Of a DNA stretch of 64,000 bases, positions 1 through 64,000 are shown piece by piece; position 1 is the first letter of the stretch; the number at the start of each line of letters is the position of its first letter. The position numbers and the translations under genes are program-made. The stretch lies in the IMG/VR virus record IMGVR_UViG_3300044904_000056, positions 1 to 64,000 of that record. One strand, written 5' to 3'. Origin of the DNA: a virus. A model generated the notes under the pieces. That model was given only the letters and a program-made list of their open reading frames with translations. It searched no databases and was not told the DNA's origin.

Positions 1-1302
1 TGGATAAGTTCCTGCATACAACATACGTAGAGAAATGTTGTTAGTAGCAACATTGGAAAGAACATCTCGATGCATGAAAGACGGAACAATCCAACCCGTT
101 GAGGTATTCACCTGCGTATAAATTTGAAACCACGGACCGGCAGGTGTAGGAGCTTCGTAGAAATACCAAACATCAGAGCCACTCGATGACGGAACGTTAT
201 CTAACAAGACATAACGATTAATCGTAGGGACAAAGAATACGCGACCACCATAACCGTTGAAAACAGTCGTGTAAATCGCCGTTTTACCGGTATCAGAAGC
301 GGTCCAATTCGTATCGGTAACGAAATCAGTAGGTGTTGGGTAAGCCGGACCTATCCAATACTGAAACGAGGCGGAATTTTGTGCATCAAACTGAATTCTA
401 GGAATCCGCATCAAGTATAGATGCGTTAAATCAGCCGAATCCCGAAAAGTGATGTAGACAAATCCATTTGCACCATCAATTTGATTTCCCGCTGTGTTGT
501 AACCTAGAGTACCATCGTCAGCCGCATAAAGCACTGGGTCAGAAAAGCCATAGGTAGACTGGGCATATTCATAAGTTCCTGCTGCGGGACGAGAACCATT
601 CGCATTAAAAGTTGTGGGAGTTGTCCAATTATTCCACGTCGCTCCGTGGTCCGTTGATTTGATGATGTTACCGTCCCAGTTGGCGCTTACATTGTCTTGG
701 CGATTAGTAAATACGAAAAGATTTCCGTTTATCCCAAACACACCGTAGGATTTACCCTGCATAGGAGTTCCGCCAGGTCCGTCTGTCCCATCGGAAGTAT
801 TCACACCAAGATAGTTCGAAAGAATATTAACGAGAGAACCTGCGAACGTGGTTTCGTTGGTGAATTTTCCTACTTGTAAATTCGCCCCTGCGTTGGCTGT
901 ACCAGTTAAACCATACCCATCATTCATAGATACATAGGTAGAACCATCGTTCGATACAAAACTGTATAAGGAGTCTCCACCGCTGGCATTGCCGAAAGTC
1001 CCCTGCACTCCACTATCTGTCGCCGAAAGAATTGGTATGCGAGTTTGAGCGACATTCGTGGTCACATTTTGTGGTGTGGAAGTCGTTGCGCCCGAAGTCA
1101 CGGTGCAGGAATAGAGTGTATTGGGCAAAAGTCCTGTGACGATGGCTTGGTGCGAAGTCCCACTAGCCGCTACACCATTATCAATTCCTGCCTTGGCTCC
1201 CGCGTGAATGTTGGAATCCGCAGCAATATCCGTCGTCCAAGTCGCCACGATGGTCGTGTCAGTGACAGTGTATGTAAGAGCGGAGATAACTGGGTTTGGC
1301 AT
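1..1302 (-). CDS. Fn3-like/DUF4185-like virion protein, C-terminus beyond left edge
   Basis: An open frame of 434 codons starts at ATG 1302 with an RBS (GAGGTG, 7 nt upstream) and runs off the left edge without a stop. Residues 1-75 look like a fibronectin-III type beta-sandwich (alternating Val/Thr strands ending in LPNTLYSCTV). The rest has the aromatic and Gly-Asn-Asp-rich texture of DUF4185/sialidase-like beta-propeller proteins, with phrases such as FVYITFRDSADLTHLYLMRI. Such proteins are often tail or fibre components that bind polysaccharide, but that role is inferred from texture and from the neighbouring virion-type genes. No catalytic residues were identified. Confidence 0.6.
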   Translation of the reverse strand, partial: MPNPVISALTYTVTDTTIVATWTTDIAADSNIHAGAKAGIDNGVAASGTSHQAIVTGLLPNTLYSCTVTSGATTSTPQNVTTNVAQTRIPILSATDSGVQGTFGNASGGDSLYSFVSNDGSTYVSMNDGYGLTGTANAGANLQVGKFTNETTFAGSLVNILSNYLGVNTSDGTDGPGGTPMQGKSYGVFGINGNLFVFTNRQDNVSANWDGNIIKSTDHGATWNNWTTPTTFNANGSRPAAGTYEYAQSTYGFSDPVLYAADDGTLGYNTAGNQIDGANGFVYITFRDSADLTHLYLMRIPRIQFDAQNSASFQYWIGPAYPTPTDFVTDTNWTASDTGKTAIYTTVFNGYGGRVFFVPTINRYVLLDNVPSSSGSDVWYFYEAPTPAGPWFQIYTQVNTSTGWIVPSFMHRDVLSNVATNNISLRMLYAGTYP

Positions 1303-1332
1303 CAAAACACCTCAAGCGCAGCTAAGAGAAGG

Positions 1333-1938
1333 TTAACTCTCAACGTAAGAATGAATCCAATGAAAGGCTTTGCAAACCTCCGCTTCGGAGGTTCCGAATC
1401 TCTTGACTACCCAGCCTTTCTTCCTGAGCTTTCGATCTCGCTTGGCATAATCAGTTAGATTGATTGAATGCCAATACGCACCATCCAGCTCAATACAAAT
1501 TTTTCGATTCGGGTCCGCAACATCGAGTGAATACCTTCCAAAAGGGACTTCCAGCCTAAATCCTTTAATCCCAGCTCTACAGAGTTTCCTCAAAAGGGAT
1601 TTCTGAGGTTTAGAAGGCCTCTGTCTCAGAATACCAGATTCTCTCCACTTTTCTGCTTGCCTCTTCATTTGAAGAGATGCAGCCTTGTGTTCCGACTTCT
1701 TCTCCCATCTTCGGCCAAGACCTTCCTGAAGTCCTTTTATGGCGTTCCTTTTGTACTCAGGGTCACTCATTCTAGATTTCATCACAGGCCGCATACGCTT
1801 AGCCTGGGCCTCTCTTTTCTCAGGAGTCCAAGAGTCTTTCATTCGTCTGTGCCATTCCGGGCTTCTTAAATGATCTCTGTGAGCCTCTTTCCAAGCCGTT
1901 CCTGTTAGATAAGGCATATAAACTCTACGACTCCACAT
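1333..1938 (-). CDS. EDxHD/Vsr-like homing endonuclease
   Basis: A 201-residue free-standing homing endonuclease. The N-terminal half is a basic run of helix-forming repeats (SPEWHRRM, DPEYKRN) like the DNA-binding arrays of homing enzymes. The C-terminal half carries the nuclease core: RPQKSLLRKLC, then YSLDVADPNRKICIELDG, YWH and a KRD..LRKKGW segment, as in Vsr-like/DUF559 nucleases (I-Bth0305I type). It shares this core with the protein at 22801-23508. The start overlaps the end of the upstream gene by 14 nt; ATG 1917 is an alternative start. It lies between two virion-type genes, and only 30 nt separate its stop from the next gene, so an intron is unlikely. Confidence 0.75.
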   Translation of the reverse strand: MWSRRVYMPYLTGTAWKEAHRDHLRSPEWHRRMKDSWTPEKREAQAKRMRPVMKSRMSDPEYKRNAIKGLQEGLGRRWEKKSEHKAASLQMKRQAEKWRESGILRQRPSKPQKSLLRKLCRAGIKGFRLEVPFGRYSLDVADPNRKICIELDGAYWHSINLTDYAKRDRKLRKKGWVVKRFGTSEAEVCKAFHWIHSYVES

Positions 1939-2473
1939 ATCTATAAGTCACAGTCAGCGCAGTGATTGGACCCGCACCACCAGCATAGGTGCTGTCCAGA
2001 GCCATCTGGGTTTCAAGAAAGTCCTGACTCCCTTCCCCTGTGTTGGGATTGCTGAGAACAGTTCCCGCGTTAATGGCCAGAGGAGAGCTTGACGTGTACA
2101 GAGTCGCAAGATTGGCAGCCCGGTTTGGAGCTGTGTCTGTAAATCCGGTGATGCCGCTCTGGTCTGCAGAAGTAGCTACTACATAGATACCAACAGACTG
2201 GACTCGGGCATACACATACTGTCCTGTAGCAGGTGTTCCAGTTAGAAACCAGACCAAATCTGAAATCGCCCCGAGAGGTGGAGTAGTCCAGTTCTCCTTG
2301 GAGGACTTCCTCCAACCGAAACTCAAGCCGGTCAGAGGGACAGGAATCGGGTTGTTGGCATCCTGAATGTCGTTATCTGCCTGCTTATGGCGGACAGTAG
2401 AGCCTGTTACGTCACCACCGGCACTGCCTGGTGAAGCTCCGTGATAGTAGCGTGTTTGTTGGCTAGCAGACAT
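1925..2473 (-). CDS. Virion-type protein of unknown function
   Basis: 182 residues, starting at ATG 2473 with RBS AAGGAG. It is rich in Gly, Ser, Thr and Ala, has no signal peptide or membrane segment, and contains beta-strand-like stretches (QYVYARVQSVGIYVVATS). It sits in a run of probable structural genes and is overlapped at its 3' end by the homing endonuclease at 1333-1938. I do not recognise the family; a small tail or head component is an inference from composition and position. Confidence 0.7.
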   Translation of the reverse strand: MSASQQTRYYHGASPGSAGGDVTGSTVRHKQADNDIQDANNPIPVPLTGLSFGWRKSSKENWTTPPLGAISDLVWFLTGTPATGQYVYARVQSVGIYVVATSADQSGITGFTDTAPNRAANLATLYTSSSPLAINAGTVLSNPNTGEGSQDFLETQMALDSTYAGGAGPITALTVTYRYVES

Positions 2474-2476
2474 TTC

Positions 2477-2953
2477 TCACTCTCCTTCATACGAAATGTG
2501 GACTGTACTACTCAAAGTTATCTTTCCGCTGGGGCTGACAATCGTCAGAAATTTGTCTCCTGTTTTAGTCTCGACACCGATAATATGCCGAGAGATTTTC
2601 ATCTTCAAAGTCGCGTTGTCATCTGTAAGCCAGTGAGCAATAAACCTCTCCCCAAGGTCTAGCCGGATGCGGCATTCGATGATACTTTGCAGAGGGGTGT
2701 GCTGCTTAGCAAACGCGGTAGGAATCAGGGAGAATCTCATCACGCGTTCCCGGTCGAGGCTAGAAGTCGAGATAGCTAGATTCAAATCGGGAACAAAACT
2801 GGCATCCTTAACTGCTCTCATCATGACGTGTTCTTCAAATTGGCAGGCAGGCTTTCCATCGTTGTAGAGAGCCTCCCATACAAAGAGCAGCTTTCCTCCG
2901 TCTGTCTTTCCAAGAACGAAAGCTCCCAGCGGACTCAAGTACCATCGCTCCAT
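2477..2953 (-). CDS. Uncharacterised protein in virion gene run
   Basis: 158 residues, ATG 2953, with GGAGG upstream. The sequence alternates charged and hydrophobic residues, as in a folded mixed alpha/beta protein, with no recognisable motif. It ends 3 nt before the next gene starts and begins 2 nt after the previous stop, so it is co-transcribed with its neighbours. Function unknown. Confidence 0.7.
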   Translation of the reverse strand: MERWYLSPLGAFVLGKTDGGKLLFVWEALYNDGKPACQFEEHVMMRAVKDASFVPDLNLAISTSSLDRERVMRFSLIPTAFAKQHTPLQSIIECRIRLDLGERFIAHWLTDDNATLKMKISRHIIGVETKTGDKFLTIVSPSGKITLSSTVHISYEGE

Positions 2954-2955
2954 AA

Positions 2956-4278
2956 TTAGTGTTTCCTCCTCTTCTGATACACAATCTTGCCGAAATGTCC
3001 AGACTTATTATTTGATTCAAGGACTTCAACGCTCTTCACTCTTCGCAGTTTTCCCTTCCTTAGTGCGTAGACCGGGATACCTTTCTTGATGGCATGGCGA
3101 GCTTCTGAATAGACACCCGTAGTCAGTTTCTTGCCACGAGTAGGTTTGATGACGACAGCTTTCGCCCGGTCTATCTTCTCGTGAAAGTAGCCCATCCCCA
3201 ATTCAGCATGTCGCTTCGTTTTAGAAAAGTCAACCCGGTCACCCTCGAATGCTTCCCGGATTGTCTCTAAGTCACGGTCTTCGGCATCCGTTCCGTAGCG
3301 GCCTATTTCCCTCGCGTAATAGATTCCCTTGGACCTGCGAGACTCCCGAAGGAAAGAGCCTACACGCGACTCAAATGTCCTAGCTTCTCTCCGTCTCCGG
3401 GGAGGCCTATCGGTTGCTAAGGAATGCTTCCCTGTCTTCCTGTCCGTCTGAAGGTGGGCTTTCTGTCCGGAAGGAGAACGGACGATAGAAGAGACCATAT
3501 CAGTAGCCCCACCAAGCCCAGCCATACGGGCAAACGACTTTAGAATAGTCCACCCCAGCTCTTTGAGAGCCTGCAAAGCTTCCCCATGATGCTCAGCACT
3601 AGACCTAGCCGGCAGTCCTTGTTGATTTCTCTGCTGGGCTTCAGCCTGTTGCTTCGCATGAAGGCCATTCAAAGCTTTGAGAGTTCCGTGCGTAGCAGAC
3701 ATCATGGACATCGTTTTCGGGTCGTTTGCTAAGTCCCGTTTCTGGATAGGTTTGTTCTTCTGAACAGCGTGCCTACCGTGAGCACTCTTCGGACTCTTTC
3801 CGCCTCTAGCTCCTGGTTTCTCTACGTCTTTCCGGACGTGACGAATGCCCCACTTCATTCCTTTCACTCCGTGTTCCAGCATGTCCTCAGGGAGCTGGAG
3901 TGAAGCTGCTTCTTTTGACTTCTGAAAACCACTCCACCCTTTAATCAAACCCTCTTTTTCCAATTTGTCGAACGCTTTTTGATAAGGAATTCCGAGAGTC
4001 TTCGCAATCTTATCAATGCTATACCCTGCTTTGTATAAATCCCCAGCACCCACTCCCATTTTCTTAGTAGGCCCAGACCCTGGACCTCCTTCCCGGACTT
4101 CCGGATTCACCATTTGGTCCTGATGGTGTCCGAGAATCGCCTTCTTCATCGACTGGTCTAGTCCGGTAGCTCCAACGTGTGTTGGGATAGATTCGCGCAG
4201 CCGAGAACCTAGCACCTCCGCAAATTTATCAAGAGCCTCCTGCCCTCTGTAAAATGTCCTTCCCTGCTCATCAAACAT
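2956..4278 (-). CDS. Minor head-like protein with nucleotide-binding-like C-terminal domain
   Basis: 440 residues. Residues 63-71 (EGGPGSGPT) and about 135-148 (LEHGVKGMKWGIRH) are linker signatures I associate with phage head proteins and protease or MuF-type fusions. Residues 150-290 are basic and low in complexity. The last 120 residues form a separate domain: KGIYYAREIGRYG, an acidic middle, GYFHEKIDRAKAVVI, then TTGVYSEARHAIKKGIPVYAL. That pattern resembles nucleoside 2-deoxyribosyltransferase/SLOG-type Rossmann domains. Family knowledge suggests nucleotide or nucleotide-sugar binding; activity is not shown. The start at ATG 4278 follows the upstream stop by 11 nt. Confidence 0.7.
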   Translation of the reverse strand: MFDEQGRTFYRGQEALDKFAEVLGSRLRESIPTHVGATGLDQSMKKAILGHHQDQMVNPEVREGGPGSGPTKKMGVGAGDLYKAGYSIDKIAKTLGIPYQKAFDKLEKEGLIKGWSGFQKSKEAASLQLPEDMLEHGVKGMKWGIRHVRKDVEKPGARGGKSPKSAHGRHAVQKNKPIQKRDLANDPKTMSMMSATHGTLKALNGLHAKQQAEAQQRNQQGLPARSSAEHHGEALQALKELGWTILKSFARMAGLGGATDMVSSIVRSPSGQKAHLQTDRKTGKHSLATDRPPRRRREARTFESRVGSFLRESRRSKGIYYAREIGRYGTDAEDRDLETIREAFEGDRVDFSKTKRHAELGMGYFHEKIDRAKAVVIKPTRGKKLTTGVYSEARHAIKKGIPVYALRKGKLRRVKSVEVLESNNKSGHFGKIVYQKRRKH

Positions 4279-4289
4279 ACAGCAGCCCT

Positions 4290-5054
4290 CTACGCTGCGA
4301 TTTGTAGTAAATCGTGTTCAAGAGTCGCAAGATCCAACCCTGCCGGGTCCACGTTACTCGTAGCGTCAAGAAAGTCAGGGCTGATAATCGCGTAACACTC
4401 GGAGCCATATTCCATCCAGAATCGCTTCGTCAGCCTCTGTGTCGTGCCCCAAGTAACGCAGGTGATAAGATCACTCTCATCAAAGTCAAAGAAGGGCACG
4501 CAATGTCCACCCCAGCTTCCGGGCTGGTTATTGTCAGGGTCAGCGCTTACCACATCCCAGACTGCCTGGTTCTGCGCAGTCCTTGGGAGCTCAATTCCGG
4601 TGTAGACTCCGCCAAATAGCCAGATAGCAAGCTTCAGGTGTTCCCAGTTTGTCGGGTCAATCGAAACGTAGGAGGAAATCTTCTCCCCACCAAAGCCAAC
4701 CTTCTTGGCATAGTTCAGAACGGTCAGCTCATCCCCACCTTGGTCTGTTGTAGGGTCAGCCGGATTGTAGCCACAGGAGGCTTCATAGAAAGCTAGAGTA
4801 TCCGCATCAGTAGGGATGTAAGGGGCTTTCCCAACTGCTTTCGTCCAGAGCTGACGCATATGTCCAAGTCCAGCAGCGGTGCAGTCCCCAAGGTCGTTGT
4901 TTAGGAGCATCGGCCAGCTCGCAACAAGGATAGACCAGCTGTACTTGGTAGGAGGCGGGGGAAGATCGGGGGTCAGATATCTCGCTAACCTCAGAGTTCT
5001 AGCATCGTGCCGGACAGATTTTTTGCCCAATCGCATTTCTGATTGGTTCAACAT
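4290..5054 (-). CDS. Papain-like (C1/C39-type fold) putative cysteine peptidase
   Basis: 254 residues, with RBS AGGAGG before ATG 5054. A candidate nucleophile is Cys58 in NNDLGDCTAAGLGHM, and a candidate histidine is His184 in GSWGGHCVPF, followed by VTWGTTQRLTKRFW. This layout (Gly-Asp-Cys-Thr, then Gly-Gly-His, then a Trp-Gly turn) recurs in an uncharacterised group of phage proteins with a papain-like fold. It has no signal peptide. A role in virion maturation or in cleaving host material is possible; the activity is inferred from motif order only. The intron-less homing gene at 5056-5802 is inserted directly upstream. Confidence 0.7.
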   Translation of the reverse strand: MLNQSEMRLGKKSVRHDARTLRLARYLTPDLPPPPTKYSWSILVASWPMLLNNDLGDCTAAGLGHMRQLWTKAVGKAPYIPTDADTLAFYEASCGYNPADPTTDQGGDELTVLNYAKKVGFGGEKISSYVSIDPTNWEHLKLAIWLFGGVYTGIELPRTAQNQAVWDVVSADPDNNQPGSWGGHCVPFFDFDESDLITCVTWGTTQRLTKRFWMEYGSECYAIISPDFLDATSNVDPAGLDLATLEHDLLQIAA

Positions 5055-5055
5055 T

Positions 5056-5802
5056 TTAGCCTCCTAACTCTGACTTTTTGGCCAACCAAGACCTCGTAAT
5101 AGCCTCAGAATGGTGCCGACGGTATTCCGGGTCCAAAAATCGTTTCTTTGTTGATTCACTTTCCTTACGACGGGATTCCTTTGACCAGATTCTGCAGCTA
5201 TTTGCCTCGCCAATCTTGCGACAAGTTTCCTCTCCAAGATGTCTACCAATACGAGCTTTGGACATTTTTATACGAGTTTCCTGGGAAACTTTGTGGCCTT
5301 TGTTCGCTTCGCTGATCTTGAGACAATGCTCTTTAGACAGTTTCTTTCCTTTATGGGCTTTGCTAATCTTGAGACGAGCCTCTTCAGAATGCCTGCGGCC
5401 CAATTGATGATTATCTTTGCCCTTCCTGAGTTCGCTCAGCTTATGGCGATGTTCTTCCGATTTTGGTTTGTCCCTCATAGCTTTAGACATCTTGCGGCGA
5501 GTTTCCTTAGAACGCCGTATTCCCTTCAGAGCCTCGCCTGATGTTCGCCCTCTAGGAAATCTAGCAACTCTGAGAATCTCTAGATATATTGCGGCTCTTC
5601 GACAAAGTTCTGGGCTGTCGCAAAAGAATCCAATCCCAGAGTTACATCTGCCACAGAGAACTCCCCGAAACCCTCCTGTTCTATGGTCGTGATCTAGGGC
5701 AGGCCTATCTGGGGTGTCATCTCCGCATATCGCACAACGGCCTTCTTGAAGTTTTAGAAAATCCTTTTTCAAATCCCGCCTTTGACGTCCTCCGTATGAC
5801 AT
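5056..5802 (-). CDS. EndoVII-like HNH homing endonuclease with NUMOD3 repeats
   Basis: 248 residues. Residues 1-75 match recombination endonuclease VII: CAICGD, ALDHDHRTGGFRGVLCGRCN, with four zinc cysteines and the catalytic DHDH. From about residue 95, five or six NUMOD3 repeats (SEEARLKISKAHKGKK type) provide DNA binding. RFPR lies at residues 81-84, exactly at the junction. The protein at 17850-18359 is a paralogue with RFPR at the same position. It starts at ATG 5802 with RBS AAGGAG and is free-standing between two phage genes. Confidence 0.88.
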   Translation of the reverse strand: MSYGGRQRRDLKKDFLKLQEGRCAICGDDTPDRPALDHDHRTGGFRGVLCGRCNSGIGFFCDSPELCRRAAIYLEILRVARFPRGRTSGEALKGIRRSKETRRKMSKAMRDKPKSEEHRHKLSELRKGKDNHQLGRRHSEEARLKISKAHKGKKLSKEHCLKISEANKGHKVSQETRIKMSKARIGRHLGEETCRKIGEANSCRIWSKESRRKESESTKKRFLDPEYRRHHSEAITRSWLAKKSELGG

Positions 5803-5818
5803 TCAGAGTCTCCTTGGA

Positions 5819-6139
5819 TTAGATTGCGTTTACAACAACTGCGTAAGTCGGAACAGACACTCCATTAACAATCGCGTTCCCCCCAGTAGGGTGTAGTTTG
5901 AACCTCAACCCCTCGTGCTCAACGCTTACATCATCCGCCCCAGTAGATGCTGTTGTCGTAAGAGCGAATGTTCCATCACCGTTGTCGTGCGCGAGAACCC
6001 GGTAGCCTTGCACTTCTAGAGTTTGATCTGCCACTCCTGCACCTCCTGAAATGTCGTGAGTGGAAATGGAAAATGTCCCATCCCCCAAATCTTTCGCCTT
6101 GAATCTCAAGCATTGGAATTCTACAGTCAGGTCGCTCAT
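5819..6139 (-). CDS. Small protein with three internal repeats
   Basis: 106 residues from ATG 6139, chosen because GGTGGG lies 7 nt upstream and the ATG overlaps the previous stop (ATGA). Three repeats of about 35 residues can be seen: VEFQCLRFKAKDLGDGTFSI, LEVQGYRVLAHDNGDGTFAL and VEHEGLRFKLHPTGG. The repeated Leu-Arg-Phe strand followed by an Asp-Gly-Asp-Gly-Thr-Phe turn suggests a beta-rich repeat fold. Function unknown; a virion accessory role is possible from position. Confidence 0.72.
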   Translation of the reverse strand: MSDLTVEFQCLRFKAKDLGDGTFSISTHDISGGAGVADQTLEVQGYRVLAHDNGDGTFALTTTASTGADDVSVEHEGLRFKLHPTGGNAIVNGVSVPTYAVVVNAI

Positions 6140-6381
6140 TTCATTTCCCACCAGTCTGAGCAGTAAGAATCAGCTTCAGCGGGCAACAGATTAGAGCCAT
6201 TCCACAAGATAAAATACTTGTTCGTGCAACTCTTTCCATCCTTGCCTAGATATTCACAGTTTGCGCAACAGGAGCCACCCTTCGGCACTTTCATTCCAGG
6301 CTGATGATCAACAGGATACTTTACAGTACCACCAACCTCCCGGAAATCGCTGAACGTTGCTTCTCGGAGGCGTCGAATCAA
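6136..6381 (-). CDS. Small four-cysteine protein, HiPIP-like pattern
   Basis: About 81 residues. Residues 35 onward read KVPKGGSCCANCEYLGKDGK, a further Cys, a Trp-Asn-Gly-Ser turn, and end with YCSDWWE. This cysteine spacing and closing YCSDW motif are typical of a phage family resembling high-potential iron-sulfur proteins, so it may hold a metal or Fe-S cluster. A TTG start at 6381 is preferred because AAGGA lies 6 nt upstream; TTG 6387 is an alternative. Confidence 0.68.
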   Translation of the reverse strand: MIRRLREATFSDFREVGGTVKYPVDHQPGMKVPKGGSCCANCEYLGKDGKSCTNKYFILWNGSNLLPAEADSYCSDWWEMK

Positions 6382-6383
6382 AT

Positions 6384-6854
6384 TCAATCCTTGTTGTACT
6401 GCGACCAGGAGACGGCATAGGGGTTGTCTACACCTGGAACTTTCTTGAGGGCCTTTACCTGCTCTTCCCTCCCTGGAGGCGCTTTCTCTCGGGCGCAGGC
6501 TTCCTTGTAGAATCGGGATAGCCTTGCTCCAAAGGACGATTCAGCAACGCGGATTCCCTTGTTCGGTGCAGAGACAGGTGTGTATGCTTCCCCAAGAGGA
6601 CCACGCTTGCCTTTCTTCGCATCCTTCCGGAGGTTCTCAGGCTTCGCAGCAGCCGTCATCTTCTTTTTCTTAAAGCCTCGGGGATTCTGAGTGCCCATTG
6701 ATTCCTGGTTGATCTTCTTTGCAGGCTTCTTAGGGCGCAGGAATTTCATCCCTGCTTCCCGAAGCTGTCGGATCATTCCACCACCAGCAGAGGCAGGAAA
6801 CATCGGGCCAGGATCATCGTACGGGTTGTCATTTACAGGAAAAATCGTAATCAC
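6384..6854 (-). CDS. Basic protein of unknown function
   Basis: 156 residues, very rich in Lys, Arg and Pro, with a central KKKK run and a C-terminus ending in VSWSQYNKD. It starts at GTG 6854 behind AAGGAG; ATG 6776 is an alternative. It is the first gene after a clear terminator (6895-6933) and carries a late-type motif (6869-6886), so it probably heads its own transcription unit. Function unknown; a scaffold or nucleic-acid-binding role is only a guess from composition. Confidence 0.65.
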   Translation of the reverse strand: MITIFPVNDNPYDDPGPMFPASAGGGMIRQLREAGMKFLRPKKPAKKINQESMGTQNPRGFKKKKMTAAAKPENLRKDAKKGKRGPLGEAYTPVSAPNKGIRVAESSFGARLSRFYKEACAREKAPPGREEQVKALKKVPGVDNPYAVSWSQYNKD

Positions 6855-6868
6855 AAGTAGCGGCTCCT

Positions 6869-6886
6869 TGCCTAACCTAATTTACC
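6869..6886 (-). promoter_or_regulatory. Late-type motif GGTAAATTAGGTTAGG
   Basis: On the minus strand GGTAAATTAGGTTAGGCAAG lies just upstream of the RBS of the gene starting at 6854 and downstream of a terminator. It is a member of the GGTAA(A/C)TTAG..TGAGG set also seen at 7615, 16568, 22613 and 27139. A promoter role is inferred from recurrence and position. Confidence 0.4.
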
Positions 6887-6894
6887 TTTACAGA

Positions 6895-6933
6895 CAAAAA
6901 AGAAAGGGGTGAACCTTTCGGCCACCCCTCTCT
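6895..6933 (-). terminator. Rho-independent terminator
   Basis: On the minus strand an 11-bp stem (AGAGAGGGGTG with CACCCCTTTCT, one G-U pair) is extended by GCC-GAAA-GGT with a GNRA tetraloop and followed by TTTTTT. It ends the unit finishing with the gene at 6963-7328 and separates it from the gene starting at 6854. Confidence 0.88.
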
Positions 6934-6962
6934 TCAATACTGATTAGACCAATAGATTCTTG

Positions 6963-7328
6963 TTAGGCAGGGACGCCGAACAGGATGCCTTCGGTCTTGA
7001 CCAGGCTGGGGTCAATCTCAATCGTGTCAGCCGCATCAGGAATACCGGAATCGCTTCCGTCTGCATTCGAGATATGCGACGTGATTGCAATTGGCTTGAG
7101 TGGGTTCGCGGGAGGATTGGCAGACGCAGCCTTTCCACTTGCGATAGAGGGTGAACCATCTGGAGCCGGACGGAGAGTGGTGTCGGGGGTGAGAACAACC
7201 GTTGTCGGGTCAGCCGATGTTACTGCCACCGTCTGTCCTGCAACAAGTTGGTCGCTCTTCAATCCGTGATCATCCGTGCCGGAGACGAAGTAATCAACTG
7301 AAAGATTGTCTGGCATTTTCAAAGGCAT
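6963..7328 (-). CDS. Probable virion-associated beta-rich protein
   Basis: 121 residues, ATG 7328. The central part (QTVAVTSADPTTVVLTPD, then PIAITSHISNADGSDSG) has the texture of an Ig-like or bacterial-surface-like beta domain, and it closes with ILFGVPA. No signal peptide. The gene is followed by a strong terminator, which fits abundant expression as for a head decoration or tail protein, but that role is an inference. Confidence 0.68.
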   Translation of the reverse strand: MPLKMPDNLSVDYFVSGTDDHGLKSDQLVAGQTVAVTSADPTTVVLTPDTTLRPAPDGSPSIASGKAASANPPANPLKPIAITSHISNADGSDSGIPDAADTIEIDPSLVKTEGILFGVPA

Positions 7329-7357
7329 AGTTTTGTTTCCTCTCGTTTCTGATTTTA

Positions 7358-7609
7358 CTACTTTGGCACCGCAAAGATAATCGTCTGACTTGTCACCGGA
7401 CCCGGAGGAGGCGGTACCACTTCAGCGGCTATCTCTCTTAGAAGGGTTGATTGCTCATCAAGCTGTTGAGATATTCGGGCCAGACTCTCGCCTTGCTTGT
7501 CAAGCTTCTTCTCTATCTCCCTCAGCCTCTCCTTGAGGTCAGGGAGACTGCTAAGGGGAGTTAGAGCCTTCATAAGAAAATTAATGATCTCCTGCAACAG
7601 TTTGGACAT
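7358..7609 (-). CDS. Short coiled-coil protein
   Basis: 83 residues, ATG 7609, RBS GTGAGG inside a late-type motif. Residues 25-65 form a heptad-like coiled coil (LKERLREIEKKLDKQGESLA), followed by PPPPGP and a C-terminus IIFAVPK that resembles the ILFGVPA end of the next protein. Function unknown; an oligomerising virion or scaffolding accessory is possible. Confidence 0.68.
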   Translation of the reverse strand: MSKLLQEIINFLMKALTPLSSLPDLKERLREIEKKLDKQGESLARISQQLDEQSTLLREIAAEVVPPPPGPVTSQTIIFAVPK

Positions 7610-7614
7610 TCTTG

Positions 7615-7635
7615 CCTCACTGTAAGTTTACTTAC
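7615..7635 (-). promoter_or_regulatory. Late-type motif GTAAACTTACAGTGAGG
   Basis: The minus strand reads GTAAGTAAACTTACAGTGAGG directly before the gene starting at 7609. It is similar to the GGTAA..TTAG..TGAGG motif elsewhere and has an internal inverted repeat (GTAAG/CTTAC). It is the weakest member of the set. Confidence 0.3.
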
Positions 7636-7643
7636 TAAATGGG

Positions 7644-8261
7644 CTACTTCAGACGGACTGTCTGCCCATTCGCTGCCATGATCGCGTTGAACTGGCTAAC
7701 GAAGTCAGCCTTGTTCTTCGCCGGAGCTGTCGTGCCAATCGCAGCAGCCAGCTCTGGAGAGCGACTTGCCTTCAGCATGACCTTTGCGTTTGCCGAAACC
7801 TTTGGCTCCAGTTTGCCCTGGATACTCTTCAGTGTAGCCAGGAGCAGAGCGAATCCACCCTTCACTGCCAGAAGAATGGCTCCCGACAGGCTAACCGGGA
7901 TAGCGCTGAGAACTTGTGTAAGCCCTCCCTGCAAAGCATCCAGAGCTGCGATAACTTTGTCGAGGAGAGTTGTTGTTGGGTCTGATGTATGCTGGTAATT
8001 CGCAATAGCTGTCGAAACCGCATTCCACAGACTATCAGCAGTGCTTACTGAAACAGCGAGTACACTGCCAGCAATTGGGTTGATAAGCGACACGATGCTG
8101 TCAAATGCTGACAATCCGACAGGCATCCACGTTGTAAGTTCGTCCAGAGCGTTGCAGCCTTCAAGAACAAATACTGAACCCCCCGCAGTTGCGAGAAGCG
8201 CAGCAGACCCCAAAGTTCCTTTTCCCGAAACTTCAAAGAACTGTCTACGATTCAATTCCAT
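7644..8261 (-). CDS. Tat-signal lipoprotein-like phage protein
   Basis: 205 residues, ATG 8261. The N-terminus carries a twin-arginine motif (NRRQFFEVSG, Arg5-Arg6), a hydrophobic stretch and a lipobox-like VLEGC with Cys36. It should therefore be exported folded and lipid-anchored. The rest is Ala/Leu/Ser-rich amphipathic helix with no enzyme motif. Exported phage lipoproteins often act in superinfection exclusion or envelope modification; that role is inference. The Tat route is unusual for a phage protein. Confidence 0.75.
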   Translation of the reverse strand: MELNRRQFFEVSGKGTLGSAALLATAGGSVFVLEGCNALDELTTWMPVGLSAFDSIVSLINPIAGSVLAVSVSTADSLWNAVSTAIANYQHTSDPTTTLLDKVIAALDALQGGLTQVLSAIPVSLSGAILLAVKGGFALLLATLKSIQGKLEPKVSANAKVMLKASRSPELAAAIGTTAPAKNKADFVSQFNAIMAANGQTVRLK

Positions 8262-8276
8262 TCTGTTTCCTCCTTG

Positions 8277-8660
8277 TTAGGATACTGCTTTTCCAAAAAT
8301 TCTATCCCGGAGACTAGCTCGGCCCCGGACTCCAAAAATACGCAACAAGCTAGAAACGTGAAATTTCACCGTCCTTTCGCTTACACTCAGAGCTGAAGCT
8401 ATCTCCTTGTTACTCTGCGAACGTAGAATCCCAGACAACACTTCATTTTCCCGTTTTGTAAGGTTTGGAATTTCCTCTCCATCGTTTGTCTCCCTAACTT
8501 CTATCAGCTTCCTCGTCTTGTAGAAAGAAACTACAAGCACGAGACGTATTGGGATTTCAATCTCGCCAACGTCTGCGTCTACCGGAATCCGAATAGGTAC
8601 AATGTTAGGAAGCTTCTGAAACTTCCGTTGTTGTACTTTTTCCCTTCTCAAGCCAGACAT
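8277..8660 (-). CDS. LuxR/GerE-type HTH transcription regulator
   Basis: 127 residues, RBS GAGGAG before ATG 8660. The C-terminal half (about residues 65-120) is a GerE helix-turn-helix: LTKRENEVLSGILRSQSNKE, IASALSVSERTVKFHVSSLL, then a basic tail. The N-terminal 60 residues match no receiver or ligand domain I know. It is likely a DNA-binding regulator of phage or host genes. It overlaps the cupin gene upstream by 13 nt. Confidence 0.85.
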   Translation of the reverse strand: MSGLRREKVQQRKFQKLPNIVPIRIPVDADVGEIEIPIRLVLVVSFYKTRKLIEVRETNDGEEIPNLTKRENEVLSGILRSQSNKEIASALSVSERTVKFHVSSLLRIFGVRGRASLRDRIFGKAVS

Positions 8661-9040
8661 TTTGACTCCTCTAGCCTAACAACACCCTCATCGCTATGGG
8701 CAGTAGAGACTTCCAAGACCTTACAGCCTAGCTCCATTCCAGAACTACAGAAGAATCTATGCGGAGTTTCTGGCTTGATTCTGATCGTCTCCCCTTTATG
8801 TAGGATTCTCAACATCCTTATACCCAGAGCGACTGTCTTCTGCTCAAAAGTCTCCAGATAGCAGCACCCTTCCAAAATGTGAAATGTCTCATCCTTGATT
8901 TTGTGGTAGTGTAGAGAGGAGCACCCTTTACAGTTGATATACAGAATCTTCGCGCAATAGAGTTCAGTGTTGGTAATCCAACATTCCCGGCCCCAGACCT
9001 TGTCAACTCTCTTGATGTAATCAGATACCAGAGATTCCAA
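8648..9040 (-). CDS. Cupin-domain protein, sugar-phosphate isomerase-like
   Basis: 130 residues from TTG 9040 (AAGGAG, 6 nt upstream). A single cupin barrel with metal-binding motifs SSLHYHKIKDETFHILEG (His44, His46, Glu51) and PETPHRFF, as in type II mannose-6-phosphate isomerase or related enzymes. Together with the HldE-like kinase at 9301-10068 it suggests handling of a nucleotide sugar or sugar phosphate. The substrate is unknown. Confidence 0.78.
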   Translation of the reverse strand: MESLVSDYIKRVDKVWGRECWITNTELYCAKILYINCKGCSSLHYHKIKDETFHILEGCCYLETFEQKTVALGIRMLRILHKGETIRIKPETPHRFFCSSGMELGCKVLEVSTAHSDEGVVRLEESKCLA

Positions 9041-9308
9041 ATGCTACTCCTTCGCGGATTGTAAAAGCTGCCCTGCAGTTACCACAGTGTACGCTGCCTT
9101 CTAACGTCAACGGATTCTTCTTCAAGACCTTCCTAGCCAACGGAGGGTATGGAGCCTCAGAATCGCAGAACGGGCAGCGCATTACGAGAACAGGAAGCCC
9201 AAACGTCTCTGTGAAGGCGTAATCACCTTGATTCTCCAGCTTTTGCCAGTCAGTCTTGTATTGCAGAGGGGCTAGGCTATTCTTTCTCTCTACAAATAAG
9301 TTACTCAT
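9021..9308 (-). CDS. Zinc-ribbon protein
   Basis: 95 residues, ATG 9308 overlapping the previous stop (ATGAGTAA). Two knuckles, RCPFCDS and HCGNCR, can form a zinc ribbon. It lies between the cupin and the sugar kinase in one operon. Function unknown. Confidence 0.7.
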   Translation of the reverse strand: MSNLFVERKNSLAPLQYKTDWQKLENQGDYAFTETFGLPVLVMRCPFCDSEAPYPPLARKVLKKNPLTLEGSVHCGNCRAAFTIREGVAFGISGI

Positions 9309-10068
9309 AAAGTTCTTCTGGTTTGACTACATACGTCCCCAAATGCCGGACAGATATCCCTGCTGCCTTGTTAGCGTACTCTGCCGCTTTTATCATCAAC
9401 TCCTGTTCTGTGTAGCCATCATGTTCTTTCATCAACCACTCGTATACGAAGGCTGCCATGAAAACATCCCCTGCCCCAGAGACATCATAAACTTGCTGCT
9501 GCTTTGTAGGTACAGGGGTTTTATTCACTGTACAACCCCGAGGCCCTAACTTACGAATCACATTCAGATAGTCTCCGTGGTTCAGGTCAAGATGTTCATC
9601 CTCATTCGGGAATATAAAAGTAGCTCCCTTCCACCAATCAAGATTGTGCTTAGAATCAACAAATGTAGGAAGGCCGATACCTAGAATGTCCTTAGCAAAC
9701 TGGGAGAAGAAAGTCCCTTTCCCATAATCGCTTATGACTATAGCTTCACAATTAAATTTGAGACAGAGGATTTCATCCCACAAGTACGCAGAATTTGCTA
9801 ATCGAAAACTGTCCCGGTCTATCCGACAGATCAGAGTGCGCTCTGCAAATACCCTAAGCTTTTCACTCACACTCCCGTGGAGGTAGCCTACTACATTACT
9901 CGATTTGAAGAGGGCACGCAGCTGGTCTACCACAAGACCAGCGCCACCTTCACTAGAAGTTTCCTTTTCAACATACAGAACAGGCGCGCAGGCTTCTGGG
10001 CAGAGGCGGGTTGCCTTGCACCATCTGTAGTTGTCAATAATCCGATCACCAATCACGAGTATTCTCAT
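9301..10068 (-). CDS. PfkB-family sugar kinase, HldE/RfaE kinase-domain-like
   Basis: 255 residues, with the start placed at ATG 10068 because it overlaps the previous stop (ATGA) and begins the conserved MRILVIGDRIIDNYRW. Then CPEACAPVL and a GGAG turn match the D-glycero-D-manno-heptose-7-phosphate kinase domain. The catalytic end DVSGAGDVFMAAF carries the GAGD anion hole and base. It is shorter than the usual 310-residue domain. It probably phosphorylates a sugar phosphate with ATP; with the cupin it could feed a surface or DNA sugar modification. Confidence 0.8.
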   Translation of the reverse strand: MRILVIGDRIIDNYRWCKATRLCPEACAPVLYVEKETSSEGGAGLVVDQLRALFKSSNVVGYLHGSVSEKLRVFAERTLICRIDRDSFRLANSAYLWDEILCLKFNCEAIVISDYGKGTFFSQFAKDILGIGLPTFVDSKHNLDWWKGATFIFPNEDEHLDLNHGDYLNVIRKLGPRGCTVNKTPVPTKQQQVYDVSGAGDVFMAAFVYEWLMKEHDGYTEQELMIKAAEYANKAAGISVRHLGTYVVKPEELYE

Positions 10069-10640
10069 TGTATTTGCGCCTTCCAAGTTTTCTTCGCAGC
10101 CTGAACCCGTTCCCGGTGAGCTACTTCCCGCAACTCTTCCTCCTGGTGGTAGGGGCAGGTCTGCACATCGTCGCCTATCAGCACTTTGCACAACTCTCCT
10201 GGTCCTACTTTACATTTCGGGCAGGTAGTGTTCTGGAGATGAAACCCAAACTCAGGAACAAGCTCAACAGGCACTCCAAATTCTCTGGACATTTCGGTAA
10301 GTGCTTCCTGCCTCGCCTGCTGGGCTGAACCAAATATGCTACGTAGGAGTTCATTTGTAAGCTCACCAGCAGTAAGAGGAATCATTCGTGGCCTTCTTGT
10401 CGTAGGAGTTCGGAGAAGGCACGGGTGCTTACGCTTAAACCGTTCTTGACAATCGTTAGAACAGAAGTCTAGGGCGTAACCAGCATCTACAAACTCATCC
10501 CGAGACCATCCTACTGGAATTTCGCGGGACTCTGCCTCAGCACACTCTAGCAGCTTCGTCTTCCCGCAGGTTTCGCACGCAAATGAAATTCTGTCAATCA
10601 CTGGCTCCTCTTCTATTTGAATAGAACGCCTGGATAGCAT
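10065..10640 (-). CDS. Double zinc-finger protein
   Basis: Up to 191 residues. CETCGK...CSNDC and CPKCKVGPGELC...CPYH form two zinc sites; the second resembles the C-x2-C-x3-PGE.C fingers of phage and actinobacterial DNA-binding proteins. The first 13 codons overlap a GCGTTCTATTCA motif. GTG 10601, behind GAGGAG, would place that motif upstream of the gene as elsewhere and is a good alternative start. ATG 10640 overlaps the previous stop (TAATG). Function unknown, perhaps regulatory. Confidence 0.68.
   Translation of the reverse strand: MLSRRSIQIEEEPVIDRISFACETCGKTKLLECAEAESREIPVGWSRDEFVDAGYALDFCSNDCQERFKRKHPCLLRTPTTRRPRMIPLTAGELTNELLRSIFGSAQQARQEALTEMSREFGVPVELVPEFGFHLQNTTCPKCKVGPGELCKVLIGDDVQTCPYHQEEELREVAHRERVQAAKKTWKAQIQ
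10617..10629 (-). promoter_or_regulatory. GCGTTCTATTCAA motif
   Basis: A copy of the GCGTTCTAT(C/T)(T/C)A motif seen at 15307, 37980, 42817, 51637 and 61452. Here it lies 16 nt before GTG 10601 and within the longer reading of the gene at 10065. It is a candidate phage promoter or mRNA processing signal. Confidence 0.45.
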
Positions 10641-11020
10641 TAATTATCCACCGGAGAGGGCGATGCCGGCGTTCCCATCTCTGTTCCGTTTCCCTGATCA
10701 ACTGGTTGACTTGATGGAAGTACGCTTGCCCTGAATATGATTGCTTCATCCGGCTCCTCCGCTTTCGTCTCGTTGATAAAGTTGAAACGTCCGTGCCCTA
10801 GTTCAACTAGGCGGAATTCCTGCTGAGGAAGTTGACGCTCTAGGACGTCAGACATCTCTTCAAGAATGCGCTGTATACCATCCTCGTTGAACACATGCCC
10901 TTTCGCAGCTTTACAAACCTTGGTATGGAGCACTTTCTTGTTCCCCAAGGCGAATACCTTCAGCGTCAGCCTTCTCCAAGGCGTTGACGGTGACTTCGGT
11001 TTTTCTGGGACTAGTGACAT
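10640..11020 (-). CDS. Hypothetical protein
   Basis: 126 residues, ATG 11020 with AAGGG upstream. N-terminal WRRLTLKVFALGNKK, a helical middle and a Pro/Ser/Gly tail that looks disordered. No family recognised. It overlaps the next start by TAATG, so translation is coupled. Confidence 0.6.
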   Translation of the reverse strand: MSLVPEKPKSPSTPWRRLTLKVFALGNKKVLHTKVCKAAKGHVFNEDGIQRILEEMSDVLERQLPQQEFRLVELGHGRFNFINETKAEEPDEAIIFRASVLPSSQPVDQGNGTEMGTPASPSPVDN

Positions 11021-11030
11021 TGTTACCCTT

Positions 11031-11375
11031 CTACAGAATCAGAAACTTGTAGACCAAGAACCCTGCCAATCCCCCCAGCAGTAAGAAACAGAAGTCTTCA
11101 AAGTCACTCCCCCGAGTTGCAGCATTCTCGTGCACAGGGTCCCAGAAGAATTCATGCCAAACTGCGTAGGGGATGTTCGTGCATACTGCTAGTATTACCC
11201 CAGCCCATCTGTGTTGCAGTACGTGATTAGAAAACGTAGCGCAGAAAATCATCAAGAAGAACCACGCACCAAAATGGGCAATCTGTGCCACTTGATCGAA
11301 GAATTCTGGGTCAATTCCTCCTGGCTCACTCAGGTTGTTGTAGTTGGTTGCTAGGTACTTCGCTGTTTTGCTCAT
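11031..11375 (-). CDS. Small integral membrane protein
   Basis: 114 residues, RBS GGGGAGACG before ATG 11375. Three hydrophobic helices: AHFGAWFFLMIFCATF, WAGVILAVCTNIPYAVW, FCFLLLGGLAGFLVYKFLIL. It has some VanZ-like character (His and Asp/Glu between helices: HEFFWDPVHEN) but no confident family. It could be a holin-like or envelope-modifying protein; topology is the only direct evidence. Confidence 0.66.
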   Translation of the reverse strand: MSKTAKYLATNYNNLSEPGGIDPEFFDQVAQIAHFGAWFFLMIFCATFSNHVLQHRWAGVILAVCTNIPYAVWHEFFWDPVHENAATRGSDFEDFCFLLLGGLAGFLVYKFLIL

Positions 11376-11411
11376 CGTCTCCCCTTTCAGTCAAAAGTTT
11401 CATCATGAGGC

Positions 11412-11448
11412 GAGTTCCGGGAAGTGTTAGATGTCCTTCCCGGAACTC
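11412..11448. other. 13-bp perfect stem-loop between genes
   Basis: GAGTTCCGGGAAG and its exact complement flank an 11-nt loop in the 99-nt gap after the gene ending at 11475. On the minus strand no T-run follows, so it may be an mRNA-stabilising or Rho-dependent element rather than a simple terminator. Confidence 0.7.
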
Positions 11449-11474
11449 TTTACTATACAAATGAATCTTGACTC

Positions 11475-11687
11475 TCAAGCAGCCACCCTTGACTTCATAA
11501 TCTTGAGAAGCTGTCTTTGAATCTCATTCCTGAGCCAAGGGTCTTTCTTGAAGTGTCGCTTTGCATCTTTCTTCTTGGTAAGGACCAAAAAGGTTTTGTG
11601 GGTAATGTTCTTCCCTGATTTCAGATAGGAGAGAATCAAATACCTATTCTCCCACTTAGGCGTCTTTCTCGTCTTTTTCTTTCCCAT
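11475..11687 (-). CDS. Small basic protein
   Basis: 70 residues, RBS AGGAGG before ATG 11687. Strongly Lys/Arg-rich (about a third of residues). It could bind nucleic acid; no family recognised. Confidence 0.6.
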   Translation of the reverse strand: MGKKKTRKTPKWENRYLILSYLKSGKNITHKTFLVLTKKKDAKRHFKKDPWLRNEIQRQLLKIMKSRVAA

Positions 11688-11698
11688 CCTTTCCTCCT

Positions 11699-11914
11699 CT
11701 AGAATTGAATTTTGTTACGAAATGTTTCCGCATCTCGTTTCTTCACAAACTCCCGGATGTGCCTCAGATCAGTGTCCTCGTGGACTCGCCCCTGCTTCCC
11801 ATCCTTAAAATAAACGTATACGAATCCAGGAGACTTTGCCGAAGTGACTGCCTCAACAGTCTGGTCTGACTGCTTCCATTTCTTCGTAACGATGTCGAGA
11901 CAATCCTGGCACAT
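11699..11914 (-). CDS. Small hypothetical protein
   Basis: 71 residues. ATG 11914 overlaps the previous stop (TGATG). It starts MCQDCLDIV and has a strand-rich centre (FVYVYFKDGKQGRVHED) and a helical KKRDAETF tail similar to the KKDAKRHF and KRDAEHFF phrases in its neighbours at 11475 and 11914, so the three may be distant relatives. Confidence 0.6.
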   Translation of the reverse strand: MCQDCLDIVTKKWKQSDQTVEAVTSAKSPGFVYVYFKDGKQGRVHEDTDLRHIREFVKKRDAETFRNKIQF

Positions 11915-12186
11915 CAGAGTCTCTTTTCGACGCGGCAGAGTAGCCTTCTGATCTCGCCATTGTCAGCATTTCCTTCCTGGGGAGTGTTGTCTGGACTGAA
12001 GAAATGCTCTGCATCCCGTTTCGTGGGGAACATAGTAAACTTCTCAGTCAGAGTCTCCTTCGTCTGCGGCTGATCCCCTACAGTCATTCCGCTTACAATT
12101 TCCACTTTTCGGAATACCTGGATTACCACATACTCATACTGCATTGGAATTCTTGTTCGCTTTGTTCTTTTCGTTACCTTTTTCAT
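11914..12186 (-). CDS. Small hypothetical protein
   Basis: 90 residues from ATG 12186, behind a strong AAAGGAG. The basic N-terminus is followed by MQYEYVVIQVFRKVEIVSG and PTKRDAEHFF. It overlaps the end of the next upstream gene by 53 nt, which is unusually long, but both have good ribosome binding sites. Confidence 0.6.
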   Translation of the reverse strand: MKKVTKRTKRTRIPMQYEYVVIQVFRKVEIVSGMTVGDQPQTKETLTEKFTMFPTKRDAEHFFSPDNTPQEGNADNGEIRRLLCRVEKRL

Positions 12187-12379
12187 TTTGGCTCCTTTGC
12201 TCTATACAGATTTTACAGCTCAAATAATGAAGACTGTTCGCATCTAGCAGCTTTCCCTCATGTTCAAAATTCTCCCAGAAAACAATCGCGTGTCCTTCCT
12301 TCCTCAACCGGACAAATTCCTTCTCTGCTTCAACAATTTCCTCCGCTGTCGTGTAAGTCTTGTACCCTAGGTTGACCAT
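12134..12379 (-). CDS. Small hypothetical protein
   Basis: 81 residues; ATG 12379 was chosen because AAGGTG precedes it and it follows the upstream stop by 2 nt. TYTTAEEIVEAEKEFVRLRK is helical, and a C-terminal CKIC pair may bind metal. The last 53 nt overlap the next gene. Function unknown. Confidence 0.58.
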   Translation of the reverse strand: MVNLGYKTYTTAEEIVEAEKEFVRLRKEGHAIVFWENFEHEGKLLDANSLHYLSCKICIEQRSQNEKGNEKNKANKNSNAV

Positions 12380-12381
12380 AC

Positions 12382-12573
12382 CTACACCTTTTGCCACATC
12401 TCCTCGATAATCTCGCACTGTCTTTCAGACGGAACCCACTTGCCCTTGCTCGCCTTGTACTTCGCTGACCATTCCTCCAGCCTGTCTTGCTCCCAGGAAG
12501 AGAGCTTTTCAGCATTCTCTTCAAGCTCTTCAAAGATTTCATCGAGCTTGCTAAGATCAAGTGTATGACTCAT
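12382..12573 (-). CDS. Small acidic helical protein
   Basis: 63 residues from ATG 12573, behind GAGGGG, just after the upstream stop. Almost wholly helical and acidic (LDEIFEELEENAEKLSSWEQ). A longer in-frame reading to 12663 would overlap the upstream gene by 82 nt and is less likely. Function unknown. Confidence 0.58.
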   Translation of the reverse strand: MSHTLDLSKLDEIFEELEENAEKLSSWEQDRLEEWSAKYKASKGKWVPSERQCEIIEEMWQKV

Positions 12574-12581
12574 ACCCCTCT

Positions 12582-12926
12582 TTACTCCTTCTTGAATTCT
12601 TTGAGCTTCGCCTTGACATCCAAAAGTGACTTGTGCCACCACGTTGGAGTAGACTTCTGACACTTCACAGTCGAAAATCTGATAAAGCGGGCGAATTTGG
12701 CCTGCATCGTCACATCCAGCTTGGCCTTGTGGTCGATGGCTTCAATCGCCGTACCGACGCAGTCGCTACACAGCCCAGTACGCACATCAACACGCCGCGA
12801 GCAACTACAGCCAAGGCAGCGTTGGCCCTTAATCATACGAAGGACAATCATCTTTAGCAGCTCCTCTCTAAGCTCGTCAGCACACCGCAACCATCGTAGA
12901 ACTCGCTCATTCTTGCTTACTGTCAA
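12582..12926 (-). CDS. Small zinc-knuckle protein
   Basis: Up to 114 residues, with a CLGCSCSRR...GLCSDC cluster that could bind one zinc, followed by a basic helical tail ending KAKLKEFKKE. A TTG start (12926) has a weak RBS; ATG 12851 behind GGAG is an alternative. Function unknown. Confidence 0.55.
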   Translation of the reverse strand: MTVSKNERVLRWLRCADELREELLKMIVLRMIKGQRCLGCSCSRRVDVRTGLCSDCVGTAIEAIDHKAKLDVTMQAKFARFIRFSTVKCQKSTPTWWHKSLLDVKAKLKEFKKE

Positions 12927-13119
12927 TCGAAATGACGTGCAAGGGATTCGCCGTAAATAGTGGCGGATTCTTCACGTCAGCAAGCACTGCATCAAACCTT
13001 TCCGGATTCTGCCAGCGCCATTGTCCAATGTTTTCCAAGAGTACGCTGCGCGCTTGATCCTCATCTCGCGCCATCAGCAGAAAGTCAATGCCTTGCGACT
13101 TCCAATGATACAGTTTCAT
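12907..13119 (-). CDS. Small hypothetical protein
   Basis: 70 residues, RBS AAGGAGG before ATG 13119. It begins KLYHWKSQGIDFLLMARDED, a strand-helix pattern, and continues with a Trp/Arg-rich stretch. No family recognised. Confidence 0.6.
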   Translation of the reverse strand: MKLYHWKSQGIDFLLMARDEDQARSVLLENIGQWRWQNPERFDAVLADVKNPPLFTANPLHVISIDSKQE

Positions 13120-13149
13120 TCTTTCCTCCTTGTTCCCTTCTCCCGCAGA

Positions 13150-13431
13150 TCAATCCCTTTGCTCGCGCTGGGCGGAACGCTCCAATGGACAACCAAACTC
13201 ATCCAATTCTTCAGCGCATTTCTTTGAGCAAGTCCACTCGCCGTCATAACAAGCCATGCTCACAATGCAATTCTTACTTAGACTTGCGAGTTTCCCGCAA
13301 TTGGCACATCTGCCTCCGGGGTCAGTTGTTGGCGCTCCAACAAAGCGTGAATTGCGTCCATACTTTGGCGAAGAGTCAACCCAATAGCCGAAGTCAATCG
13401 GTCCTGCGCTACCTCCATCTTCATTGCTCAC
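13150..13431 (-). CDS. Small four-cysteine zinc protein
   Basis: 93 residues from GTG 13431, overlapping the previous stop (GTGA). CANCGK...TCSKKCAEE makes a treble-clef-like pair similar to the CNVCGK...CSLEC protein at 27494. Function unknown. Confidence 0.58.
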   Translation of the reverse strand: MSNEDGGSAGPIDFGYWVDSSPKYGRNSRFVGAPTTDPGGRCANCGKLASLSKNCIVSMACYDGEWTCSKKCAEELDEFGCPLERSAQREQRD

Positions 13432-14633
13432 CTTCCACCCCCCGCCTTCCCGGGCGCTGGCGCATCCGACATCCCGAAGTGACACGTACAAGTGCAAGCT
13501 CCAACTAAACGAATGTGATTCTTACAGCCACAGAGAGGACAGACGAAGGGCGCTGGCTCCGTGGCCGAATTAACCAAAGCTGAGTTCTCAATTGTTTTCT
13601 GGGCTTGTCTATTATAGAAAGCATCTTTGAACGATTGTGGAACCTCGGGAACTGGCTTTGCTGGCGGAAAAGGTTTCATTTCTACGCGACCGCCATCCGT
13701 TGCAATCACGGGAATGTTGTGGCCTTTGGGGATTTGTAGGGGCGCTGGCGGCTCGCCCGGGAGCAGGGCACGTAGTCGTATATTAATTATTTCAATAACA
13801 TTTGCTAGGGTTACCGTCATCGGACTGATGCAATGCATCACTTCCTCGTGGGGCACGTCTACAGCGCCCGGTTTCTCATGCCATTTGCCAGAGATTCTCA
13901 CTCGCTCTTGATGCATTAAGGAGAGCAACTCTATCTTCAACCTCTTAATCCCCCGCGCTTCGGCCTCGGCCTGCACCTTGGTGTCGTGGGCCACTAGTTC
14001 TTGCTCAATGTCATATTCTGCACATTGGCGCGTATCCGTATGACCCTGCACCAGCAGTCCATAGTCTTGAATAATGAGCACCAATTTTTCAGCTAGTTTC
14101 TCCATCAAGTCCCCCGGCTCCGTGGTGGGTGGCGCTTCTGGCAATATGCCTGTGGGAGTAATAAATTTACGCGAATCACAGTGAGGTCCAGCGTGCCCTT
14201 TGGCTGAATTGCATTCGTAGATTTCCCACTTGAATCCACACGGAATAAATTGCCCGAGCGCAGGCGTTTCTACGCCAGGACAGTATTCCTCACAACAGCC
14301 TTGGCAATGCTTGTGACGACGCGGACCAAGATACAGTTTTAGCTTGGGCTGTGAGGGTGCTTGGGCGAGAAGGGCGTTGAGCACATCTGCTTTCTCTTTC
14401 CAATATCTCAGTCCCTCAGTAATAGAAGTTTTGCCAGCCGCAAACACGTCCCGCACCTGCTCCTCACTCAGCGTCAGCTTGGGCTGCGCGGCTAGATGAA
14501 ATGGCAACAAAGTTTTATGAGGTAACCTTTTTCCGTTTGCTGCCGCACTCAGTTGGTCTAACACCTTCGCTGGGGCATTCAACACCCCACAGACCTGATA
14601 CAATTCAGCCACCAACTTCTTCAGTTCGCTCAT
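13428..14633 (-). CDS. Hypothetical protein with terminal cysteine cluster
   Basis: 401 residues, ATG 14633 overlapping the previous stop (ATGA). Residues 105-155 hold KHCQGCCEEYCPG and further Cys/His; a second cluster near the C-terminus reads VCPLCGCKN...ACTCTCH. The middle is helical and Pro-rich. The sequence is more GC-rich than its neighbours. No family recognised. Confidence 0.62.
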   Translation of the reverse strand: MSELKKLVAELYQVCGVLNAPAKVLDQLSAAANGKRLPHKTLLPFHLAAQPKLTLSEEQVRDVFAAGKTSITEGLRYWKEKADVLNALLAQAPSQPKLKLYLGPRRHKHCQGCCEEYCPGVETPALGQFIPCGFKWEIYECNSAKGHAGPHCDSRKFITPTGILPEAPPTTEPGDLMEKLAEKLVLIIQDYGLLVQGHTDTRQCAEYDIEQELVAHDTKVQAEAEARGIKRLKIELLSLMHQERVRISGKWHEKPGAVDVPHEEVMHCISPMTVTLANVIEIINIRLRALLPGEPPAPLQIPKGHNIPVIATDGGRVEMKPFPPAKPVPEVPQSFKDAFYNRQAQKTIENSALVNSATEPAPFVCPLCGCKNHIRLVGACTCTCHFGMSDAPAPGKAGGGR

Positions 14634-14941
14634 TGGCTTCCCTTCTCGCGCTTCGCTACAGTTTGTCTCTCATGGCTTTCCAATTTCGGCCCACCATTAC
14701 CTCCCTTGGCGCTCAACGCGGCGAGATGCTCCCGGTGCTCTGCGCTGGTATGTTGAGGGAAACCACTTTCGTCAAAGCACCATTTCACCTCATCCAGCCG
14801 CACCTCGCGCTCGAGAGCGGTGAGGAGGGCTACTAGCGAATCTAAATCCCCACATAGCCACGCCCTATTGCCTCGTGGCGTAATGAATTGCTTGTCCAGA
14901 TATTCCCTCGCTTTCTGCTCGTTGTCCATCGCTTGCCTCAC
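14630..14941 (-). CDS. Hypothetical protein
   Basis: 103 residues from GTG 14941, overlapping the previous stop (GTGA); ATG 14929 is an alternative. QKAREYLDKQFITPRG and a Leu-rich helix LDSLVALLTALEREV are the only visible features. Function unknown. Confidence 0.55.
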   Translation of the reverse strand: MRQAMDNEQKAREYLDKQFITPRGNRAWLCGDLDSLVALLTALEREVRLDEVKWCFDESGFPQHTSAEHREHLAALSAKGGNGGPKLESHERQTVAKREKGSQ

Positions 14942-15291
14942 TTCGCTCTCGTCATCGTGAAGTTCTTACCCCTGATGTTCCCGTCCTTGGCGATGCGACC
15001 CGTCAGCTTCGTCTCTATCTCGTCTGAACCGCAGACGAGGGTGAAACTAACTCTCCCCTTGCTCGTTTTTCCATCCTTAATGTCGCACTGATACCCATCC
15101 TCTTTTAAGCCAGCGGTATATGTTCCTTGGAACCCGCTGGCGGAGGTTGTTAGTCTAGCGATGCCCGGTTCTCCGGGGTCTATCCCCACGAGAATCCATT
15201 TACCGGACACCTCAACAGTTTGCGCCACTGCGATTCCCATAAGCAGAACAGAGGCGACGATTAGAACCAACAACTTGAATTTAGTCTTCAT
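14938..15291 (-). CDS. Exported small protein with signal peptide
   Basis: 117 residues, RBS GGGAGG before ATG 15291. Residues 1-24 form a clear Sec signal peptide (KTKFKLLVLIVASVLLMG) with a likely cut after AVA. The mature part is beta-rich, with a Gly-Thr-Tyr-Thr turn and two cysteines that could form a disulfide. It resembles small secreted bacterial domains. It may act in the periplasm or envelope; function unknown. Confidence 0.72.
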   Translation of the reverse strand: MKTKFKLLVLIVASVLLMGIAVAQTVEVSGKWILVGIDPGEPGIARLTTSASGFQGTYTAGLKEDGYQCDIKDGKTSKGRVSFTLVCGSDEIETKLTGRIAKDGNIRGKNFTMTRAK

Positions 15292-15306
15292 TTCCTCCCC
15301 CTTTAC

Positions 15307-15319
15307 CTAGATAGAACGC
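15307..15319 (-). promoter_or_regulatory. GCGTTCTATCTAG motif
   Basis: An exact copy of the GCGTTCTATCTAG form also found at 42817. It lies just before GTAAAGGGGGAGGAA and ATG 15291. Candidate phage promoter or processing site. Confidence 0.5.
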
Positions 15320-15532
15320 TGAAAGTCGGATAATTGGTCTATGGGAGCACAGAAATCCGTATGGTGTAGCCTGACGCCTTTCACCCTTCGCTGTCCTCTA
15401 GACTACGTTGCCTGGAGTAACTTCCTCAACTACCACTATGTGTTTGTAGCGATTCGTCTTCCACCTACTGCCTGGTACGAGCTTCGGCATATTCTCCCTG
15501 ACGACAGTATCGCAAAATACTACCATCACCAT
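15307..15532 (-). pseudogene. Apparently frameshifted small gene
   Basis: From ATG 15532 (overlapping the stop of the 46-residue gene) one frame encodes MPKLVPGSRWKTNRYKHI, then VVVEEVTPGNVV, and stops at TAG 15398. The +1 frame continues without a gap as RGQRRVKGVRLHHTDFCAPI to TAG 15307. Together they read like one about 73-residue protein missing a single base at the junction GTAGTCTAGAGG. This may be a true lesion, a sequencing error or a programmed shift. Function unknown. Confidence 0.5.
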
Positions 15533-15666
15533 ACCCACTCTAGCCGCACATCCAGCAACCACGCCAGCGCAGCAATCGCGCAGATTACAATCACCGCTGC
15601 GATTACGACCATCGAGAGCATCGCCAGGAAGACAGTCACGAATCTCTTCACTAGTTCATCAATCAC
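15526..15666 (-). CDS. 46-residue single-span membrane protein
   Basis: GTG 15666 lies behind TAGGAG. It encodes VIDELVKRFVTVFLAMLSMV, then a long hydrophobic stretch VIAAVIVICAIAALAWLL and a short charged end. It has one transmembrane helix with a short cytoplasmic N-terminus. A GCGTATTATTTAG sequence, a variant of the GCGTTCTAT motif, lies upstream. Function unknown; holin- or spanin-like accessory roles are possible. Confidence 0.55.
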   Translation of the reverse strand: MIDELVKRFVTVFLAMLSMVVIAAVIVICAIAALAWLLDVRLEWVW

Positions 15667-15768
15667 TGTTTTCCACTCCTACCTAAATAATACGCCCAAT
15701 GAACGCTACTTGTTGACTTTCACCAGAGCATGTGGCATTTCTCTCTTTTTGAATATAAAAACAAATTT

Positions 15769-16050
15769 TTATCCTGGTAATGCTGCCCTTCCAGGAATTG
15801 GCACATTATCAACGAATTTCTGAATCTCATCGTAATACACTGTTGCACCTGCAATCAGCTCGAAAGAAACCGTAGTCACGTCACCTGCGTAGCCTATAAT
15901 AGTATATGCGTTACGGATAGGCGTTGCTGCGACCTCAATCCTGATATTCCGGCCCCGCCCACCAAACCATAGGTTTTCCGGGATGTCTACACCAAACTTA
16001 CGCAATTCTGCTCCCTCCTCATCATTTTCCATCTGAATAAGGAATTTCAT
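15769..16050 (-). CDS. Hypothetical protein
   Basis: 93 residues; ATG 16050 was chosen for its perfect AGGAGG. KFLIQMENDEEGAELRKFGV is followed by a strand-rich centre (AYTIIGYAGDVTTVSFELIA). It is the last gene before a 1.1 kb gene-free stretch. Function unknown. Confidence 0.65.
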   Translation of the reverse strand: MKFLIQMENDEEGAELRKFGVDIPENLWFGGRGRNIRIEVAATPIRNAYTIIGYAGDVTTVSFELIAGATVYYDEIQKFVDNVPIPGRAALPG

Positions 16051-17122
16051 AGTGCCTCCTAGGAATTGATTTGAAAAAATACCCAATCAACGAAGTTTGT
16101 TGCATTCTGCGGCCCTTTTAGCATTTATTCTCAAAATTTGCTGATATTATGAGATGTACTAAGCCCCCCAAGCAGGAGTCCCTCCCAACAGTACAATCCG
16201 GTCAACTACCATTCTGCTGTTGCTGGAGTGTTTGCTACTGGTAGGATTGTATTACTGTTGGTTCTGGCTGGAGTGTTCTTCCCTTTCAAAGCAGCAGCAG
16301 CAGGCAGCAGGCACAGCAATGCGCTGCATCTGAGAATAGAATCACACAAGTACCCAACAGTGCCAACATTACTGCCTTGCTCCACAGGGAATAGGTTCAA
16401 TCAGGCAGGAATAACACGTACAGAAGCAGCGATAGCAGCAGATTGTACTAAAACTTTCTACTGCTACTGCTGTGACTTGCTGATATGCCGCTGCTGAGCA
16501 CACCCAGCTAAGTTCTGTAGCAGAATTAGCTGGGAATGTTTGCTACTGTTGAGGCTTTGAAGTGGATTCAGCTAAGTTACCAAGTACAACCAGCAAACTA
16601 GCAGATGCTATAGGTTTTAGCAGTTGCTATCAGTTTTATTAGCAGAACTATCAATTACTACCACTTTCAGCAGTTGCTATCGCTTTCAGAAGCAGAACTA
16701 GCAGTTCCTAGTAGTTTCTACTACTTTGTTGCCGGATTGCTACAGATATCACGTATCAACCGTTCTAGCATACGCTACATAGAAGCATTCAGAACGTTTT
16801 GGGAATTGCCTTAGACAGTACTGTAGGAATCTTCTTGCATTCCTCCTTCCCTCTGTTATTGTTCTCATATATCTCGCGTCCTTTCAGTTGAATTCTCCCC
16901 TAGAAATGCGGAAGGTGGTGCAATTCGCAACGCTGTAACAACTAGTAATGCGGCAGAGTGCAACAAGCAATTCCTAGCTGGTTCCTTGCTAGCTTTTGCC
17001 GTCCCAGTAGGGTACCACTGGTTGGAAATTCAGTAGCAGCCTGCCAACTGCTAGGTGGGTTTAAAGTGATATCTGCCGAATGGTCTAGGCTGGCCCAGAC
17101 TACTATTTCTAGGCCTAGGCTA
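16051..17122. repeat. Gene-free 1.07 kb stretch with mini-palindromes
   Basis: I find no supportable gene here. The sequence is built from degenerate AGCA/TGCT words. AGCAGTTGCT, AGCAGATGCT and AGCAGAACTA units recur between about 16598 and 16720, several being short inverted repeats such as TAGCA-GT-TGCTA. A strong hairpin at 16503-16534 pairs CCCAGCTAA with TTAGCTGGG plus an inner 5-bp stem. A copy of GGTAACTTAGCTGA lies at 16568-16581 on the minus strand. An origin, a regulatory RNA or a promoter region is possible. Confidence 0.55.
16568..16581 (-). promoter_or_regulatory. Late-type motif GGTAACTTAGCTGA
   Basis: The minus strand reads GGTAACTTAGCTGA, matching the forms at 22613 and 27139, but no gene start follows closely. 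If it is a promoter it would transcribe the gene-free stretch to its left. Confidence 0.3.
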
Positions 17123-17494
17123 TTAGTCGGCTTTCGCATCATTGTGCTCTTCATCTGATGACTCTCCCTCATCATCAGCAGCGATAGCAAACCTCTTTTC
17201 CATTTTAGCTTCAGTAGACCTTTCCACTGCTTTCACGAGTTTCTTCGTCATGTCTGCGATAGAGCCTCTATCAAGAACACTATAGCCCAGTGCGAGCGCG
17301 GTTACACGCATTCCTTCGCGCTGACCTTTGCCAATCGCAGTCGTTACGTCGGCAACAAGTTCAGTAACAATGACGCTGATTCGCTTCTTGTGCTCTGCTA
17401 GGCCGACTTCTGAATCACCTTTGCTAGAGCCAAAGGCTGTTTCGGAGTCAAGGATGCGCTTGACATACTGATCGTGGAGCGATAGCTGGGCCAT
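17123..17494 (-). CDS. Hypothetical protein with acidic tail
   Basis: 123 residues, RBS AGGAG before ATG 17494. Helical body (KKRISVIVTELVADVTTAIG) and a strongly acidic C-terminal tail DDEGESSDEEHNDAKAD, reminiscent of the acidic Ser-Asp tails at 36377 and 49126. Function unknown. Confidence 0.65.
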   Translation of the reverse strand: MAQLSLHDQYVKRILDSETAFGSSKGDSEVGLAEHKKRISVIVTELVADVTTAIGKGQREGMRVTALALGYSVLDRGSIADMTKKLVKAVERSTEAKMEKRFAIAADDEGESSDEEHNDAKAD

Positions 17495-17505
17495 TGTGAT
17501 TCTCC

Positions 17506-17853
17506 TTATTCTGCTTCAACTGTTAGGCTAGTTGATGCTATTGATGGGTAGAATGCTGGGGTGCTGAAGGTGCCATTAGGAAAGACTGCGCGGACGTAAT
17601 AGACAGTATTGCTAGGTGGAACGGATGAAACTCCTTGTGAAGCAGTAAACGATTGCGGAGTGCTACAGCCCGCTACTGCTAGGCTTCCTACCTTGAGAAG
17701 GATTTTCCGATCTGGGGTTGTTCCGTACTCAAAGGATGCAGGAGAGCCGAATGTAACACAATCGTAAGTCCAATTGTAGGTAACATTGTGGGCGCAAGAG
17801 GCTAATGCTACAAGGCAGAGTAACACTAGCCCCAAGAGTTTGAGAAGTTTCAT
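17506..17853 (-). CDS. Lipoprotein with SPaseII signal
   Basis: 115 residues; ATG 17853 overlaps the previous stop (ATGA) behind GGAGGG. The signal peptide KLLKLLGLVLLCLVALASC ends in a lipobox LASC, so it should be lipid-anchored at the inner or outer membrane. The mature part is Ser/Thr-rich and beta-like (NTVYYVRAVFPNGTFS). Function unknown. Confidence 0.74.
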   Translation of the reverse strand: MKLLKLLGLVLLCLVALASCAHNVTYNWTYDCVTFGSPASFEYGTTPDRKILLKVGSLAVAGCSTPQSFTASQGVSSVPPSNTVYYVRAVFPNGTFSTPAFYPSIASTSLTVEAE

Positions 17854-18359
17854 TGTGCTGCCCTCCTTGCTTCAGACCAAGGCTTGCCTTTCCGCGCTTT
17901 GCTCATTCTGCGGCGTGCTTCCTCAGAATGGTGGTAGCCTAGCGTAGGCGGAATTTGCTTAGCACGAGCTCCCCTCATCTTGCGACGGGTTTCCTTAGAA
18001 GGATGCTTACCTTTCATAGCTTTGCTTAACTTAAGGCGAGTTTCCTTAGAAGGGTGATGGCCTAGGCGGTTCTGATGGCCTTTCATAGCCTCACTCCTTG
18101 TTTGTTTTCTAGGGAATCGAGCAATTCTTGGGGTTTGTAGATATTGGATAGCCTTCTGTAGGAGTTCAGGGCTATCACAAAAGAAGCCAAGGCCAGCGTT
18201 ACACCCGTTACAGAGAACTCCTCGATAACCTCCTGTCCTATGGTCATGATCTAGAGTGGGATGGTCAGGAGGGGCATCACCGCAGATGGCGCAATGCCCT
18301 TCCTGGAGTTTCAGGAAATCCTTTTTCAGCTTCCAAATTGGGTGACTATAGTGTGCCAT
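17850..18359 (-). CDS. EndoVII-like HNH homing endonuclease with NUMOD3 repeats
   Basis: 169 residues. Residues 1-75 match EndoVII (CAICGD, TLDHDHRTGGYRGVLCNGCN), then RFPR at 81-84 and three to four NUMOD3 repeats (SKETRLKLSKAMKGKH type). It is a close paralogue of the protein at 5056-5802 but shorter. It sits between two exported-protein genes and ends in an ATGA overlap with the next. Confidence 0.86.
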   Translation of the reverse strand: MAHYSHPIWKLKKDFLKLQEGHCAICGDAPPDHPTLDHDHRTGGYRGVLCNGCNAGLGFFCDSPELLQKAIQYLQTPRIARFPRKQTRSEAMKGHQNRLGHHPSKETRLKLSKAMKGKHPSKETRRKMRGARAKQIPPTLGYHHSEEARRRMSKARKGKPWSEARRAAQ

Positions 18360-18363
18360 CTCC

Positions 18364-18798
18364 TTAGTTCACTGTCACCACAAAGTTCGTCGGTGCGTTA
18401 GACAGCGGCTGAGCAAGGGTTCCTGCCGCAGTATTGGACGCTGTTGACTCTCCTGCCGAGTTCAACGCTGTTGCGTAATAGCAATACGTCCCTGGAGAAA
18501 TTCCAGAGTCTGTATAAGTTGTAACGGTGACTGGGCTCGAATTCAGCTTTGTGAACCCTGTAGTCCCTGTTGGGCAGGCTCCTACTAGCTTGTAGACGTT
18601 GTAGCCTGTTGGGGTGCAGGCTGAACCGTCAACGCAGAGAGTTGGAGCCGTCCAAGATAAGGCTACGCTATGAGTTGTGGCTCCCATCTTGCCTGCCGGA
18701 ACTGTAACCTGCTTCTGCATAACTTTCGTCTGCGCGAAGCAGCTAAAGACTAGGACAAAGAGAAATGCAAGTACTGATGCTGCGAATCGTTTCTTCAT
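18364..18798 (-). CDS. Exported Fn3-like protein
   Basis: 144 residues, RBS AAGGAG before ATG 18798. An N-terminal signal peptide (ASVLAFLFVLVFSCFA) is followed by a single fibronectin-III-like domain: VALSWTAPT, GYNVYKLVG, YTDSGISPGTYCYYATALNS. It is likely exported to the envelope or medium. The substrate or partner is unknown. Confidence 0.74.
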   Translation of the reverse strand: MKKRFAASVLAFLFVLVFSCFAQTKVMQKQVTVPAGKMGATTHSVALSWTAPTLCVDGSACTPTGYNVYKLVGACPTGTTGFTKLNSSPVTVTTYTDSGISPGTYCYYATALNSAGESTASNTAAGTLAQPLSNAPTNFVVTVN

Positions 18799-18820
18799 TG
18801 TTGCTCCTTGTTAGATTTGA

Positions 18821-21800
18821 CTACTGACTAAACTCTTCTTGCTTACTGGCCCCGAAACCTTGCGGCGTCATCCGTTTGCCTAAGCCTCTTGGATGGCCCT
18901 GGTGGTCTTCAACGTGCTCAACTCGTGGGCGTTGCACCCTATCGCCGTCCTGCTGTTTGAAAGGCTCCATCCCTTCCCGCTTGCGTTTGCGTTCACGAGG
19001 AAAGCGCATAATTGGGACTTCGCTCTCGTGGTTGAAGTTGCCGCTTCGCAGTGACTTGCGGGCGTCGGTCACTTTGCCGCTGAGGCTTCTCTGATCCCGA
19101 ATCTTGTCAGGAGTTTCGATACGATCTGCTCTGCGTCCGATTGCGTGACGCTCGAATCGTAGATTTGCAGCCTCTCGCTTAATGTTTGTTGCAACGTCTC
19201 TCGGGTCAGCAGGCCAAGGTACTCGCTTGCCATCTGCCGTTGAGGCATTATGTGTAGTTGCAAATGAGGAAACACCGCTGTACGTTGACGTTCCTGGAGC
19301 AGTTGCTGGAGCCTCTCTAGATTCGCGGATAGAGGCGAGAGCACGGCCAAAACCCATTCCACTTGATCCCTTACCACTAGCTCCTGACGCGCTACCTCCA
19401 CCAGCCATTCCTCCCGCTTTGCCTTCTGCCTTTTGCTGCATACTATCAACGCCCTTGGTGACCTGTTGGTAGGCAGTGTTGATGAGGAATTCCTTCTGCG
19501 CGTCTTCGTTTGCGATTTCTTCCTGTTCTTCGTCATAGTCATAACTCGTGAACTGCATCTCCTTCGCTGCCGCTGCTGCAACACGCCTGTGACTCCACCA
19601 GCTCATCGACTCGCCAAACGCCAGGTCCTTCAGCTTCTCAGAGCGATTCTCTTCAGCCAGCGCTGGATACGTTGCCTCAACTTTGATGTCAAGGTCACCT
19701 GGAATCTCCTTGCGCTCAGCAGCCCGGACGAATACACGCTGGGCATCCTGGTAGAAGAACTGCTCCATCAGCTCTTGGTAGTCCTCGAAAGTCTTGATAT
19801 CTGGCTCAGTCTCGACAATCGCTCCAGCCTTCCCGCCCTCACCCCCACTTCCCCCAAGATACCGCATCGAGATACCAGAGCCCATCGAGATGAACTGAAG
19901 AATCAGGTCACCATCGGCTTGCGTATCACTCGCCCCAATTTCAGCAGCAACACCTTTCAGTTCTGCGGCCTTGTTGTGGATAAACCAACTACCAGGAATT
20001 GGTGGAGTGTTGAACTGTTGCTGAACCTGTTGAACTGCTGCTGCGTCGCCCTCAACCGAAATATCGAGGACGAACAGGTTGGCCATCTTGTTGCGAACGA
20101 TGCGATCATCTATGTATTCTTTCATGCGCCGCAGATAGCCAAGGACGGTGAACAGCTGACTACGCCCACGCTTCTCTGTCGAGGTGACATTGATCTTCAT
20201 GTGATAGTAATGCAAGGCAGGAATTTGTCTGATGATAAACTTAATCGTAGGAATGGGCAAATCCACATACCACTGGTATTGCGTCGGGTACTGCTGGTGA
20301 CAGTTGTGAACAAATACTCCGCTGGACAAAGCGAAGTTGTGGAACCGTTCCACAGTCAAATCGTAAACCGTATGGATTCCTGCGGGCACCACAGAGACTA
20401 CCTTGTGGTTGGAGAATCGTCCTCTGTCATCATGTTTCTGAGGATAGCTTCGATTAAGCATCCTCTCTCTCTTTTGAGGGTCCTTCCAAGCAGCTTTTAT
20501 TTTCTGACGATGTCTTTCCTTGTAGATGGGGTCTTGGAAATACTCTCTGATGCTCTCTGCCCTGGATTGCTGAGCAGCTAGGATTCTCTCCTGGTGCCAA
20601 GAGGCTAGCAAACGTCTTTCCTGTTTAGTCTGGGCCAAACGAGGAGAGCGGATAATGTATTCGCCCTTTTCAGAGTTTGCTGCTTTCCGCATAGCGTTGA
20701 CAGCCTTGGCTCGCTTCAGAGGGTCAGCCCAGAATTCCTTATGGCTTTGGGATTGTAGTTGCCGTCTCTCTTTCGTCTTCCAAGAGCGATCTCTCCCTGC
20801 ATGCATCTTTGCTATTGTTTCAGGGGTTGGCTTGGGGAGGTCGTCATAAACTCCGTCAGCCCAATCTTTCTTTTTCGATTCACTTATCTTAGCATAGTAT
20901 TCGGCAAAGTGTTCAGGGTCTCTTAGCGTATAGAAGGCTCTTGCCTTGGCGTTATTCTCTCCTACTGTGGCCAGCCAGATGTTCTCTGGGCTGTTGTTCG
21001 CTTGATTCTCATCAAAATGGTCTATTACAATCCCGTGCTCTTTGTAGATGCTCTTTTTCCAGCCTCTGAACTCAGAAGCAACCCGCTGGTGTGTTTGTTC
21101 CCAGCCTTGGTCAGGTTGATAGACTTGCTCGTAGCCTCTCTTGCGATAAAGAGGCATCAGGCCCATCCCTGGCTTCAAGTCCTCCGCGTTTAGGTAGGTT
21201 TCTCCATCACGCAGAAGATAAGGGTGGTCAAAGGATACGATGTCGCTCTTACCGTTATCTAGAGTGACTTTTACACAGCGCCGTTTCCCAGTCTTCCATA
21301 CTTTGGTAATTTGTCCAGGGACGACCAGATGGCGCTCTTCATCGAAAGAATATGCCCAGAGCTTTTTCCCTCGTTTGAATTCCCTCCGTGCCTTCCTGAC
21401 GGAAAGTTCCCGACCATCCAGTAGGGAGATTTTTGTTGGTCCCGAGAGGCAGTAGAATTCATTTTGGACATCGTCTGGGTCTGTAATCACCTCCCAGATT
21501 GTTGAAGGGTCCAAGCTCCGAAGCCTCAATCCCCAAGGAGCATCGTAGTAGCGGATGAACTGTTCCCCAAAGATTACCAAGTCTTGCAGTATTTGTTTCG
21601 ATGTCGTGTGCAAAGAATTCTTCATCCAGTGTCTATCCAAAGCATCCTGGCAAGCTACAGTGTAATCCTGGTAGACAGGGACAGGCTGCCCGTTAATCGG
21701 ATGCGGCTGCATCTGTCCTGTCTTTTGCTCAGCACGCATTACTGTTAGCCGAACGCCCTTACCTAATGTGAATTGTTTAATCACGTCTACAATTCTTTTT

Positions 21801-22606
21801 GCGCACGGATTATGTGTCCATGCCTCGAATGCTTTACTGTGCATGTCGAGATAGTCAAAGTAATACAGCTGCTTGTTGTAAGGGCCAGCAATCAGCGGTG
21901 TGAATGGTGGGACCCTTCCGCCCGTTTCAAAGCTCATCCCTCCATCCCAGTCAGGCTGCAGGCTTCCTGTGAAGCCCCCAATATCACTTTCGCGGAAACG
22001 CTTCATCAAGACTTTGTCCCGCGCGTTGACAGCAGTTACCAGCTTGGGATTGAACCTAATGCCGATTGGTGTGCTCTGATCGGCTGCTTCCTTGAGCTTC
22101 GTTTTCTTCGCCATCCGTATGATCTGCTGCACGCTGGCTGCTGACTCACGGAGTCTCTTGTAGTGGTCACTCTTGATATACTCCACCATCGTGGGATAGT
22201 GTGCTTCGCGGAAGATGCCTTTACGCATCTGGTTCTCGGTGGAGATGATGAGCTTGGCATCGATGTCCATCACGACAGCTTCTCGGAGGTAGGTAATGCC
22301 GTTGCCTTGCGCCGTCTTGTCAATGTTACCAAAGTCCTTCAAGGATTGCAGGTAGGTGCCAGTATCAACCAGCCCAGGCATCATCGCAGCGTAAGGCTTC
22401 ATTTTCGGCTTCTCGTCTGCAAAAGAGAAGGTGTTTGTCAGGAGAGGCGCACCTTCATCGATGTAATCCTTGCCCGAATTGAAATCATCTTTCTTCTTTG
22501 TCTCTTTTGCGCGAGCCTCGATGATTTGCCGATGCTTCTCCGTAGTGAAAGGCAAAGCTCCGGTGATAGCTTTGCTGTTGCCAGGATTATTGACGCCTGT
22601 TGCCAT
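18821..22606 (-). CDS. Portal protein with in-frame intein
   Basis: 1261 codons. Removal of the intein (residues 386-768) leaves an 878-residue portal-like protein. The N-part carries YYFDYLDMHSKAFEAWTHNP and FGEQFIRYYDAPWGLRLRSL, then the C-part CHQQYPTQYQWYVD and MKEYIDDRIVRNKMANLFVL. These match large portals of phages whose portal follows TerL. The C-terminal 250 residues are low in complexity (Gly/Ala/Ser) and highly charged, with RFPR at 1201-1204. The portal dodecamer would form the DNA gate of the head. It sits downstream of both terminase genes and starts at ATG 22606. Confidence 0.83.
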   Translation of the reverse strand: MATGVNNPGNSKAITGALPFTTEKHRQIIEARAKETKKKDDFNSGKDYIDEGAPLLTNTFSFADEKPKMKPYAAMMPGLVDTGTYLQSLKDFGNIDKTAQGNGITYLREAVVMDIDAKLIISTENQMRKGIFREAHYPTMVEYIKSDHYKRLRESAASVQQIIRMAKKTKLKEAADQSTPIGIRFNPKLVTAVNARDKVLMKRFRESDIGGFTGSLQPDWDGGMSFETGGRVPPFTPLIAGPYNKQLYYFDYLDMHSKAFEAWTHNPCAKRIVDVIKQFTLGKGVRLTVMRAEQKTGQMQPHPINGQPVPVYQDYTVACQDALDRHWMKNSLHTTSKQILQDLVIFGEQFIRYYDAPWGLRLRSLDPSTIWEVITDPDDVQNEFYCLSGPTKISLLDGRELSVRKARREFKRGKKLWAYSFDEERHLVVPGQITKVWKTGKRRCVKVTLDNGKSDIVSFDHPYLLRDGETYLNAEDLKPGMGLMPLYRKRGYEQVYQPDQGWEQTHQRVASEFRGWKKSIYKEHGIVIDHFDENQANNSPENIWLATVGENNAKARAFYTLRDPEHFAEYYAKISESKKKDWADGVYDDLPKPTPETIAKMHAGRDRSWKTKERRQLQSQSHKEFWADPLKRAKAVNAMRKAANSEKGEYIIRSPRLAQTKQERRLLASWHQERILAAQQSRAESIREYFQDPIYKERHRQKIKAAWKDPQKRERMLNRSYPQKHDDRGRFSNHKVVSVVPAGIHTVYDLTVERFHNFALSSGVFVHNCHQQYPTQYQWYVDLPIPTIKFIIRQIPALHYYHMKINVTSTEKRGRSQLFTVLGYLRRMKEYIDDRIVRNKMANLFVLDISVEGDAAAVQQVQQQFNTPPIPGSWFIHNKAAELKGVAAEIGASDTQADGDLILQFISMGSGISMRYLGGSGGEGGKAGAIVETEPDIKTFEDYQELMEQFFYQDAQRVFVRAAERKEIPGDLDIKVEATYPALAEENRSEKLKDLAFGESMSWWSHRRVAAAAAKEMQFTSYDYDEEQEEIANEDAQKEFLINTAYQQVTKGVDSMQQKAEGKAGGMAGGGSASGASGKGSSGMGFGRALASIRESREAPATAPGTSTYSGVSSFATTHNASTADGKRVPWPADPRDVATNIKREAANLRFERHAIGRRADRIETPDKIRDQRSLSGKVTDARKSLRSGNFNHESEVPIMRFPRERKRKREGMEPFKQQDGDRVQRPRVEHVEDHQGHPRGLGKRMTPQGFGASKQEEFSQ
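20303..21451 (-). other. Intein with HNH homing domain inside the portal gene
   Basis: 383 residues between Tyr385 and Cys769. Block A is CLSGPTKISLLDG with Cys1; block B is IVSFDHPYLL; block F is YDLTVERFHNFAL; block G is GVFVHN with terminal Asn, and the +1 extein residue is Cys. All key splicing residues are present. The insert includes an HNH-type segment (IVIDHFDENQANNSPENIWL) and a basic repeat region, so it is probably a mobile homing intein. Splicing would restore QNEFY-CHQQY. Confidence 0.9.
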
Positions 22607-22612
22607 GAAGTC

Positions 22613-22629
22613 CCTCAGCTAAATTTACC
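22613..22629 (-). promoter_or_regulatory. Late-type motif GGTAAATTTAGCTGAGG
   Basis: It lies directly before the portal start and overlaps the stop codon of the 58-residue gene. It includes the RBS (TGAGG). The shared GGTAA..TTAG part recurs before other packaging and virion genes. Confidence 0.4.
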
Positions 22630-22801
22630 GCAACGGCAAGGCTTTGCCCGTCGCATCTTTACGTTGTAGAAACTCTCTCCAGTACAGTGCTGGAACGACT
22701 AGCAGTTTGCCCGTGTCCAGCCTCAATCGTACATCAGGCTCCCCCCGGTAGACAGGCAGGCGCGGTCCTCTTCTATGCTCAATAATTTGACTTGAAAACA
22801 T
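22625..22801 (-). CDS. 58-residue hypothetical protein
   Basis: ATG 22801 overlaps the stop of the homing endonuclease (TGATG). It encodes MFSSQIIEHRRGPRLPVYRG, then a strand-rich VRLRLDTGKLLVVPALYW and a basic end. Its position between terminase and portal suggests a head-assembly accessory, but no family was recognised. Confidence 0.6.
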   Translation of the reverse strand: MFSSQIIEHRRGPRLPVYRGEPDVRLRLDTGKLLVVPALYWREFLQRKDATGKALPLR

Positions 22802-23508
22802 CACTTGAGAACTCCCAATACTTTGTTATACTGCTTGTCTGAAAATTTATTGTGTAAAAGAGGAATATGGATGACTTTCCAGCCTTCGTCTCGAAGATAT
22901 TTGTCTCTTTTGGAATGGTCTTTCCCTTTATGCCAATATTCGCCATCAATCTCTATAGCCGTCTTGGTGGGAAGATGGGCAATGTCTACTGAATATGTTC
23001 CTATATGGTATTCCAATTTGACCCCAGATACACCACCACAACAAAGTTTTCGGAAGAAAGATTTTTGAGGCCTAGATGTAGCATGTCCGCAAGCGCACGC
23101 CCGGAGCATCTTCTCTACAAATTTAGGGTCTTCCCATTGGCGATGTACACTTCTAAGCATCAGCTTTCGGTGCTTAACAGACTTCCATTGGCGATTGGCA
23201 GTTCTTTTTGAGACCAAACGTTGTTTACGTTTTCTTTCAGGATTCCTCCAACTCCTCTTCTGTGCATTAGACATCTTCTTTCGCCATTTAGGGTTCGACA
23301 GATTCCGTTTCGCAGTTTTAATCGCTGCTTCACTTCGATTTTTCTTGGCCTGCTCAGCTTCGGGAGAATTCCAGAATGCATCTCTCTTTTTTTGTGCAGC
23401 ACGACTACTAACTGCTTTACGCATCTTGTCCTGCCAAGCCTTAGTCCGCCAACGCCTTTTCAAAGAAGCTCTAATTGCCCTGTACCATTTTGCACTTCTT
23501 TGAACCAT
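22801..23508 (-). CDS. EDxHD/Vsr-like homing endonuclease
   Basis: 235 residues from ATG 23508 (AGAGG, 5 nt upstream). Long basic N-terminal array of W/R-rich repeats (NPKWRKKMSNAQKRSWRNPE), then the nuclease core RPQKSFFRKLC, YSVDIAHLPTKTAIEIDG, EYWH and SKRDKYLRDEGWKV. Core and order match the protein at 1333-1938. It is inserted directly after the terminase nuclease ORF, a typical target region for homing enzymes. Confidence 0.82.
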   Translation of the reverse strand: MVQRSAKWYRAIRASLKRRWRTKAWQDKMRKAVSSRAAQKKRDAFWNSPEAEQAKKNRSEAAIKTAKRNLSNPKWRKKMSNAQKRSWRNPERKRKQRLVSKRTANRQWKSVKHRKLMLRSVHRQWEDPKFVEKMLRACACGHATSRPQKSFFRKLCCGGVSGVKLEYHIGTYSVDIAHLPTKTAIEIDGEYWHKGKDHSKRDKYLRDEGWKVIHIPLLHNKFSDKQYNKVLGVLK

Positions 23509-23520
23509 CAAATCCTCTGA

Positions 23521-24189
23521 TCAATACACGCTTTTGAATACATCGAACTGGCTCCCTCCTGCAACTCCTACTCCAGGGATGTTCCACTTGCGCCCTGTAC
23601 CTCCCGCAATAGCGATAGAGAATCCTGGGCTGATTCCCCCCGCATATTCCTTCGCTACAAACTCTTCCCCTGTGCACATCAGGACTACGCCTACTATTGC
23701 GTCCACTGTATCATCATGATCCCCGTAGGGAAAGTCAACCGCTTCCCGCATAAAGCGTTTGAATGCTGGATGAGCCCCGATTTGACCGTTGGAATCCTTG
23801 ACTCCCCGGATGCGGACGCGGCCTGTCTCAAAATGCGGAGTTGCTAGCTGCGCCCGGTAGAGCTTGTCTCCTGTATACTTGACTGGGACAACTGGGACGC
23901 CTTGTTCGAATGCTGCCTGCCCAAGTGCCCACTGGAACGCCACATTTTCAATCCCAACCATCGAAGCATGCCAGTAGAGCCATTCCCTCTTGATTACGCG
24001 GACCTGCTCGGGGAAAGGTATCTGGGCTCGATACAGGTCCAGAAGATACACTAAGGCTTTGATGCGTTCTGCCGTTGCGATGACAAACCAGTCTGCTTTG
24101 ATTGACCCATCAGGATTCTTCCTGGCTTGCGGGTCCTTCTCACTCAACAGAGCGAGATCACAGAACTGACGTGGCTTGAGTGCTATCAA
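23521..24189 (-). CDS. Terminase large subunit, nuclease part (split)
   Basis: 222 residues beginning IALKPRQFCDLALLSEKDP, which matches the start of the RNase H-like terminase nuclease (first Asp in CDLALLSEK), and ending with HDDTVDAIVGVV, the usual last acidic motif. It lacks an ATPase domain, which is encoded at 25283-26488. The only usable start is TTG 24189, with no clear RBS. It follows a TAA codon in the same frame as the gene at 24190-24372, so readthrough or re-initiation may be needed. It would cut concatemeric DNA during packaging. Confidence 0.8.
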   Translation of the reverse strand: MIALKPRQFCDLALLSEKDPQARKNPDGSIKADWFVIATAERIKALVYLLDLYRAQIPFPEQVRVIKREWLYWHASMVGIENVAFQWALGQAAFEQGVPVVPVKYTGDKLYRAQLATPHFETGRVRIRGVKDSNGQIGAHPAFKRFMREAVDFPYGDHDDTVDAIVGVVLMCTGEEFVAKEYAGGISPGFSIAIAGGTGRKWNIPGVGVAGGSQFDVFKSVY

Positions 24190-24372
24190 TTAGTGTCCGC
24201 GCAGGCGCGTGTCTTTCTTACCAGTCTTCCTCATATGTCTTTCAAGTGCTTCCACCCCTTTGAGAGAACGGCTTGCATACATAGATACTTGGTTGTCTTC
24301 ATCTGGAGCAAACCTAGAATCAGGTGGATGCTCAGTTTGCTTCTTCACCTCTGTCAACCGTTTGACTGCCAT
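24190..24372 (-). CDS. 60-residue protein in frame with the terminase nuclease
   Basis: ATG 24372 lies behind AGAGG. A polar, basic sequence (AVKRLTEVKKQTEHPPDSRF) ending MRKTGKKDTRLRGH and a TAA. The next codon opens the nuclease ORF in the same frame. Function unknown; it may be a leader for the nuclease part. Confidence 0.55.
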   Translation of the reverse strand: MAVKRLTEVKKQTEHPPDSRFAPDEDNQVSMYASRSLKGVEALERHMRKTGKKDTRLRGH

Positions 24373-24565
24373 TCTTTTCCTCCTCTGTTAGGAACTCTTC
24401 TGAATGAAGTTCTTCAAAGCCATAGCTTTTTGGGTCTTGTTTAGGAATCCGAATTATGGTCTTGTCCACACCATGTCGAATTCGGACGTAGTTAGCAACA
24501 GAAGTCTCGGTCACGCTGACTCCACCAGGGACAATTTCACCAGGCCTACGGATTTGTACGTTCAT
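24332..24565 (-). CDS. 77-residue hypothetical protein
   Basis: ATG 24565 overlaps the previous stop (ATGA). It begins NVQIRRPGEIVPGGVSVTET, a beta-type start, and ends in an acidic tail. It overlaps the following gene by 41 nt. Function unknown. Confidence 0.58.
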   Translation of the reverse strand: MNVQIRRPGEIVPGGVSVTETSVANYVRIRHGVDKTIIRIPKQDPKSYGFEELHSEEFLTEEEKNGSQTVDRGEEAN

Positions 24566-25086
24566 TGTATCTCCGGGAAGAAACCTTCAGAGATTCTCTG
24601 CTTGAGTGATTTCTTCTTTCCATTCTTCAGATATCGAGAACTGGTAGACTCGTGAGTCATCAAAGACTTGTAATGCTTTCCGTCTAGCCTGTTCATACTA
24701 CCATCTCCCCCGTTCTCCTGCCCTTGCTTGTTCTGGAAGTTCTTCGGATAGCGGATTGCCCGGTCGTCAATGTATAACTCTGCTGGAGGCTTGACGTTTG
24801 TGACTTGGGCCTTCACTCCTTGCTTCTTCAGCCAGTCAGAGATTTCGTCCTGCATCTTGATAGGACGCGCTGTTAAGACTACCAGCTTGTAGCCTTGCCT
24901 TACAATCTGCTTGGCTAGGTCAATCCCTGGCTTGAGAGGCTCACCAATCTTCGTAATCGGGTCTCCTGTCTCGTGATAAGCGAGTACACCATCGAAGTCC
25001 ATACAGGCGGTGTTCCCTAGCGGCTGCTTAGACTTCTTGAGGAGCTTGTTGATATGGTCTACAACTTGCTGACCTTGAAGAATCAT
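24562..25086 (-). CDS. HAD-superfamily phosphatase-like protein
   Basis: 174 residues from ATG 25086, overlapping the previous stop (ATGA). HAD motif I is MDFDGVLAYHE, motif II is KLVVLTARP, and the late acidic motif is YIDDRAIRYP. These suit a small phosphatase such as the 3'-phosphatase of polynucleotide-kinase-type enzymes or a nucleotidase. The C-terminal 45 residues are basic and Ser-rich. It lies between the two halves of the split terminase gene. The substrate is unknown. Confidence 0.75.
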   Translation of the reverse strand: MILQGQQVVDHINKLLKKSKQPLGNTACMDFDGVLAYHETGDPITKIGEPLKPGIDLAKQIVRQGYKLVVLTARPIKMQDEISDWLKKQGVKAQVTNVKPPAELYIDDRAIRYPKNFQNKQGQENGGDGSMNRLDGKHYKSLMTHESTSSRYLKNGKKKSLKQRISEGFFPEIQ

Positions 25087-25286
25087 ACGCTCCCACCTTT
25101 GTGACAAACGCAAGGGCAAGGACGCGTCAAAGGTTTCCCATCCCGCTTGCAGCCACAGCCTTGGCAAATACTTGCCACAAGAGAGCAGCTGCTGGATTTC
25201 GCAGCAGGCTTCTCGTTGAACTGATAAGGCTGCGTCTCATCTACCTGGGACAAAGGGGAGCGTTTCCTGAATTCGATTACACTCAT
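25083..25286 (-). CDS. Small cysteine-rich protein
   Basis: 67 residues; ATG 25286 overlaps the terminase stop (ATGA). The C-terminal half holds CQGCGCKRD...PCPCVCHKG, a dense Cys/His cluster that can bind one or two zinc ions. Function unknown. Confidence 0.62.
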   Translation of the reverse strand: MSVIEFRKRSPLSQVDETQPYQFNEKPAAKSSSCSLVASICQGCGCKRDGKPLTRPCPCVCHKGGSV

Positions 25287-26488
25287 GCTGCCTCGCTTGT
25301 CTCTGGAATTAAATAAAAATAGCCGTCCTGGTCATTCTGCCAAATCTGCTCTGAATCGAAGAAGCGTAACCAATCAATATTGAATATTGCTCCTTCTTCA
25401 GCGCTAATCTCGTTCTGCTTCTCCCTATCGAACGATACGCTGCCCTGTGCTACTCTATCCATCAGCAGTTCCCGGATTCCCCACCCGAAAATTCTGGGCT
25501 TTCCATCAGGCTCGAATACCAACGCGCCGTCATCGTCAACTGCCTGGCTGCTAGGCCAAAGCACTTCGTAATCATCCGTCAGCAGCTCAACGTCAGTAAT
25601 CGTTTCCTCATACGTGATTTCGTGAAGGCCTCGGACATGTCGGCCACGGTCTGTAACGTAGAGCCAGCCCTGAATCATCTTGTCGGGTGCTGCTGGGTCC
25701 GGTATCATCGGGTACTTGATGACTGCCCGCTCGATGTTCTTCTTCCAGACAGGGGATTTGATGCAAGTGTTGTAGAGGTCCCGGCGATTCTTTCGTGTGC
25801 CCGTCATCCGTATCTTCGTGTAATTCTCACGGAGGTTCCAAATTGTGCCCCAGAACCAGTTTTCAATCGCGTCCATACGCTCGCTGGTCCTAGTATTTTC
25901 ATCGTCAAGGATGTCGTCTAGGTTAATATGGTCGAAGTGCGCCCCAGTGATTGCCCCGAGGACGCCTACCATTTCATAGGTATGGTCCTTCTCCGCCTTG
26001 TCAATGATTGTCCTTTGGCAATCGAATTCTCTCTGAAGCCAGTGGGACTGGTCGCGGATATCCCCAAAATCCTCCTTCAACCAGACGTTAGCATCGATGG
26101 TGCTCTGTGTCTGGCTAGCATATTTGAGTGCTGCCTTATCGGTCTTGGAGACTTGGAGGAATCGCTCCGTTACACTCTCACATTTTCCTCGGACCAGGTT
26201 CGCATAGATTTCATACAGCGGGGCACCATAGGAGAATATCCAGGACTTGCCGTGATCTCGGGGGGCTAACTCTAGAAGGAATTTGACGTTCCAGAGAGCA
26301 ATCCAGTTACGCTGGTGCAGAGGAAGTCTGAACCCAAGATAGTAGAGTAGGAAGAACTCAGGAGATTGCGGCACCAAGGCTCTCCGAAACTCTGGAGAGA
26401 TGTACCGCCGAATCAGCTGTCTGACTCCGTTGATGCCCTTTGCCTGGCTGATTTCGTCAACCAGTTTTTGCTTGTTGTTCTTCTTCAC
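25283..26488 (-). CDS. Terminase large subunit, ATPase part (split)
   Basis: 401 residues, GTG 26488 behind AGGGAG. Residue 70 region FLLELAPRDHGKSWIFSYGA is the Walker A-like motif; FDHINLDDILDDEN is the Walker B with catalytic acid; KIRMTGTRKNRRDLY fits the coupling motif. It stops after DGYFYLIPETSEAA, where a complete TerL would continue into the nuclease, found instead at 23521-24189. It powers DNA packaging through the portal. It overlaps the small terminase by 32 nt. Confidence 0.85.
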   Translation of the reverse strand: MKKNNKQKLVDEISQAKGINGVRQLIRRYISPEFRRALVPQSPEFFLLYYLGFRLPLHQRNWIALWNVKFLLELAPRDHGKSWIFSYGAPLYEIYANLVRGKCESVTERFLQVSKTDKAALKYASQTQSTIDANVWLKEDFGDIRDQSHWLQREFDCQRTIIDKAEKDHTYEMVGVLGAITGAHFDHINLDDILDDENTRTSERMDAIENWFWGTIWNLRENYTKIRMTGTRKNRRDLYNTCIKSPVWKKNIERAVIKYPMIPDPAAPDKMIQGWLYVTDRGRHVRGLHEITYEETITDVELLTDDYEVLWPSSQAVDDDGALVFEPDGKPRIFGWGIRELLMDRVAQGSVSFDREKQNEISAEEGAIFNIDWLRFFDSEQIWQNDQDGYFYLIPETSEAA

Positions 26489-27134
26489 TTGCTCCCTGCG
26501 GTGGAGGAAGTTCCTTCAAGACTTTTACATCAATGATCTTCAGATGTTCTGCCGGGGCCTGTATGCCCTTTGCCTGCCCTAGTAGAGCCTCGATGAAGAG
26601 CTTGGTGGTGTTACTATCGAGGTGATGGGATACATCTATGGCTTCCTGAACCTGAATGGTACTCTTTACGTCCTTCTGGATATCGGTGCTCCGGCGGTAC
26701 TTCCCCCGGCCAGTTAGCAGCTTCTCCGCTGCGTTGTAGGCTAGATATGGGTCGCGGCTGCCTAGCGTTTCTTCTACAACGCGGATGGCCCTGCCTAGGT
26801 TACCGTCTAGCCGCATCTCAGAGTTCTCCCGAATCTTATGAGCATATCTTCGGAAATACTCCCGGAACAAGCGGTGCCCATTCAGCCAGCGATAATAGGT
26901 AGTCTGGCTGACCTTGTATTTCTTGAGGGCTTCTTGAATCGGAGCACCAGCAATAATCGTCTTGATGAGCTTCTTCATCCGAGGCGTTACAGTCTTCCAA
27001 CGCTTAGGCTGTAAGCCCATTGCCAGAATAGCCTTCGCACGCTTGTTGACTGTGAGATGTTGGAGATTCGGAATCGCCATGGGGTATTCCTCATACGTTC
27101 TGGGGAAGCGTTGGATTTTCTTTTCTTTCGACAC
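26457..27134 (-). CDS. Terminase small subunit-like DNA-binding protein
   Basis: 225 residues from GTG 27134 (GAGAGG). A helix-turn-helix (GAPIQEALKKYKVSQTTYYR then WLNGHRLFREYF) at about residues 60-95 is followed by a helical oligomerisation region, as in small terminases that bind pac sites. RFPR lies at residues 9-12. It directly precedes the TerL ATPase gene. A late-type motif stands upstream. Confidence 0.8.
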   Translation of the reverse strand: MSKEKKIQRFPRTYEEYPMAIPNLQHLTVNKRAKAILAMGLQPKRWKTVTPRMKKLIKTIIAGAPIQEALKKYKVSQTTYYRWLNGHRLFREYFRRYAHKIRENSEMRLDGNLGRAIRVVEETLGSRDPYLAYNAAEKLLTGRGKYRRSTDIQKDVKSTIQVQEAIDVSHHLDSNTTKLFIEALLGQAKGIQAPAEHLKIIDVKVLKELPPPQGASEEEQQAKTG

Positions 27135-27138
27135 AGAA

Positions 27139-27157
27139 CCTCTCAGCCTAAGTTACC
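27139..27157 (-). promoter_or_regulatory. Late-type motif GGTAACTTAGGCTGAGAGG
   Basis: It precedes the packaging operon (start 27134). GCCTAA and TTAGGC around it form a 6-bp inverted repeat. It matches the motifs before the portal and other virion genes. Confidence 0.42.
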
Positions 27158-27158
27158 T

Positions 27159-27455
27159 TTAGGCAGAACTAGCAGAGCCAGAACTTTGAGGCTCATCCCT
27201 GTAGAATTTCCGCTGTAGGATATAGGCTGCTGCTGTAAGCTGGCCTATAACGTGGGAGGGCCGCATCGGAATTGCGACGTCACTATCCGCCATCTTTGAA
27301 ATCCATTCAACGTTCAGATTGCCCTTGGAGTCTTCTGTGATTTGGACTCTCAGCTGTGTACTCCGCAAGCCGAATTCCGTTACGGGTTTTGTCGGCTTCT
27401 CCTCCCGTGAGAATCGGACTTCTGGCTTCTTGTCTTCCTTGTTATTCTTTCCCAT
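27159..27455 (-). CDS. Hypothetical protein
   Basis: 98 residues; ATG 27455 was chosen for AGGAG 5 nt upstream. The basic N-terminus (GKNNKEDKKPEVRFSREEKP) is followed by STQLRVQITEDSKGNLNVEW and a helical ITAAAYIL-like part. It ends just before the late-type motif. Function unknown. Confidence 0.6.
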   Translation of the reverse strand: MGKNNKEDKKPEVRFSREEKPTKPVTEFGLRSTQLRVQITEDSKGNLNVEWISKMADSDVAIPMRPSHVIGQLTAAAYILQRKFYRDEPQSSGSASSA

Positions 27456-27493
27456 CGCTCTCCTTTTTGTGGTTCTGGTATCCTTGTTGAAGA

Positions 27494-27733
27494 CTACGGC
27501 AAACTTACGTCCGCTTTCAACGCCGTCACAAGACACTCCAATGAGCAAAAGTCTTCTCCTTGATCCTTCCATCCTACAGAGTGCATATAATTGCTGCCCT
27601 TTGCTCTTGGCCTTTCTAGCCAAACATTCAACTGACCCTTTAGCTGAAGCCAATTTTCGTGTCTTTGCTGCTCTTCGTTCTGAGATTCCTTGCCGCACAC
27701 GTTACAGATTGTTACCGTTTTCTTACTCATCAT
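27494..27733 (-). CDS. Small treble-clef-like zinc protein
   Basis: 79 residues. CNVCGK...FCSLECLVTAL is a two-pair zinc site like that at 13150. ATG 27733 or 27730 overlaps the end of the previous gene. Function unknown, probably nucleic-acid or protein binding. Confidence 0.6.
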   Translation of the reverse strand: MMSKKTVTICNVCGKESQNEEQQRHENWLQLKGQLNVWLERPRAKGSNYMHSVGWKDQGEDFCSLECLVTALKADVSLP

Positions 27734-28271
27734 TCCCCTTCTCTTTCCAAGCGTTGAACAATTCGCTAAAAAACTCCAACTCTACCGTGACCAAAGCACT
27801 GATATCGTGAGTTGCCCGAAGTTCAATCTGCCGCTGAGCTATCTTGTCTTTTGCTTTTCGGAGTGCCTTCTTGGTAAGCTTCCGCTCTAGCTCCGAAGAC
27901 ATCTTGAAATAGGACCCTTTCCGTTTCCGGTATTTTGCAAGGTACAGCTTGACGATTCTGTCCTTGTAGCTCTCTAGGTCCTTCTTCAGCGTTCCCCGGC
28001 GGGTGATCTTGGATGAAAATATGAGATGCTTGCCCTTCTGACAGTATTTCGTCTTGGCTTCAGCGAAGAATGCGTGAATGTTCAGCGTGCCCTTGCGCTT
28101 CTTGCATTCTATAGCGACTTGGCGAACTTTAGGATATCGCGTCCGGACCTTCTTGGGAAAGAGAACATCGTCAGCCTCTTTGCCATAGTTCTCCGTGGTG
28201 CGGAATCGGCGCTTGCCTCCTAGGGCTTCTGCTACCAATTTTTCAAACCCTTTCCAATCTGACTTGTTCAC
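27723..28271 (-). CDS. PD-(D/E)xK nuclease-like protein
   Basis: 182 residues from GTG 28271, behind GGTGG and overlapping the previous stop (GTGA). GFEKLVAEALGGKRRFRTTE, then YGKEADDVLFP and VAIECKKRKGTLNI give the order E...D...ExK of the restriction-like fold, as in phage Holliday-junction resolvases or HJR-like nucleases. The C-terminal half is helical and basic. It could resolve branched DNA before packaging; substrate not shown. Confidence 0.72.
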   Translation of the reverse strand: MNKSDWKGFEKLVAEALGGKRRFRTTENYGKEADDVLFPKKVRTRYPKVRQVAIECKKRKGTLNIHAFFAEAKTKYCQKGKHLIFSSKITRRGTLKKDLESYKDRIVKLYLAKYRKRKGSYFKMSSELERKLTKKALRKAKDKIAQRQIELRATHDISALVTVELEFFSELFNAWKEKGNDE

Positions 28272-28672
28272 AACGTCCACCGAGTGCGGCGTTTCACTTT
28301 GATCTTTCCCTTTGGGCTGAGTTTCCCTACATTCTGGTCCGCCTCGCGTAGCTTCTTGTTCTGTCTAACCCGCTTCCGCATAGCATGGTAGATTTTCCGA
28401 ACTTCTGCTCGGTCAATATCGTACTGCTCAGCAAGAGCCTTCCCCAGCCGTCTCGATTCGGCTGCGCTCCTGGATTTGATAAGAGTTTCGTACACAGCAC
28501 AATCACGCATTGCCTCTTCAATCTTAACTGTGCTAGGAATCTGCAGCGTAGTCCCTGCAAAGACTTGCAAGAGCTTTTCTGTGTTGCTGCTCCCAAACAT
28601 CTTGAAGAATTCATTGATCAAGGTGTTGGGGTAGAACAGCATCAACTTCGTGACGTTGAATGGCTTCTGCAT
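28268..28672 (-). CDS. Mor-like HTH DNA-binding protein
   Basis: 134 residues, ATG 28672. Residues 18-50 (LINEFFKMFGSSNTEKLLQV then FAGTTLQIPS) resemble the N-terminal dimerisation part of Mor/C-type activators, and LGKALAEQYDIDRAEVRKIY is a helix-turn-helix. The tail is basic. It overlaps the sigma-like gene upstream by 62 nt, which links the two in expression. Likely a transcription regulator. Confidence 0.62.
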   Translation of the reverse strand: MQKPFNVTKLMLFYPNTLINEFFKMFGSSNTEKLLQVFAGTTLQIPSTVKIEEAMRDCAVYETLIKSRSAAESRRLGKALAEQYDIDRAEVRKIYHAMRKRVRQNKKLREADQNVGKLSPKGKIKVKRRTRWTL

Positions 28673-29327
28673 TGTCCTTTGCCTGAAGAAGTTTCTTTCT
28701 GGTTACTACTAGCGTGTAGTCAATGTAGCCTTGAATGTCTCTCCGGTTGAGCCCTAGCATCCGTAACTCTCTTAGAACCTGAGTGCGCTTGTAGAACAGT
28801 TCACCGCTTGCTATTGACCTTCGGATGATACGGAGAGCTTTCGTATGCAATCTTTTTCTAGCGACTACAAAACCATTCGAGGCGAAAGCTATCGCCAGCG
28901 ATTTACTGATGGAGTTCAATATCAGCTGGTTCTCTGGGCTCTGGAATATGTTCTGCGGCTGCGACTCTGCCTCGTGGAGGACATCTTCATCAGTGGAGAG
29001 GCTCAGGTTTGTCTTGGACAGATATTCATTCTTGGATATCGCAAGATTTGAGATTACCGTCCATATAAATGCGAAAGCGTTGCTCCTTCCCGGCTGATAC
29101 TTGGGAAGAGCTTTGATAAGTTTCAGTGCCATTTCCTGGCGGAGGTCATTTTGCAAATCGGGCTGGCTGAAAAGATACCGCTTCTTAGCAATCACAGCAT
29201 CAATCAGAGGGAGAGAGCGCCTAACGATTTTGTTACGCAAATGCAGGTCCTTGGTATTCCTAGCATATCTATCAAGAAGGGCAGTCATCGCGGCATTGTT
29301 GAATCCCCACCGCCTGCGTTTGCTCAC
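28611..29327 (-). CDS. Sigma-70-like RNA polymerase factor
   Basis: 238 residues from GTG 29327, overlapping the SbcC stop (GTGA). Residues 55-110 (FSQPDLQNDLRQEMALKLIK, then a Tyr-Gln-Pro turn and AFAFIWTVISNLAISKNE) match sigma region 2.1-2.2, the core-binding part. The C-terminus has helical DNA-binding-like segments but no clear region 4. It may redirect host RNA polymerase to middle or late phage promoters, like T4 gp55-type factors. Confidence 0.74.
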   Translation of the reverse strand: MSKRRRWGFNNAAMTALLDRYARNTKDLHLRNKIVRRSLPLIDAVIAKKRYLFSQPDLQNDLRQEMALKLIKALPKYQPGRSNAFAFIWTVISNLAISKNEYLSKTNLSLSTDEDVLHEAESQPQNIFQSPENQLILNSISKSLAIAFASNGFVVARKRLHTKALRIIRRSIASGELFYKRTQVLRELRMLGLNRRDIQGYIDYTLVVTRKKLLQAKDNAEAIQRHEVDAVLPQHLDQ

Positions 29328-31063
29328 GGGCTGAACTCCACTCTTGAAGCCTTATGTTCTTTGATAACAGTCCAAGTCTTAGCTAGCTGGCTTTTCAACC
29401 CACGTTCGTGCGTAACAATGAATACGCTCCCCCGTTGTTCCTGAAGGATACTCAATGCCCGCTCCCTGCCTCCAGCGTCCAGATGGTCGAGCATTTCGTC
29501 AACGAACAGGATGTTAGAAGCCCTCGCAAGCCAGGAGAAAACAAGCAGCACGCAAAGGTCAGCTCTCCGTCTACCTCCTGAAGACTCCCCAATATAGCTG
29601 CTAGCACCAGATGGGCTATTGTACTGAAGGTTGAGTAATTCTCGTTCCTCTCCAGTTTTGGTTTCCTGCGTTGCACTGAGCTGGATTGTCGTCCCATCTC
29701 CAAATATCTCCCTTGAATAGCCTGCGAGCTTGTGGTTGAGAGTTGGGAGGATTTCCCTGATGATGAGCGCCTTGACTCCCCTGGGACCAAACCCTTCCTC
29801 CCAGAAGCGATAGTCTTTCACCCACTGCTCTAGCCGGGATTGCTGCTGTTCAAGGACAAGGAGTCTGGAGAGACTTTTAGAGTAGCTTGTTGCGAGGAGG
29901 TCATGCTGAATAGAAAAGGGAGCGTTACTATTCCCAGATTCCGCCAAACGTGTTTCCAGCCCTTTGAGTAACGACTCCCTTTCTTGGATTTTTCTAAAGT
30001 ATCCCTTTTGTTTTTCTTGTAGGCGCTTTAGTCTGCTGCGCCCATAGGCTACCTCCTCTTCAAGCTGTCTTGCAGCCAGTTTCGCTTTCGAGAGGCGAGT
30101 CTTCCATTGCTGCCTTTCGGACACGACGTGTTTACGGAATGCCTGAACGGAATCTTCGCCTATCTGCTGACCACAAGCAGTACATCTTCGCCCAATCAAC
30201 CTCTGCCGGCTATGGAGTTGTGCCTTCAGCTGGGCTAAAGTCTCACGGCACAAAGAGATTTCCGCCACGCCTTGTCCCAATTGGACAGACTTCTCCTGTA
30301 CCTGCTGCTCTAACTTCCCCAGCTTACTTGCAGGCACTTTCTCCGGTAGGGAGAGGTGACGGAGCCTTCTCCTAAGTTTACCGATTTGCTCTTTCTCTGT
30401 AAGCTTTTGTTCCCTGACTCTATGGGTTAGGAATTCAAGGTTGGATTTCGTGCCTTTGATAAGGCCCGAAAGGTCACGCTGCTCTAATTGTGCAGCCACC
30501 AGGCTTTTCTCTGCAACAACTCTCCTATCCTTTGCTCTTTCAAGGGCAGAATCGAATTGCTCGAATCGGAGAAACGAGTCAAGGATTCTCTTGCGCTCTG
30601 AATCCGTAAGGAGAGCAAAAGGCTTGCGTCCACCTTCATAACCTCCAAAGACGGTACTGGAGATGAAGCCGGAGAAGTCAACGCCCAATGCAGCTTCCAC
30701 AGCCTGCTGCGTATCTGCCTCATGACGGTACGCCAGCGGCTTTCCTTCGCGGAACAAAAACAACTTATTGGAATGTTTATGGTGTCTACGGTATCGTCGC
30801 ACCACCCAGGCCACTTTCTGCACTCGGAAGCGAACCTCCACGCGGCAATCTTTCTTGCCAGAAAAGCGATAAACGACTTGATCATGTTTAAGACCACGGA
30901 GTGTCCTCCCGTAAAGGCACCAGCTAAGTGCCTCTACCAAAGTTGACTTCCCTACCATGTTGGGCCCTTCAATGCGAACGACTCCCTGCCTATCAAGAGG
31001 GATGCGTTGCCTGCTCTTGTAAGACATGAAATTTGCTAGAATCAAATCTAGGAACCTCACCAT
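29324..31063 (-). CDS. SbcC/gp46-like recombination nuclease ATPase subunit
   Basis: 579 residues from ATG 31063 (TGATG overlap). Walker A is EGPNMVGKSTLVEALSW; a coiled coil with the zinc-hook CTACGQQ lies in the middle; the ABC signature is YIGESSGGRRRADL; Walker B is NILFVDEMLDHLD; and the His switch is VFIVTHE. With the SbcD-like protein at 31315-32343 it forms an Mre11-Rad50-type complex that processes DNA ends for recombination-dependent replication. The coiled coil is short compared with bacterial SbcC, as usual for phages. Confidence 0.92.
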   Translation of the reverse strand: MVRFLDLILANFMSYKSRQRIPLDRQGVVRIEGPNMVGKSTLVEALSWCLYGRTLRGLKHDQVVYRFSGKKDCRVEVRFRVQKVAWVVRRYRRHHKHSNKLFLFREGKPLAYRHEADTQQAVEAALGVDFSGFISSTVFGGYEGGRKPFALLTDSERKRILDSFLRFEQFDSALERAKDRRVVAEKSLVAAQLEQRDLSGLIKGTKSNLEFLTHRVREQKLTEKEQIGKLRRRLRHLSLPEKVPASKLGKLEQQVQEKSVQLGQGVAEISLCRETLAQLKAQLHSRQRLIGRRCTACGQQIGEDSVQAFRKHVVSERQQWKTRLSKAKLAARQLEEEVAYGRSRLKRLQEKQKGYFRKIQERESLLKGLETRLAESGNSNAPFSIQHDLLATSYSKSLSRLLVLEQQQSRLEQWVKDYRFWEEGFGPRGVKALIIREILPTLNHKLAGYSREIFGDGTTIQLSATQETKTGEERELLNLQYNSPSGASSYIGESSGGRRRADLCVLLVFSWLARASNILFVDEMLDHLDAGGRERALSILQEQRGSVFIVTHERGLKSQLAKTWTVIKEHKASRVEFSP

Positions 31064-31314
31064 CAAGTTTCCTTCTGGCTTCTCCTAGTTGTACTGTCTA
31101 CCACTTTAGGATATTGGTAGAATGTTTCCCCAAACTGGGCAAAGAATTGCTCTTCAGTAAGAGGCTCCCAGTCCTTGCAAAGAGCGCATATGCGTGAGGG
31201 TTTTCTCTCATCACTCCAAGTATGGAGTACAGCAAGACAAGGCCTCCAAATGTGCTTACAGATTTGGGTTTGTGGGGAGAAAAAATTCTTGAGGCGTTTT
31301 AAGAATGATTTCAT
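31063..31314 (-). CDS. Small protein between SbcD- and SbcC-like genes
   Basis: 83 residues starting directly at the SbcD stop (TAGATG). It has four cysteines (ICKHIWRPC...RICALCK) and a basic N-terminus. Its position suggests an accessory of the nuclease complex; no family recognised. Confidence 0.6.
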   Translation of the reverse strand: MKSFLKRLKNFFSPQTQICKHIWRPCLAVLHTWSDERKPSRICALCKDWEPLTEEQFFAQFGETFYQYPKVVDSTTRRSQKET

Positions 31315-32343
31315 CTAGACATCTCCTTCATACAGCCTTAGCCCTAGCTTGCGTGTTTGAGTTCGGCAATTCTTTCGTTTAGCATATCGCTGTATTGCTC
31401 GGAGGGGGTTGAAGGCCAGAGAGCTTGTAGATATTTCACCAGACTCATCCTCTCGTCTAGCTTCAAGTTTGAATCGGATGCCCAAAGATTTCGCAGCCGC
31501 TTCAATATATGCCTGTCGGCTAGAACTTCCCGTTGAAATTTGGACTGAATAGTAGTCATTTTCGTGCTCCTTAGTTTTCTCTTTCAACTGCTCAACGCTC
31601 GAAACCTTGATCCTGTGGAACTGAGGGAGCCCAGTGTGCACTTTTTTGAGACCTTTGTCAGATACTATCCAGATTCCCGGATGGTGGATTTCTCCAAAAG
31701 AGTGCTGTAAAGGACTCCCTAGATATAAAACGCCCTTTGCGAGAAACTGAGAATGGTGGTAGTCGCTGAGTAGGACTAGGCGGAATTCCCGGTAGCGGAG
31801 GTCCCGGAGCTTGATAGGATTCCTAACGAGATAGCCTTTGGGCCCTGTCTTTGCTCCCTGCACTCCGCAATGAGCAACCAGACAGTACTCTTTAGAGGCT
31901 TGGAGGGATTTGATGGTCTCTTTGAATCGCTCCGGGGAAGACATCCAAGGTACGACCCAGACGCAGCCCCAGACCAGCGCAGGCTTCTCTATCACCCTGG
32001 CTATCTTCCGGAATGGGGTGAGAGAGTGGCAGAGCTTACCGTCTAGTTCTGCATAGACATCGTGGTTCCCGAGGTTGATGACGATTTCCAGACCCGCGTC
32101 GTATAGCATCTCCAGCTTCCGGTAGAGAGCATTGTACGTCTCAACTTCAATCCACCCACTGTCCTCTAGAATATCCCCGTTCAGGAGGATTCTCTTGATC
32201 TGATGCTCTCTCGCTGTTTTGAGGATGGTGTCAAACACCTTGAGGCAATTATAGAGGCGTGAGTTCATCCCGTCCTTGCGAGTGTAGGAAAATTGCTGCC
32301 AGCTCTTTACCTGAAGATCACCCGTAGCTACAAAAGGTTCCAC
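31315..32343 (-). CDS. SbcD/gp47-like metallophosphoesterase nuclease subunit
   Basis: 342 residues, GTG 32343. Calcineurin-like motifs: TGDLQVKSW (Asp, with Gln at the usual His), NGDILEDSGWIE, NLGNHDVY, LVAHCGVQG and LLSDYHHSQF. It pairs with the SbcC-like ATPase to give 3'-5' exo- and endonuclease activity at DNA ends. The DLQ variant is common in phage phosphoesterases. It contributes 5' end processing for UvsX-dependent recombination. Confidence 0.88.
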   Translation of the reverse strand: MEPFVATGDLQVKSWQQFSYTRKDGMNSRLYNCLKVFDTILKTAREHQIKRILLNGDILEDSGWIEVETYNALYRKLEMLYDAGLEIVINLGNHDVYAELDGKLCHSLTPFRKIARVIEKPALVWGCVWVVPWMSSPERFKETIKSLQASKEYCLVAHCGVQGAKTGPKGYLVRNPIKLRDLRYREFRLVLLSDYHHSQFLAKGVLYLGSPLQHSFGEIHHPGIWIVSDKGLKKVHTGLPQFHRIKVSSVEQLKEKTKEHENDYYSVQISTGSSSRQAYIEAAAKSLGIRFKLEARREDESGEISTSSLAFNPLRAIQRYAKRKNCRTQTRKLGLRLYEGDV

Positions 32344-32588
32344 TAAGCGTTGCCCTCAATTTGAAATTCTGATGTGAATTCGAGTATCTCAACAGGTATC
32401 GGTTTCGCCTGGTCCTTCGCATGGACACACAGAGCCTTAAATTCTTCCACCGTGCCTGCCCTGCGATATCGCAGCAGGGCTATCGTCGCAGGAAGCACCC
32501 ATAGCTCTAGGCCGATTGCAATTTGTGGGAACTTGAAACGCCCGTCATCTGTCTCGTTCTTGCTGACTCTACACTTTTGCAAAATCAC
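32343..32588 (-). CDS. Small hypothetical protein
   Basis: 81 residues from GTG 32588. Two strands and a helix (FPQIAIGLELWVLPATIALL; GTVEEFKALCVHAKD). It overlaps both neighbours' stop or start by a few bases, as expected for one operon with the SbcD-like gene. Function unknown. Confidence 0.58.
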   Translation of the reverse strand: MILQKCRVSKNETDDGRFKFPQIAIGLELWVLPATIALLRYRRAGTVEEFKALCVHAKDQAKPIPVEILEFTSEFQIEGNA

Positions 32589-32849
32589 TTAGACGCTCCC
32601 CACATCCGTAGTGTCTGTCTCCATACCAATCTCATAAGGCACTAGTGTTTCGTACACCTTTGTTGTTCGAGCCTTGTTGCAACCCCGACAGCGGTAATGA
32701 TGCCGGCTACCAACATACATCTTTTGAGCCGGAGCAAAGCTAGTCGCAGGTTTGATGTAGGACACCCACTCAATCTTTATTTCCACATCATCGTGGTTGA
32801 AACAATGCAGCAATCGTTCCCAAAATGTCATCTCTTCCCAAGGTTTCAT
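32589..32849 (-). CDS. Small hypothetical protein
   Basis: 86 residues; ATG 32849 overlaps the previous stop (ATGA). It contains HHYRCRGCNKARTTKVY, a Cys-x2-Cys with adjacent His residues, possibly a half zinc finger. Function unknown. Confidence 0.6.
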   Translation of the reverse strand: MKPWEEMTFWERLLHCFNHDDVEIKIEWVSYIKPATSFAPAQKMYVGSRHHYRCRGCNKARTTKVYETLVPYEIGMETDTTDVGSV

Positions 32850-33337
32850 CCGATTTTCACCGTGCGCGGAAACCTCCGCGTCCTTTCCTCGTCTCTGTCT
32901 TTCAGCAGGTACTTCTCGCCCTTGAGAACTTGTTTCATGTTGTCAAGGTGCAATCCGTAAGCTTCCCGTAGGAAACGGAAATCCTCCACATCGTGAGGTA
33001 CTGTTTTTCTGTAGCCCCGGGAGCCTTCCTCGTGGCCGTCTTCGGGGATGTGCACTGCTTCGTGGAGCATCAGGAATACCTTGAAATAGTCCTCCGCAGC
33101 ATCGTACCGCGTTGACCAGACGGATATCACATAGTCATAGTCGGGCAGAAGCAACGACCAGGGTTTGCGGTTCGGATAAATTCTTGCGCCTACCTTGCTA
33201 GACGCGCTGGTATATCCTACCAGAGCTATCCGGCTCGTATGCACGTGCCCGAGGATTGTTGGGAAGAGCTTCTTGGCCCGTTTCAGGTCTGCCCTGTAAT
33301 CGTCTCTCAGCTCCCAGAATTTGCTAGTGCGGCCCAC
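32846..33337 (-). CDS. Phage metallopeptidase-domain protein (HExxH)
   Basis: 163 residues, GTG 33337. VFLMLHEAVHIPEDGHEEG carries the zinc HExxH motif, followed by a third His in VPHDVEDFRFLREAYGL, matching the 'putative phage metallopeptidase' family. The N-terminus includes a beta sheet (YDYVISVWSTRYD). RFPR lies at 155-158, five residues from the end. The substrate is unknown; members are often next to replication genes. Confidence 0.84.
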   Translation of the reverse strand: MGRTSKFWELRDDYRADLKRAKKLFPTILGHVHTSRIALVGYTSASSKVGARIYPNRKPWSLLLPDYDYVISVWSTRYDAAEDYFKVFLMLHEAVHIPEDGHEEGSRGYRKTVPHDVEDFRFLREAYGLHLDNMKQVLKGEKYLLKDRDEERTRRFPRTVKIG

Positions 33338-33505
33338 CTACTTTTCCCTCATCATCTTACAGCAGGGGCATCTCCAGGAAACAAATAGGAAATGCCCTAG
33401 CCTAGCCCACCAAGGCCAGCGGTTCATCTGATCTTCATGCTGAGCCATTGCTAGGGCTTTGGGGAAGACTTCCTTTTTGAATCGCTCCCAATTCTCTTCA
33501 CTCAC
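33338..33505 (-). CDS. 55-residue hypothetical protein
   Basis: GTG 33505 lies behind AAGGAG (8 nt). It begins VSEENWERFKKEVFPKALAM and ends with a Trp-rich segment and CPCCKMMREK. A longer in-frame reading would cover the RFPR mini-gene and is not favoured. Function unknown. Confidence 0.55.
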   Translation of the reverse strand: MSEENWERFKKEVFPKALAMAQHEDQMNRWPWWARLGHFLFVSWRCPCCKMMREK

Positions 33506-33647
33506 GGGGGAATCTCCTTTGCTTCCAGCTATCATACCGTTTCGCGCATTCCTCATTGCAGAAATTCCGGCGGTACTTAGCACTGTAAATATGTGTCGGT
33601 TTCAAGCAGATGCAGGTCTGCTTGTCTAGCCTCGGGAATCGCCTCAT
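33498..33647 (-). CDS. 49-residue zinc-knuckle protein with RFPR at both ends
   Basis: ATG 33647 overlaps the previous stop (TGATG). The protein reads MRRFPRLDKQTCICLKPT, then CNEECAKRYDSW and ends KQRRFPRE. A treble-clef-like Cys pair (CIC and CNEEC) sits between two RFPR motifs at residues 3-6 and 45-48. No family was recognised. It is the clearest sign that RFPR is a selected element rather than a chance word. Confidence 0.62.
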   Translation of the reverse strand: MRRFPRLDKQTCICLKPTHIYSAKYRRNFCNEECAKRYDSWKQRRFPRE

Positions 33648-33829
33648 CAAGCTTCTTCTGGCCTAGCAATATCAAGTAGCACCTTCAGGTTCTTGCCAGA
33701 TTGCTTGAGAAGGTCCCACATCTTAGTGCAGACTGAAGCGTGATCAACCTTTTCCGCCGCATACTTCTTTCTAGTTTTTCCTGTACGGCTGAATTGTTTC
33801 CCACACTCACAACGTCCTCCGTATTTCAA
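33647..33829 (-). CDS. 60-residue zinc-knuckle protein
   Basis: TTG 33829 behind GAGGTG. CECGKQFSRTGK and ASVCTKMW give Cys residues for one zinc site; the end is helical. Function unknown. Confidence 0.55.
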   Translation of the reverse strand: MKYGGRCECGKQFSRTGKTRKKYAAEKVDHASVCTKMWDLLKQSGKNLKVLLDIARPEEA

Positions 33830-33837
33830 TTTTCACC

Positions 33838-34779
33838 TCACTTCGTATCAAGTTCCTCAAATGGTGTAATCCATTGAGCGAAATTCTTCAGTAGTGACTG
33901 GAACGACTTGCTGATGAAGTAGCGCGTAATCTCAGCTTTGTCAATCTTGCCGCGCTGTCGTACAGCCTCAAAGACAACCCGGCGTACCTTTTTCTCTTCT
34001 GGGTGATTATAGGAAGAAACAGAAAGGTCCATAAGCATCAGATTCAAATAGTATCTCTCGCGGACTCCTTTTCCATAGAGCAGCCGGTAGCGGTTGCCCC
34101 GCTTGTAGACTTTCTTCTCCACCTCGGGGGTGAACAGCTCTTCCATATCCTTGTAGGAAGCTAGAAGCTCCCGGATGGTTGTCTCGCCTAGACCTTTAGC
34201 AATTCCTGGAATGTTGTCACTCCCATCTCCTATCGCTGCCCGAAGCTGAAGAAATTGATGCGGGGTGAGTCCCACCTTCTGCCGGAAGTTGCCGTGCGTA
34301 TAGAGTTGCGTCTTTATCGGACTCCATACGCTGGTATTCTCTTGAACCAGTTGGAACATATCCATGTCCGAGGAAACAACAATCCGCTGCCCGTTCAAAG
34401 CTTTCTCCTGGCATATCATAGCTATCAAATCGTCAGCTTCTGTCTGAGGGAAGTACAGCTGCGAAAGATTCAGCTGCCGGAGGACTCGCTGGCACTCCTC
34501 GATTTGAGTGATGGTACTCTGAAATTGTTTTTCCTCTTCCTTCGTAAAGTGCTGATGTCGGTGGGCCTTATATTCAGGGAACTTCTGCTTGCGGTAGGCA
34601 CTATGCCCTGTATCCCAGCAGACAATCCCAACATCCGGCTGAAACTGAGCTAGCATTCCGTGGATAGCATTCAGAGCGCCATAGACAACTTGGACTGGTT
34701 TTCCGTTCGCTGTAAGAATCGGGAGGCGCTTGGCAATGCGCCAACAGAGATTGTGACCGTCAATGATGATGGTTTTCAT
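33838..34779 (-). CDS. 5'-3' exonuclease/flap endonuclease
   Basis: 313 residues, with the start placed at ATG 34779, overlapping the previous stop (ATGA) and opening MKTIIIDGHNLCWRIAKRL. Acidic sites follow: VCWDTGHSAYRKQKFPEYKA, TEADDLIAMIC, VSSDMDMFQLV, and the helix-hairpin-helix GDGSDNIPGIAKGLG. This is the T5/T4 RNase H-type family that removes RNA primers and flaps. It lies just downstream of the UvsX-like gene. Confidence 0.92.
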   Translation of the reverse strand: MKTIIIDGHNLCWRIAKRLPILTANGKPVQVVYGALNAIHGMLAQFQPDVGIVCWDTGHSAYRKQKFPEYKAHRHQHFTKEEEKQFQSTITQIEECQRVLRQLNLSQLYFPQTEADDLIAMICQEKALNGQRIVVSSDMDMFQLVQENTSVWSPIKTQLYTHGNFRQKVGLTPHQFLQLRAAIGDGSDNIPGIAKGLGETTIRELLASYKDMEELFTPEVEKKVYKRGNRYRLLYGKGVRERYYLNLMLMDLSVSSYNHPEEKKVRRVVFEAVRQRGKIDKAEITRYFISKSFQSLLKNFAQWITPFEELDTK

Positions 34780-35102
34780 ATCAGGTCCATTGTCGCTTGC
34801 CTTCCGTACACTTGTGCCGCTGATAGATACTTCCCATCCTTGTAAGTCATCATTCCCCAAAACCACGAAGCCATATGTTCTGGGCCGCAGCAACAATCTA
34901 TAGTTGCATCTATCATCCAGAGTGCATCGGCTCCAAAGTTCAGACAATTTCTTCCGTAAGCAAGAGAAACTGCACCAAGAGGACTACATGCAACTCCTAC
35001 TGCCTGCTCTAGCCCACATACTTCGCACATCAACTTTTCGCCTCCGGGAAAAGTCTGGTCATGGAGTTCCTTCGCTTTGTGGTAACTAATCAACCCACTC
35101 AT
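34776..35102 (-). CDS. Hypothetical protein, cysteine-rich
   Basis: 108 residues from 35102, where ATG overlaps the UvsX-like stop (ATGA) behind GGAGGGGG. CEVCGLEQAVGVACSP and a C-terminal CCCGPEH are notable, and a Trp-rich segment follows. Possibly metal-binding. Function unknown. Confidence 0.62.
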   Translation of the reverse strand: MSGLISYHKAKELHDQTFPGGEKLMCEVCGLEQAVGVACSPLGAVSLAYGRNCLNFGADALWMIDATIDCCCGPEHMASWFWGMMTYKDGKYLSAAQVYGRQATMDLI

Positions 35103-36163
35103 TCCCCCTCCAGACAACTCGCCTTACGCAATGCAGAGTCAATCTCCTCCTGATGCCTCGAATAGTATTTGGCGAGACTGCTGCGGGTCACGACATCCTT
35201 CCCGAAACGGTAAGTGGATTTGTTGCGAGTGAAAACTCCCCGGTCAACTGCGTACTCCCAAACTGCTTGAACTTTGTCTATCCCCTTCCCCCAGAGAATC
35301 GGAAACTGACAGCGCGTTTCATTTAGTCCTACCTTGTTTTTCACCACTTGCAATTCAATGAGTGCTCCGATTCTGTCCCCATCTCCGTTCTTGAGGCTTT
35401 TGATCTTCGCCGTTCGGCAGCGTACCCAGGAGTAGAATTTGAGAGCTTTTCCGCCATAGGTAGTCTCTTTGCTGCCCCAGGTCACGCCTATGTTTGTCCG
35501 GGTTTGATTGACACAGATCAGGCAGACTCCGTTTGTCCGTAGGAACTTCACCATACGCCTGAAAAACCTCGATATTTGCAGAGCTGATCTCCCCATATCG
35601 CTCTTATCCAAGCTGGCTTTTTCCTCTATCTCGCTCCTGGTAGGTGTTGACGCTACAGAATCCCAGCCAAATACGATGGGTGTCGTCTTATCCTTCTCCC
35701 GAAGCGTTTTCACTGTCTCACGGATGTAATCATAAATGTCCTCGATGGTCTCGCACTCGTCAAATATCAGGAGGCGCTTTACGTCAATGCCAACCTTCTT
35801 CATCCGCTTGTAGTTGGCAGAGTATTCGGTCGGAAAAAGTCCTGCATAATAGTCAAGATGTTGAGCTTCCGCTATTATGTTCTCCATCACCCCAGTTTTG
35901 AATGATCCTTCTGGCCCAAATATCTCAATGATCCCAGATGGGAACCCAAGGCCATAGCAAACGCAACAATCTACTGAAATGATCCCGCTTGGGACATAGA
36001 CCAGGGGCTGCGAGAAGATAGAGTTCTCCAGAGTGGTAAGAACCCCATCGCTATGTTCCTTTTCAAACTTCTTATTGATAGCCTCTACTGCTGAGAACAA
36101 AGTCTTGTCCTGTACCCCTTTGTACCCAGATGGGCCTCTGTACCTCGGAAATCTTGGTGGCAT
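35099..36163 (-). CDS. UvsX/RecA-like recombinase
   Basis: 354 residues. Walker A is EIFGPEGSFKTGVMENI, in the GP..SFK form typical of T4 UvsX rather than bacterial RecA; Walker B is TPIVFGWDSVAS; loop L2 region is TTYGGKALKFYSWVRCR. RFPR lies at residues 4-7. It catalyses strand exchange in recombination-dependent replication, working with the gp32-like (36377) and UvsY-like (37342) proteins in the same operon. Confidence 0.92.
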   Translation of the reverse strand: MPPRFPRYRGPSGYKGVQDKTLFSAVEAINKKFEKEHSDGVLTTLENSIFSQPLVYVPSGIISVDCCVCYGLGFPSGIIEIFGPEGSFKTGVMENIIAEAQHLDYYAGLFPTEYSANYKRMKKVGIDVKRLLIFDECETIEDIYDYIRETVKTLREKDKTTPIVFGWDSVASTPTRSEIEEKASLDKSDMGRSALQISRFFRRMVKFLRTNGVCLICVNQTRTNIGVTWGSKETTYGGKALKFYSWVRCRTAKIKSLKNGDGDRIGALIELQVVKNKVGLNETRCQFPILWGKGIDKVQAVWEYAVDRGVFTRNKSTYRFGKDVVTRSSLAKYYSRHQEEIDSALRKASCLEGE

Positions 36164-36164
36164 G

Positions 36165-36353
36165 CTATTCCCCGCCTAGGAACTTGCCTTCAATCTCGTT
36201 CAGTTTTCGGACATCATCCAACGTTGTTGTACCTTCAAGGAGGTGGTCGCATACCTCCTTGAAAGTGTCGAGGTCTGATTCAGTCATCAGAGGAGTAACC
36301 GTCCTGAGAAATGCGACTGTTGAAGAGATTGCTCCACTGAATGACTCAATCAT
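36165..36353 (-). CDS. 62-residue protein in recombinase operon
   Basis: ATG 36353 with AAGGGA. Acidic helical protein (TESDLDTFKEVCDHLLEGTT). It lies between the UvsX-like and gp32-like genes with no gap. Function unknown. Confidence 0.58.
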   Translation of the reverse strand: MIESFSGAISSTVAFLRTVTPLMTESDLDTFKEVCDHLLEGTTTLDDVRKLNEIEGKFLGGE

Positions 36354-36376
36354 TTTGTTCCCTTCTCCTGTTCGCG

Positions 36377-37330
36377 TTAGTGATGATGATGATGATGTTG
36401 CTTCTTTTTGCGCTCTATCTTACGCTGAAGCTCCTTGTACTGCTTTTCAAGGTCATCCTCATCTGAACTGTCTTCAGAATGGTCGCTGTTATCGGACTTA
36501 TCGCTGCTATCCTCGGATTTGTCAGAAGCATCCGAATCATCGGACGCATCAGACTTATCCGCATCGGAGCTATCATCTGAGTAGTCACTTCCGTCCTCCT
36601 CAGCCGCTATGTGTTTCGCAACCTTCTCCATCTTAGCAACGAAGGTTTCAATCTCTTCGCTGCTGCTCGCACTGACGATTTCATCCAGGTTGGTCAAGGT
36701 CTTGAGGAGCTTATGCCGCTCGTGCTCGTCTGAGGAGATTGGCGTCTCCTTCTCCATAACCTTGAAGTGGTAGTCCGTATCGTCCCGCCCCTTGCCTTCC
36801 CGCTTCACACGGATCAGCCGGCCATATTTCGGATGGGCTACTCCTAGGACTGATTTCCTCCGGTAGTCATCGTCAGAGAAAATTTCTAGCACAAGATTCT
36901 GCCATTTAGCAGAAAGCCGCAGGAGCTTGAATTGCCTATCCTCATACTTCCGGACTTCAATCGTACCATCGCTATGTTTCTTGACCTTGGCTCGGAGGAT
37001 GTTCCAGATACTCTCAGATTTCTGCCGTAGCAGCCCAAATAGAGCCTTAGCAACGGGCGAGCGTTCCTTCTTGACTTCCTCCCAACGGCGGCAGGCTTTG
37101 CACTTCCCTGGCTTGCCTGTCTTCTCGTCAACATCGTTCTTTCCACAGTAGACTTTGTTCTTGAAATCTCCATGGAAGAGAACATCCTTCCAAACTTCGC
37201 CATCCTTCTCCCAAGGAGGCCCAATGCGGAAGTACCATTCTCCTGGGTCAAAGCTCGTCCAGGGGCGGCCACTTGTTTTCTTCTTCCTCTTGGAAAGTTC
37301 CTCACGAATTTCTTCAGCCGTCTTCGTCAC
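36377..37330 (-). CDS. gp32-like single-stranded DNA-binding protein with acidic and His tail
   Basis: 317 residues, GTG 37330 behind GGGAGG. RPWTSFDPGEWYFRIGPPWE and a likely zinc site His53, Cys62, Cys77, Cys80 match the core of T4 gp32-type proteins. From about residue 245 the tail is almost only Ser, Asp and Ala/Lys (DSSDADKSDASDDSDASDKS), then a coiled coil (DEDDLEKQYKELQRKIERKK) and a natural six-histidine end. The acidic tail of gp32 recruits partners; here it is much longer. It sits in the recombinase operon. Confidence 0.83.
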   Translation of the reverse strand: MTKTAEEIREELSKRKKKTSGRPWTSFDPGEWYFRIGPPWEKDGEVWKDVLFHGDFKNKVYCGKNDVDEKTGKPGKCKACRRWEEVKKERSPVAKALFGLLRQKSESIWNILRAKVKKHSDGTIEVRKYEDRQFKLLRLSAKWQNLVLEIFSDDDYRRKSVLGVAHPKYGRLIRVKREGKGRDDTDYHFKVMEKETPISSDEHERHKLLKTLTNLDEIVSASSSEEIETFVAKMEKVAKHIAAEEDGSDYSDDSSDADKSDASDDSDASDKSEDSSDKSDNSDHSEDSSDEDDLEKQYKELQRKIERKKKQHHHHHH

Positions 37331-37341
37331 TATTGCCTCCC

Positions 37342-37797
37342 TTAGTAATCACCTTTTTCCTTGCGCTGGTTAGCATTCAACGATTGGAGCATAGACAACC
37401 GTTGTGTAAACGCGCGCTCAGCAAACTTTAACAGCCTTTCCGAGTCCTGCCACTTCCGGAGTTTCCGGTGAAGCCTCTGATATTTTGAATTGCGGACAAC
37501 GTAGTAGCGGATGTCTGTTACCCGCGTCCCTTTCTTCCCCTCACGAAGCATATTGGCATAGCGGATGAAGAGGTCAGCTTGCAGCTTCTCCATCACCTCT
37601 TCTAGCTTCGCTACCTTTCCTGATACTCTAGCCAACAATCCTGTCCATCTACCATATTTATCTGCTGCCACCTCCATCTCGTGGTCTAGATTGTCAAGGT
37701 GAATTTTCAACTCCGCATTGAGATCCTGACTCTTTATCCCGTGCACGAGAATTACCGGGGGGTCAGACTCCGAATTTTGCTTCTCTTTCCGCGACAA
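37342..37797 (-). CDS. UvsY-like recombination mediator
   Basis: 151 residues from TTG 37797 behind AAGGAG. LNAELKIHLDNLDHEMEVAA, a helical KLEEVMEKLQADLFIRYANM, and an end with LSMLQSLNANQRKE fit phage UvsY-type proteins that load the recombinase on gp32-coated DNA. Its place beside UvsX-like and gp32-like genes supports this. Family assignment rests on pattern only. Confidence 0.66.
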   Translation of the reverse strand: MSRKEKQNSESDPPVILVHGIKSQDLNAELKIHLDNLDHEMEVAADKYGRWTGLLARVSGKVAKLEEVMEKLQADLFIRYANMLREGKKGTRVTDIRYYVVRNSKYQRLHRKLRKWQDSERLLKFAERAFTQRLSMLQSLNANQRKEKGDY

Positions 37798-37966
37798 GGA
37801 TGTGCTCCTTCATAATCTCAAAGCCGATGTCTTGCAAAGAAAGTTCTACATCAGGAACATCAAGTAGTGCGATTTGGTTCCGTTTCCCTTCAATGCGAAT
37901 AGCTTCTCCCATCACAAGCCTGCGAAACTGATCTCCTGATAAACTGATTCGAATAACTTCACCCAT
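37763..37966 (-). CDS. 67-residue hypothetical protein
   Basis: ATG 37966 behind CAGGAGCGG, directly after a GCGTTCTATTTAG motif. Repeated GEVIRISLSGDQFRRLVMGE and GEAIRIEGK phrases suggest a small beta protein. It overlaps the UvsY-like gene by 35 nt and heads the recombinase operon. Function unknown. Confidence 0.6.
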   Translation of the reverse strand: MGEVIRISLSGDQFRRLVMGEAIRIEGKRNQIALLDVPDVELSLQDIGFEIMKEHILVAEREAKFGV

Positions 37967-37979
37967 ATCCGCTCCTGTT

Positions 37980-37992
37980 CTAAATAGAACGC
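37980..37992 (-). promoter_or_regulatory. GCGTTCTATTTAG motif
   Basis: It lies between the DNA polymerase stop and the RBS of the recombinase operon (start 37966). Copy of the recurrent GCGTTCTATYYA element. Confidence 0.5.
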
Positions 37993-37997
37993 CTGTC

Positions 37998-40664
37998 TCA
38001 TGTAAACTGGCTAGGGATTACAAATTGTCCCTTTTCGGAACCATGCTCTAGCTCCGTCATTGTTCCAAGATTAGGCCCTAAGAAACAATCAGTATCCAGC
38101 GGCACTTCGCAATACCATCCTGTCTTTTCCTCAATCCACTTCCGGTCGGTCATAAAGAGATGGTGCTGGTAAATTACGTCTTGGGCTTCCTTGTGATAGA
38201 TATCTATGTAGCCCGCATCGTGGACCGTGATAATGTATTTCGACTTCATCCTGTACTTGCGAAGCCAGTCCGCCATCCGCCATCCTGCGCACCACGTCAC
38301 ATCTGAAGCATCCCCTTGTATCGGTGCGTTGATTCCCTGCCGAACTGCTTCCGCCCTCTGGGCTTCGTTCTCACTATCAACTTCAGGAAGCCTTCTTGGC
38401 CTAAAGAAATGGGAGAAGACAATCTTGTGTTTCTTGATGTAGTTCTCACGCTCTAGACGGTAGGCTAGACAATCGTCATACTTGCCAAAATACCTATTGA
38501 TGAATTTCTCTGCCCAACGCTTTGATTTCTGAAAGTCTGCCGCAAGGGCTTCTGGCCCCCGTCCGTAAAGCACCCCAAAGGATACCATCGACTTAGAATC
38601 AGTCCGCTTCTGCTTCTGCTCCTCTTTCGGGAGAGCGTTCCACTGTTCCTCTGTAAGCTCAAATCCCGCCATCGCTCCCATCTTGTGCGGGTCCTTACCA
38701 GACAGAAACTCCTCCAACATCACATCGTCTTTTGCCCGGTCACAGAACAAGCGCATTTCGATTTGCCTGGAATCCTGTTCCATGATGAAGTACCCATCAC
38801 CATGGGAACAGAACTGAGTTCGCAACTCCATCGCCAGCTTGTTGCGCTTGGGAAAGTTTTCGTGATTCGGGTCCTCACTCGACACCCGGCCTGTTACCTG
38901 ACCGTCCACCCGGTAGGTCGTATGCGTCTTCCCATCTGTACCTCGCCATCGGGGCAGAGGGTCTATGTACTTAGATTTCGCTGAGACTAGCTCGCTGCGG
39001 TCAATGATAATCGTCAGAGGCCTACTCTTCCGCTTTTTGTTGAGGCGTTCTAGGACTTCCCGTTCAACTGATTCCTGTTTCCCTGAAGGAGTCTTCCAAA
39101 GAGGCTCATAGTCTAGGATATCAAAGACCAACTTGCGTTTCTCATCTGGGGAGTTCAGGTTGATGAGTTCACGGTTGGACTCGAACAGCTCAAAGACTTT
39201 CTTCTTAGGATTTGGGATTGGCCTCTTGTAGCTATTGACCCGCTCGATGAGTTCCTTGAGGAGTTCCTTGTCCTTCCATTTCTGAAGAGCCTTGATTTCA
39301 GACAGGTTGACTAGCTTTTCGTCGTGCTCTGCAATTCTCCTCTCATAGACCTTCTCTAGCTCCTTGTTACGCTCCTTGTCAATCCTGACCCCGTTGATCT
39401 CCTGTGTAGCGGCAGTCCAATTGTGATACATAATCGGAAACTTGAAAGGACGTTCCCAGAGATGTTGCCTCTTCAGCTTTTTCCGGAGATGGAAGAACAG
39501 CCTCCGGGTTGCGATGCAGTCCTTAATGTTGTAGTCATACAGGATATCAGCCGGGACAAGGTTCAGATTCCCACCACTCTCGGGATTTGCCTCAGGATGC
39601 TCAATGCAATACTGCTGCTTAGGCCGGTCATAGTCCATCATCCCTATGAATGCAGCCAGCTCTTTCAGGCCCTTCCCACCCCTTCGTTCGTTCAGGCAGT
39701 AGGCCATCAGCTCTGTATCAGCGTAATAGCCGTGACCTTTCCTTCCGCCTAGCCAGATGTCGTGCAGCACAGCGGTGTAGACAAAATCGTATTTGCCGTA
39801 ATGGAGCAACCACTTCAGGTCTTCGTCTTCCCAAAGCTCTCGGGTAGCCTCTAGGCATTCCTCAGGATGGACCTTGATACCGTCTATCTGAACGCGGCTA
39901 TAGACCGGCAGGACGGCTCCTACGTTGTCCCCCCAGGAGTAGCCTATGCAGCCGATTTGAGGCTTGCGAAACCGGGCGAACGGTGAGAGTGTACTGCCTT
40001 CAATATCGGTTGAAGGATACTCGGCTTTCTTGACGATGTCTACAACTTCCTGGAGAGTCCGCTTGTCCTTGACTACAATCTGTTCAAATTTCTCCCTGCT
40101 GATAGCGTGTTTCGGCGGATAGGCAATCCGCTTCGCTGTCTTCAGCACCTCTAGGAACTGCTTGTAGTTAGCCTCTGTTTTGTTGCGCAGGTACCACGCT
40201 GGGTGGAAGGATATGACATACTGCCAAGGCCCTCCGTTCACGACGTTCCCGTGAAGCTTTAGGACTCCAGTTTTGTTGAGAACACTGCGGAGAGGAGAGG
40301 CTCCAAGGAGGATGACTACTTTCGGACGGAGCGAATGTATTTCACGAAGCAGATGGGGCCGACAGTGATTAATAGCGTAGGCTGGTAGTTTGTTCCCTGG
40401 CGGACGGCACCTAGCCGCATTGGTGAAGCGGCATTTCTTCGGGTCAATCCCAACTTCCTCGATAGCTTCCCGGAGAACAAGGCCTGCTTCTCCACACCAA
40501 GGGTAGCCATTCTCATCCTCGTGCTCACCAGGCGCTTCCCCGACAAACAGGAATACCGGCTCCTCACTGCCCTCCCCATTCATCTGTGGGGATTTGCAGC
40601 CCTTATAGAGCTGGCAAGGCTTGCAAAATCTATCAGGTTGTCGGAGAACGTTGAGACTAAGCAT
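37998..40664 (-). CDS. Family-4 UDG fused to DNA polymerase I (3'-5' exo + pol)
   Basis: 888 residues. Residues 1-190 are a family-4 uracil-DNA glycosylase: cysteines 14, 17, 86 and 101 have the C-x2-C-x68-C-x14-C spacing of the 4Fe-4S site, GEAPGEHEDENGYPWCGEAG is motif 1, and HPAWYLR is the late motif. Then a DnaQ-like exonuclease (DIEGST, LLHYGKYD, YNIKDC) and a PolA domain: motif A EQDSRQIEMRLF, motif B RTDSKSMVSFGVLYG, motif C VHDAGYID (Ala where Glu is usual). It would replicate phage DNA and check for uracil. It overlaps the upstream gene (TAATG). Confidence 0.92.
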   Translation of the reverse strand: MLSLNVLRQPDRFCKPCQLYKGCKSPQMNGEGSEEPVFLFVGEAPGEHEDENGYPWCGEAGLVLREAIEEVGIDPKKCRFTNAARCRPPGNKLPAYAINHCRPHLLREIHSLRPKVVILLGASPLRSVLNKTGVLKLHGNVVNGGPWQYVISFHPAWYLRNKTEANYKQFLEVLKTAKRIAYPPKHAISREKFEQIVVKDKRTLQEVVDIVKKAEYPSTDIEGSTLSPFARFRKPQIGCIGYSWGDNVGAVLPVYSRVQIDGIKVHPEECLEATRELWEDEDLKWLLHYGKYDFVYTAVLHDIWLGGRKGHGYYADTELMAYCLNERRGGKGLKELAAFIGMMDYDRPKQQYCIEHPEANPESGGNLNLVPADILYDYNIKDCIATRRLFFHLRKKLKRQHLWERPFKFPIMYHNWTAATQEINGVRIDKERNKELEKVYERRIAEHDEKLVNLSEIKALQKWKDKELLKELIERVNSYKRPIPNPKKKVFELFESNRELINLNSPDEKRKLVFDILDYEPLWKTPSGKQESVEREVLERLNKKRKSRPLTIIIDRSELVSAKSKYIDPLPRWRGTDGKTHTTYRVDGQVTGRVSSEDPNHENFPKRNKLAMELRTQFCSHGDGYFIMEQDSRQIEMRLFCDRAKDDVMLEEFLSGKDPHKMGAMAGFELTEEQWNALPKEEQKQKRTDSKSMVSFGVLYGRGPEALAADFQKSKRWAEKFINRYFGKYDDCLAYRLERENYIKKHKIVFSHFFRPRRLPEVDSENEAQRAEAVRQGINAPIQGDASDVTWCAGWRMADWLRKYRMKSKYIITVHDAGYIDIYHKEAQDVIYQHHLFMTDRKWIEEKTGWYCEVPLDTDCFLGPNLGTMTELEHGSEKGQFVIPSQFT

Positions 40665-40957
40665 TATTTTGACTTAGACTTTGTTCGCTTAACTTCCTGC
40701 AAGCCTAGATGGAACCCGATGCAGGTCAACAGCTTGAAAAGTTCAACTTGAGCCTTCGCAGCCTCTTTCTCGTTCTCAGAACCTGCTTCTGTTATTAGAA
40801 AGTCCGTAGCCATCATACCAATCTTCGGGTTGAGGCCGACTTTCCTGAAAACAGAATCCCAGTCCTTTGGCCACCGCTTGTCCTTCCTTGCTGCCTTCAG
40901 CAGGACATCGCAGCGATTCCAGAATTGTTTCTGCTTGTACTCTTCAAAACGGCTCAT
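40664..40957 (-). CDS. Hypothetical protein in polymerase operon
   Basis: 97 residues; ATG 40957 overlaps the previous stop (ATGA). Helical, ending in a basic KRTKSKSK tail. Function unknown; co-translated with the polymerase. Confidence 0.6.
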   Translation of the reverse strand: MSRFEEYKQKQFWNRCDVLLKAARKDKRWPKDWDSVFRKVGLNPKIGMMATDFLITEAGSENEKEAAKAQVELFKLLTCIGFHLGLQEVKRTKSKSK

Positions 40958-41343
40958 TGCGCTTTCTCCTTCAACTCCTTGATACGGTCCATCGCGTCTT
41001 CTAGCTCAACTACGGTTGTATAGCAGAGCATAAGACAGACAACCTCCTTTTCCGCAGCAGCCAAACCATTCTGGACACTAAATATCTCTAGCTGCTGTGC
41101 CCAGCGATATTTGGGAAGAGGGAGAACTCCATCCCGGATAGACTCGATAAGCTTCTGAAGATAGTGCATTGCTTTATCGAGGTCCTGTAGTCCGTTTTTC
41201 TTACGCCAACGCGTCACATATTTCGTGACCTGCCCCTCGAAATATCCTAGATGGTTATGGGCTGCTAAGTCCCAGTGCTGAAATTTCGCCTGGTAGTGCT
41301 CTCCGCCCACCTGGTAGTCATTCGCCTTCTTGTCAGATTCCAA
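40954..41343 (-). CDS. DUF3310 protein
   Basis: 129 residues; TTG 41343 is preferred because AAGGAGG lies 7 nt upstream. NDYQVGGEHYQAKFQHWDLA, then YFEGQVTKYVTRWRKKNGLQ and DLDKAMHYLQKLIE match DUF3310, a small phage family sometimes annotated as nucleotide-kinase-like. Function not established. It is encoded between the ThyA-like gene and the DNA polymerase. Confidence 0.82.
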   Translation of the reverse strand: MESDKKANDYQVGGEHYQAKFQHWDLAAHNHLGYFEGQVTKYVTRWRKKNGLQDLDKAMHYLQKLIESIRDGVLPLPKYRWAQQLEIFSVQNGLAAAEKEVVCLMLCYTTVVELEDAMDRIKELKEKAQ

Positions 41344-41707
41344 TTTGTGCCTCCTTGGGAATGTCCTCCAAACGCGCCAGACCAACATCCCAGTGGTCCG
41401 CGTGATTCTCTTTAGCCAGACGTTCTGCTTCATTCCGAGCAGGCGTATGACTGGTAGCCTTGATAAATTTCGTATCCCAATCCCTGCGACCGTTGAAGTA
41501 GAGCTTGACTTCATACCAGTCTTCCTGAACAACAATCGGCAGGATAATCCGGTGCTCTGCCGGCTTCGTCATCACCTTCGGAAAGAAGTACCTCTTGCGA
41601 AACTCGTGAGGCTTAGGATGGAATCGCGTTGTCCGCTTCTCTGGGGCTTTCCTGGCCCGGACCTTCTTTGTCTTCCGTGTTGGTCCTGCCTTTTTCTTTT
41701 GCGTCAT
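41333..41707 (-). CDS. Hypothetical basic protein
   Basis: 124 residues, starting inside the ThyA-like gene (95-nt overlap). The basic N-terminus (TQKKKAGPTRKTKKVRARKA) is followed by a strand-rich DWYEVKLYFNGRRDWDTKFI. No family recognised. Confidence 0.58.
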   Translation of the reverse strand: MTQKKKAGPTRKTKKVRARKAPEKRTTRFHPKPHEFRKRYFFPKVMTKPAEHRIILPIVVQEDWYEVKLYFNGRRDWDTKFIKATSHTPARNEAERLAKENHADHWDVGLARLEDIPKEAQIGI

Positions 41708-42800
41708 CGAGTAGCCTCACACAGGTGGAGTAGACTTCTTTCGATATTCCATACGTGCACTGCTCGTAATAGTTCAAAGCCAATTCCATAAACGGGGAGG
41801 GAAGGTGCAGAATTTCACTAGCGACCCACTCCGCCCTATACTGCCAACCTGGCTCTTTCACCCAGCGGAAAATAGTAAGCATTTGGGGAATGGTTTTTAT
41901 CCAGTACCCATCTGGAGGGGGAGGCCATGTCGGATTTGGAAGCTCTCTTGGTTTGTCCGTCTTGAAAGCCCTAATCTTCTCTACTTTGAGGAGGACGTGT
42001 TGAAACTCTTCGTCAGTAACTGTAGAGAATCCTGGTACGCATTCGGCCTTAACACTTGCTTGATTCATCACCTCTGATTCATCAAAGGCTCTTTCGAGGA
42101 TATTCCCTAGAGTCGGCTTGTAGAGTTCTTCATAATAGTGGAGATTTTGAATAATGTACGTCAGCTTCCCTATCTTCGCCCCCAGACAACCCGCTATATA
42201 GGCATGAATATGGGAGAACTGAACCGCGTTGTACGGCGCTCCCCAAATGAGGTCGCAACTCCGCTGCACTACAGTCTGGTCTAGAATCCCGTTTCTCAGC
42301 CGTAGATATATGACATTGTTGCACGGGTAGTCATTTGACTTCAGAAGATTGTCCCGCTCCGGGTCCCAAAGGCTGATAACTGCTTGTCTTGATAGAGGCT
42401 CCCGCTTTAGCTTGTCGATGGCAATGCTAATTTGGTCTACAGTTAGATATCCTCCAATTGCTGAAGGCCAGCGTCTCATCCGCAGCCCGTAGGCCCCATT
42501 GAAATCCTGCTGATTACCATCCGCAAACTTCCTCATGTTCTTGTTAAAGTAACATATCCACTCGACATTCCCGCTGCCTGAGAGAATCCAGATTACTTCA
42601 GCAAGGGCGAAGAATGGATTGAAGTTGCGTCCAGGAATCACCATCCAGCAATATCCTGGCAGCTCATAGTTCAAACAGACAGGTTCTTCTAGCTCTAAGC
42701 AAGGACCATGGCGGGTGGGAATCTCCTTCCCATGATTTGCTATTTCGCGGACCAGAGCGAAGTAGAAGTCGCCAAGACCACGGCCTGAATAAGTTTTCAC
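41613..42800 (-). CDS. Thymidylate synthase/dUMP hydroxymethylase-like enzyme
   Basis: 395 residues from GTG 42800. YPCNNVIYLRLRNGILDQTV holds the catalytic Cys, and QRSCDLIWGAPYNAVQFSHI is the nucleotide-binding motif. The Asn in GAPYN (Asp in dCMP hydroxymethylases) points to a uracil nucleotide, so the enzyme would make dTMP or hydroxymethyl-dUMP. The aGPT-pyrophosphorylase-like neighbour favours the latter. The tail of about 100 residues has no ThyA counterpart. A GCGTTCTATCTAG motif lies upstream. Confidence 0.8.
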   Translation of the reverse strand: MKTYSGRGLGDFYFALVREIANHGKEIPTRHGPCLELEEPVCLNYELPGYCWMVIPGRNFNPFFALAEVIWILSGSGNVEWICYFNKNMRKFADGNQQDFNGAYGLRMRRWPSAIGGYLTVDQISIAIDKLKREPLSRQAVISLWDPERDNLLKSNDYPCNNVIYLRLRNGILDQTVVQRSCDLIWGAPYNAVQFSHIHAYIAGCLGAKIGKLTYIIQNLHYYEELYKPTLGNILERAFDESEVMNQASVKAECVPGFSTVTDEEFQHVLLKVEKIRAFKTDKPRELPNPTWPPPPDGYWIKTIPQMLTIFRWVKEPGWQYRAEWVASEILHLPSPFMELALNYYEQCTYGISKEVYSTCVRLLDDAKEKGRTNTEDKEGPGQESPREADNAIPS

Positions 42801-42816
42801 AATCGTTCCTCCTCAC

Positions 42817-42829
42817 CTAGATAGAACGC
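42817..42829 (-). promoter_or_regulatory. GCGTTCTATCTAG motif
   Basis: It overlaps the last codons and stop of the gene at 42817-43686 and stands just before the GAGGAGG RBS of the ThyA-like gene. It is identical to the copy at 15307. Confidence 0.5.
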
Positions 42830-43686
42830 TCCCCTCTAGGAAAACGTAAGTTGCCTTGGAACCCGTTGTAGAGAGAGCGAGGCCTGCCTTCTCCCAGACG
42901 TACCCGCTCATACTTGTCCCACTCACAAAGTGCATTCTGCAAATCCTGCGCATGTATGTCCGGCATTCCTGCTTGAAAAATTTTCGGGCTGATTTTGTCG
43001 TAGAGTTCGTCTAGGCATTCCTTCCAATCCGCTTCCTTCCACTTAGCCCTCTTATCCCGCCCTATTACACGATTCAACCCTCGTTTGCTCCCAGGGCCAG
43101 AGATAGCCCAAGTTGACCAATCCTTTGCGTGCCGAAGCGTAGCATACTTCACATCAGCAATGACCTGCCCTGTCATAAAGCTTCCCATATCTTTCTGGTC
43201 GTGCAGCCTGTCGTAGAATTCCGCAAGCGTATCGCCATCTCTCGGGCGGATTTCTTTTCTTGCTCCCCACATCGGTGTCAGGACTTGCTTGGCTAGGTAT
43301 CGGGCTTTCGATTGATGATCTGGACCTGCGTGAATCATATATGCTCCGGTGAAGACTTTCTCGCCGTCTTTCTTTCGCTGCTCCAATACTCTGATGAACT
43401 CGTCTGGGTGCCAAGGAACAGGATAACCTAGCTCATCTAGGGTCTCCGGCCAATTGACAAAACGTGAAACCGTCATAGCGAACCAGAGGTCCTTATCTTC
43501 CGCGTGAGGCTCCCGCCAATGCTCCCGTACCCAAATCGTGACCGTGTCTAATTCCCGGAACACGTTGCAGAACCGATAGCGCTGAAGTATTGGGTCCCGT
43601 GTCCATGGTCGAGGCTTGCCAGCTTGCTTCCGCTTGTAGATTGCGTGGCGTTCAAGGATGAAGCGAAGGAGAGGATTGATGTTCAT
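42817..43686 (-). CDS. Alpha-glutamyl/putrescinyl-thymine pyrophosphorylase-like protein
   Basis: 289 residues, ATG 43686 overlapping the previous stop (TGATG). RYRFCNVFRELDTVTIWVRE and FTGAYMIHAG match the aGPT-PPlase families described for phage base hypermodification, which replace the pyrophosphate on hydroxymethyl-uracil in DNA with an amine or amino acid. It neighbours a ThyA-like enzyme and a P-loop kinase that would supply earlier steps. RFPR lies at residues 281-284, near the C-terminus. Family assignment is from motif memory. Confidence 0.78.
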   Translation of the reverse strand: MNINPLLRFILERHAIYKRKQAGKPRPWTRDPILQRYRFCNVFRELDTVTIWVREHWREPHAEDKDLWFAMTVSRFVNWPETLDELGYPVPWHPDEFIRVLEQRKKDGEKVFTGAYMIHAGPDHQSKARYLAKQVLTPMWGARKEIRPRDGDTLAEFYDRLHDQKDMGSFMTGQVIADVKYATLRHAKDWSTWAISGPGSKRGLNRVIGRDKRAKWKEADWKECLDELYDKISPKIFQAGMPDIHAQDLQNALCEWDKYERVRLGEGRPRSLYNGFQGNLRFPRGERSI

Positions 43687-44039
43687 CAGTTGCCTCTCCT
43701 TTGATTTTGATACAGACGTAGCCGTTCAGCCATATTCATCAGCTCGTTCGCCAGCTCTTCATCGCGGTAGGTGTAGTAACACTGAGTGTTGGACTTCTCT
43801 GCCATAGCTTCAAGATTGCTGATGATTTCGTCCAGGTCAACTCGGGGGCCACGGTGCTTCTTGCCGGCTTTCTTCTTATCTCGGCAGGATTTGCAGCGTT
43901 TTGGCATTTGGAATTCGGGATTTGTTGCCTGAAGACTTTTGTAGAAGCTTATCTCGCTCTCGTACATCCCCCAGTCCTCGTGGCAGTCTACGCATTGCCC
44001 CATCGAAACAAATGCTCCTCGATCTTTATCATCCCCCAT
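43686..44039 (-). CDS. Zinc-ribbon protein (zf-Tbcl-like)
   Basis: 117 residues from ATG 44039 (ATG 44003 is an alternative). CVDCHEDWGMYESEISFYKS and PKRCKSCRDKKK match small zinc-ribbon proteins with C-x2-C...RC-x2-CR. The C-terminal half is helical. Function unknown; co-encoded with the modification genes. Confidence 0.75.
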   Translation of the reverse strand: MGDDKDRGAFVSMGQCVDCHEDWGMYESEISFYKSLQATNPEFQMPKRCKSCRDKKKAGKKHRGPRVDLDEIISNLEAMAEKSNTQCYYTYRDEELANELMNMAERLRLYQNQRRGN

Positions 44040-44398
44040 TTTCTCTTCCTTTCCGCTTTCTCCACTCTACCCAACGTCTCTTCGTAGCTTTACCAATTTT
44101 TAGAAGAGCCTGCTTAGTATGCTTGTATCCTTTGCTATTTTGATTCCCAAATCCGAAATGTTTGCCCGCAGCATTTTTATTCCCTAATTTGGAGAGGCTC
44201 ATCTTTTTACGGCTCATAGGAGAAAGTTTTCGCCCTAAACAGTATTGATTTCCTGTATGAAGTTTGATTAGTCTGCGGCGGTGTTCTGCAGACAATTTCT
44301 TTCCCTTCCTGTTATGATTCCCCGCCCCAATCTTATTACCCATCAATCTTATTACCCATCATCCTTCTTCTCATCTTCTTTCGAGTAGTCGCAGACAT
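44029..44398 (-). pseudogene. NUMOD3-type homing endonuclease remnant, frameshifted
   Basis: From ATG 44398 a frame reads SATTRKKMRRRMMGNKIDG and stops at TAA 44336. From 44346 the downstream frame reads MGNKIGAGNHNRKGKKLSAE and continues with NUMOD3-like repeats (SPMSRKKMSLSKLGNKNAAG) to 44029. A 16-bp perfect tandem duplication (44328-44359) accounts for the frame change; deleting one copy joins both parts. No nuclease core remains. It sits directly after the kinase gene. Confidence 0.72.
44328..44359. repeat. 16-bp perfect tandem duplication
   Basis: CAATCTTATTACCCAT occurs twice in direct succession at 44328-44343 and 44344-44359. Its length is not a multiple of three, so it shifts the frame of the NUMOD3 gene. 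Confidence 0.95.
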
Positions 44399-44399
44399 T

Positions 44400-45023
44400 T
44401 TAATACCCAAGGAACCATCCCCACAACCAAGCTAGAATAGTTTGTAATCCATCCTGATAAGGGATAACTCTGACATCTGCCCCTACTTCTCTGAGTCTCT
44501 TCTCACTACCTAATACGGCCTTGTATTTTGGATAGAGGGATTTGTCCGGGTCAACTGGCCGAGGGTCCTTCCGCTGAATCCTGCGCTTTACCATCCGCTG
44601 AAGGCACTTCTCTAAGGGGGTATCCATAAAGCCAAATATCCAATGCGTATGCGGTAGGCTTCTTGCCAGGTCAATCCAACGCTGGGTCAGGGTAGCAGCC
44701 AGCGCTCCCTCGAAAACAACATTCCCCCGCCTGGAAAGGTCTGTGATTGCCTTGGAAGCGTAATCGGCACGGGTGCTGCCCCTGTAATAGCTTTCGTCAA
44801 TCGCGTCATAGCCGCCCGTTGTTATCCGGTAAGGCCCAAGCAGGGCTGTCTTCGTAGGCCCTGTATCGAGGACGTAGGCGAGCACCTTTCCATTCCCAGG
44901 GTTAATCAGAGGCGTATTGGAAAAGCTCTCTAGAAGGGATTTTGCTAGGGTTGTCTTGCCACTGGCATTCGTGCCCCTGATGTTGATGACGATATGCTTC
45001 AGCCGAGGAAATCGTTCCGTCAT
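44400..45023 (-). CDS. P-loop kinase, hydroxymethyl-dU kinase-like
   Basis: 207 residues; ATG 45023 overlaps the phosphatase stop (ATGA). HIVINIRGTNASGKTTLAKS is the P-loop, in the IRGT.ASGKTT form of the phage kinases that phosphorylate hydroxymethyl-uracil in DNA; GNVVFEGALAATLTQRW and MDTPLEKCLQRMVKRRIQRK give the lid and phosphate-binding arginines. RFPR lies at residues 4-7. Context (ThyA-like and aGPT-PPlase-like) supports base modification; a general nucleotide kinase is the alternative. Confidence 0.76.
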   Translation of the reverse strand: MTERFPRLKHIVINIRGTNASGKTTLAKSLLESFSNTPLINPGNGKVLAYVLDTGPTKTALLGPYRITTGGYDAIDESYYRGSTRADYASKAITDLSRRGNVVFEGALAATLTQRWIDLARSLPHTHWIFGFMDTPLEKCLQRMVKRRIQRKDPRPVDPDKSLYPKYKAVLGSEKRLREVGADVRVIPYQDGLQTILAWLWGWFLGY

Positions 45024-45463
45024 TTCCCTTTCTCCAGCTTCGACAGATTCAAAACACCCGACTCGATAACCCGCATTGCCTTCATATAGTCGTCACCCTT
45101 GAGAAAGGGCAGGTCCGGTATGCGGATAACGGGAGGCTCCGCATACGCACCAAGAGGCGAGAACTTCCGCCGATGAGCTGGAAACTTTTTCAACAGCTGC
45201 TTGTAATGTACTGGGCTCATATAGATGATGCGGTCAGCCCATTCGACCATCTTCTGAGTCACAGGCTTTGACCTTTCGTCCTCCTCTAGATAGTACGCCT
45301 GGTTGAGGCTATAGAGAGCCTCCCGGACTTTCTTCGCAATGGTTCCCTGGTAGGGGCCTTTTTGCAGCCCTGCCGATTCAACGTTCATCCCGAGGTATCG
45401 CCCGATAGCCGCTGCGACCTGAGATCGGGAACGGTTGTTGGTGCAGATAAAGAGGATACGCAC
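45020..45463 (-). CDS. Low-molecular-weight protein-tyrosine-phosphatase-like
   Basis: 147 residues, GTG 45463 behind AGGGAG. MRILFICTNNRSRSQVAAAI is the P-loop Cys-x5-Arg of LMW-PTPs, and the late acidic motif is IPDLPFLKGDDYM (the catalytic Asp-Pro appears as Ile-Pro-Asp-Leu-Pro). It could act on a phosphorylated protein or sugar. Its role in the modification cluster is unknown. Confidence 0.82.
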   Translation of the reverse strand: MRILFICTNNRSRSQVAAAIGRYLGMNVESAGLQKGPYQGTIAKKVREALYSLNQAYYLEEDERSKPVTQKMVEWADRIIYMSPVHYKQLLKKFPAHRRKFSPLGAYAEPPVIRIPDLPFLKGDDYMKAMRVIESGVLNLSKLEKGK

Positions 45464-45610
45464 TGTGCTTTCGACTCCCTTCTAGGCCCGACTGGTTTTA
45501 GGCCAGCCTATTGTTGGTAGCGGACCCAACTAGCCAGTGGCAGGGTGCTAGCAGAGTTCGTTTACGTGGGGATATAGCTAAACTGGTGTAAAGGCTAGTT
45601 TTGAGCCCTG
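45464..45610 (-). other. 147-nt intergenic region with hairpin
   Basis: No ORF is supported. The minus strand contains GGCTGGCCTAAAACCAGTC, with a CTGG/CCAG stem, and AT-rich words (TTTAGCTATAT). It probably carries the promoter or leader of the phosphatase-kinase operon, which starts at 45463; neither known motif is present. Confidence 0.3.
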
Positions 45611-46219
45611 CTAGGGGCCTATCCGGGGGAAGCGTAGGGGGCCAGTCCTCCTGGCCCTGACTATTAGCTCAACAGTAGCCTTCAGCTTCTCCGCTGGGTG
45701 AAAGTAGAAGAACTTAGCTTGGGCCGAGAAGATAGGTATATGCCGCCACTTCCTAGCCGGAGGCTTCGCATAGCTCACGACCTCCATCCCCGCTAGCATC
45801 TCGTTCACACGTTCCCGGTGTTTTTGGACAAGGGCGTAGGGCTGTTCTAGGTAGAACCAGCAGCCCGGATATTGCAGCCACTGTCGGATATTCCAATGGT
45901 CCTGGGTATGCTCCGTCTGCTGAAGGGGAGCCACCCCTAGAGGCAGAATCACCGTAGAGTCCGGAGGGGGCCAAGTGTGGACTGGCTTGAGCATCTCTTT
46001 CCAATCGCAATCTCCTCCAATATAGTTGTATCCTTGCCAGTAAGCACCTACAGCATCGGCGTAAGTCTCCGCATCCCGCAGGGAGTTCTTCTTCACAGGG
46101 ACCATAGTCAGAATGGTAACCTGCTTGCCTTCCTGAATCCACTGCTCGATATGAGCCCCTAGCGAAAGGAAGGCATCATCACTGTGAGGCTCTACGATAA
46201 CCAGGCGGTCATTTATGGG
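45611..46219 (-). CDS. PIG-L family deacetylase
   Basis: 202 residues from GTG 46219, behind GGAGG (7 nt). LVIVEPHSDDAFLSLGAHIE is the metal-binding PHxDD(E/A) motif with Ala at the last position; a later TQDHWNIRQWL supplies His. PIG-L enzymes remove N-acetyl groups from sugar conjugates. RFPR lies four residues from the end (196-199). With the glycosyltransferase and methyltransferases nearby it suggests maturation of a sugar group on DNA or on a surface glycan. Confidence 0.82.
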   Translation of the reverse strand, partial: PINDRLVIVEPHSDDAFLSLGAHIEQWIQEGKQVTILTMVPVKKNSLRDAETYADAVGAYWQGYNYIGGDCDWKEMLKPVHTWPPPDSTVILPLGVAPLQQTEHTQDHWNIRQWLQYPGCWFYLEQPYALVQKHRERVNEMLAGMEVVSYAKPPARKWRHIPIFSAQAKFFYFHPAEKLKATVELIVRARRTGPLRFPRIGP

Positions 46220-46814
46220 CACGTTTCGGCCTCCGGAAGACGCTGAGATGCCGCCCATACCAGTTGGAAGTAATTCTTTCGTCAGCTAATATCGCTTCGC
46301 ACAACTCCTTGGTGACCTTCTTTTCAAAGGTGAATCCGGCAAGCACAAATAGTTGCCGCCAATAGCCTTTAGGCTTGCAGTTCACGTGGTACCGGCCCCA
46401 TTCAGAAGAGTCGATGGACAGGAGCACCCATTTTGAGGAGAGCCGTTTCACCGTATCCACTAAGACTTTCTCAGAGGACTCCGGGATGTGCTCGAATACA
46501 TCCCACGAGGTTACCAGGTCAAATTTTTTGTCCAAATGGAAGGACTTTGATAGGTCGTGGGCTATGTATTTCGCTCCTTCCGCGAATCTGCTGTTGAACT
46601 CAGAACCATCCACCCCATAAGCCCTTACTCCTAGCTCTGACAGCCGATTCACAAACGACATCGTACCACAACCCAGGTCAATGCAACGCTTGGGGTGAAA
46701 TCTGTTGAAGATGAGCTCTGCTAGATATTTCGAGGACACGTGGGGTCCTTTTGTGGACCTGGTGCGATTTTTGAACCACTTCAGTGGATAGAGTTCACTT
46801 AGCTTTTCTTCCAT
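46209..46814 (-). CDS. SAM-dependent methyltransferase
   Basis: 201 residues. Motif I RCIDLGCGTMSFVNRLSELG, then YGVDGSE, and KFDLVTSWDVFEHIPES match class I methyltransferases of the type acting on sugars or small molecules. It overlaps the homing endonuclease upstream by 16 nt and the PIG-L gene downstream by 11 nt. The substrate is unknown. Confidence 0.84.
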   Translation of the reverse strand: MEEKLSELYPLKWFKNRTRSTKGPHVSSKYLAELIFNRFHPKRCIDLGCGTMSFVNRLSELGVRAYGVDGSEFNSRFAEGAKYIAHDLSKSFHLDKKFDLVTSWDVFEHIPESSEKVLVDTVKRLSSKWVLLSIDSSEWGRYHVNCKPKGYWRQLFVLAGFTFEKKVTKELCEAILADERITSNWYGRHLSVFRRPKRAHK

Positions 46815-47308
46815 AGTCGTGGGAACCTCATCGGGAAATTAGGTCTTGCAAATTCTCCGAAAAATTCTTTGGCAGCAGTATCATAAGCCTTCGCTGCGGC
46901 TATCGGATTGTCGAAGGAACCTAGATGAATAACTTTCCAATATACACAAATCTGCGCATACCATTTCCTAGCACCTTTGTGCCAAGAGACACCTTTGAAT
47001 CCTGATTTGTTATTTGAATGCTTTCCTTGGTTAGCCAGATTCTGCGAGTTAGAAGCATCTCTCAAATTATCTTTTTGACAATCTAGCCCATTTCCATTCT
47101 TATGGTCTATCCCTTTGCGCCCTAATATAAAATTGTGTAGAAGAAAATTAGGAACTCCCATTTGTCCGTGAGCTGCGTACGACTTACCCTTAGAGCCAGA
47201 TGTATAGTGCCATATGCCCTCAGCTGTTACACGTTCATAATCTTCGTCATCAACAAGTGCATAGGCTCTTATCTTTCCTTTTCGATTGCGAAGCGGAATT
47301 TTCTTCAT
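46799..47308 (-). CDS. HNH-AP2 homing endonuclease
   Basis: 169 residues; ATG 47308 overlaps the previous stop (ATGA). HNH core: FLLHNFILGRKGIDHKNGNG and CQKDNLRDASNSQN. AP2 DNA-binding domain: SGFKGVSWHKGARKWYAQIC, then HLGSFDNPIAAAKAYDTAAK. RFPR lies at residues 161-164, five from the end. Free-standing mobile element inserted between the glycosyltransferase and methyltransferase genes. Confidence 0.9.
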   Translation of the reverse strand: MKKIPLRNRKGKIRAYALVDDEDYERVTAEGIWHYTSGSKGKSYAAHGQMGVPNFLLHNFILGRKGIDHKNGNGLDCQKDNLRDASNSQNLANQGKHSNNKSGFKGVSWHKGARKWYAQICVYWKVIHLGSFDNPIAAAKAYDTAAKEFFGEFARPNFPMRFPRLWKKS

Positions 47309-48426
47309 CGTCTAAACTCGTCAAAAACTTCATCATATAGTTTGTAGGCTGAATGATTGTCGTTTACATATTCCCTCGCTTCCTTTCTAGGATACCCTCT
47401 CACATCATATTTCATAATCGCTTCAGGATACTTGGCCAGGTCAGAGATAGGCAGTACCAAATTATCTGGGATGGCACTTCGGAGAAGGTTTTTGTGCACT
47501 ACAGGGACGCAGCCATAATATAGAGCCTCAACAATTGTGTTGTTGTAGGAACCTCTCCGGTAGGCTTTATATTTTGCCCTATGCCCTTGAAAGTCAGCCA
47601 TGAATCCCGCTCTGGAAAGGATTTTTGCCCGTCTCTCTACTGAGACCCAACCATAGTAGGTTGCTAAGCCCTTCCCTGAGTATTGTGGGGCAAAAAAATC
47701 CTTACCAACGACCTTCTTCCAGCCATTTTCTTTTCTCATGTTATAGTATTCAATGCCGGAATTGTAGAGCTTTACTTCGTAACCTTTGTCGAGGAGTCGA
47801 GGTACCCCATCAAAGAAGGGTTTGATTCCTTTCACATTCTTCCATTGAGGCATCCATACAACGCGATTCTCAATGCGTTCCTTTTCGGAAGGCTTTCCGA
47901 TAGGAATAAAAGGAATATAAACGGTCTGTACCGGATAGCCTGCTTTGACGAGAGGCTCTCCATAAGCAGGCTGAGTCACGAGAGTCTTCTCGCATAGCGG
48001 CAAAACTTGTTCCCCAAACTCCTTGTATGTATCCCAATAAGCATCCGAGATATAGCCGACAATCGGTATATCCAGTTTATTCAGCCTCTTTAACAAGGCC
48101 ATAAAGACAGGACTGCCCCCATAAGCTTTTGTCGGATGCGGACAGAGGAAGCTCAACATCACTACATCGTAGGATGTTAGAAAGGCTAAAGTCTCTCGAT
48201 AGTTTTCCCTATGGTGTGGAGCGTAGCCATCAATAGTGATGTAGGAATCCCCACCACGGATTAATTTTCTTTCAGGCAACAAGAGGGGATGTTTTGTTTT
48301 CTGGTTGGCGCTAACGAGGACGTGAAAGGTGTCACCTTTCTGGTCTGCTACCTTCCGATAGGTTCTCAGGCGAGTGTTGATGCCCCCTACGGAAGAGGTA
48401 GGCCAATGCAGGACTGCAATTTTCAC
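47305..48426 (-). CDS. GT-B fold glycosyltransferase
   Basis: 373 residues from GTG 48426, overlapping the previous stop (GTGA). An N-terminal Rossmann start (KIAVLHWPTSSVGGINTRLR), then a C-terminal half with RVVWMPQWKNVKGIKPFFDG and NNTIVEALYYGCVPVVHKN, the donor-binding E-A-x4-G pattern of GT1/GT4 families. It transfers a sugar from a nucleotide donor; the acceptor may be modified DNA or a surface glycan. The cluster context is the only guide. Confidence 0.85.
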   Translation of the reverse strand: MKIAVLHWPTSSVGGINTRLRTYRKVADQKGDTFHVLVSANQKTKHPLLLPERKLIRGGDSYITIDGYAPHHRENYRETLAFLTSYDVVMLSFLCPHPTKAYGGSPVFMALLKRLNKLDIPIVGYISDAYWDTYKEFGEQVLPLCEKTLVTQPAYGEPLVKAGYPVQTVYIPFIPIGKPSEKERIENRVVWMPQWKNVKGIKPFFDGVPRLLDKGYEVKLYNSGIEYYNMRKENGWKKVVGKDFFAPQYSGKGLATYYGWVSVERRAKILSRAGFMADFQGHRAKYKAYRRGSYNNTIVEALYYGCVPVVHKNLLRSAIPDNLVLPISDLAKYPEAIMKYDVRGYPRKEAREYVNDNHSAYKLYDEVFDEFRR

Positions 48427-49043
48427 GATGCTTTCCTGAAGAGGAGATAGATGCTCCTCTTGTTTGCTGATTGAGCTACTAGCCGATAGCCCAGCCCTAG
48501 GAAGCAAGTCTCCATCTCTAGAGCCGGCAGGCGTCTCGAATCGGTCAGGACTACCCAAGCGGCTTTGTCAAAGACGGCTTCTGTGACAGTTCTGTATTGC
48601 CTCTTGGCTTTACTGAGAGTCCAATCGGGGAAGTCTGCCACTACAAGGTCTGGATGCTGAAAGAGACTATCTATCACTACCGATTGAGCCCCACCAAGAG
48701 GCTCTATGATAGAGGTAGACCAGCTATGGTGCCGCCCTGCTTCCAGGATGTACGCATAGCAGCGCCTCTCATTTGAGTAGACTTCGTGCTTGTTGGGATT
48801 GAATAGCAGCTGAAGGATTTGAGCGTTGACTCCCACCCCACCAAACAGTTCAACGATGTTCTTTGGTTGCGGAGCAATTTGGCTGACGAGCTCAAAGAAT
48901 CGCCTAGCTTCAGCCTCGGTCTCCCCAGGTTCGTAACGGAGCCGCCAGAATATGCCCCGCTTCGATGGCAGAGTGTTCTTCGCAACTCGGGGGAGTTTAG
49001 AGGGGAGCATGATGCGTGCTCCGGCCACAAGGATTGATTGCAT
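48423..49043 (-). CDS. Methyltransferase-like protein
   Basis: 206 residues, ATG 49043 behind GAGGAG. KNIVELFGGVGVNAQILQLL and HEVYSNERRCYAYI form a SAM-binding start, and DLVVADFPDWTLSKAK stands where amino-methyltransferases have (D/N)PP(Y/F), so the motif is altered. It may methylate or bind nucleic acid, or be inactive. It is followed by the glycosyltransferase. Confidence 0.66.
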   Translation of the reverse strand: MQSILVAGARIMLPSKLPRVAKNTLPSKRGIFWRLRYEPGETEAEARRFFELVSQIAPQPKNIVELFGGVGVNAQILQLLFNPNKHEVYSNERRCYAYILEAGRHHSWSTSIIEPLGGAQSVVIDSLFQHPDLVVADFPDWTLSKAKRQYRTVTEAVFDKAAWVVLTDSRRLPALEMETCFLGLGYRLVAQSANKRSIYLLFRKAS

Positions 49044-49061
49044 CTTGTTTCTCCTCTACAA

Positions 49062-49101
49062 CAAAAATGATGGCGGGAGGCTCCGAAGAGCAACTCCCGC
49101 C
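49062..49101 (-). terminator. Rho-independent terminator
   Basis: On the minus strand GGCGGGAG and CTCCCGCC (8 bp) enclose GCTC-TTCG-GAGC with a UUCG-type loop, followed by ATCATTTTTG. It closes the unit ending with the Ser-Asp-Ala repeat gene. Confidence 0.9.
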
Positions 49102-49125
49102 TATCAGCACTTTACCAGGACTGTA

Positions 49126-50304
49126 CTACGCTGCTGCCTTGCAAGCCTTCCCGAAGATTTTGAGCTTGGCCCCGAGATGAGACACGTCACCCGTGAACAG
49201 AAACTTCCCGGCAATCTTCGCCTCTTGCCAGTCCGACTTCTTGAGCCCCAGCTTCTCCAGCTTGGTCTTCGGATAGAGATAGACGCGAAAGCCTTCGTCC
49301 TTGTCCGGGCGGATGAATCGTGCCCAAGGCCCACCAGGATACTTGACATAAAGCTCCCCGCTGCTCTTGGTCTCAACCTCCGCACCCAGCGCCTCTGCCT
49401 TGCTAGACACTAGGATGTCCTTCACCGCACTGGAGAGCTTACCACTCTTGGAAGACTTCTGCTTCTTTTCCTTGTGATGGTGATGCTTGTGTTCCTTTTT
49501 GGACACTTCCTTGTCCTCCTCTTTCTCGTGCTTCTTTTCTTCCCTGGGATGGTGATGCTTATGACCCTTCTCCTTCTTTCTCTTGTCTCCCTCCTCTTCC
49601 CTATTAGCTTTCAGAACTGCGATACAATTCTTGGACTCAACGCAACGCTGGCACTCTGGCACATCCGGGTCGGGGTATTTCCCGAAGCAATCTTCAATTC
49701 CGGAGGGAATCGGTATGGACGGTGCCCGGGGTTTATACGTTGCCGGGTCAATCTGTACGAGGGGGGAGCCTTTCGACTCCCCCCTCTCGCTGCTGTCGTC
49801 CGAGGCATCCTCAGAGCTATCATCCTTCTTTTCTGAAGAATCGTCCTTCTCTTTCCCGTGGTGCTTCTTGCTACCCTTCCTGCCCTTCGGAGGCTCTGGC
49901 TCCTCAGAGCTGTCGTCCTTCTTGTCGGAGGCATCAGAGGCGTCACTAGCATCGCTCTTGTCCGATGCGTCGCTAGCATCCGAGGCATCACTGGCATCTG
50001 AAGCATCAGAGGCGTCAGAAGCGTCACTGGCGTCAGAAGCTTCAGAGGAGCTATCGTCCTTCTTGTCGGATGCGTCGGAAGCATCCGATGCGTCGCTAGC
50101 GTCCGAAGAATCTGGAGCTTCAGAACTGTCGTCTGGCTCCTTCTTCTTCGTTGAGGACTTCTTGGGAGACTTCTTTGAGGACTTTGGAGTTTCTTCCTCA
50201 GAGCTGTCGTCAGACTTGTCCGGCTCCTCTTCCGAGGAATCGTCAGCAGCCTTCCCTGGTTTTGCCTTGTGCTTTTTCTTCTTGTCTACTTTCTTTTCGG
50301 CCAT
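49126..50304 (-). CDS. Ser-Asp-Ala repeat, His-rich disordered protein
   Basis: 392 residues, ATG 50304 behind GGAGG. Residues about 65-130 are long runs of the tripeptide SDA (SDASDASDASDAS), flanked by DDSSEEE and KKSPKKSS blocks; a His/Lys/Glu-rich segment follows (GHKHHHPREEKKHEKEE, KEHKHHHHKEKK). Cysteines at CFGKYPDPDVPECQRCVESK may bind metal. The last 95 residues look folded (YVKYPGGPWARFIRPDKDEG). The codons of the repeats vary, so the protein sequence is maintained. It may be a scaffold or DNA mimic; function unknown. Confidence 0.82.
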   Translation of the reverse strand: MAEKKVDKKKKHKAKPGKAADDSSEEEPDKSDDSSEEETPKSSKKSPKKSSTKKKEPDDSSEAPDSSDASDASDASDASDKKDDSSSEASDASDASDASDASDASDASDASDASDKSDASDASDASDKKDDSSEEPEPPKGRKGSKKHHGKEKDDSSEKKDDSSEDASDDSSERGESKGSPLVQIDPATYKPRAPSIPIPSGIEDCFGKYPDPDVPECQRCVESKNCIAVLKANREEEGDKRKKEKGHKHHHPREEKKHEKEEDKEVSKKEHKHHHHKEKKQKSSKSGKLSSAVKDILVSSKAEALGAEVETKSSGELYVKYPGGPWARFIRPDKDEGFRVYLYPKTKLEKLGLKKSDWQEAKIAGKFLFTGDVSHLGAKLKIFGKACKAAA

Positions 50305-50925
50305 CTACCATCCTCCTTCAGAGTCAACAACTGCGGTTCTTATTTCGTCCACTACACGCCGCACATCCCCACTTCGCATCCCTAGATACCCCCGGATGTG
50401 TCGCAGTTTGATGCGGAAGCTCTTTGCACCCCGGACATTCTGTCCCTGGGAAATAAGTTTGTTTCTCCGGCAGAAATCCCTCCACGCAAACTCAGAAACT
50501 TGAATTGGTGGGTCTAAAAGTATTTGCAGGAACATCCGGGCTTCACAGGAGAGTATCGGATATAGAACTTCCGCCCGTTCGTGCATCCGGTAAAGGAAGT
50601 TATCTGCATAGTCTGGCCAGTTGTCTGCCTCCCCTAATTGGACCTCAACTCCGTCCCGGCTCCAAGTTCTATCAAACCGGGAAAGGTCCCGAAGGCGGTT
50701 GTATAGGGCACGTTTGAAATATCGTGCGAAATAGATTTGACCATCTGGGAATTCTTCGCAGCATTGGACCAATATGAGCAGGCCCTCTGCTTCTAGCTCC
50801 TCTGATGATCTACGGAAATGACCAGGTATCGCGTAGTGATGCGCTACCCAGTGGATGAGATTCTTGAAACGACGCAAGGCAACGTCCGTATTGTATGCCA
50901 TGACGCTGGGATACGCCTCCTCCAA
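50305..50925 (-). CDS. Second sigma-70-like factor
   Basis: 206 residues from TTG 50925; ATG 50901 is an alternative, neither with a perfect RBS. RRSSEELEAEGLLILVQCCE and YFARYFKRALYNRLRDLSRF match sigma region 2 (core binding). The C-terminal WRDFCRRNKLISQGQNVRGA and SFRIKLRHIRGYLG may form a region-4-like helix-turn-helix. It could recognise one of the two recurrent DNA motifs. It is co-transcribed with the SDA-repeat gene. Confidence 0.68.
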   Translation of the reverse strand: MEEAYPSVMAYNTDVALRRFKNLIHWVAHHYAIPGHFRRSSEELEAEGLLILVQCCEEFPDGQIYFARYFKRALYNRLRDLSRFDRTWSRDGVEVQLGEADNWPDYADNFLYRMHERAEVLYPILSCEARMFLQILLDPPIQVSEFAWRDFCRRNKLISQGQNVRGAKSFRIKLRHIRGYLGMRSGDVRRVVDEIRTAVVDSEGGW

Positions 50926-50983
50926 GGCGAGTCGGAGTCTACTACTAAACTCGGAGCGAGTAAAGGAAAATTTTCCCCTTCAC

Positions 50984-51619
50984 CTACTTGCCTATTTTGG
51001 CTTTCCGGCGAGGCGTGGAAACCTTCTGACTCCTGGAAAGCGGTCTCTTCTTGGGAACAGCGGCTCTCTTGGTTTGCGCTTTATTCTTGCCAATTCTTCC
51101 TCCGTGTACACGACGTACTCGACTGGGATTTTTCTTCCATGCGTTGATGGAATGCTTAGGACCACGTGGCGCTTTCCGGTTGCTGGGTCTACTCTTTCGC
51201 TTTTGAACTTTGCTTCTGGGATCAGTTTTCTCAGGCTGGACAAAGTCGCATTTGCGTAATTTGACCTCGGCTCTACGGATGCGCTTTGGGAAGGACTCAG
51301 AGCCGATGAGCTTCCTGCACTTGAGACAACGGACTGTGCTTGCACCTTCTACCTCCTCTCTGCCTGATGGGCAATGGCATATCTCTGAAGGTACATCTCT
51401 TGGGAATCGGAGGGGCCTTGGATACCGCTTGATTGACCGGGGAGTTCTGACCGTTATCATACTCCAAAACCAATTTTGCCTAGTCTGGTCTTTCTGGGTC
51501 CACACTTGTACCCCAAATTTGGGGAGCAATTTGTAGACCTTTCCAGTGCGCCCGGTAACGGTATCCACAACATACGTCACTCCAGGGATGATAACTTTCT
51601 CACCGTAGGCCCCATCCAT
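50984..51619 (-). CDS. Zinc-knuckle protein with basic tail
   Basis: 211 residues, ATG 51619 behind AGGAGG. It starts as a small beta domain (VIIPGVTYVVDTVTGRTGKV then YKLLPKFGVQVW), then KRYPRPLRFPRD (RFPR 71-74) and a Cys set CHCPSGREEVEG...CLKCRK. The last 90 residues are strongly basic and low in complexity and overlap another plausible frame (50992-51345). Function unknown. Confidence 0.66.
   Translation of the reverse strand: MDGAYGEKVIIPGVTYVVDTVTGRTGKVYKLLPKFGVQVWTQKDQTRQNWFWSMITVRTPRSIKRYPRPLRFPRDVPSEICHCPSGREEVEGASTVRCLKCRKLIGSESFPKRIRRAEVKLRKCDFVQPEKTDPRSKVQKRKSRPSNRKAPRGPKHSINAWKKNPSRVRRVHGGRIGKNKAQTKRAAVPKKRPLSRSQKVSTPRRKAKIGK
50992..51345 (-). other. Overlapping alternative frame ending in RFPR
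   Basis: In the other frame of the 3' half of the 50984 gene, residues LRKLIPEAKFKSERVDPATG, VEYVVYTEEELARIKRK and a C-terminus RDRFPGVRRFPRLAGKPK read like a natural protein. It ends with RFPR plus seven residues, as several other proteins here do. There is no good start (TTG 51345), so it could be reached by frameshifting, or one of the two frames is a shadow. Confidence 0.35.
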
Positions 51620-51636
51620 TCCCGTTTCCTCCTGAT

Positions 51637-51649
51637 TGAATAGAACGCT
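51637..51649 (-). promoter_or_regulatory. GCGTTCTATTCAA motif
   Basis: Directly upstream of the AGGAGG of the gene starting at 51619 and just after a stem-loop. Copy of the recurrent GCGTTCTATYYA element. Confidence 0.5.
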
Positions 51650-51670
51650 GAGTTGTTGATAACAGGGGGC

Positions 51671-51695
51671 AGAGGGGGTGGTTCAAGCCCCCTCT
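51671..51695 (-). terminator. Stem-loop after the HU-domain gene
   Basis: AGAGGGGG and CCCCCTCT form an 8-bp stem with a 9-nt loop right after the stop of the gene at 51698, upstream of the next motif. No T-run follows, so termination strength is uncertain. Confidence 0.5.
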
Positions 51696-51697
51696 TC

Positions 51698-52387
51698 CTA
51701 CTTCTTTTTCTTCGGAGCGACCACCTTCACCTTCGCAGCCACGTACTCCTTCAAAGGTTTTGCTGGCGAAAAGCGTATCTTATTACTTGCTGGCTTCGCA
51801 GGGAACGTCTTATGCTCCCCTGTGAATGGAACGATTCCCTTTCGTTTTGGCAGGGCCTTCCGGTAGGCAACCCGGATACGGCCAATCTCCGGCAGGCGGA
51901 AGAATCGGTCATTCTTCAGACCGTGGTGAGCTTCCGTCACCAGAGCTTCGTAGATGGACCGGACAATTTTGGTTGTCTGGCCTGTTTCCTTCGCAATTGC
52001 AGTGTAGAGTTTCATCTTGCGTGATTCTCCTTTGTCTCCCTCTTTGGGGAATATGATTATGTACTTCTGCCGGGTCCGGGGTCCGCTATAGAGCTTCGCA
52101 CCAAAATGCTCCTGGAGGAGGCTGATAATCTCCTCAGAAAGGTGCGTGGTGTAGCAGCCGTGAAACTTCTTCACTACGATTTCGTGAAGCTGTTCCTTGG
52201 GTACGTTGAAATAGTCAATTCCTAGACGGCGGTACAAATTCGCCATCTCGATATCGGCGTGGGCTCCTCCGTGGCGGAGGCGTTCTAGTTTATCTGTCTT
52301 TTCCTGACGGAAGAGACGGTTGTCAGCGAGACGCTTTGCTTTTTGTTCGGGAGTCTCGTTTGAGGTTATGTGGAAGGCGTGACTCAT
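51698..52387 (-). CDS. Protein with C-terminal HU/IHF-like domain
   Basis: 229 residues; ATG 52387 overlaps the previous stop (ATGA). Residues 1-120 are a novel helical part (KRLADNRLFRQEKTDKLERL; FHGCYTTHLSEEIISLLQEH). Residues 124-225 match an HU-family domain: MKLYTAIAKETGQTTKIVRS, then FFRLPEIGRIRVAYRKALPK and PFTGEHKTFPAKP, ending in a Lys tail. It probably bends or compacts phage DNA. Confidence 0.82.
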   Translation of the reverse strand: MSHAFHITSNETPEQKAKRLADNRLFRQEKTDKLERLRHGGAHADIEMANLYRRLGIDYFNVPKEQLHEIVVKKFHGCYTTHLSEEIISLLQEHFGAKLYSGPRTRQKYIIIFPKEGDKGESRKMKLYTAIAKETGQTTKIVRSIYEALVTEAHHGLKNDRFFRLPEIGRIRVAYRKALPKRKGIVPFTGEHKTFPAKPASNKIRFSPAKPLKEYVAAKVKVVAPKKKK

Positions 52388-52674
52388 CCCCTCTTGTGCT
52401 CCTTCTGCCGTAGGAACTCTACTAAATTTTCAGTGTGCTTGCAGACGTGTGGAACTGCGTTCAGGACGGCCAGAGGCGCACGAAATTGTCCTTCAGGGCA
52501 GGTACAGAATTCGATTTGCTGACGGGTCTTGGCGTTGACGAGCAGAGTGCAGTAATAAGTCTTGCCTGAATCCCCGCTCGTTATTTTGTAGATGAATGCT
52601 GCCCAATCCTCCGGAAGTCCTAATTTCACATCATCCCGGAGCTGGACTTGGTCATACTTCCAGAGTTTAGACAT
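52384..52674 (-). CDS. SWIM-type zinc finger protein
   Basis: 96 residues from ATG 52674 behind GGAG. FCTCPEGQF...VPHVCKHTEN shows the C-x-C-xn-C-x-H pattern of SWIM fingers, preceded by a strand pair (AAFIYKITSGDSGKTYYCTL). Likely binds nucleic acid or protein; role unknown. Confidence 0.78.
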   Translation of the reverse strand: MSKLWKYDQVQLRDDVKLGLPEDWAAFIYKITSGDSGKTYYCTLLVNAKTRQQIEFCTCPEGQFRAPLAVLNAVPHVCKHTENLVEFLRQKEHKRG

Positions 52675-52858
52675 TGATGGTACTCCTTCGCTGGTCGTAG
52701 TTGTAGAGGATGGCCTGAAAGACAAGCCTTGCAACTTCCTGGTTCTCTAAGGCAAGGTTGAAGACTTTGTCAAAGGACTTCTCATCATTCGCCTGGAGAC
52801 TCCTAACAAGGCACTCAAATACAAACTTCTCCCAGCTCCTCATCGTCTCTGTCCTCAT
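52667..52858 (-). CDS. 63-residue hypothetical protein
   Basis: ATG 52858 overlaps the previous stop (ATGA). Helical (FVFECLVRSLQANDEKSFDK). It overlaps the next gene's start. Function unknown. Confidence 0.58.
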   Translation of the reverse strand: MRTETMRSWEKFVFECLVRSLQANDEKSFDKVFNLALENQEVARLVFQAILYNYDQRRSTINV

Positions 52859-53148
52859 TGCTTCTCTCCCTTGAGGTCTCGGGAGTCGTACTCCGCTGAG
52901 ATGTATTGTTTGAGACAGGTTAGGTTCCCATCAGAGCCTTCAATCAACCACCAGAAGTCCTGCATCTCTCGCACCATCTCTTCCATCTCCTCAAGCTCCT
53001 CTCTCCCACTTGCTACTGAGAAGATTCGCTGGAGTCCAAGCGGTGTCGGTTTGGAAACTAGAGGAGCAAGAAGGCGCAGACCAGCCCGTACATCCCACAG
53101 GCCTGCACGGATTCTCGAAAGCTTCTCACGGTTACTTAGCCTTGGCAC
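52855..53148 (-). CDS. 97-residue hypothetical protein
   Basis: GTG 53148 overlaps the end of the previous gene. Helical, ELEEMEEMVREMQDFWWLIE in the middle. No family recognised. Confidence 0.58.
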   Translation of the reverse strand: MPRLSNREKLSRIRAGLWDVRAGLRLLAPLVSKPTPLGLQRIFSVASGREELEEMEEMVREMQDFWWLIEGSDGNLTCLKQYISAEYDSRDLKGEKQ

Positions 53149-53341
53149 GGTACGCCTCCTCCCGCTGCTTTAGCTTTAGCAGGTCATCTTCCAATCCTAG
53201 GGCCTTCGCAATCCGCAGGTAGACCTCACTCACAGTCGTATCCGCTAAGTGGATAGCTTCGCCTCCCGGAACGTTCTTGCCGTCCTCAAAGGCGTCTATC
53301 CGGATGCGGACCATCCTCCGGGGTTTCTCTACTACTCTCAT
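53132..53341 (-). CDS. 69-residue hypothetical protein
   Basis: ATG 53341 behind AAGG. A beta start (RMVRIRIDAFEDGKNVPGGE) and helical end. No family recognised. Confidence 0.58.
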   Translation of the reverse strand: MRVVEKPRRMVRIRIDAFEDGKNVPGGEAIHLADTTVSEVYLRIAKALGLEDDLLKLKQREEAYRAKAK

Positions 53342-53435
53342 AGCAACCTTCCTTTCAAGCCCTCCTCAGGAGAGGCTGAACGACCCACTTTACAGACGAT
53401 TTGAGCTGGTCTAGAGGCTAGGATAGGGCTTCCCC

Positions 53436-53798
53436 CTACCGGAACTCGATAGGACGGTGCTTCCGGACGGCCTCGTTCAAGCCTACGACTAGGAAGAGGG
53501 CCTGCACCCTATCGTCATCTTCAGCAGGCCAAGGACCAATTACGACACAGAGGCGGGTAGCTATCTTCTCACATTGGCGCCAGGGAATCTCCGCAGTAGA
53601 CTCATTAGCATAAAGTATGTATGCCAGAGGCTCCTTGTACGGTGGGGGAGGACAGGTTCCATCCTGCTTATGTGTTTGGAGGATTTCCCAGTTGACTCCT
53701 GCCAGAGCAGCCAATCTCTCCTGAAATTTCAGGAATGCTTCAGCACTCCAATGGGCACGTCCGAAGTTGAAATTGACACCTAGACTATCGTTCATCAT
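53436..53798 (-). CDS. 120-residue hypothetical protein
   Basis: ATG 53798 with AAGGTG. WSAEAFLKFQERLAALAGVN and ATRLCVVIGPWPAEDDDR suggest an alpha/beta fold. A 94-nt gap downstream holds no ORF and no clear signal. Function unknown. Confidence 0.6.
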   Translation of the reverse strand: MMNDSLGVNFNFGRAHWSAEAFLKFQERLAALAGVNWEILQTHKQDGTCPPPPYKEPLAYILYANESTAEIPWRQCEKIATRLCVVIGPWPAEDDDRVQALFLVVGLNEAVRKHRPIEFR

Positions 53799-53839
53799 GT
53801 TAGTTCACCTTCTCACCCAAGTTGGGGTGTGTTAGATTT

Positions 53840-54232
53840 TCACTTCTGAATCTTCCGTTGAACTTCCCTCAGACGGGCCTTCGTCCAGTTCCGAGCAGCC
53901 GGATGGAGCATGTATATTGGTTTGCGTAGTGGTACATAGCCACATTCCTTGAAAGTTTTCTGTGCTACCCTACCACACACTAGTATAATGTCTGGGTCAA
54001 GCCTAATCAGATTTTCCGCAAGCCAATCCGGATCGGGTTTGCCGTGATGTTTGGCCTTAGTGACTAATTCCCGACAGACATTAGTCAACAACAGCCGTTC
54101 TTTATTCTGTTCGCCCACCAGCTTGTAGAGCCTACGGCCAGAAGCGTTCAGGGGGTTGATCTTGAAGTAGCGAGGAGCACGGCCAGTTCGATAGCCCCAC
54201 ATCGTTTCGAGGACTGCTACGATTGGCCCCAT
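53840..54232 (-). CDS. Small uracil-DNA-glycosylase-fold-like protein
   Basis: 130 residues, ATG 54232. NASGRRLYKLVGEQNKERLL, LTNVCRELVTKAKHHGKPDP, ENLIRLDPDIILVCGRVAQK and YMLHPAARNWTK follow the order of motifs in UDG-superfamily enzymes, but the first catalytic motif is weak or missing. It could be a truncated or specialised glycosylase acting with or against the UDG on the polymerase. Assignment tentative. Confidence 0.6.
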   Translation of the reverse strand: MGPIVAVLETMWGYRTGRAPRYFKINPLNASGRRLYKLVGEQNKERLLLTNVCRELVTKAKHHGKPDPDWLAENLIRLDPDIILVCGRVAQKTFKECGYVPLRKPIYMLHPAARNWTKARLREVQRKIQK

Positions 54233-54233
54233 G

Positions 54234-55616
54234 TCAATTCACCTTCTCTTTCGGAATTGGTTTAACTTCTGGAGTTGAGGCCGGGGGAAGAGTTGTTGCA
54301 TCAGCAGGGACGGACAGGACGTGCCCGCCTTCGATGGAGAGTTTCATCATCAGGTCAACATCAGCCTGCTTTGTATTCGGAGAGTGGAGGCGCTGCATTC
54401 CGCGTTCAGGGGAGATGTAGAACATATCACCTTTCCCGAGGAGGTGTTCCGCCCCCTTGCAGTTCAGGATGGTCTTACTATCTGCTGAGGACGGGACTCG
54501 GAATGCTGCGCGAGCCGGGAAGTTGACCTTGATCTTGCCGGAAACAACATCCACAGATGGGCGCTGCGTTGCAGCTATCACGTGGATACCGGCAGCGCGG
54601 GACATTGCCGATATTTGGGCCATCTTATCGGTGAAGGACTTCTTCTCTGACAGAACGAGGTCTGCCATCTCATCGATGACGACGACAATATAAGGCCAGC
54701 AGTCATCGGGCTTTCCTTCCGCCTTCATCTTGTCGTTGTACTCCTTGAGGTTCTTACACTTGAACCCGAAGAGGTTGGAAGTCCTACGGCGCATTTCCTG
54801 AATCAGCCTCTCCATAATCGAGAGGGCGTCATAGACTCCAGCAACCGGGGGCTGCATCAGGTGAGGCAGGCCTTGGTAGTGGAAGAGTTCCACGGACTTT
54901 GGGTCAATCAGGACCAGCTTCATCTGCTTCGGGGTACGCATGTAGAGGAGAGAGGTTAGGATACCGTTGATCCAAACGGATTTGCCTGCGCCTGTTGAGC
55001 CTGCGATAAGTAGGTGAGGCATCCTCGTTAGGTCCTCTACATAGGGCTGACCGTTGGACTGGACTCCGAAGTTGATCGGCAGTTCCATATCGTCCCTGTG
55101 GGCGATTGCGGCCCCTAGGCAGTCCGCAAATTGGATCTCCGTTCTCTCCTTATTCGGTACAGAAATAGCAACCGCACTCTTGCCGTGAAGCCTCTGGATG
55201 GAGACATCTTCCGCTGCTAGACCAATGGCTAGGTCCTCGTTAATGTCCTTGATTCTCCGGAGCCGGGTATAGCGGTCAGGGCTGAACTCATACTCCGTAA
55301 CGATAGGACCAACGCGGATATCCGTAACCTTCCCAGGACAATCGAAGTCGCGGGTGCGGGTCGTTATGATATCCACTACCTTCTGCTGTTCGGGGTTGGC
55401 AGCTAGTTCCCGAGGGAATCGCTGGACGCCCTTTGGGTAGGCTTTCTTGCCCTTCTCTAGTCCTTCCTTCTCTGGGTCGTACTTATCGATGAGATTCCCG
55501 CAGAGCAGGCAGCGCCTATAAAGGGTATAACGGGAAATGGAAACAGCATCCTTTCCACCTACACCTTTACAGCCTCGACAAATCGCCAGCTTGAAGCCGT
55601 TCGTATGATCCTTCAT
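54234..55616 (-). CDS. FtsK/SpoIIIE-family DNA translocase
   Basis: 460 residues from ATG 55616, behind GGAG (8 nt). An N-terminal zinc ribbon (CRGCKG...CLLCGN) precedes RFPR at 66-69. Then the FtsK alpha/beta domain (VGPIVTEYEFSPDRYTRLRR; INEDLAIGLAAEDVSIQRL), Walker A LLIAGSTGAGKSVWINGIL, Walker B YIVVVIDEMADLVL, and ATQRPSVDVVSGKIKVNFPA. It lacks membrane segments and the gamma domain. It would pump double-stranded DNA in the cytoplasm; its role in a phage is unusual. Confidence 0.92.
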   Translation of the reverse strand: MKDHTNGFKLAICRGCKGVGGKDAVSISRYTLYRRCLLCGNLIDKYDPEKEGLEKGKKAYPKGVQRFPRELAANPEQQKVVDIITTRTRDFDCPGKVTDIRVGPIVTEYEFSPDRYTRLRRIKDINEDLAIGLAAEDVSIQRLHGKSAVAISVPNKERTEIQFADCLGAAIAHRDDMELPINFGVQSNGQPYVEDLTRMPHLLIAGSTGAGKSVWINGILTSLLYMRTPKQMKLVLIDPKSVELFHYQGLPHLMQPPVAGVYDALSIMERLIQEMRRRTSNLFGFKCKNLKEYNDKMKAEGKPDDCWPYIVVVIDEMADLVLSEKKSFTDKMAQISAMSRAAGIHVIAATQRPSVDVVSGKIKVNFPARAAFRVPSSADSKTILNCKGAEHLLGKGDMFYISPERGMQRLHSPNTKQADVDLMMKLSIEGGHVLSVPADATTLPPASTPEVKPIPKEKVN

Positions 55617-55641
55617 TCTCTCTTCTCCTTGCCCAGAGACC

Positions 55642-55839
55642 CTAAAGGGTACTCGGGCGTTTCTTAACCTGAGCACTGCCTATGTCAATCACCTTCCTAC
55701 TACTCTGGCAGATCGGACAACGATTCCAATGGTCATACCACTGCAAAGTCGCGGCGATAAACCCGCCTATGGAGTTGTCCAGACGGTTTACCCTTTTCAC
55801 TAGCCTGTTCTCAACTCGACATCGGCGGCTTTGCACCAT
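55642..55839 (-). CDS. 65-residue hypothetical protein
   Basis: ATG 55839 with GGAGG about 9 nt upstream. A basic start (VQSRRCRVENRLVKRVNRLD), a hydrophobic IGGFIAATLQWY and RCPICQSS. Weak support; function unknown. Confidence 0.45.
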   Translation of the reverse strand: MVQSRRCRVENRLVKRVNRLDNSIGGFIAATLQWYDHWNRCPICQSSRKVIDIGSAQVKKRPSTL

Positions 55840-55876
55840 GAGACCACCTCCTCCAGGTACTCGGGCTGTTGAATTG

Positions 55877-56098
55877 TTAGTCGTTGTAGACAGTAAGCAT
55901 CACGCCGCAACGGCAGCGTCCCTGCCACATCGAGACTTTCGTCTGCCGGGTTGTCTGGAATGGTTTCAGTTCAGGGATTAGTTTCTTGCAGCACGGAGCA
56001 GCCAGCGGGACTCGGCTCTGCTCTAGGTCAGATAGCTTGCAGGAATAGGAGCCGTCTTTGTTGAGTTGCCAGACTTGTATTTGAGTAGTTTCGTTCAC
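55877..56098 (-). CDS. 73-residue cysteine-rich protein
   Basis: GTG 56098 overlaps the previous stop (GTGA). Cysteines in CKLSDLE, PCCKKL and GRCRCGVML could bind zinc. Function unknown. Confidence 0.6.
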   Translation of the reverse strand: MNETTQIQVWQLNKDGSYSCKLSDLEQSRVPLAAPCCKKLIPELKPFQTTRQTKVSMWQGRCRCGVMLTVYND

Positions 56099-56826
56099 GG
56101 CTTCCTCGCTTTCCGGACGTACACCAAGTTGCCATTCGCGTCCTGAACAGCTATGACTTCAGTCTTAGAAGGATTAGCAGCCTTGGCTTTCGCTGCTTCT
56201 TCCTGCGCCTTCCGGGCAGCCTCTGCTATCGAGACACGGTTGTTAGCTAGACTGAGGGCTTGAAGGTTTGCCAAACGCTGCGCCTCCTCGATAGTGACGA
56301 TAAGGTTAGGGCCAGACCAAGGGGAGTCATTAGTGCTTCCCCGCTCTGCTGGCTGTACGGGTCCGTGGCTGTAGGGATGGGGGCCTTCTGGCTTATAGAC
56401 TGACTTCACGTTCTTGACGAGGCTGTTAGCCGAGTTGTTCCCCCAATCCGATGCCTGATTGATTGTTCCTGCATCGTTGAGAGACTGAACGTTCTGAGCC
56501 CCCGCATTGGAGGGAAGAACTGCAAAGAGAACTGCGACTGCTAGAATTGCGGATTTCATTTTCGAGTTTCCTTTCTGAATTGTTTTCTCCCACTCAATCA
56601 CCAGGTTGTTCGTTTCCATACTGCCTGTCTCAGTCCTAGTCAAAGTTGTCTGCAACTTTTTGTTGTGGAGGAAACCTTGATAGGTTCTACCATCTAGTAA
56701 TACCAGGACTTGGCCGGTAGGCACTACAAGTTCTGTCCGGCCATTCACCCAGTGAAACCGTACCAAACCACCGGAGTCTAATACTAGCTGAACGTCCTTC
56801 AGGAATGCCTTCAGGTTGTTTTTCAT
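56095..56826 (-). CDS. Two-part protein with internal signal peptide
   Basis: 243 residues from ATG 56826 (GAGGAGG). Residues 1-88 are a beta-rich part (VRFHWVNGRTELVVPTGQVL). At residue 90 an in-frame ATG (56559), with AAGGA upstream, opens a clear signal peptide MKSAILAVAVLFAVLPSNAG and a mature Ala/Gln-rich, coiled-coil-like exported part (IAEAARKAQEEAAKAK). The short form is probably the exported product; the long form may be a fusion of two genes. Function unknown. Confidence 0.65.
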   Translation of the reverse strand: MKNNLKAFLKDVQLVLDSGGLVRFHWVNGRTELVVPTGQVLVLLDGRTYQGFLHNKKLQTTLTRTETGSMETNNLVIEWEKTIQKGNSKMKSAILAVAVLFAVLPSNAGAQNVQSLNDAGTINQASDWGNNSANSLVKNVKSVYKPEGPHPYSHGPVQPAERGSTNDSPWSGPNLIVTIEEAQRLANLQALSLANNRVSIAEAARKAQEEAAKAKAANPSKTEVIAVQDANGNLVYVRKARKP

Positions 56827-57515
56827 TTCAGGCCTCCTCCACTTGTCAGATTCAAGCTAGACAGCGGCTAGGATGCTCTCCTGAAAGTCTCTTGTTGCAT
56901 TTCAGACGGCGCGATACAGAACGCGCCCAGATAACAAGAGTGCCTACTCTCAGATAGGCATTCAGAGCACCCGAGTCGCTGGACGGAGACGTTCCTAGCA
57001 AACTGCCTGCGGTATCCTCTTTCGAGGGCCTGATCTCCGTCTGCGCTGTTAGTGTTAGTGTTTGTAAAACTAGGTTCCACGCAGATTCACCTATACTTCG
57101 TTTTTACGTCCGTTCTGTCGGACGGTGGTAATATCTCGGGCCACCACGCCTAACCCTTTTGGATTCCTGGCTGGCTCTTTTTCCTCCGGAGAGGTATTTG
57201 TATGTTGAGCCGAGGTTCCGCACTCGAAAGTCCTTACGCGCCCTACTCGTGTACAGCGAATACAGGAGGGTTCAGACAGGCTACTCGGAAGGCTTTCGAG
57301 ACTCCTACGCTTTACGGTTTGAAGTATTCGCAACCCGGTTCAACGTCAACCCTCGACTTTCCCTGTTCGGTATTTCCGCTATGCAGGCCATAAGCCATAC
57401 GCGAAAAGGAGCCTAGCCCCCGAGACCGTCGTCGGTGGGGCAGAGGGTATATAAAGGATGTAGCTGAATCGGTGGAGGTGGGAACTCTCTACGGGGGAAA
57501 CCCCCGTGCTACCTA
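56827..57515 (-). ncRNA. Hairpin-dense region, candidate structured RNA (left part)
   Basis: Nested perfect stems occur in close succession. CTCTTGTT (56889) pairs with AACAAGAG (56933) around GGCGCG/CGCGCC (56908-56927). TGCCTA/TAGGCA lies at 56941-56960. GACGGAGA (56982) pairs with TCTCCGTC (57034) around CCTC/GAGG with a GAAA loop on the minus strand (57016-57027). CGTCCG/CGGACG is at 57107-57124 and GGTGG/CCACC at 57124-57145. ACGGGGG/CCCCCGT at 57491-57507 may end the small gene upstream. Such density suggests a large folded RNA rather than coding sequence. Confidence 0.55.
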
Positions 57516-57674
57516 CTACGCAGCGGTAGCCTGCCGGATAATCTGTTTCGCCGTCCGGATGACCTGTACGGGGGTCATGTGCTTGATTCCCCGCTTCCCG
57601 TGGCGGACCTTCGCAAATCCGCGAACGAGGGCACCCGTAAGAACGAGACCAGAATTTTTGGAATTGGTTTTCAT
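57516..57674 (-). CDS. 52-residue basic protein inside the structured region
   Basis: ATG 57674 with TAGGAG 6 nt upstream. It encodes MKTNSKNSGLVLTGALVRGF, then AKVRHGKRGIKHMTPVQVIR and an Ala/Gln-rich helix. A hairpin GGGTGA/TCACCC (57686-57702) stands before the RBS and ACGGGGG/CCCCCGT follows the stop. It is basic and possibly RNA-binding. Function unknown. Confidence 0.55.
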   Translation of the reverse strand: MKTNSKNSGLVLTGALVRGFAKVRHGKRGIKHMTPVQVIRTAKQIIRQATAA

Positions 57675-58128
57675 AACGTCTCCTAGGGTGATGGTTTCAC
57701 CCGTAGAGAATTCCGTCTCCTACTTCTCCGCGATATGGGGTAACTCGAATTGCTTTCTCTCCCGAGGCTGTTCCCCGCCTACTCCTTCCGCCGTTTCCGA
57801 GCTAAAAAGCTCTACGCGGTAGGACTCTAGGAGAGGCCGTCCGGAACGTCTCCGGGGCCTCGGGCTTTACTTACTTTCGGCTTTGCGTCCTTAATGCCCT
57901 AGCGTTTTTCGCTCCGGTCGGACTATTTTAGGTTAGTCCGTTAGGAGGTTCTCTCCTATGTCCGTGGCCTATCCCCGCTCTGCCTTTTCGGGATACCCTT
58001 TATTTTTCAATGAGCAAAAGCTAGCGTCTAAACTCTAGCTTACAGGAATATCTTCCCCTTTTTAGAGGTAGAAGTAAAGCACTATTTTCCAGTACTTTCG
58101 TTTGAGTTACCCCCTAAAAAGCCTGGGA
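57675..58128 (-). ncRNA. Hairpin-dense region, candidate structured RNA (right part)
   Basis: 454 nt without a gene. Perfect short stems follow one another: AAGCTAG/CTAGCTT (58018-58041), AGGAG/CTCCT (57943-57957), GGACTA/TAGTCC (57920-57939), AGCG/CGCT (57901-57913), CCGGA/TCCGG (57841-57855), GAGCT/AGCTC (57799-57812) and GGGTGA/TCACCC (57686-57702). Spacing of about 20-60 nt and the lack of ORFs point to a structured leader or ncRNA upstream of the 52-residue gene. Confidence 0.5.
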
Positions 58129-58842
58129 TTATGCAGAATTTCTGTTGGCGTTCCAACAAAAAATAAACCTGTCAAAGTGAGGGTTGAATTTACCCCCCGC
58201 TGCCCCCCGGTCAAATTCTGGTGGGTAAAAAACGTTGTTAAAGCATCTTTTTAGGTATTCAAGCCTACGCATTACATTCTTCACTCCTGCTTTCTTCTCT
58301 CTGGAAAAATGGTATTCCATCACGAGTTTGTTACAACATGGAATCAATTCGTCATCCAACAACCCAAACTCGCTCCCTTCAACATCCATCTTCACCCCAT
58401 CGAATATTCTCCCTGCAAAGAAATTTGCGTGTAAATTCGGAAGCCTCCCAGAAGGGTGTTCAGGCAAATTCCCTTTCACAATTGTTGCCCTGCTGAAATC
58501 TGTTTCTCTCCTCCCTTTGTAAAATTGTAGGGAGGATTTATGGAGATTCGTTATAGCAAATCTACGACAGCAAAATTCAGGAATATTCAAACGGAGGAGT
58601 CGAAAGCATTTTGGGTCAGGTTCATAGCATTCAGCCTTTGCTCCAAGAGAACGACAATATAATGCAAACGCTCCGATGTTTGCACCCAAATCTAACCATA
58701 ATTCACCCTCCTCAACATCAAAGCCAAGTCCCACTCTCCGGTAGCACCTCTTCACTAGACACTCATTTAGAACACTCTCATCACTTGTCCCTGGACGAAA
58801 ATACGCCTCCTCTAAACCAAATTTTCTCTTCTCAATTTTCAT
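58129..58842 (-). CDS. FkbM-family methyltransferase
   Basis: 237 residues, ATG 58842 just after the upstream stop. Motif I LWLDLGANIGAFALYCRSLG, AECYEPDP, and DGVKMDVEGSEFGLLDDELI are the hallmark FkbM motifs. FkbM enzymes methylate hydroxyls of sugars or small molecules. It may act with the glycosylation genes at 45.6-49 kb, although it is 9 kb away. The last gene before the structured-RNA region. Confidence 0.9.
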   Translation of the reverse strand: MKIEKRKFGLEEAYFRPGTSDESVLNECLVKRCYRRVGLGFDVEEGELWLDLGANIGAFALYCRSLGAKAECYEPDPKCFRLLRLNIPEFCCRRFAITNLHKSSLQFYKGRRETDFSRATIVKGNLPEHPSGRLPNLHANFFAGRIFDGVKMDVEGSEFGLLDDELIPCCNKLVMEYHFSREKKAGVKNVMRRLEYLKRCFNNVFYPPEFDRGAAGGKFNPHFDRFIFCWNANRNSA

Positions 58843-59136
58843 TCAACTTCCCCACTTCTGGAGGAGCTTTCGTATTCTCACTCCCTGAGGACCTAGAAAA
58901 TAAGGCTCTAGGCATTCCAAGAATTCCTTTGCATTTTGGCCATAGAGGCGTACTCTTTCTCGGCAACTTTCTCCTTTTCCAGTTTTACGGTAGCCCCCTC
59001 CAAAATAAGTATGCACTAGTTTTGGAAAAAAGGGTTTCATATTCAATTCCACAAATCCTTTTCGGACGAATGCGCGCGACAGAACTACTCCTGCAAGAAG
59101 TGTTCTCAATTCCAAAGTCATCTTCTCTCTCATCAT
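58843..59136 (-). CDS. Short LAGLIDADG-like protein
   Basis: 97 residues, ATG 59136 overlapping the primase stop. TLLAGVVLSRAFVRKGFVEL, then KPFFPKLVHTYFGGGYRKTG and NAKEFLECLEPYFLGPQGVR follow the layout of one LAGLIDADG homing domain (LAG helix, strand pair with FGG, PYL..K helix), but the first motif has lost its acidic residue. It may be a decayed homing enzyme or a maturase-like DNA-binding protein. Confidence 0.58.
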   Translation of the reverse strand: MMREKMTLELRTLLAGVVLSRAFVRKGFVELNMKPFFPKLVHTYFGGGYRKTGKGESCRERVRLYGQNAKEFLECLEPYFLGPQGVRIRKLLQKWGS

Positions 59137-60074
59137 CTCCAGTCTCCATAAAGGAATTCCGCTTCATTCTTGTTCTTCTGGAACGTCTTCGCCTTTTCGA
59201 TTATGTCCCAGGACTTTTCGCGCCCAACGGAATTGACATCCTCACCTTCCGGAAATTGAGCGATTTTAACAGCCGGGACTGCTCCTTCAAAAGCCTTCGC
59301 AATCTGGACCGCTACGTGTTTGGTATTATCCTTTTCCTGAGGGCCATCGAGCGCAACAATCAGTTCTCGCAGCCATTTCTGGTATTGCAAGATATAATCC
59401 TTCTGAATCTCAGAAATCGTCTTGCCAAAAATCCCTAACACCAAATCTCTCCGGCTCGACAAGGAAGTAATTGTCATCACATTGATGATAGACTCTACCA
59501 ATACAATCCTTCTCGGCTTTGCTGCGGTTCCAAGCTGGTAGAGTAGCTCAGTCTTTTTCGTAGAGGTTGGATTGCGGAATTTTGGTTCTCTGTTCTTGTA
59601 TCTCCTTGCCTGAAAATACTGGACACTGCCCTCTTCATCCAGAACTGGAAATATGAAATACCCCCAGTACTTTCCTTTCTGGCAATAGCCAACTTGAGCA
59701 GCCTGGATGATTTTCCGATGCAGGCCACGATTCTGCAAATAGATGTACAGGTCATCACTTAGGCGGTCAGGCAGCTCATCTAGGATTTCAAACTCATCAG
59801 GAAGAGATACATCACCAACCGGGGTGCGTTTCAGATTCTCGGGAATGCGGTAGGGAATTCCTTGTTTAGAGAAGAATGCCTGAAGCCTACGCTCCGTTAC
59901 TCCACCTTTTTCATAGTACCAAATACAGCCTGAGTGGAAACAGCAGCCCACCCGCTTCTCTTCGTTGAAGGCAAAACGTCTAGTGGTATCATCACAGGCC
60001 GGACAGTCTGCTACGAAACCTTCCGAGGTGTCGCGAAGATTCTGAAAATGCCCTCGCAGAGTATCGTCGCTCAT
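59133..60074 (-). CDS. DnaG-like primase
   Basis: 313 residues from ATG 60074, overlapping the helicase stop (ATGA). A zinc-binding start CPACDDTTRR...CFHSGC, then a TOPRIM domain with RIVLVESIINVMTI (catalytic Glu) and ELIVALDGPQEKDNTKH (Asp pair region). It makes RNA primers for lagging-strand synthesis with the DnaB-like helicase encoded directly upstream. Confidence 0.88.
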   Translation of the reverse strand: MSDDTLRGHFQNLRDTSEGFVADCPACDDTTRRFAFNEEKRVGCCFHSGCIWYYEKGGVTERRLQAFFSKQGIPYRIPENLKRTPVGDVSLPDEFEILDELPDRLSDDLYIYLQNRGLHRKIIQAAQVGYCQKGKYWGYFIFPVLDEEGSVQYFQARRYKNREPKFRNPTSTKKTELLYQLGTAAKPRRIVLVESIINVMTITSLSSRRDLVLGIFGKTISEIQKDYILQYQKWLRELIVALDGPQEKDNTKHVAVQIAKAFEGAVPAVKIAQFPEGEDVNSVGREKSWDIIEKAKTFQKNKNEAEFLYGDWR

Positions 60075-61435
60075 CTCTTCCTTGCCTTCTTCCAATTGTC
60101 CTCAGGCTGATGCTCACTCTCGTTGACGGTGAACCGGTCACGGTCCAATTCTACATTTACCACCCCGCCCATCCCAACATCTCTCGCATACATCAGATAG
60201 ACTCTCGCCTGCTCCGGCTTCTGCTCGGCTTCCTCTTCTGTTTGACAAAAAGCTACTAGGAAGTCAAGAGTGAAAAGTTGAGAGATATCCTCGGCTATAT
60301 CCTCTGCTGACAGCCGTTTCTTTTTCAGACCTGCCCGATTCGTCTGAGTTGCTGTCCAAACAGGAATATCCCGCTCCGTCGCAATTCCCCGGAGGTCAAG
60401 AGCTACTTGGCCTACAGATAGGCGCTGCTCATCAAATTTCTGAGTGGGCCGAAAGACACGGATGTAATCCACGAATAAAACATCAATCTTGTACCCAAAT
60501 TCGGCTTCTACATCATCCAGCCAAAGGGAGATATCTTCAGCCGTCCCTTTTCCTGAAGGCCACTGCTGTATGTGAAGGCCCCCTTTCATCTGCTTATGGG
60601 ACACCTTGAGCCGCCTTCTTGCTTTCTTCAAAACCTTATTCAGCTTAGACCCTGCTTCTGTTGAAAGACTTGCCTTTGTCAATTCACTTGCCGGAATTTG
60701 CGTAATCATCGAGTCGATGCGTTTCCGGTATTTCTCTTTCGAGAGTTCCCCTGTTGCAATCGCTACATTTTTCCCTTTCCAGAGTGCCCCAACTGCAAAT
60801 CTTGCTAGTAGTGTGCTCTTACCAGCTTTGCTCCCTGCCAATATGATTGCAAGCTCCCCCCCACCAGGCCCCCCTCCCATTCTCCTGTCAAGCCGGGGAA
60901 GAAAGTGTGTCCCAACGACATTCCTCCTGTCTTCAGCCCAGCGATGCCTACTCATAGTGTCTCCCCAGTAATCCACCCCAAGATTTTTTGTTGAGTGAAG
61001 ATTTTCAAGGGCCTTCATCCTTCGGAGAACTTTGTCAAAATCTCCCGCGTTGATATCCCGCTCTGAGTCAACCAGTGCCTTCCGGTATTTCTGATCCTTG
61101 GCAAAACGAGTAGCTTTGCTACGGACAACAAATATGTCATCCAGCTTTTCTTCGAACGCACCACGTATCACCCGTTTGTACAGCGGCCATACATCCCGCC
61201 TGCGTTTCCCAAGATAGTCCTTCACCAGCACGGACAGGGAAGCCTTGGAAATTGTAATCAGCCCCCGCTCCTGCCTCTCAACCACTTCCTCTTTCATCAG
61301 ACGGCAGATATCTACGAAGATTGGGTTGGTGAAGTAGGACGGCTCAACTACCGGATGCGCTGCCCTCGGCTCCCTGATGTACCACGCCAACAACAATTTC
61401 TGAAAACTTTCACCCCAAGGATACTCATCAGCCAC
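60071..61435 (-). CDS. DnaB-like replicative helicase
   Basis: 454 residues, GTG 61435. A helical N-terminal part, then GGGPGGGELAIILAGSKAGK and ST (Walker A), KIDVLFVDYIRVFRP (Walker B), PVWTATQTNRAGLKKKRLSA (sensor Gln) and an ISQLFTLDFLV tail. It unwinds DNA at the fork; the primase gene follows in the same operon. A GCGTTCTATCTAA motif lies upstream. Confidence 0.9.
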   Translation of the reverse strand: MADEYPWGESFQKLLLAWYIREPRAAHPVVEPSYFTNPIFVDICRLMKEEVVERQERGLITISKASLSVLVKDYLGKRRRDVWPLYKRVIRGAFEEKLDDIFVVRSKATRFAKDQKYRKALVDSERDINAGDFDKVLRRMKALENLHSTKNLGVDYWGDTMSRHRWAEDRRNVVGTHFLPRLDRRMGGGPGGGELAIILAGSKAGKSTLLARFAVGALWKGKNVAIATGELSKEKYRKRIDSMITQIPASELTKASLSTEAGSKLNKVLKKARRRLKVSHKQMKGGLHIQQWPSGKGTAEDISLWLDDVEAEFGYKIDVLFVDYIRVFRPTQKFDEQRLSVGQVALDLRGIATERDIPVWTATQTNRAGLKKKRLSAEDIAEDISQLFTLDFLVAFCQTEEEAEQKPEQARVYLMYARDVGMGGVVNVELDRDRFTVNESEHQPEDNWKKARKR

Positions 61436-61451
61436 TGGCTATTGTCTCCTG

Positions 61452-61464
61452 TTAGATAGAACGC
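61452..61464 (-). promoter_or_regulatory. GCGTTCTATCTAA motif
   Basis: It lies between the gene at 61475 and the helicase start (61435), just before CAGGAGA. Copy of the recurrent GCGTTCTATYYA element. Confidence 0.5.
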
Positions 61465-61474
61465 GGAGTTGGCG

Positions 61475-62143
61475 CTATCGTTCCAACTCAGATTTGATAC
61501 CCCGAATCACGCTGTGCCGGAGCCTCGAATTTTTCCTAAGCTCCCACAAGGCCCTCCGCACGTGTCTCCACTCCCTACTACTGTACAAATAGCCTGCAAT
61601 GAATAGGGGGCTCAAATCCTTGAAGATTGCGAGGAAGACTTGGCTTGATGGAACCCCAAGCTGCCTTTTGGCTTCCATAAATATCCTCGTGGAAGATTTC
61701 GCACTAGCATAGGCATCCTCCTCTGTCCATACATTGAGATACCGCTTCCAGTCCTCCTCCAGCTTGTACAACTGCCTGTCTTTCTTAACCAACCAGGTGT
61801 AGATTTCCAGAGCCTTATCGCTCGCCAGAAATGCCGGATGGGGCATGGTCCTCGAATTCTTGTAGTGGCCATACCGACAAAGCACCTTCACATACAGGCT
61901 TGGGTCTAGCTTCTTTTCAACCAGCTTCGGAGCAAGAAGCATAAATGCTCGCATTGCTCTCCAGCCTACCTTCGTCCTGTAGATATCCCAATCCCAAGTC
62001 CGCTTGTTCTTGTACGACCTGCTACGTTTGCTAACATCCTTCGATTTCGCAATCTTGTTGTACGTCAGCCTCAGAATCCCCATCACCAGCTTTTCACTTC
62101 CTGTCAATTTCCATCTCGGGAATCTCTGTGAAGTCCTTGCCAT
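61475..62143 (-). CDS. Hypothetical protein upstream of helicase
   Basis: 222 residues from ATG 62143 behind AGAGG; GTG 62149 is an alternative. RFPR lies at residues 7-10. A helical, basic protein (TWDWDIYRTKVGWRAMRAFM; FLAIFKDLSPLFIAGYLYSS). Its position next to helicase and primase would suit a helicase loader, but no family was recognised. Confidence 0.68.
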   Translation of the reverse strand: MARTSQRFPRWKLTGSEKLVMGILRLTYNKIAKSKDVSKRSRSYKNKRTWDWDIYRTKVGWRAMRAFMLLAPKLVEKKLDPSLYVKVLCRYGHYKNSRTMPHPAFLASDKALEIYTWLVKKDRQLYKLEEDWKRYLNVWTEEDAYASAKSSTRIFMEAKRQLGVPSSQVFLAIFKDLSPLFIAGYLYSSREWRHVRRALWELRKNSRLRHSVIRGIKSELER

Positions 62144-62149
62144 TCGCAC

Positions 62150-62441
62150 CTCTAGGATAAAAATAAATTTTTACTGCTAAAACAGGTATCAAACTAGTAT
62201 CAAACCCCTACAAAACAGGTAAAGCCAATCGAGAGAAACCTACCCTAGCCATATCAAATCCCCTTCAAACCCCCTTCAAGCCCTTTCAAACCCCTCCAAC
62301 TCTAGGTATTTTCCTGCCTATATAGCCGATATCGGCGTAACAGCTACTATAGCGAATAGTAGCGTATATATCAAATAGTAGAGAATAGCAGCGAGCGTAG
62401 CGAGCTGCCTTCACACTGGCACTGTTGGAATTTTCCTACCT
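62150..62441. repeat. AT-rich intergenic region with iteron-like repeats
   Basis: 292 nt without a gene. TTCAAACCCC-type words recur four or five times (about 62190-62305), next to TATCAAACTAG and TATCAAAT copies. Then an AT-rich block with TAGCGAATAGTAGCG, GATATCGGC and a GCGAGCG/CGAGC inverted repeat (about 62320-62412). The repeats plus the AT-rich block beside helicase and primase genes resemble an origin or complex promoter. Confidence 0.5.
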
Positions 62442-62750
62442 TCACTCTTTCGCAATTCTCAACCCAGCAAGATTGATGCGCTGCTGTTCCTTATCATCGA
62501 GCATATTGAAGTCACTTTCAAGCCTTCTCACCTCCCGGAACATAGGAGCAATCCTTCTAATCATCTCTAGCTCGTGCAATTCACCAATGATGGTATTGGC
62601 TATATGGTTGATGACCTCCCCCTCATTCAACAGGATTGTCTGCTTTGTTTCCAAATTAGCAGTGATGAAATTTGCTTCCTTACACTCATCAAAGCACCTT
62701 TCTATCAGACTCTGAAGCTCATAGCTAGTCACTACAGTCTTTGTTGTCAC
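62442..62750 (-). CDS. 102-residue hypothetical protein
   Basis: GTG 62750 overlaps the helicase stop (GTGA). Helical, acidic (LQSLIERCFDECKEANFITA; DKEQQRINLAGLRIAKE). Function unknown. Confidence 0.62.
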   Translation of the reverse strand: MTTKTVVTSYELQSLIERCFDECKEANFITANLETKQTILLNEGEVINHIANTIIGELHELEMIRRIAPMFREVRRLESDFNMLDDKEQQRINLAGLRIAKE

Positions 62751-64000
62751 TTTTCCCTCCTGATGATTTTGATGTCTGCCATATCTTCCCTTTCATAGAG
62801 TTTCAGCCTCTTCACTGAATGCCGGAAGAGATATTTGTTGCCTTTGTCGATGAAATCAGTCACAAAAATTTTGTTAGGCCCCTTCTGCTTTGCCCTCAAG
62901 GTCCTCCCAAGCCTCTGGAGCACCAGCTCCATACCCTGACCCCCTGCACAGTTCACCCATGCGGAGATTTCAGGAACATCCATCCCCACGCTGAAAACGT
63001 CACTCACTACTAGAATAGGAACGCGGCCCCGCTTAAAATCGTTGATCATCCTTTCCCGTACAGGCAGAGGTGTTCTCCCGGAAAGGAACTCTGACTTCAA
63101 ATCTGTTGCCTGTTCTAGCTTATGGAGGAGCTTCAGCCCGTGTTTGATACGGACTACTGTAACTAGCACTTTCAAGTCCTTTTCAAGATAGCGGAGGACC
63201 TCTTTCACTGCTGTTCTGTTGCGCTTGCTGTTCCTAACTATCCCTTTCTGGTAGGATTCTGGATAGGTTGAATACTCCTCGCAAGGAACTTCGATGAACC
63301 GGATGTAAGGCTTTGCTGAACGGCCTTTCTCAACTAGCTCCTTGTTCCGAATTTCTGCTAGGACAGGCCCTGTCAGCCCAGTGTAGTGCATCATCTTGAC
63401 TTTGCTCTTCTCATCGATGGTTCCTGAAAGCCCAAAACGCATCGGAGCTTGGCAAAATTTCGTGATGCGGACAGCAGTAGCAGCCTTATTCAGATGGAAT
63501 TCGTCAAAGAACAGGATGTTGCACTTCTCAAGGAATCTCTTGAACTTCCATACGTGAAGGACATTGTTAGCCGTCTGAACTGTTGCAACAATAATCCCCT
63601 TGCTAGGAATCCGCTTCCTGCCTGCCCCTAGCATTGTGACAGGAATATCAAGGTGCTTCCGGAACCTCTCTGCCGTCTGCTTTACAAGGCTTGCCCGGTG
63701 AATAATTAGCAGAACTCTCGGGGCCTTCTTCAACTGCCTATGGTACTCTGCTATGATAGCGCAAGCCATCTCTGTCTTACCTGCGTTGGTAGCGCAGTGC
63801 AGAATCCCCCTACCGTTGAAGAGAGCCTGCCGGACAGCAGACAGTTGTTCCTCCCGGACTTCAACTTCATCCTGGAAATCGAACTTCTTGAAAGTCAGAT
63901 CAAACTTTGGGAGAGGCTTCCGCAGGTCGTGGATTTCAAGTTTCCCCTTATAGTGCTTCTTGACGTACTCGACTAGGCCTGATGCGAAGGTCCCTGACCT
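62747..64000 (-). CDS. SF2 DNA helicase, UvsW-like (5' end beyond window)
   Basis: At least 417 residues; the frame runs open to the right edge. Upstream codons encode a Q-type motif REEQLSAV and Walker A LHCATNAGKTEMACAIIAE; then motif II NILFFDEFHLNKA (DExH form), motif III RFGLSGTIDE, motif V ILVVSDVFSVGMDVPE and motif VI LQRLGRTLRAKQKGPNK. This fits UvsW-type branch-migration helicases that drive origin-independent replication and repair. Confidence 0.88.
   Translation of the reverse strand, partial: RSGTFASGLVEYVKKHYKGKLEIHDLRKPLPKFDLTFKKFDFQDEVEVREEQLSAVRQALFNGRGILHCATNAGKTEMACAIIAEYHRQLKKAPRVLLIIHRASLVKQTAERFRKHLDIPVTMLGAGRKRIPSKGIIVATVQTANNVLHVWKFKRFLEKCNILFFDEFHLNKAATAVRITKFCQAPMRFGLSGTIDEKSKVKMMHYTGLTGPVLAEIRNKELVEKGRSAKPYIRFIEVPCEEYSTYPESYQKGIVRNSKRNRTAVKEVLRYLEKDLKVLVTVVRIKHGLKLLHKLEQATDLKSEFLSGRTPLPVRERMINDFKRGRVPILVVSDVFSVGMDVPEISAWVNCAGGQGMELVLQRLGRTLRAKQKGPNKIFVTDFIDKGNKYLFRHSVKRLKLYEREDMADIKIIRREK

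Follow-up and report, generated by a model that had tools for sequence, protein, structure and literature searches.

RFPR, a tetrapeptide recurring in unrelated proteins of one phage lineage, as a candidate docking tag with a multi-copy carrier protein

The tetrapeptide RFPR recurs in many unrelated proteins of one lineage of uncultivated phages, and the sequences make it close to certain that it is a real motif of the whole lineage. In the reading that we prefer, to which we assign a probability of roughly 0.55, RFPR is a modular docking tag of this lineage, and a 49-residue protein that carries the tag twice would be a bivalent adaptor. In the following paragraphs, we describe the gene for this protein, the statistics of the motif, the families that carry it and the genomic position that the small protein occupies, and then weigh this reading against other explanations.

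The window analyzed here is a stretch of 64,000 nucleotides, positions 1-64000 in a virus record, G000, of 104,040 bases. The record has the gene content of a tailed phage, including terminase, portal, tape measure, RecA/UvsX, PolA, DnaB, primase and SSB genes (PolA and some others are named by sequence resemblance). Relatives were collected from viral_contigs with four queries, namely RecA, the large terminase, the metallopeptidase and a conserved protein of 193 aa; the metallopeptidase query returned from that collection no contigs beyond those already gathered. G005 and G009, which agree to 100% over 9,535 bp, belong to a single virus, as do G015 and G016, and the lineage consists of 11 distinct uncultivated phages, G000 included. 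Several of the records are fragments or partial contigs; in particular, the G006 contig breaks exactly at the thymidylate-synthase/kinase region, so that the absence of those genes from it is uninformative. No member of the lineage is close to a named phage: against the phages collection, all the matches of three lineage proteins were below 60% identity. Genes were identified with a simple purpose-made caller that missed several short genes, the 49-aa gene among them, and the RFPR counts obtained from called proteins are therefore low.

The product of the 49-aa gene is read on the minus strand from an ATG at 33647 to a stop at 33500-33498. The initial annotation had described it as a knuckle protein in which RFPR, at residues 3-6 and again at 45-48, brackets a Cys core, and translation of the open reading frame confirmed this description, with C12-x-C14...C30-x3-C34 lying between the two copies. 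The features of the locus are as follows.

33498..33647, minus strand: two-copy RFPR protein with a CxC...CxxxC knuckle, 49 aa (open reading frame, with homologues in the corresponding position of G007, G010 and G015/G016, and of G012 by motif only)
33630..33641, minus strand: N-terminal RFPR, residues 3-6 (translation)
33504..33515, minus strand: C-terminal RFPR, residues 45-48 (translation)
33647..33829, minus strand: upstream 60-aa open reading frame, the stop of which overlaps the knuckle ATG by 1 nt (TGATG)
33338..33505, minus strand: downstream open reading frame if started at GTG 33505, an inferred start, with an 8-nt overlap with the knuckle gene

Judged by its reading frame and homologues, the gene is real. 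Coupling to both neighbors had also been claimed for it; the 1-nt overlap bears this out on the upstream side, and on the downstream side the claim holds only if the GTG start is correct. When the knuckle protein was searched against the phages collection, seven records were obtained, the best at an E-value of about 1, and these were not used.

In the called proteins of the 104-kb record, RFPR occurs 14 times against about 0.22 expected (121 proteins), and in the lineage as a whole it occurs 82 times against 1.39 expected (11 viruses, 736 unique called proteins, 170,999 aa), so that a chance origin is excluded at the proteome level. The count of 82 leaves out G016, since G015 represents that virus already, and a duplicate protein of G009, which is one virus with G005; an earlier total of 83 includes the duplicate G009 protein, and the set of 749 called proteins referred to below likewise includes duplicates. 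Each of the 11 other permutations of these letters is found 0-15 times in the same pooled proteins, where the maximum of 15 belongs to RRFP, whose count is partly nested inside RRFPR. The called proteins of three outgroup phages (27-33% RecA identity) contain 0, 1 and 0 copies of RFPR. Together, the permuted letter orders and the outgroup phages rule out an artefact of composition. As a further motif control, 80 genome_contigs RecA loci, which carry bacterial-genome RecA of at most 36% identity and served for this control only, were translated in six frames; here RFPR occurs 76 times and the other letter orders 56 times on average.

At the nucleotide level, a degenerate pattern for RFPR, with which SFPR codings also agree, has 19 matches on the coding strand of the record, and its reversed form has 3. 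Translated in all three frames, the coding strand of the G000 record contains 19 copies of RFPR, many of them at protein ends. Over the 82 sites of the lineage, the motif is encoded by 64 different 12-mers, with all six Arg codons in use, which rules out an element acting at the DNA level. The sequences show the conservation of RFPR to be at the level of the peptide, not the DNA.

The copies are concentrated near protein ends: 64 of the 82 lie within 20 residues of a terminus, where 22.6% would be expected. In a single-substitution profile, it is mainly position 2 that is tolerant (H, Y or W), and exchange to Lys is not enriched at either Arg; the variants RYPR, RHPR and RWPR occur alongside RFPR in some members (in the slot protein described below and gene A of G012, and in the slot protein of G011). 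Glu or Leu frequently follows the motif directly, and the flanks are mildly basic, with a mean charge of +0.114 per residue as against +0.042 at untagged termini. When the motif was masked and 75 tagged proteins (the called ones plus five slot proteins added by hand) were clustered, they fell into 28 unrelated groups, one of which unites portal and HNH proteins, probably because the portal intein has an HNH domain. The motif recurs in unrelated proteins beyond chance, lies in flexible segments and is conserved while its flanks change, and these are the properties by which short linear motifs are recognized. Among the papers listed in a literature search, judged from titles and the beginnings of abstracts, there was no account of RFPR as a phage motif, and broader searches on such motifs listed nothing relevant.

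The genes of the window that bear on this question, tagged and untagged, are listed here.

5056..5802, minus strand: HNH-type protein, internal RFPR at residue 81 (named by sequence resemblance)
17850..18359, minus strand: HNH-type protein, internal RFPR at residue 81 (named by sequence resemblance)
18821..22606, minus strand: intein-containing portal protein whose C-terminal tail carries RFPR (residue 1201 of 1261; family matches and alignment)
26457..27134, minus strand: protein resembling the small terminase subunit, with RFPR at residue 9 (phrog matches weak, the best at E 8.9e-05)
32846..33337, minus strand: phage metallopeptidase of 163 residues with RFPR at 155 (PF18894, E 3.5e-10)
33838..34779, minus strand: 5'-exonuclease, untagged, on the upstream side of the slot (named by sequence resemblance, not by a family call)
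35099..36163, minus strand: RecA/UvsX recombinase, RFPR at residue 4 (PF00154, phrog_97)
36377..37330, minus strand: SSB-like protein with a long acidic tail, untagged, one candidate hub (phrog_15004, E 1.6e-05)
42817..43686, minus strand: 5-hmdU DNA kinase helical-domain protein (HMUDK_hel), RFPR at residue 281 of 289 (PF18723, E 3.9e-47)
44400..45023, minus strand: 5-hmdU DNA kinase-like P-loop kinase with RFPR at residue 4 (PF18748, E 3.1e-06)
45611..46222, minus strand: PIG-L-like deacetylase with RFPR three residues short of the C-terminus (PF02585, sub-threshold, E 0.00077)
46799..47308, minus strand: HNH-AP2 endonuclease, RFPR near the C-terminus (phrog_99, E 8.1e-40)
50984..51619, minus strand: gene A, in which RYPRPxRFPR precedes a CHC...CxxC stretch (sequence)
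50992..51345, minus strand: gene B, which overlaps gene A in a different frame and has a C-terminal RFPR (sequence)
54234..55616, minus strand: FtsK/SpoIIIE-like translocase with RFPR in the linker that precedes FtsK_alpha (PF01580, PF17854)
61475..62143, minus strand: conserved 222-aa protein, RFPR at residue 7 (no family match in Pfam or phrog; 5/5 tagged)

Several other observations were made on these genes and this record. Genes A and B overlap in different frames, and both are conserved in relatives and both carry RFPR. Inside the intein of the portal gene (18821-22606, minus strand) there is an HNH endonuclease domain. In most relatives, a segment of the type [DE]LExxYKxMK recurs in the tail of the SSB, and the tail of the G000 protein ends in six natural His residues. 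The thymidylate-synthase-like, HMUDK_hel and P-loop kinase genes at 41613-45023 (minus strand) suggest that the thymine of the phage DNA is hypermodified. A second motif, RLRE(A/S), is present in 11 G000 proteins (0.74 expected), often proteins of the structural region and in several cases near the N-terminus, with examples beyond the window at 93590-94684 and 98582-99289; it also occurs in G002, G006, G005 and G012, and is possibly a signal for virion assembly. Finally, GMKWG, often in the form HGVKGMKWG, is found in several proteins, namely at 2956-4278 of the window, at 34359-41808 of G012 (five proteins in that virus), in the G001 portal and at 10892-11284 of G011.

Across the lineage, every copy found is tagged with RFPR in the case of RecA (11/11), the small terminase TerS (7/7), the 222-aa protein (5/5), gene B (4/4, with one to three copies each) and a glycosyltransferase-like protein (2/2). 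Most copies are tagged for the FtsK-like protein (7/8, the eighth having RYPR instead), the portal (6/7, the identical seven proteins being found with an N- or C-terminal query), gene A (exact RFPR in 6/8, R[FYW]PR in 8/8), the metallopeptidase (6/9) and the P-loop kinase (3/4), and a minority for HMUDK_hel (4/9) and HJR (1/5). No tag is found in PolA, SSB and the UvsY-like protein (0/11 each), the exonuclease (0/10), SbcD and thymidylate synthase (0/9 each), SbcC (0/8), TerL and HU (0/7 each), DnaB, primase, helicase and tape measure (0/5 each), or a capsid-like 364-aa protein (0/4). In alignments of the portal, the metallopeptidase and HMUDK_hel, RFPR is kept while the surrounding tail changes. 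The HMUDK_hel homologue of Pseudomonas phage PAE1, a single record from outside the lineage, ends without an RFPR tail. Two aspects of this distribution count against a docking tag: RFPR is internal in three HNH-type proteins and in FtsK, and tagging within a family can be incomplete, as for the metallopeptidase, HMUDK_hel and HJR.

The 49-aa gene occupies a slot behind the 5'-exonuclease gene. This slot can be seen in ten distinct viruses, nine of which have the metallopeptidase gene next to it; for G010, no metallopeptidase match was found in a partial contig that includes the exonuclease region. In all ten viruses, the slot holds a small protein with at least two copies of RFPR or R[YH]PR. 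Exact RFPR is present at least twice in eight of them, and the remaining two have RFPR and RHPR (G011), or RFPR, two RYPR and RHPR (G012). Such proteins are rare, since at least two copies of R[FYHW]PR are found in only 14 of the 749 called proteins. The core of the slot protein is a knuckle in G000, G007, G010 and G015 (and, by Cys pattern only, in G012), an unrelated helical core in G001, G002, G006 and G011, and a third sequence in G009. When the alignments of knuckle and helical proteins were compared as profiles, only the motif was joined. The position of the copies varies as well: they lie at both ends in G000, G001, G002, G006 and also G011, where the second copy is a variant. G007, G010, G012 and G015 have them in series, at the N-terminus or close to it, and the copies of G009 lie close to the C-terminus. 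Among knuckle proteins, the bracketed layout is seen in G000 only, the other homologues having N-terminal copies in series.

Because cores and copy positions vary and all ten slot proteins are multi-copy, the feature that is kept in the slot is the number of tags, not the two-ended layout or the knuckle. The initial annotation had proposed a search of relatives for the same two-ended architecture; what they share is the presence of at least two copies (10/10), and neither the layout with one copy at each end nor the Cys-rich core is conserved. Its broader proposal of a docking peptide with a bivalent carrier is accordingly upheld in part, in that the comparative evidence fits it but the two-ended architecture and the knuckle did not prove to be general. 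We also considered the knuckle as a universal reader of RFPR, and this is ruled out by its absence from the four helical-core viruses and from G009.

In the five aligned knuckle sequences, C12, C14, C30 and C34 are invariant and would supply four Cys ligands. The Pfam family zf-FCS (PF06467) matches the G000 knuckle at 19.0 bits (E 0.0012), below its gathering cut-off of 22.4, and is not among the Pfam matches of the G010 homologue; the DUF2116 treble clef (PF09889) reaches 10.7 bits against a gathering cut-off of 26.8. Structure prediction gave a hairpin and a helix at residues 32-45 with moderate confidence (pLDDT 70.7), and Foldseek returned 43 matches for this model, none at E<=0.001, the weak ones being MYND, zf-HIT and similar fingers. 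The knuckle may resemble treble-clef zinc fingers of the MYM/FCS and MYND types in its FC(S)xxC knuckle, which leads into a helix, and in its predicted hairpin and helix; it differs from them in its first Cys pair, which is CxC here and CxxC in those fingers. For the helical slot protein of G002, a three-helix core was predicted with a pLDDT of about 90 and the RFPR tails (residues 1-16 and 68-75) with a pLDDT below 50, so that the tails are predicted to be disordered around a folded core. Foldseek found no match to the helical core at E<=0.001. A PDB sequence search gave three matches, the best at E 0.72.

If RFPR is a docking tag, it would work as a short linear motif, that is, as an address label read by one common partner, which may come from the phage or the host. 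The sequence pattern makes docking to a protein likely, and we infer a DNA-associated partner, positioned on replicated DNA or close to it. Its clients would be the recombinase, the packaging and portal proteins, the FtsK-like motor, the base-modification enzymes and the nucleases, each bearing one copy in a flexible tail or linker, and the untagged proteins would form the basic replication set. The partner would then hold the tagged proteins, which would handle DNA after replication, near the phage DNA. Carrying two copies, the 49-residue protein could bind two partner molecules, or two sites on an oligomer, and in this way cross-link or cluster them; bridging of this kind by the slot protein is plausible from its multi-copy sequence. 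The core would serve as a spacer or second binding site that can be replaced, by a knuckle, a helical bundle or the third sequence. One candidate for the partner is the SSB, because it is untagged in 11/11 viruses and acid-tailed and because gp32 of phage T4 recruits via its C-terminal region.

An extended form of this proposal is that late DNA metabolism in these phages is organized by a plug-in code, in which RFPR in a tail or linker gives admission to a shared DNA-associated assembly, and a multi-copy adaptor builds or cross-links the assembly, its core having been exchanged on at least two occasions while no fewer than two tags were retained. We put this form forward tentatively, at somewhat less than even odds; if true, it would mean a virus-made recruitment code that is simple in sequence and has its own connector protein. 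Even for the docking tag by itself, tagging alone would place dozens of phage proteins in one assembly and show which of them work together, the motif would provide a ready bait for the hub and a minimal tag with which to send any protein there, and the lineage would offer a rare view of a virus interaction network built from a reusable peptide.

RFPR may instead be a nucleic-acid hook, similar to an AT-hook, that gives its carriers an extra grip on phage DNA, in which case tandem and two-copy proteins would be DNA cross-linkers. The specificity for Arg, which does not exchange with Lys, suits such a hook, the mildly basic flanks would fit as well, and many of the tagged proteins act on DNA. 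However, the Phe-Pro order is strictly required in RFPR, whereas AT-hooks do not need it, and Glu or Leu often comes next after the motif. Moreover, the PIG-L-like, glycosyltransferase-like and portal proteins are tagged, but PolA, primase, helicase and HU, all of which meet DNA, never are, and we regard the hook as unlikely. The tag may also be a reader of hypermodified thymine; the lack of thymidylate-synthase and kinase genes in G006 does not speak against this, since the contig breaks there. Alternatively, multivalent RFPR together with acidic low-complexity tails, such as those of the SSB, could act as a sticker that concentrates clients in a condensate or replication compartment, with the two-copy protein as the glue. 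Two Arg, a Phe and a Pro are fitting sticker chemistry, tandem copies occur, the slot proteins are multivalent, and acid-rich C-terminal stretches are present in 10/10 SSB proteins examined (short in G010). Against this, strict order and identity favor a shaped pocket over generic stickers, and no compartment is known for phages of this lineage; we consider it rather unlikely.

RFPR might also be the recognition site of a phage or host enzyme, either a protease or an arginine-modifying enzyme, for which the PF18894 metallopeptidase encoded in the adjoining gene is the obvious candidate. The two invariant Arg residues and the accessibility of tails and linkers are in keeping with this idea. It is difficult to reconcile, however, with G010, where the slot protein and a tagged RecA are present and the partial contig, exonuclease region included, has no metallopeptidase match, or with the metallopeptidase being tagged itself in 6/9 copies, and cleavage so near the start of RecA, at a distance of three residues, would have little effect. 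We hold an enzyme site to be very doubtful, and the docking tag remains the reading with which the comparison below is made.

The closest working analogy is the C-terminal sliding-clamp-binding motif of phage T4. This motif is present on gp43, gp55 and gp33, is interchangeable, sits on a flexible linker and tethers its carriers to a DNA-bound hub (PMC2988020). Like RFPR, it is short, terminal and attached to unrelated phage proteins. The T4 motif is hydrophobic and acidic, C-terminal and known from three named proteins, whereas RFPR is basic, lies at the N- or C-terminus or in a linker and extends to about 28 families. A phage-encoded sliding clamp (PF02916, PF00712, PF00705) was found in none of four records (G000, G001, G002 and G006, possibly fragments), in a search whose PF02916 control was above cut-off in none of 14 genomes; a clamp of the host may also serve. 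In T4, the flexible C-terminal tail of gp32 recruits recombination and helicase proteins to the phage DNA (PMC11551737); the recruiting tail is on the hub there, whereas in the RFPR lineage it is the clients that bear the motif, the SSB having no tag. Import through PicA into the chimallivirus nucleus is another case of the selective sorting of phage proteins, including RecA (PMC11087766). In the sections of that study of nucleus-forming phages considered here, a simple signal was sought and no conserved motif or terminal signal was reported (PMC11087766). In contrast to the PicA system as described there, the present lineage has a simple recurring tetrapeptide, and its RecA is among the proteins that carry it.
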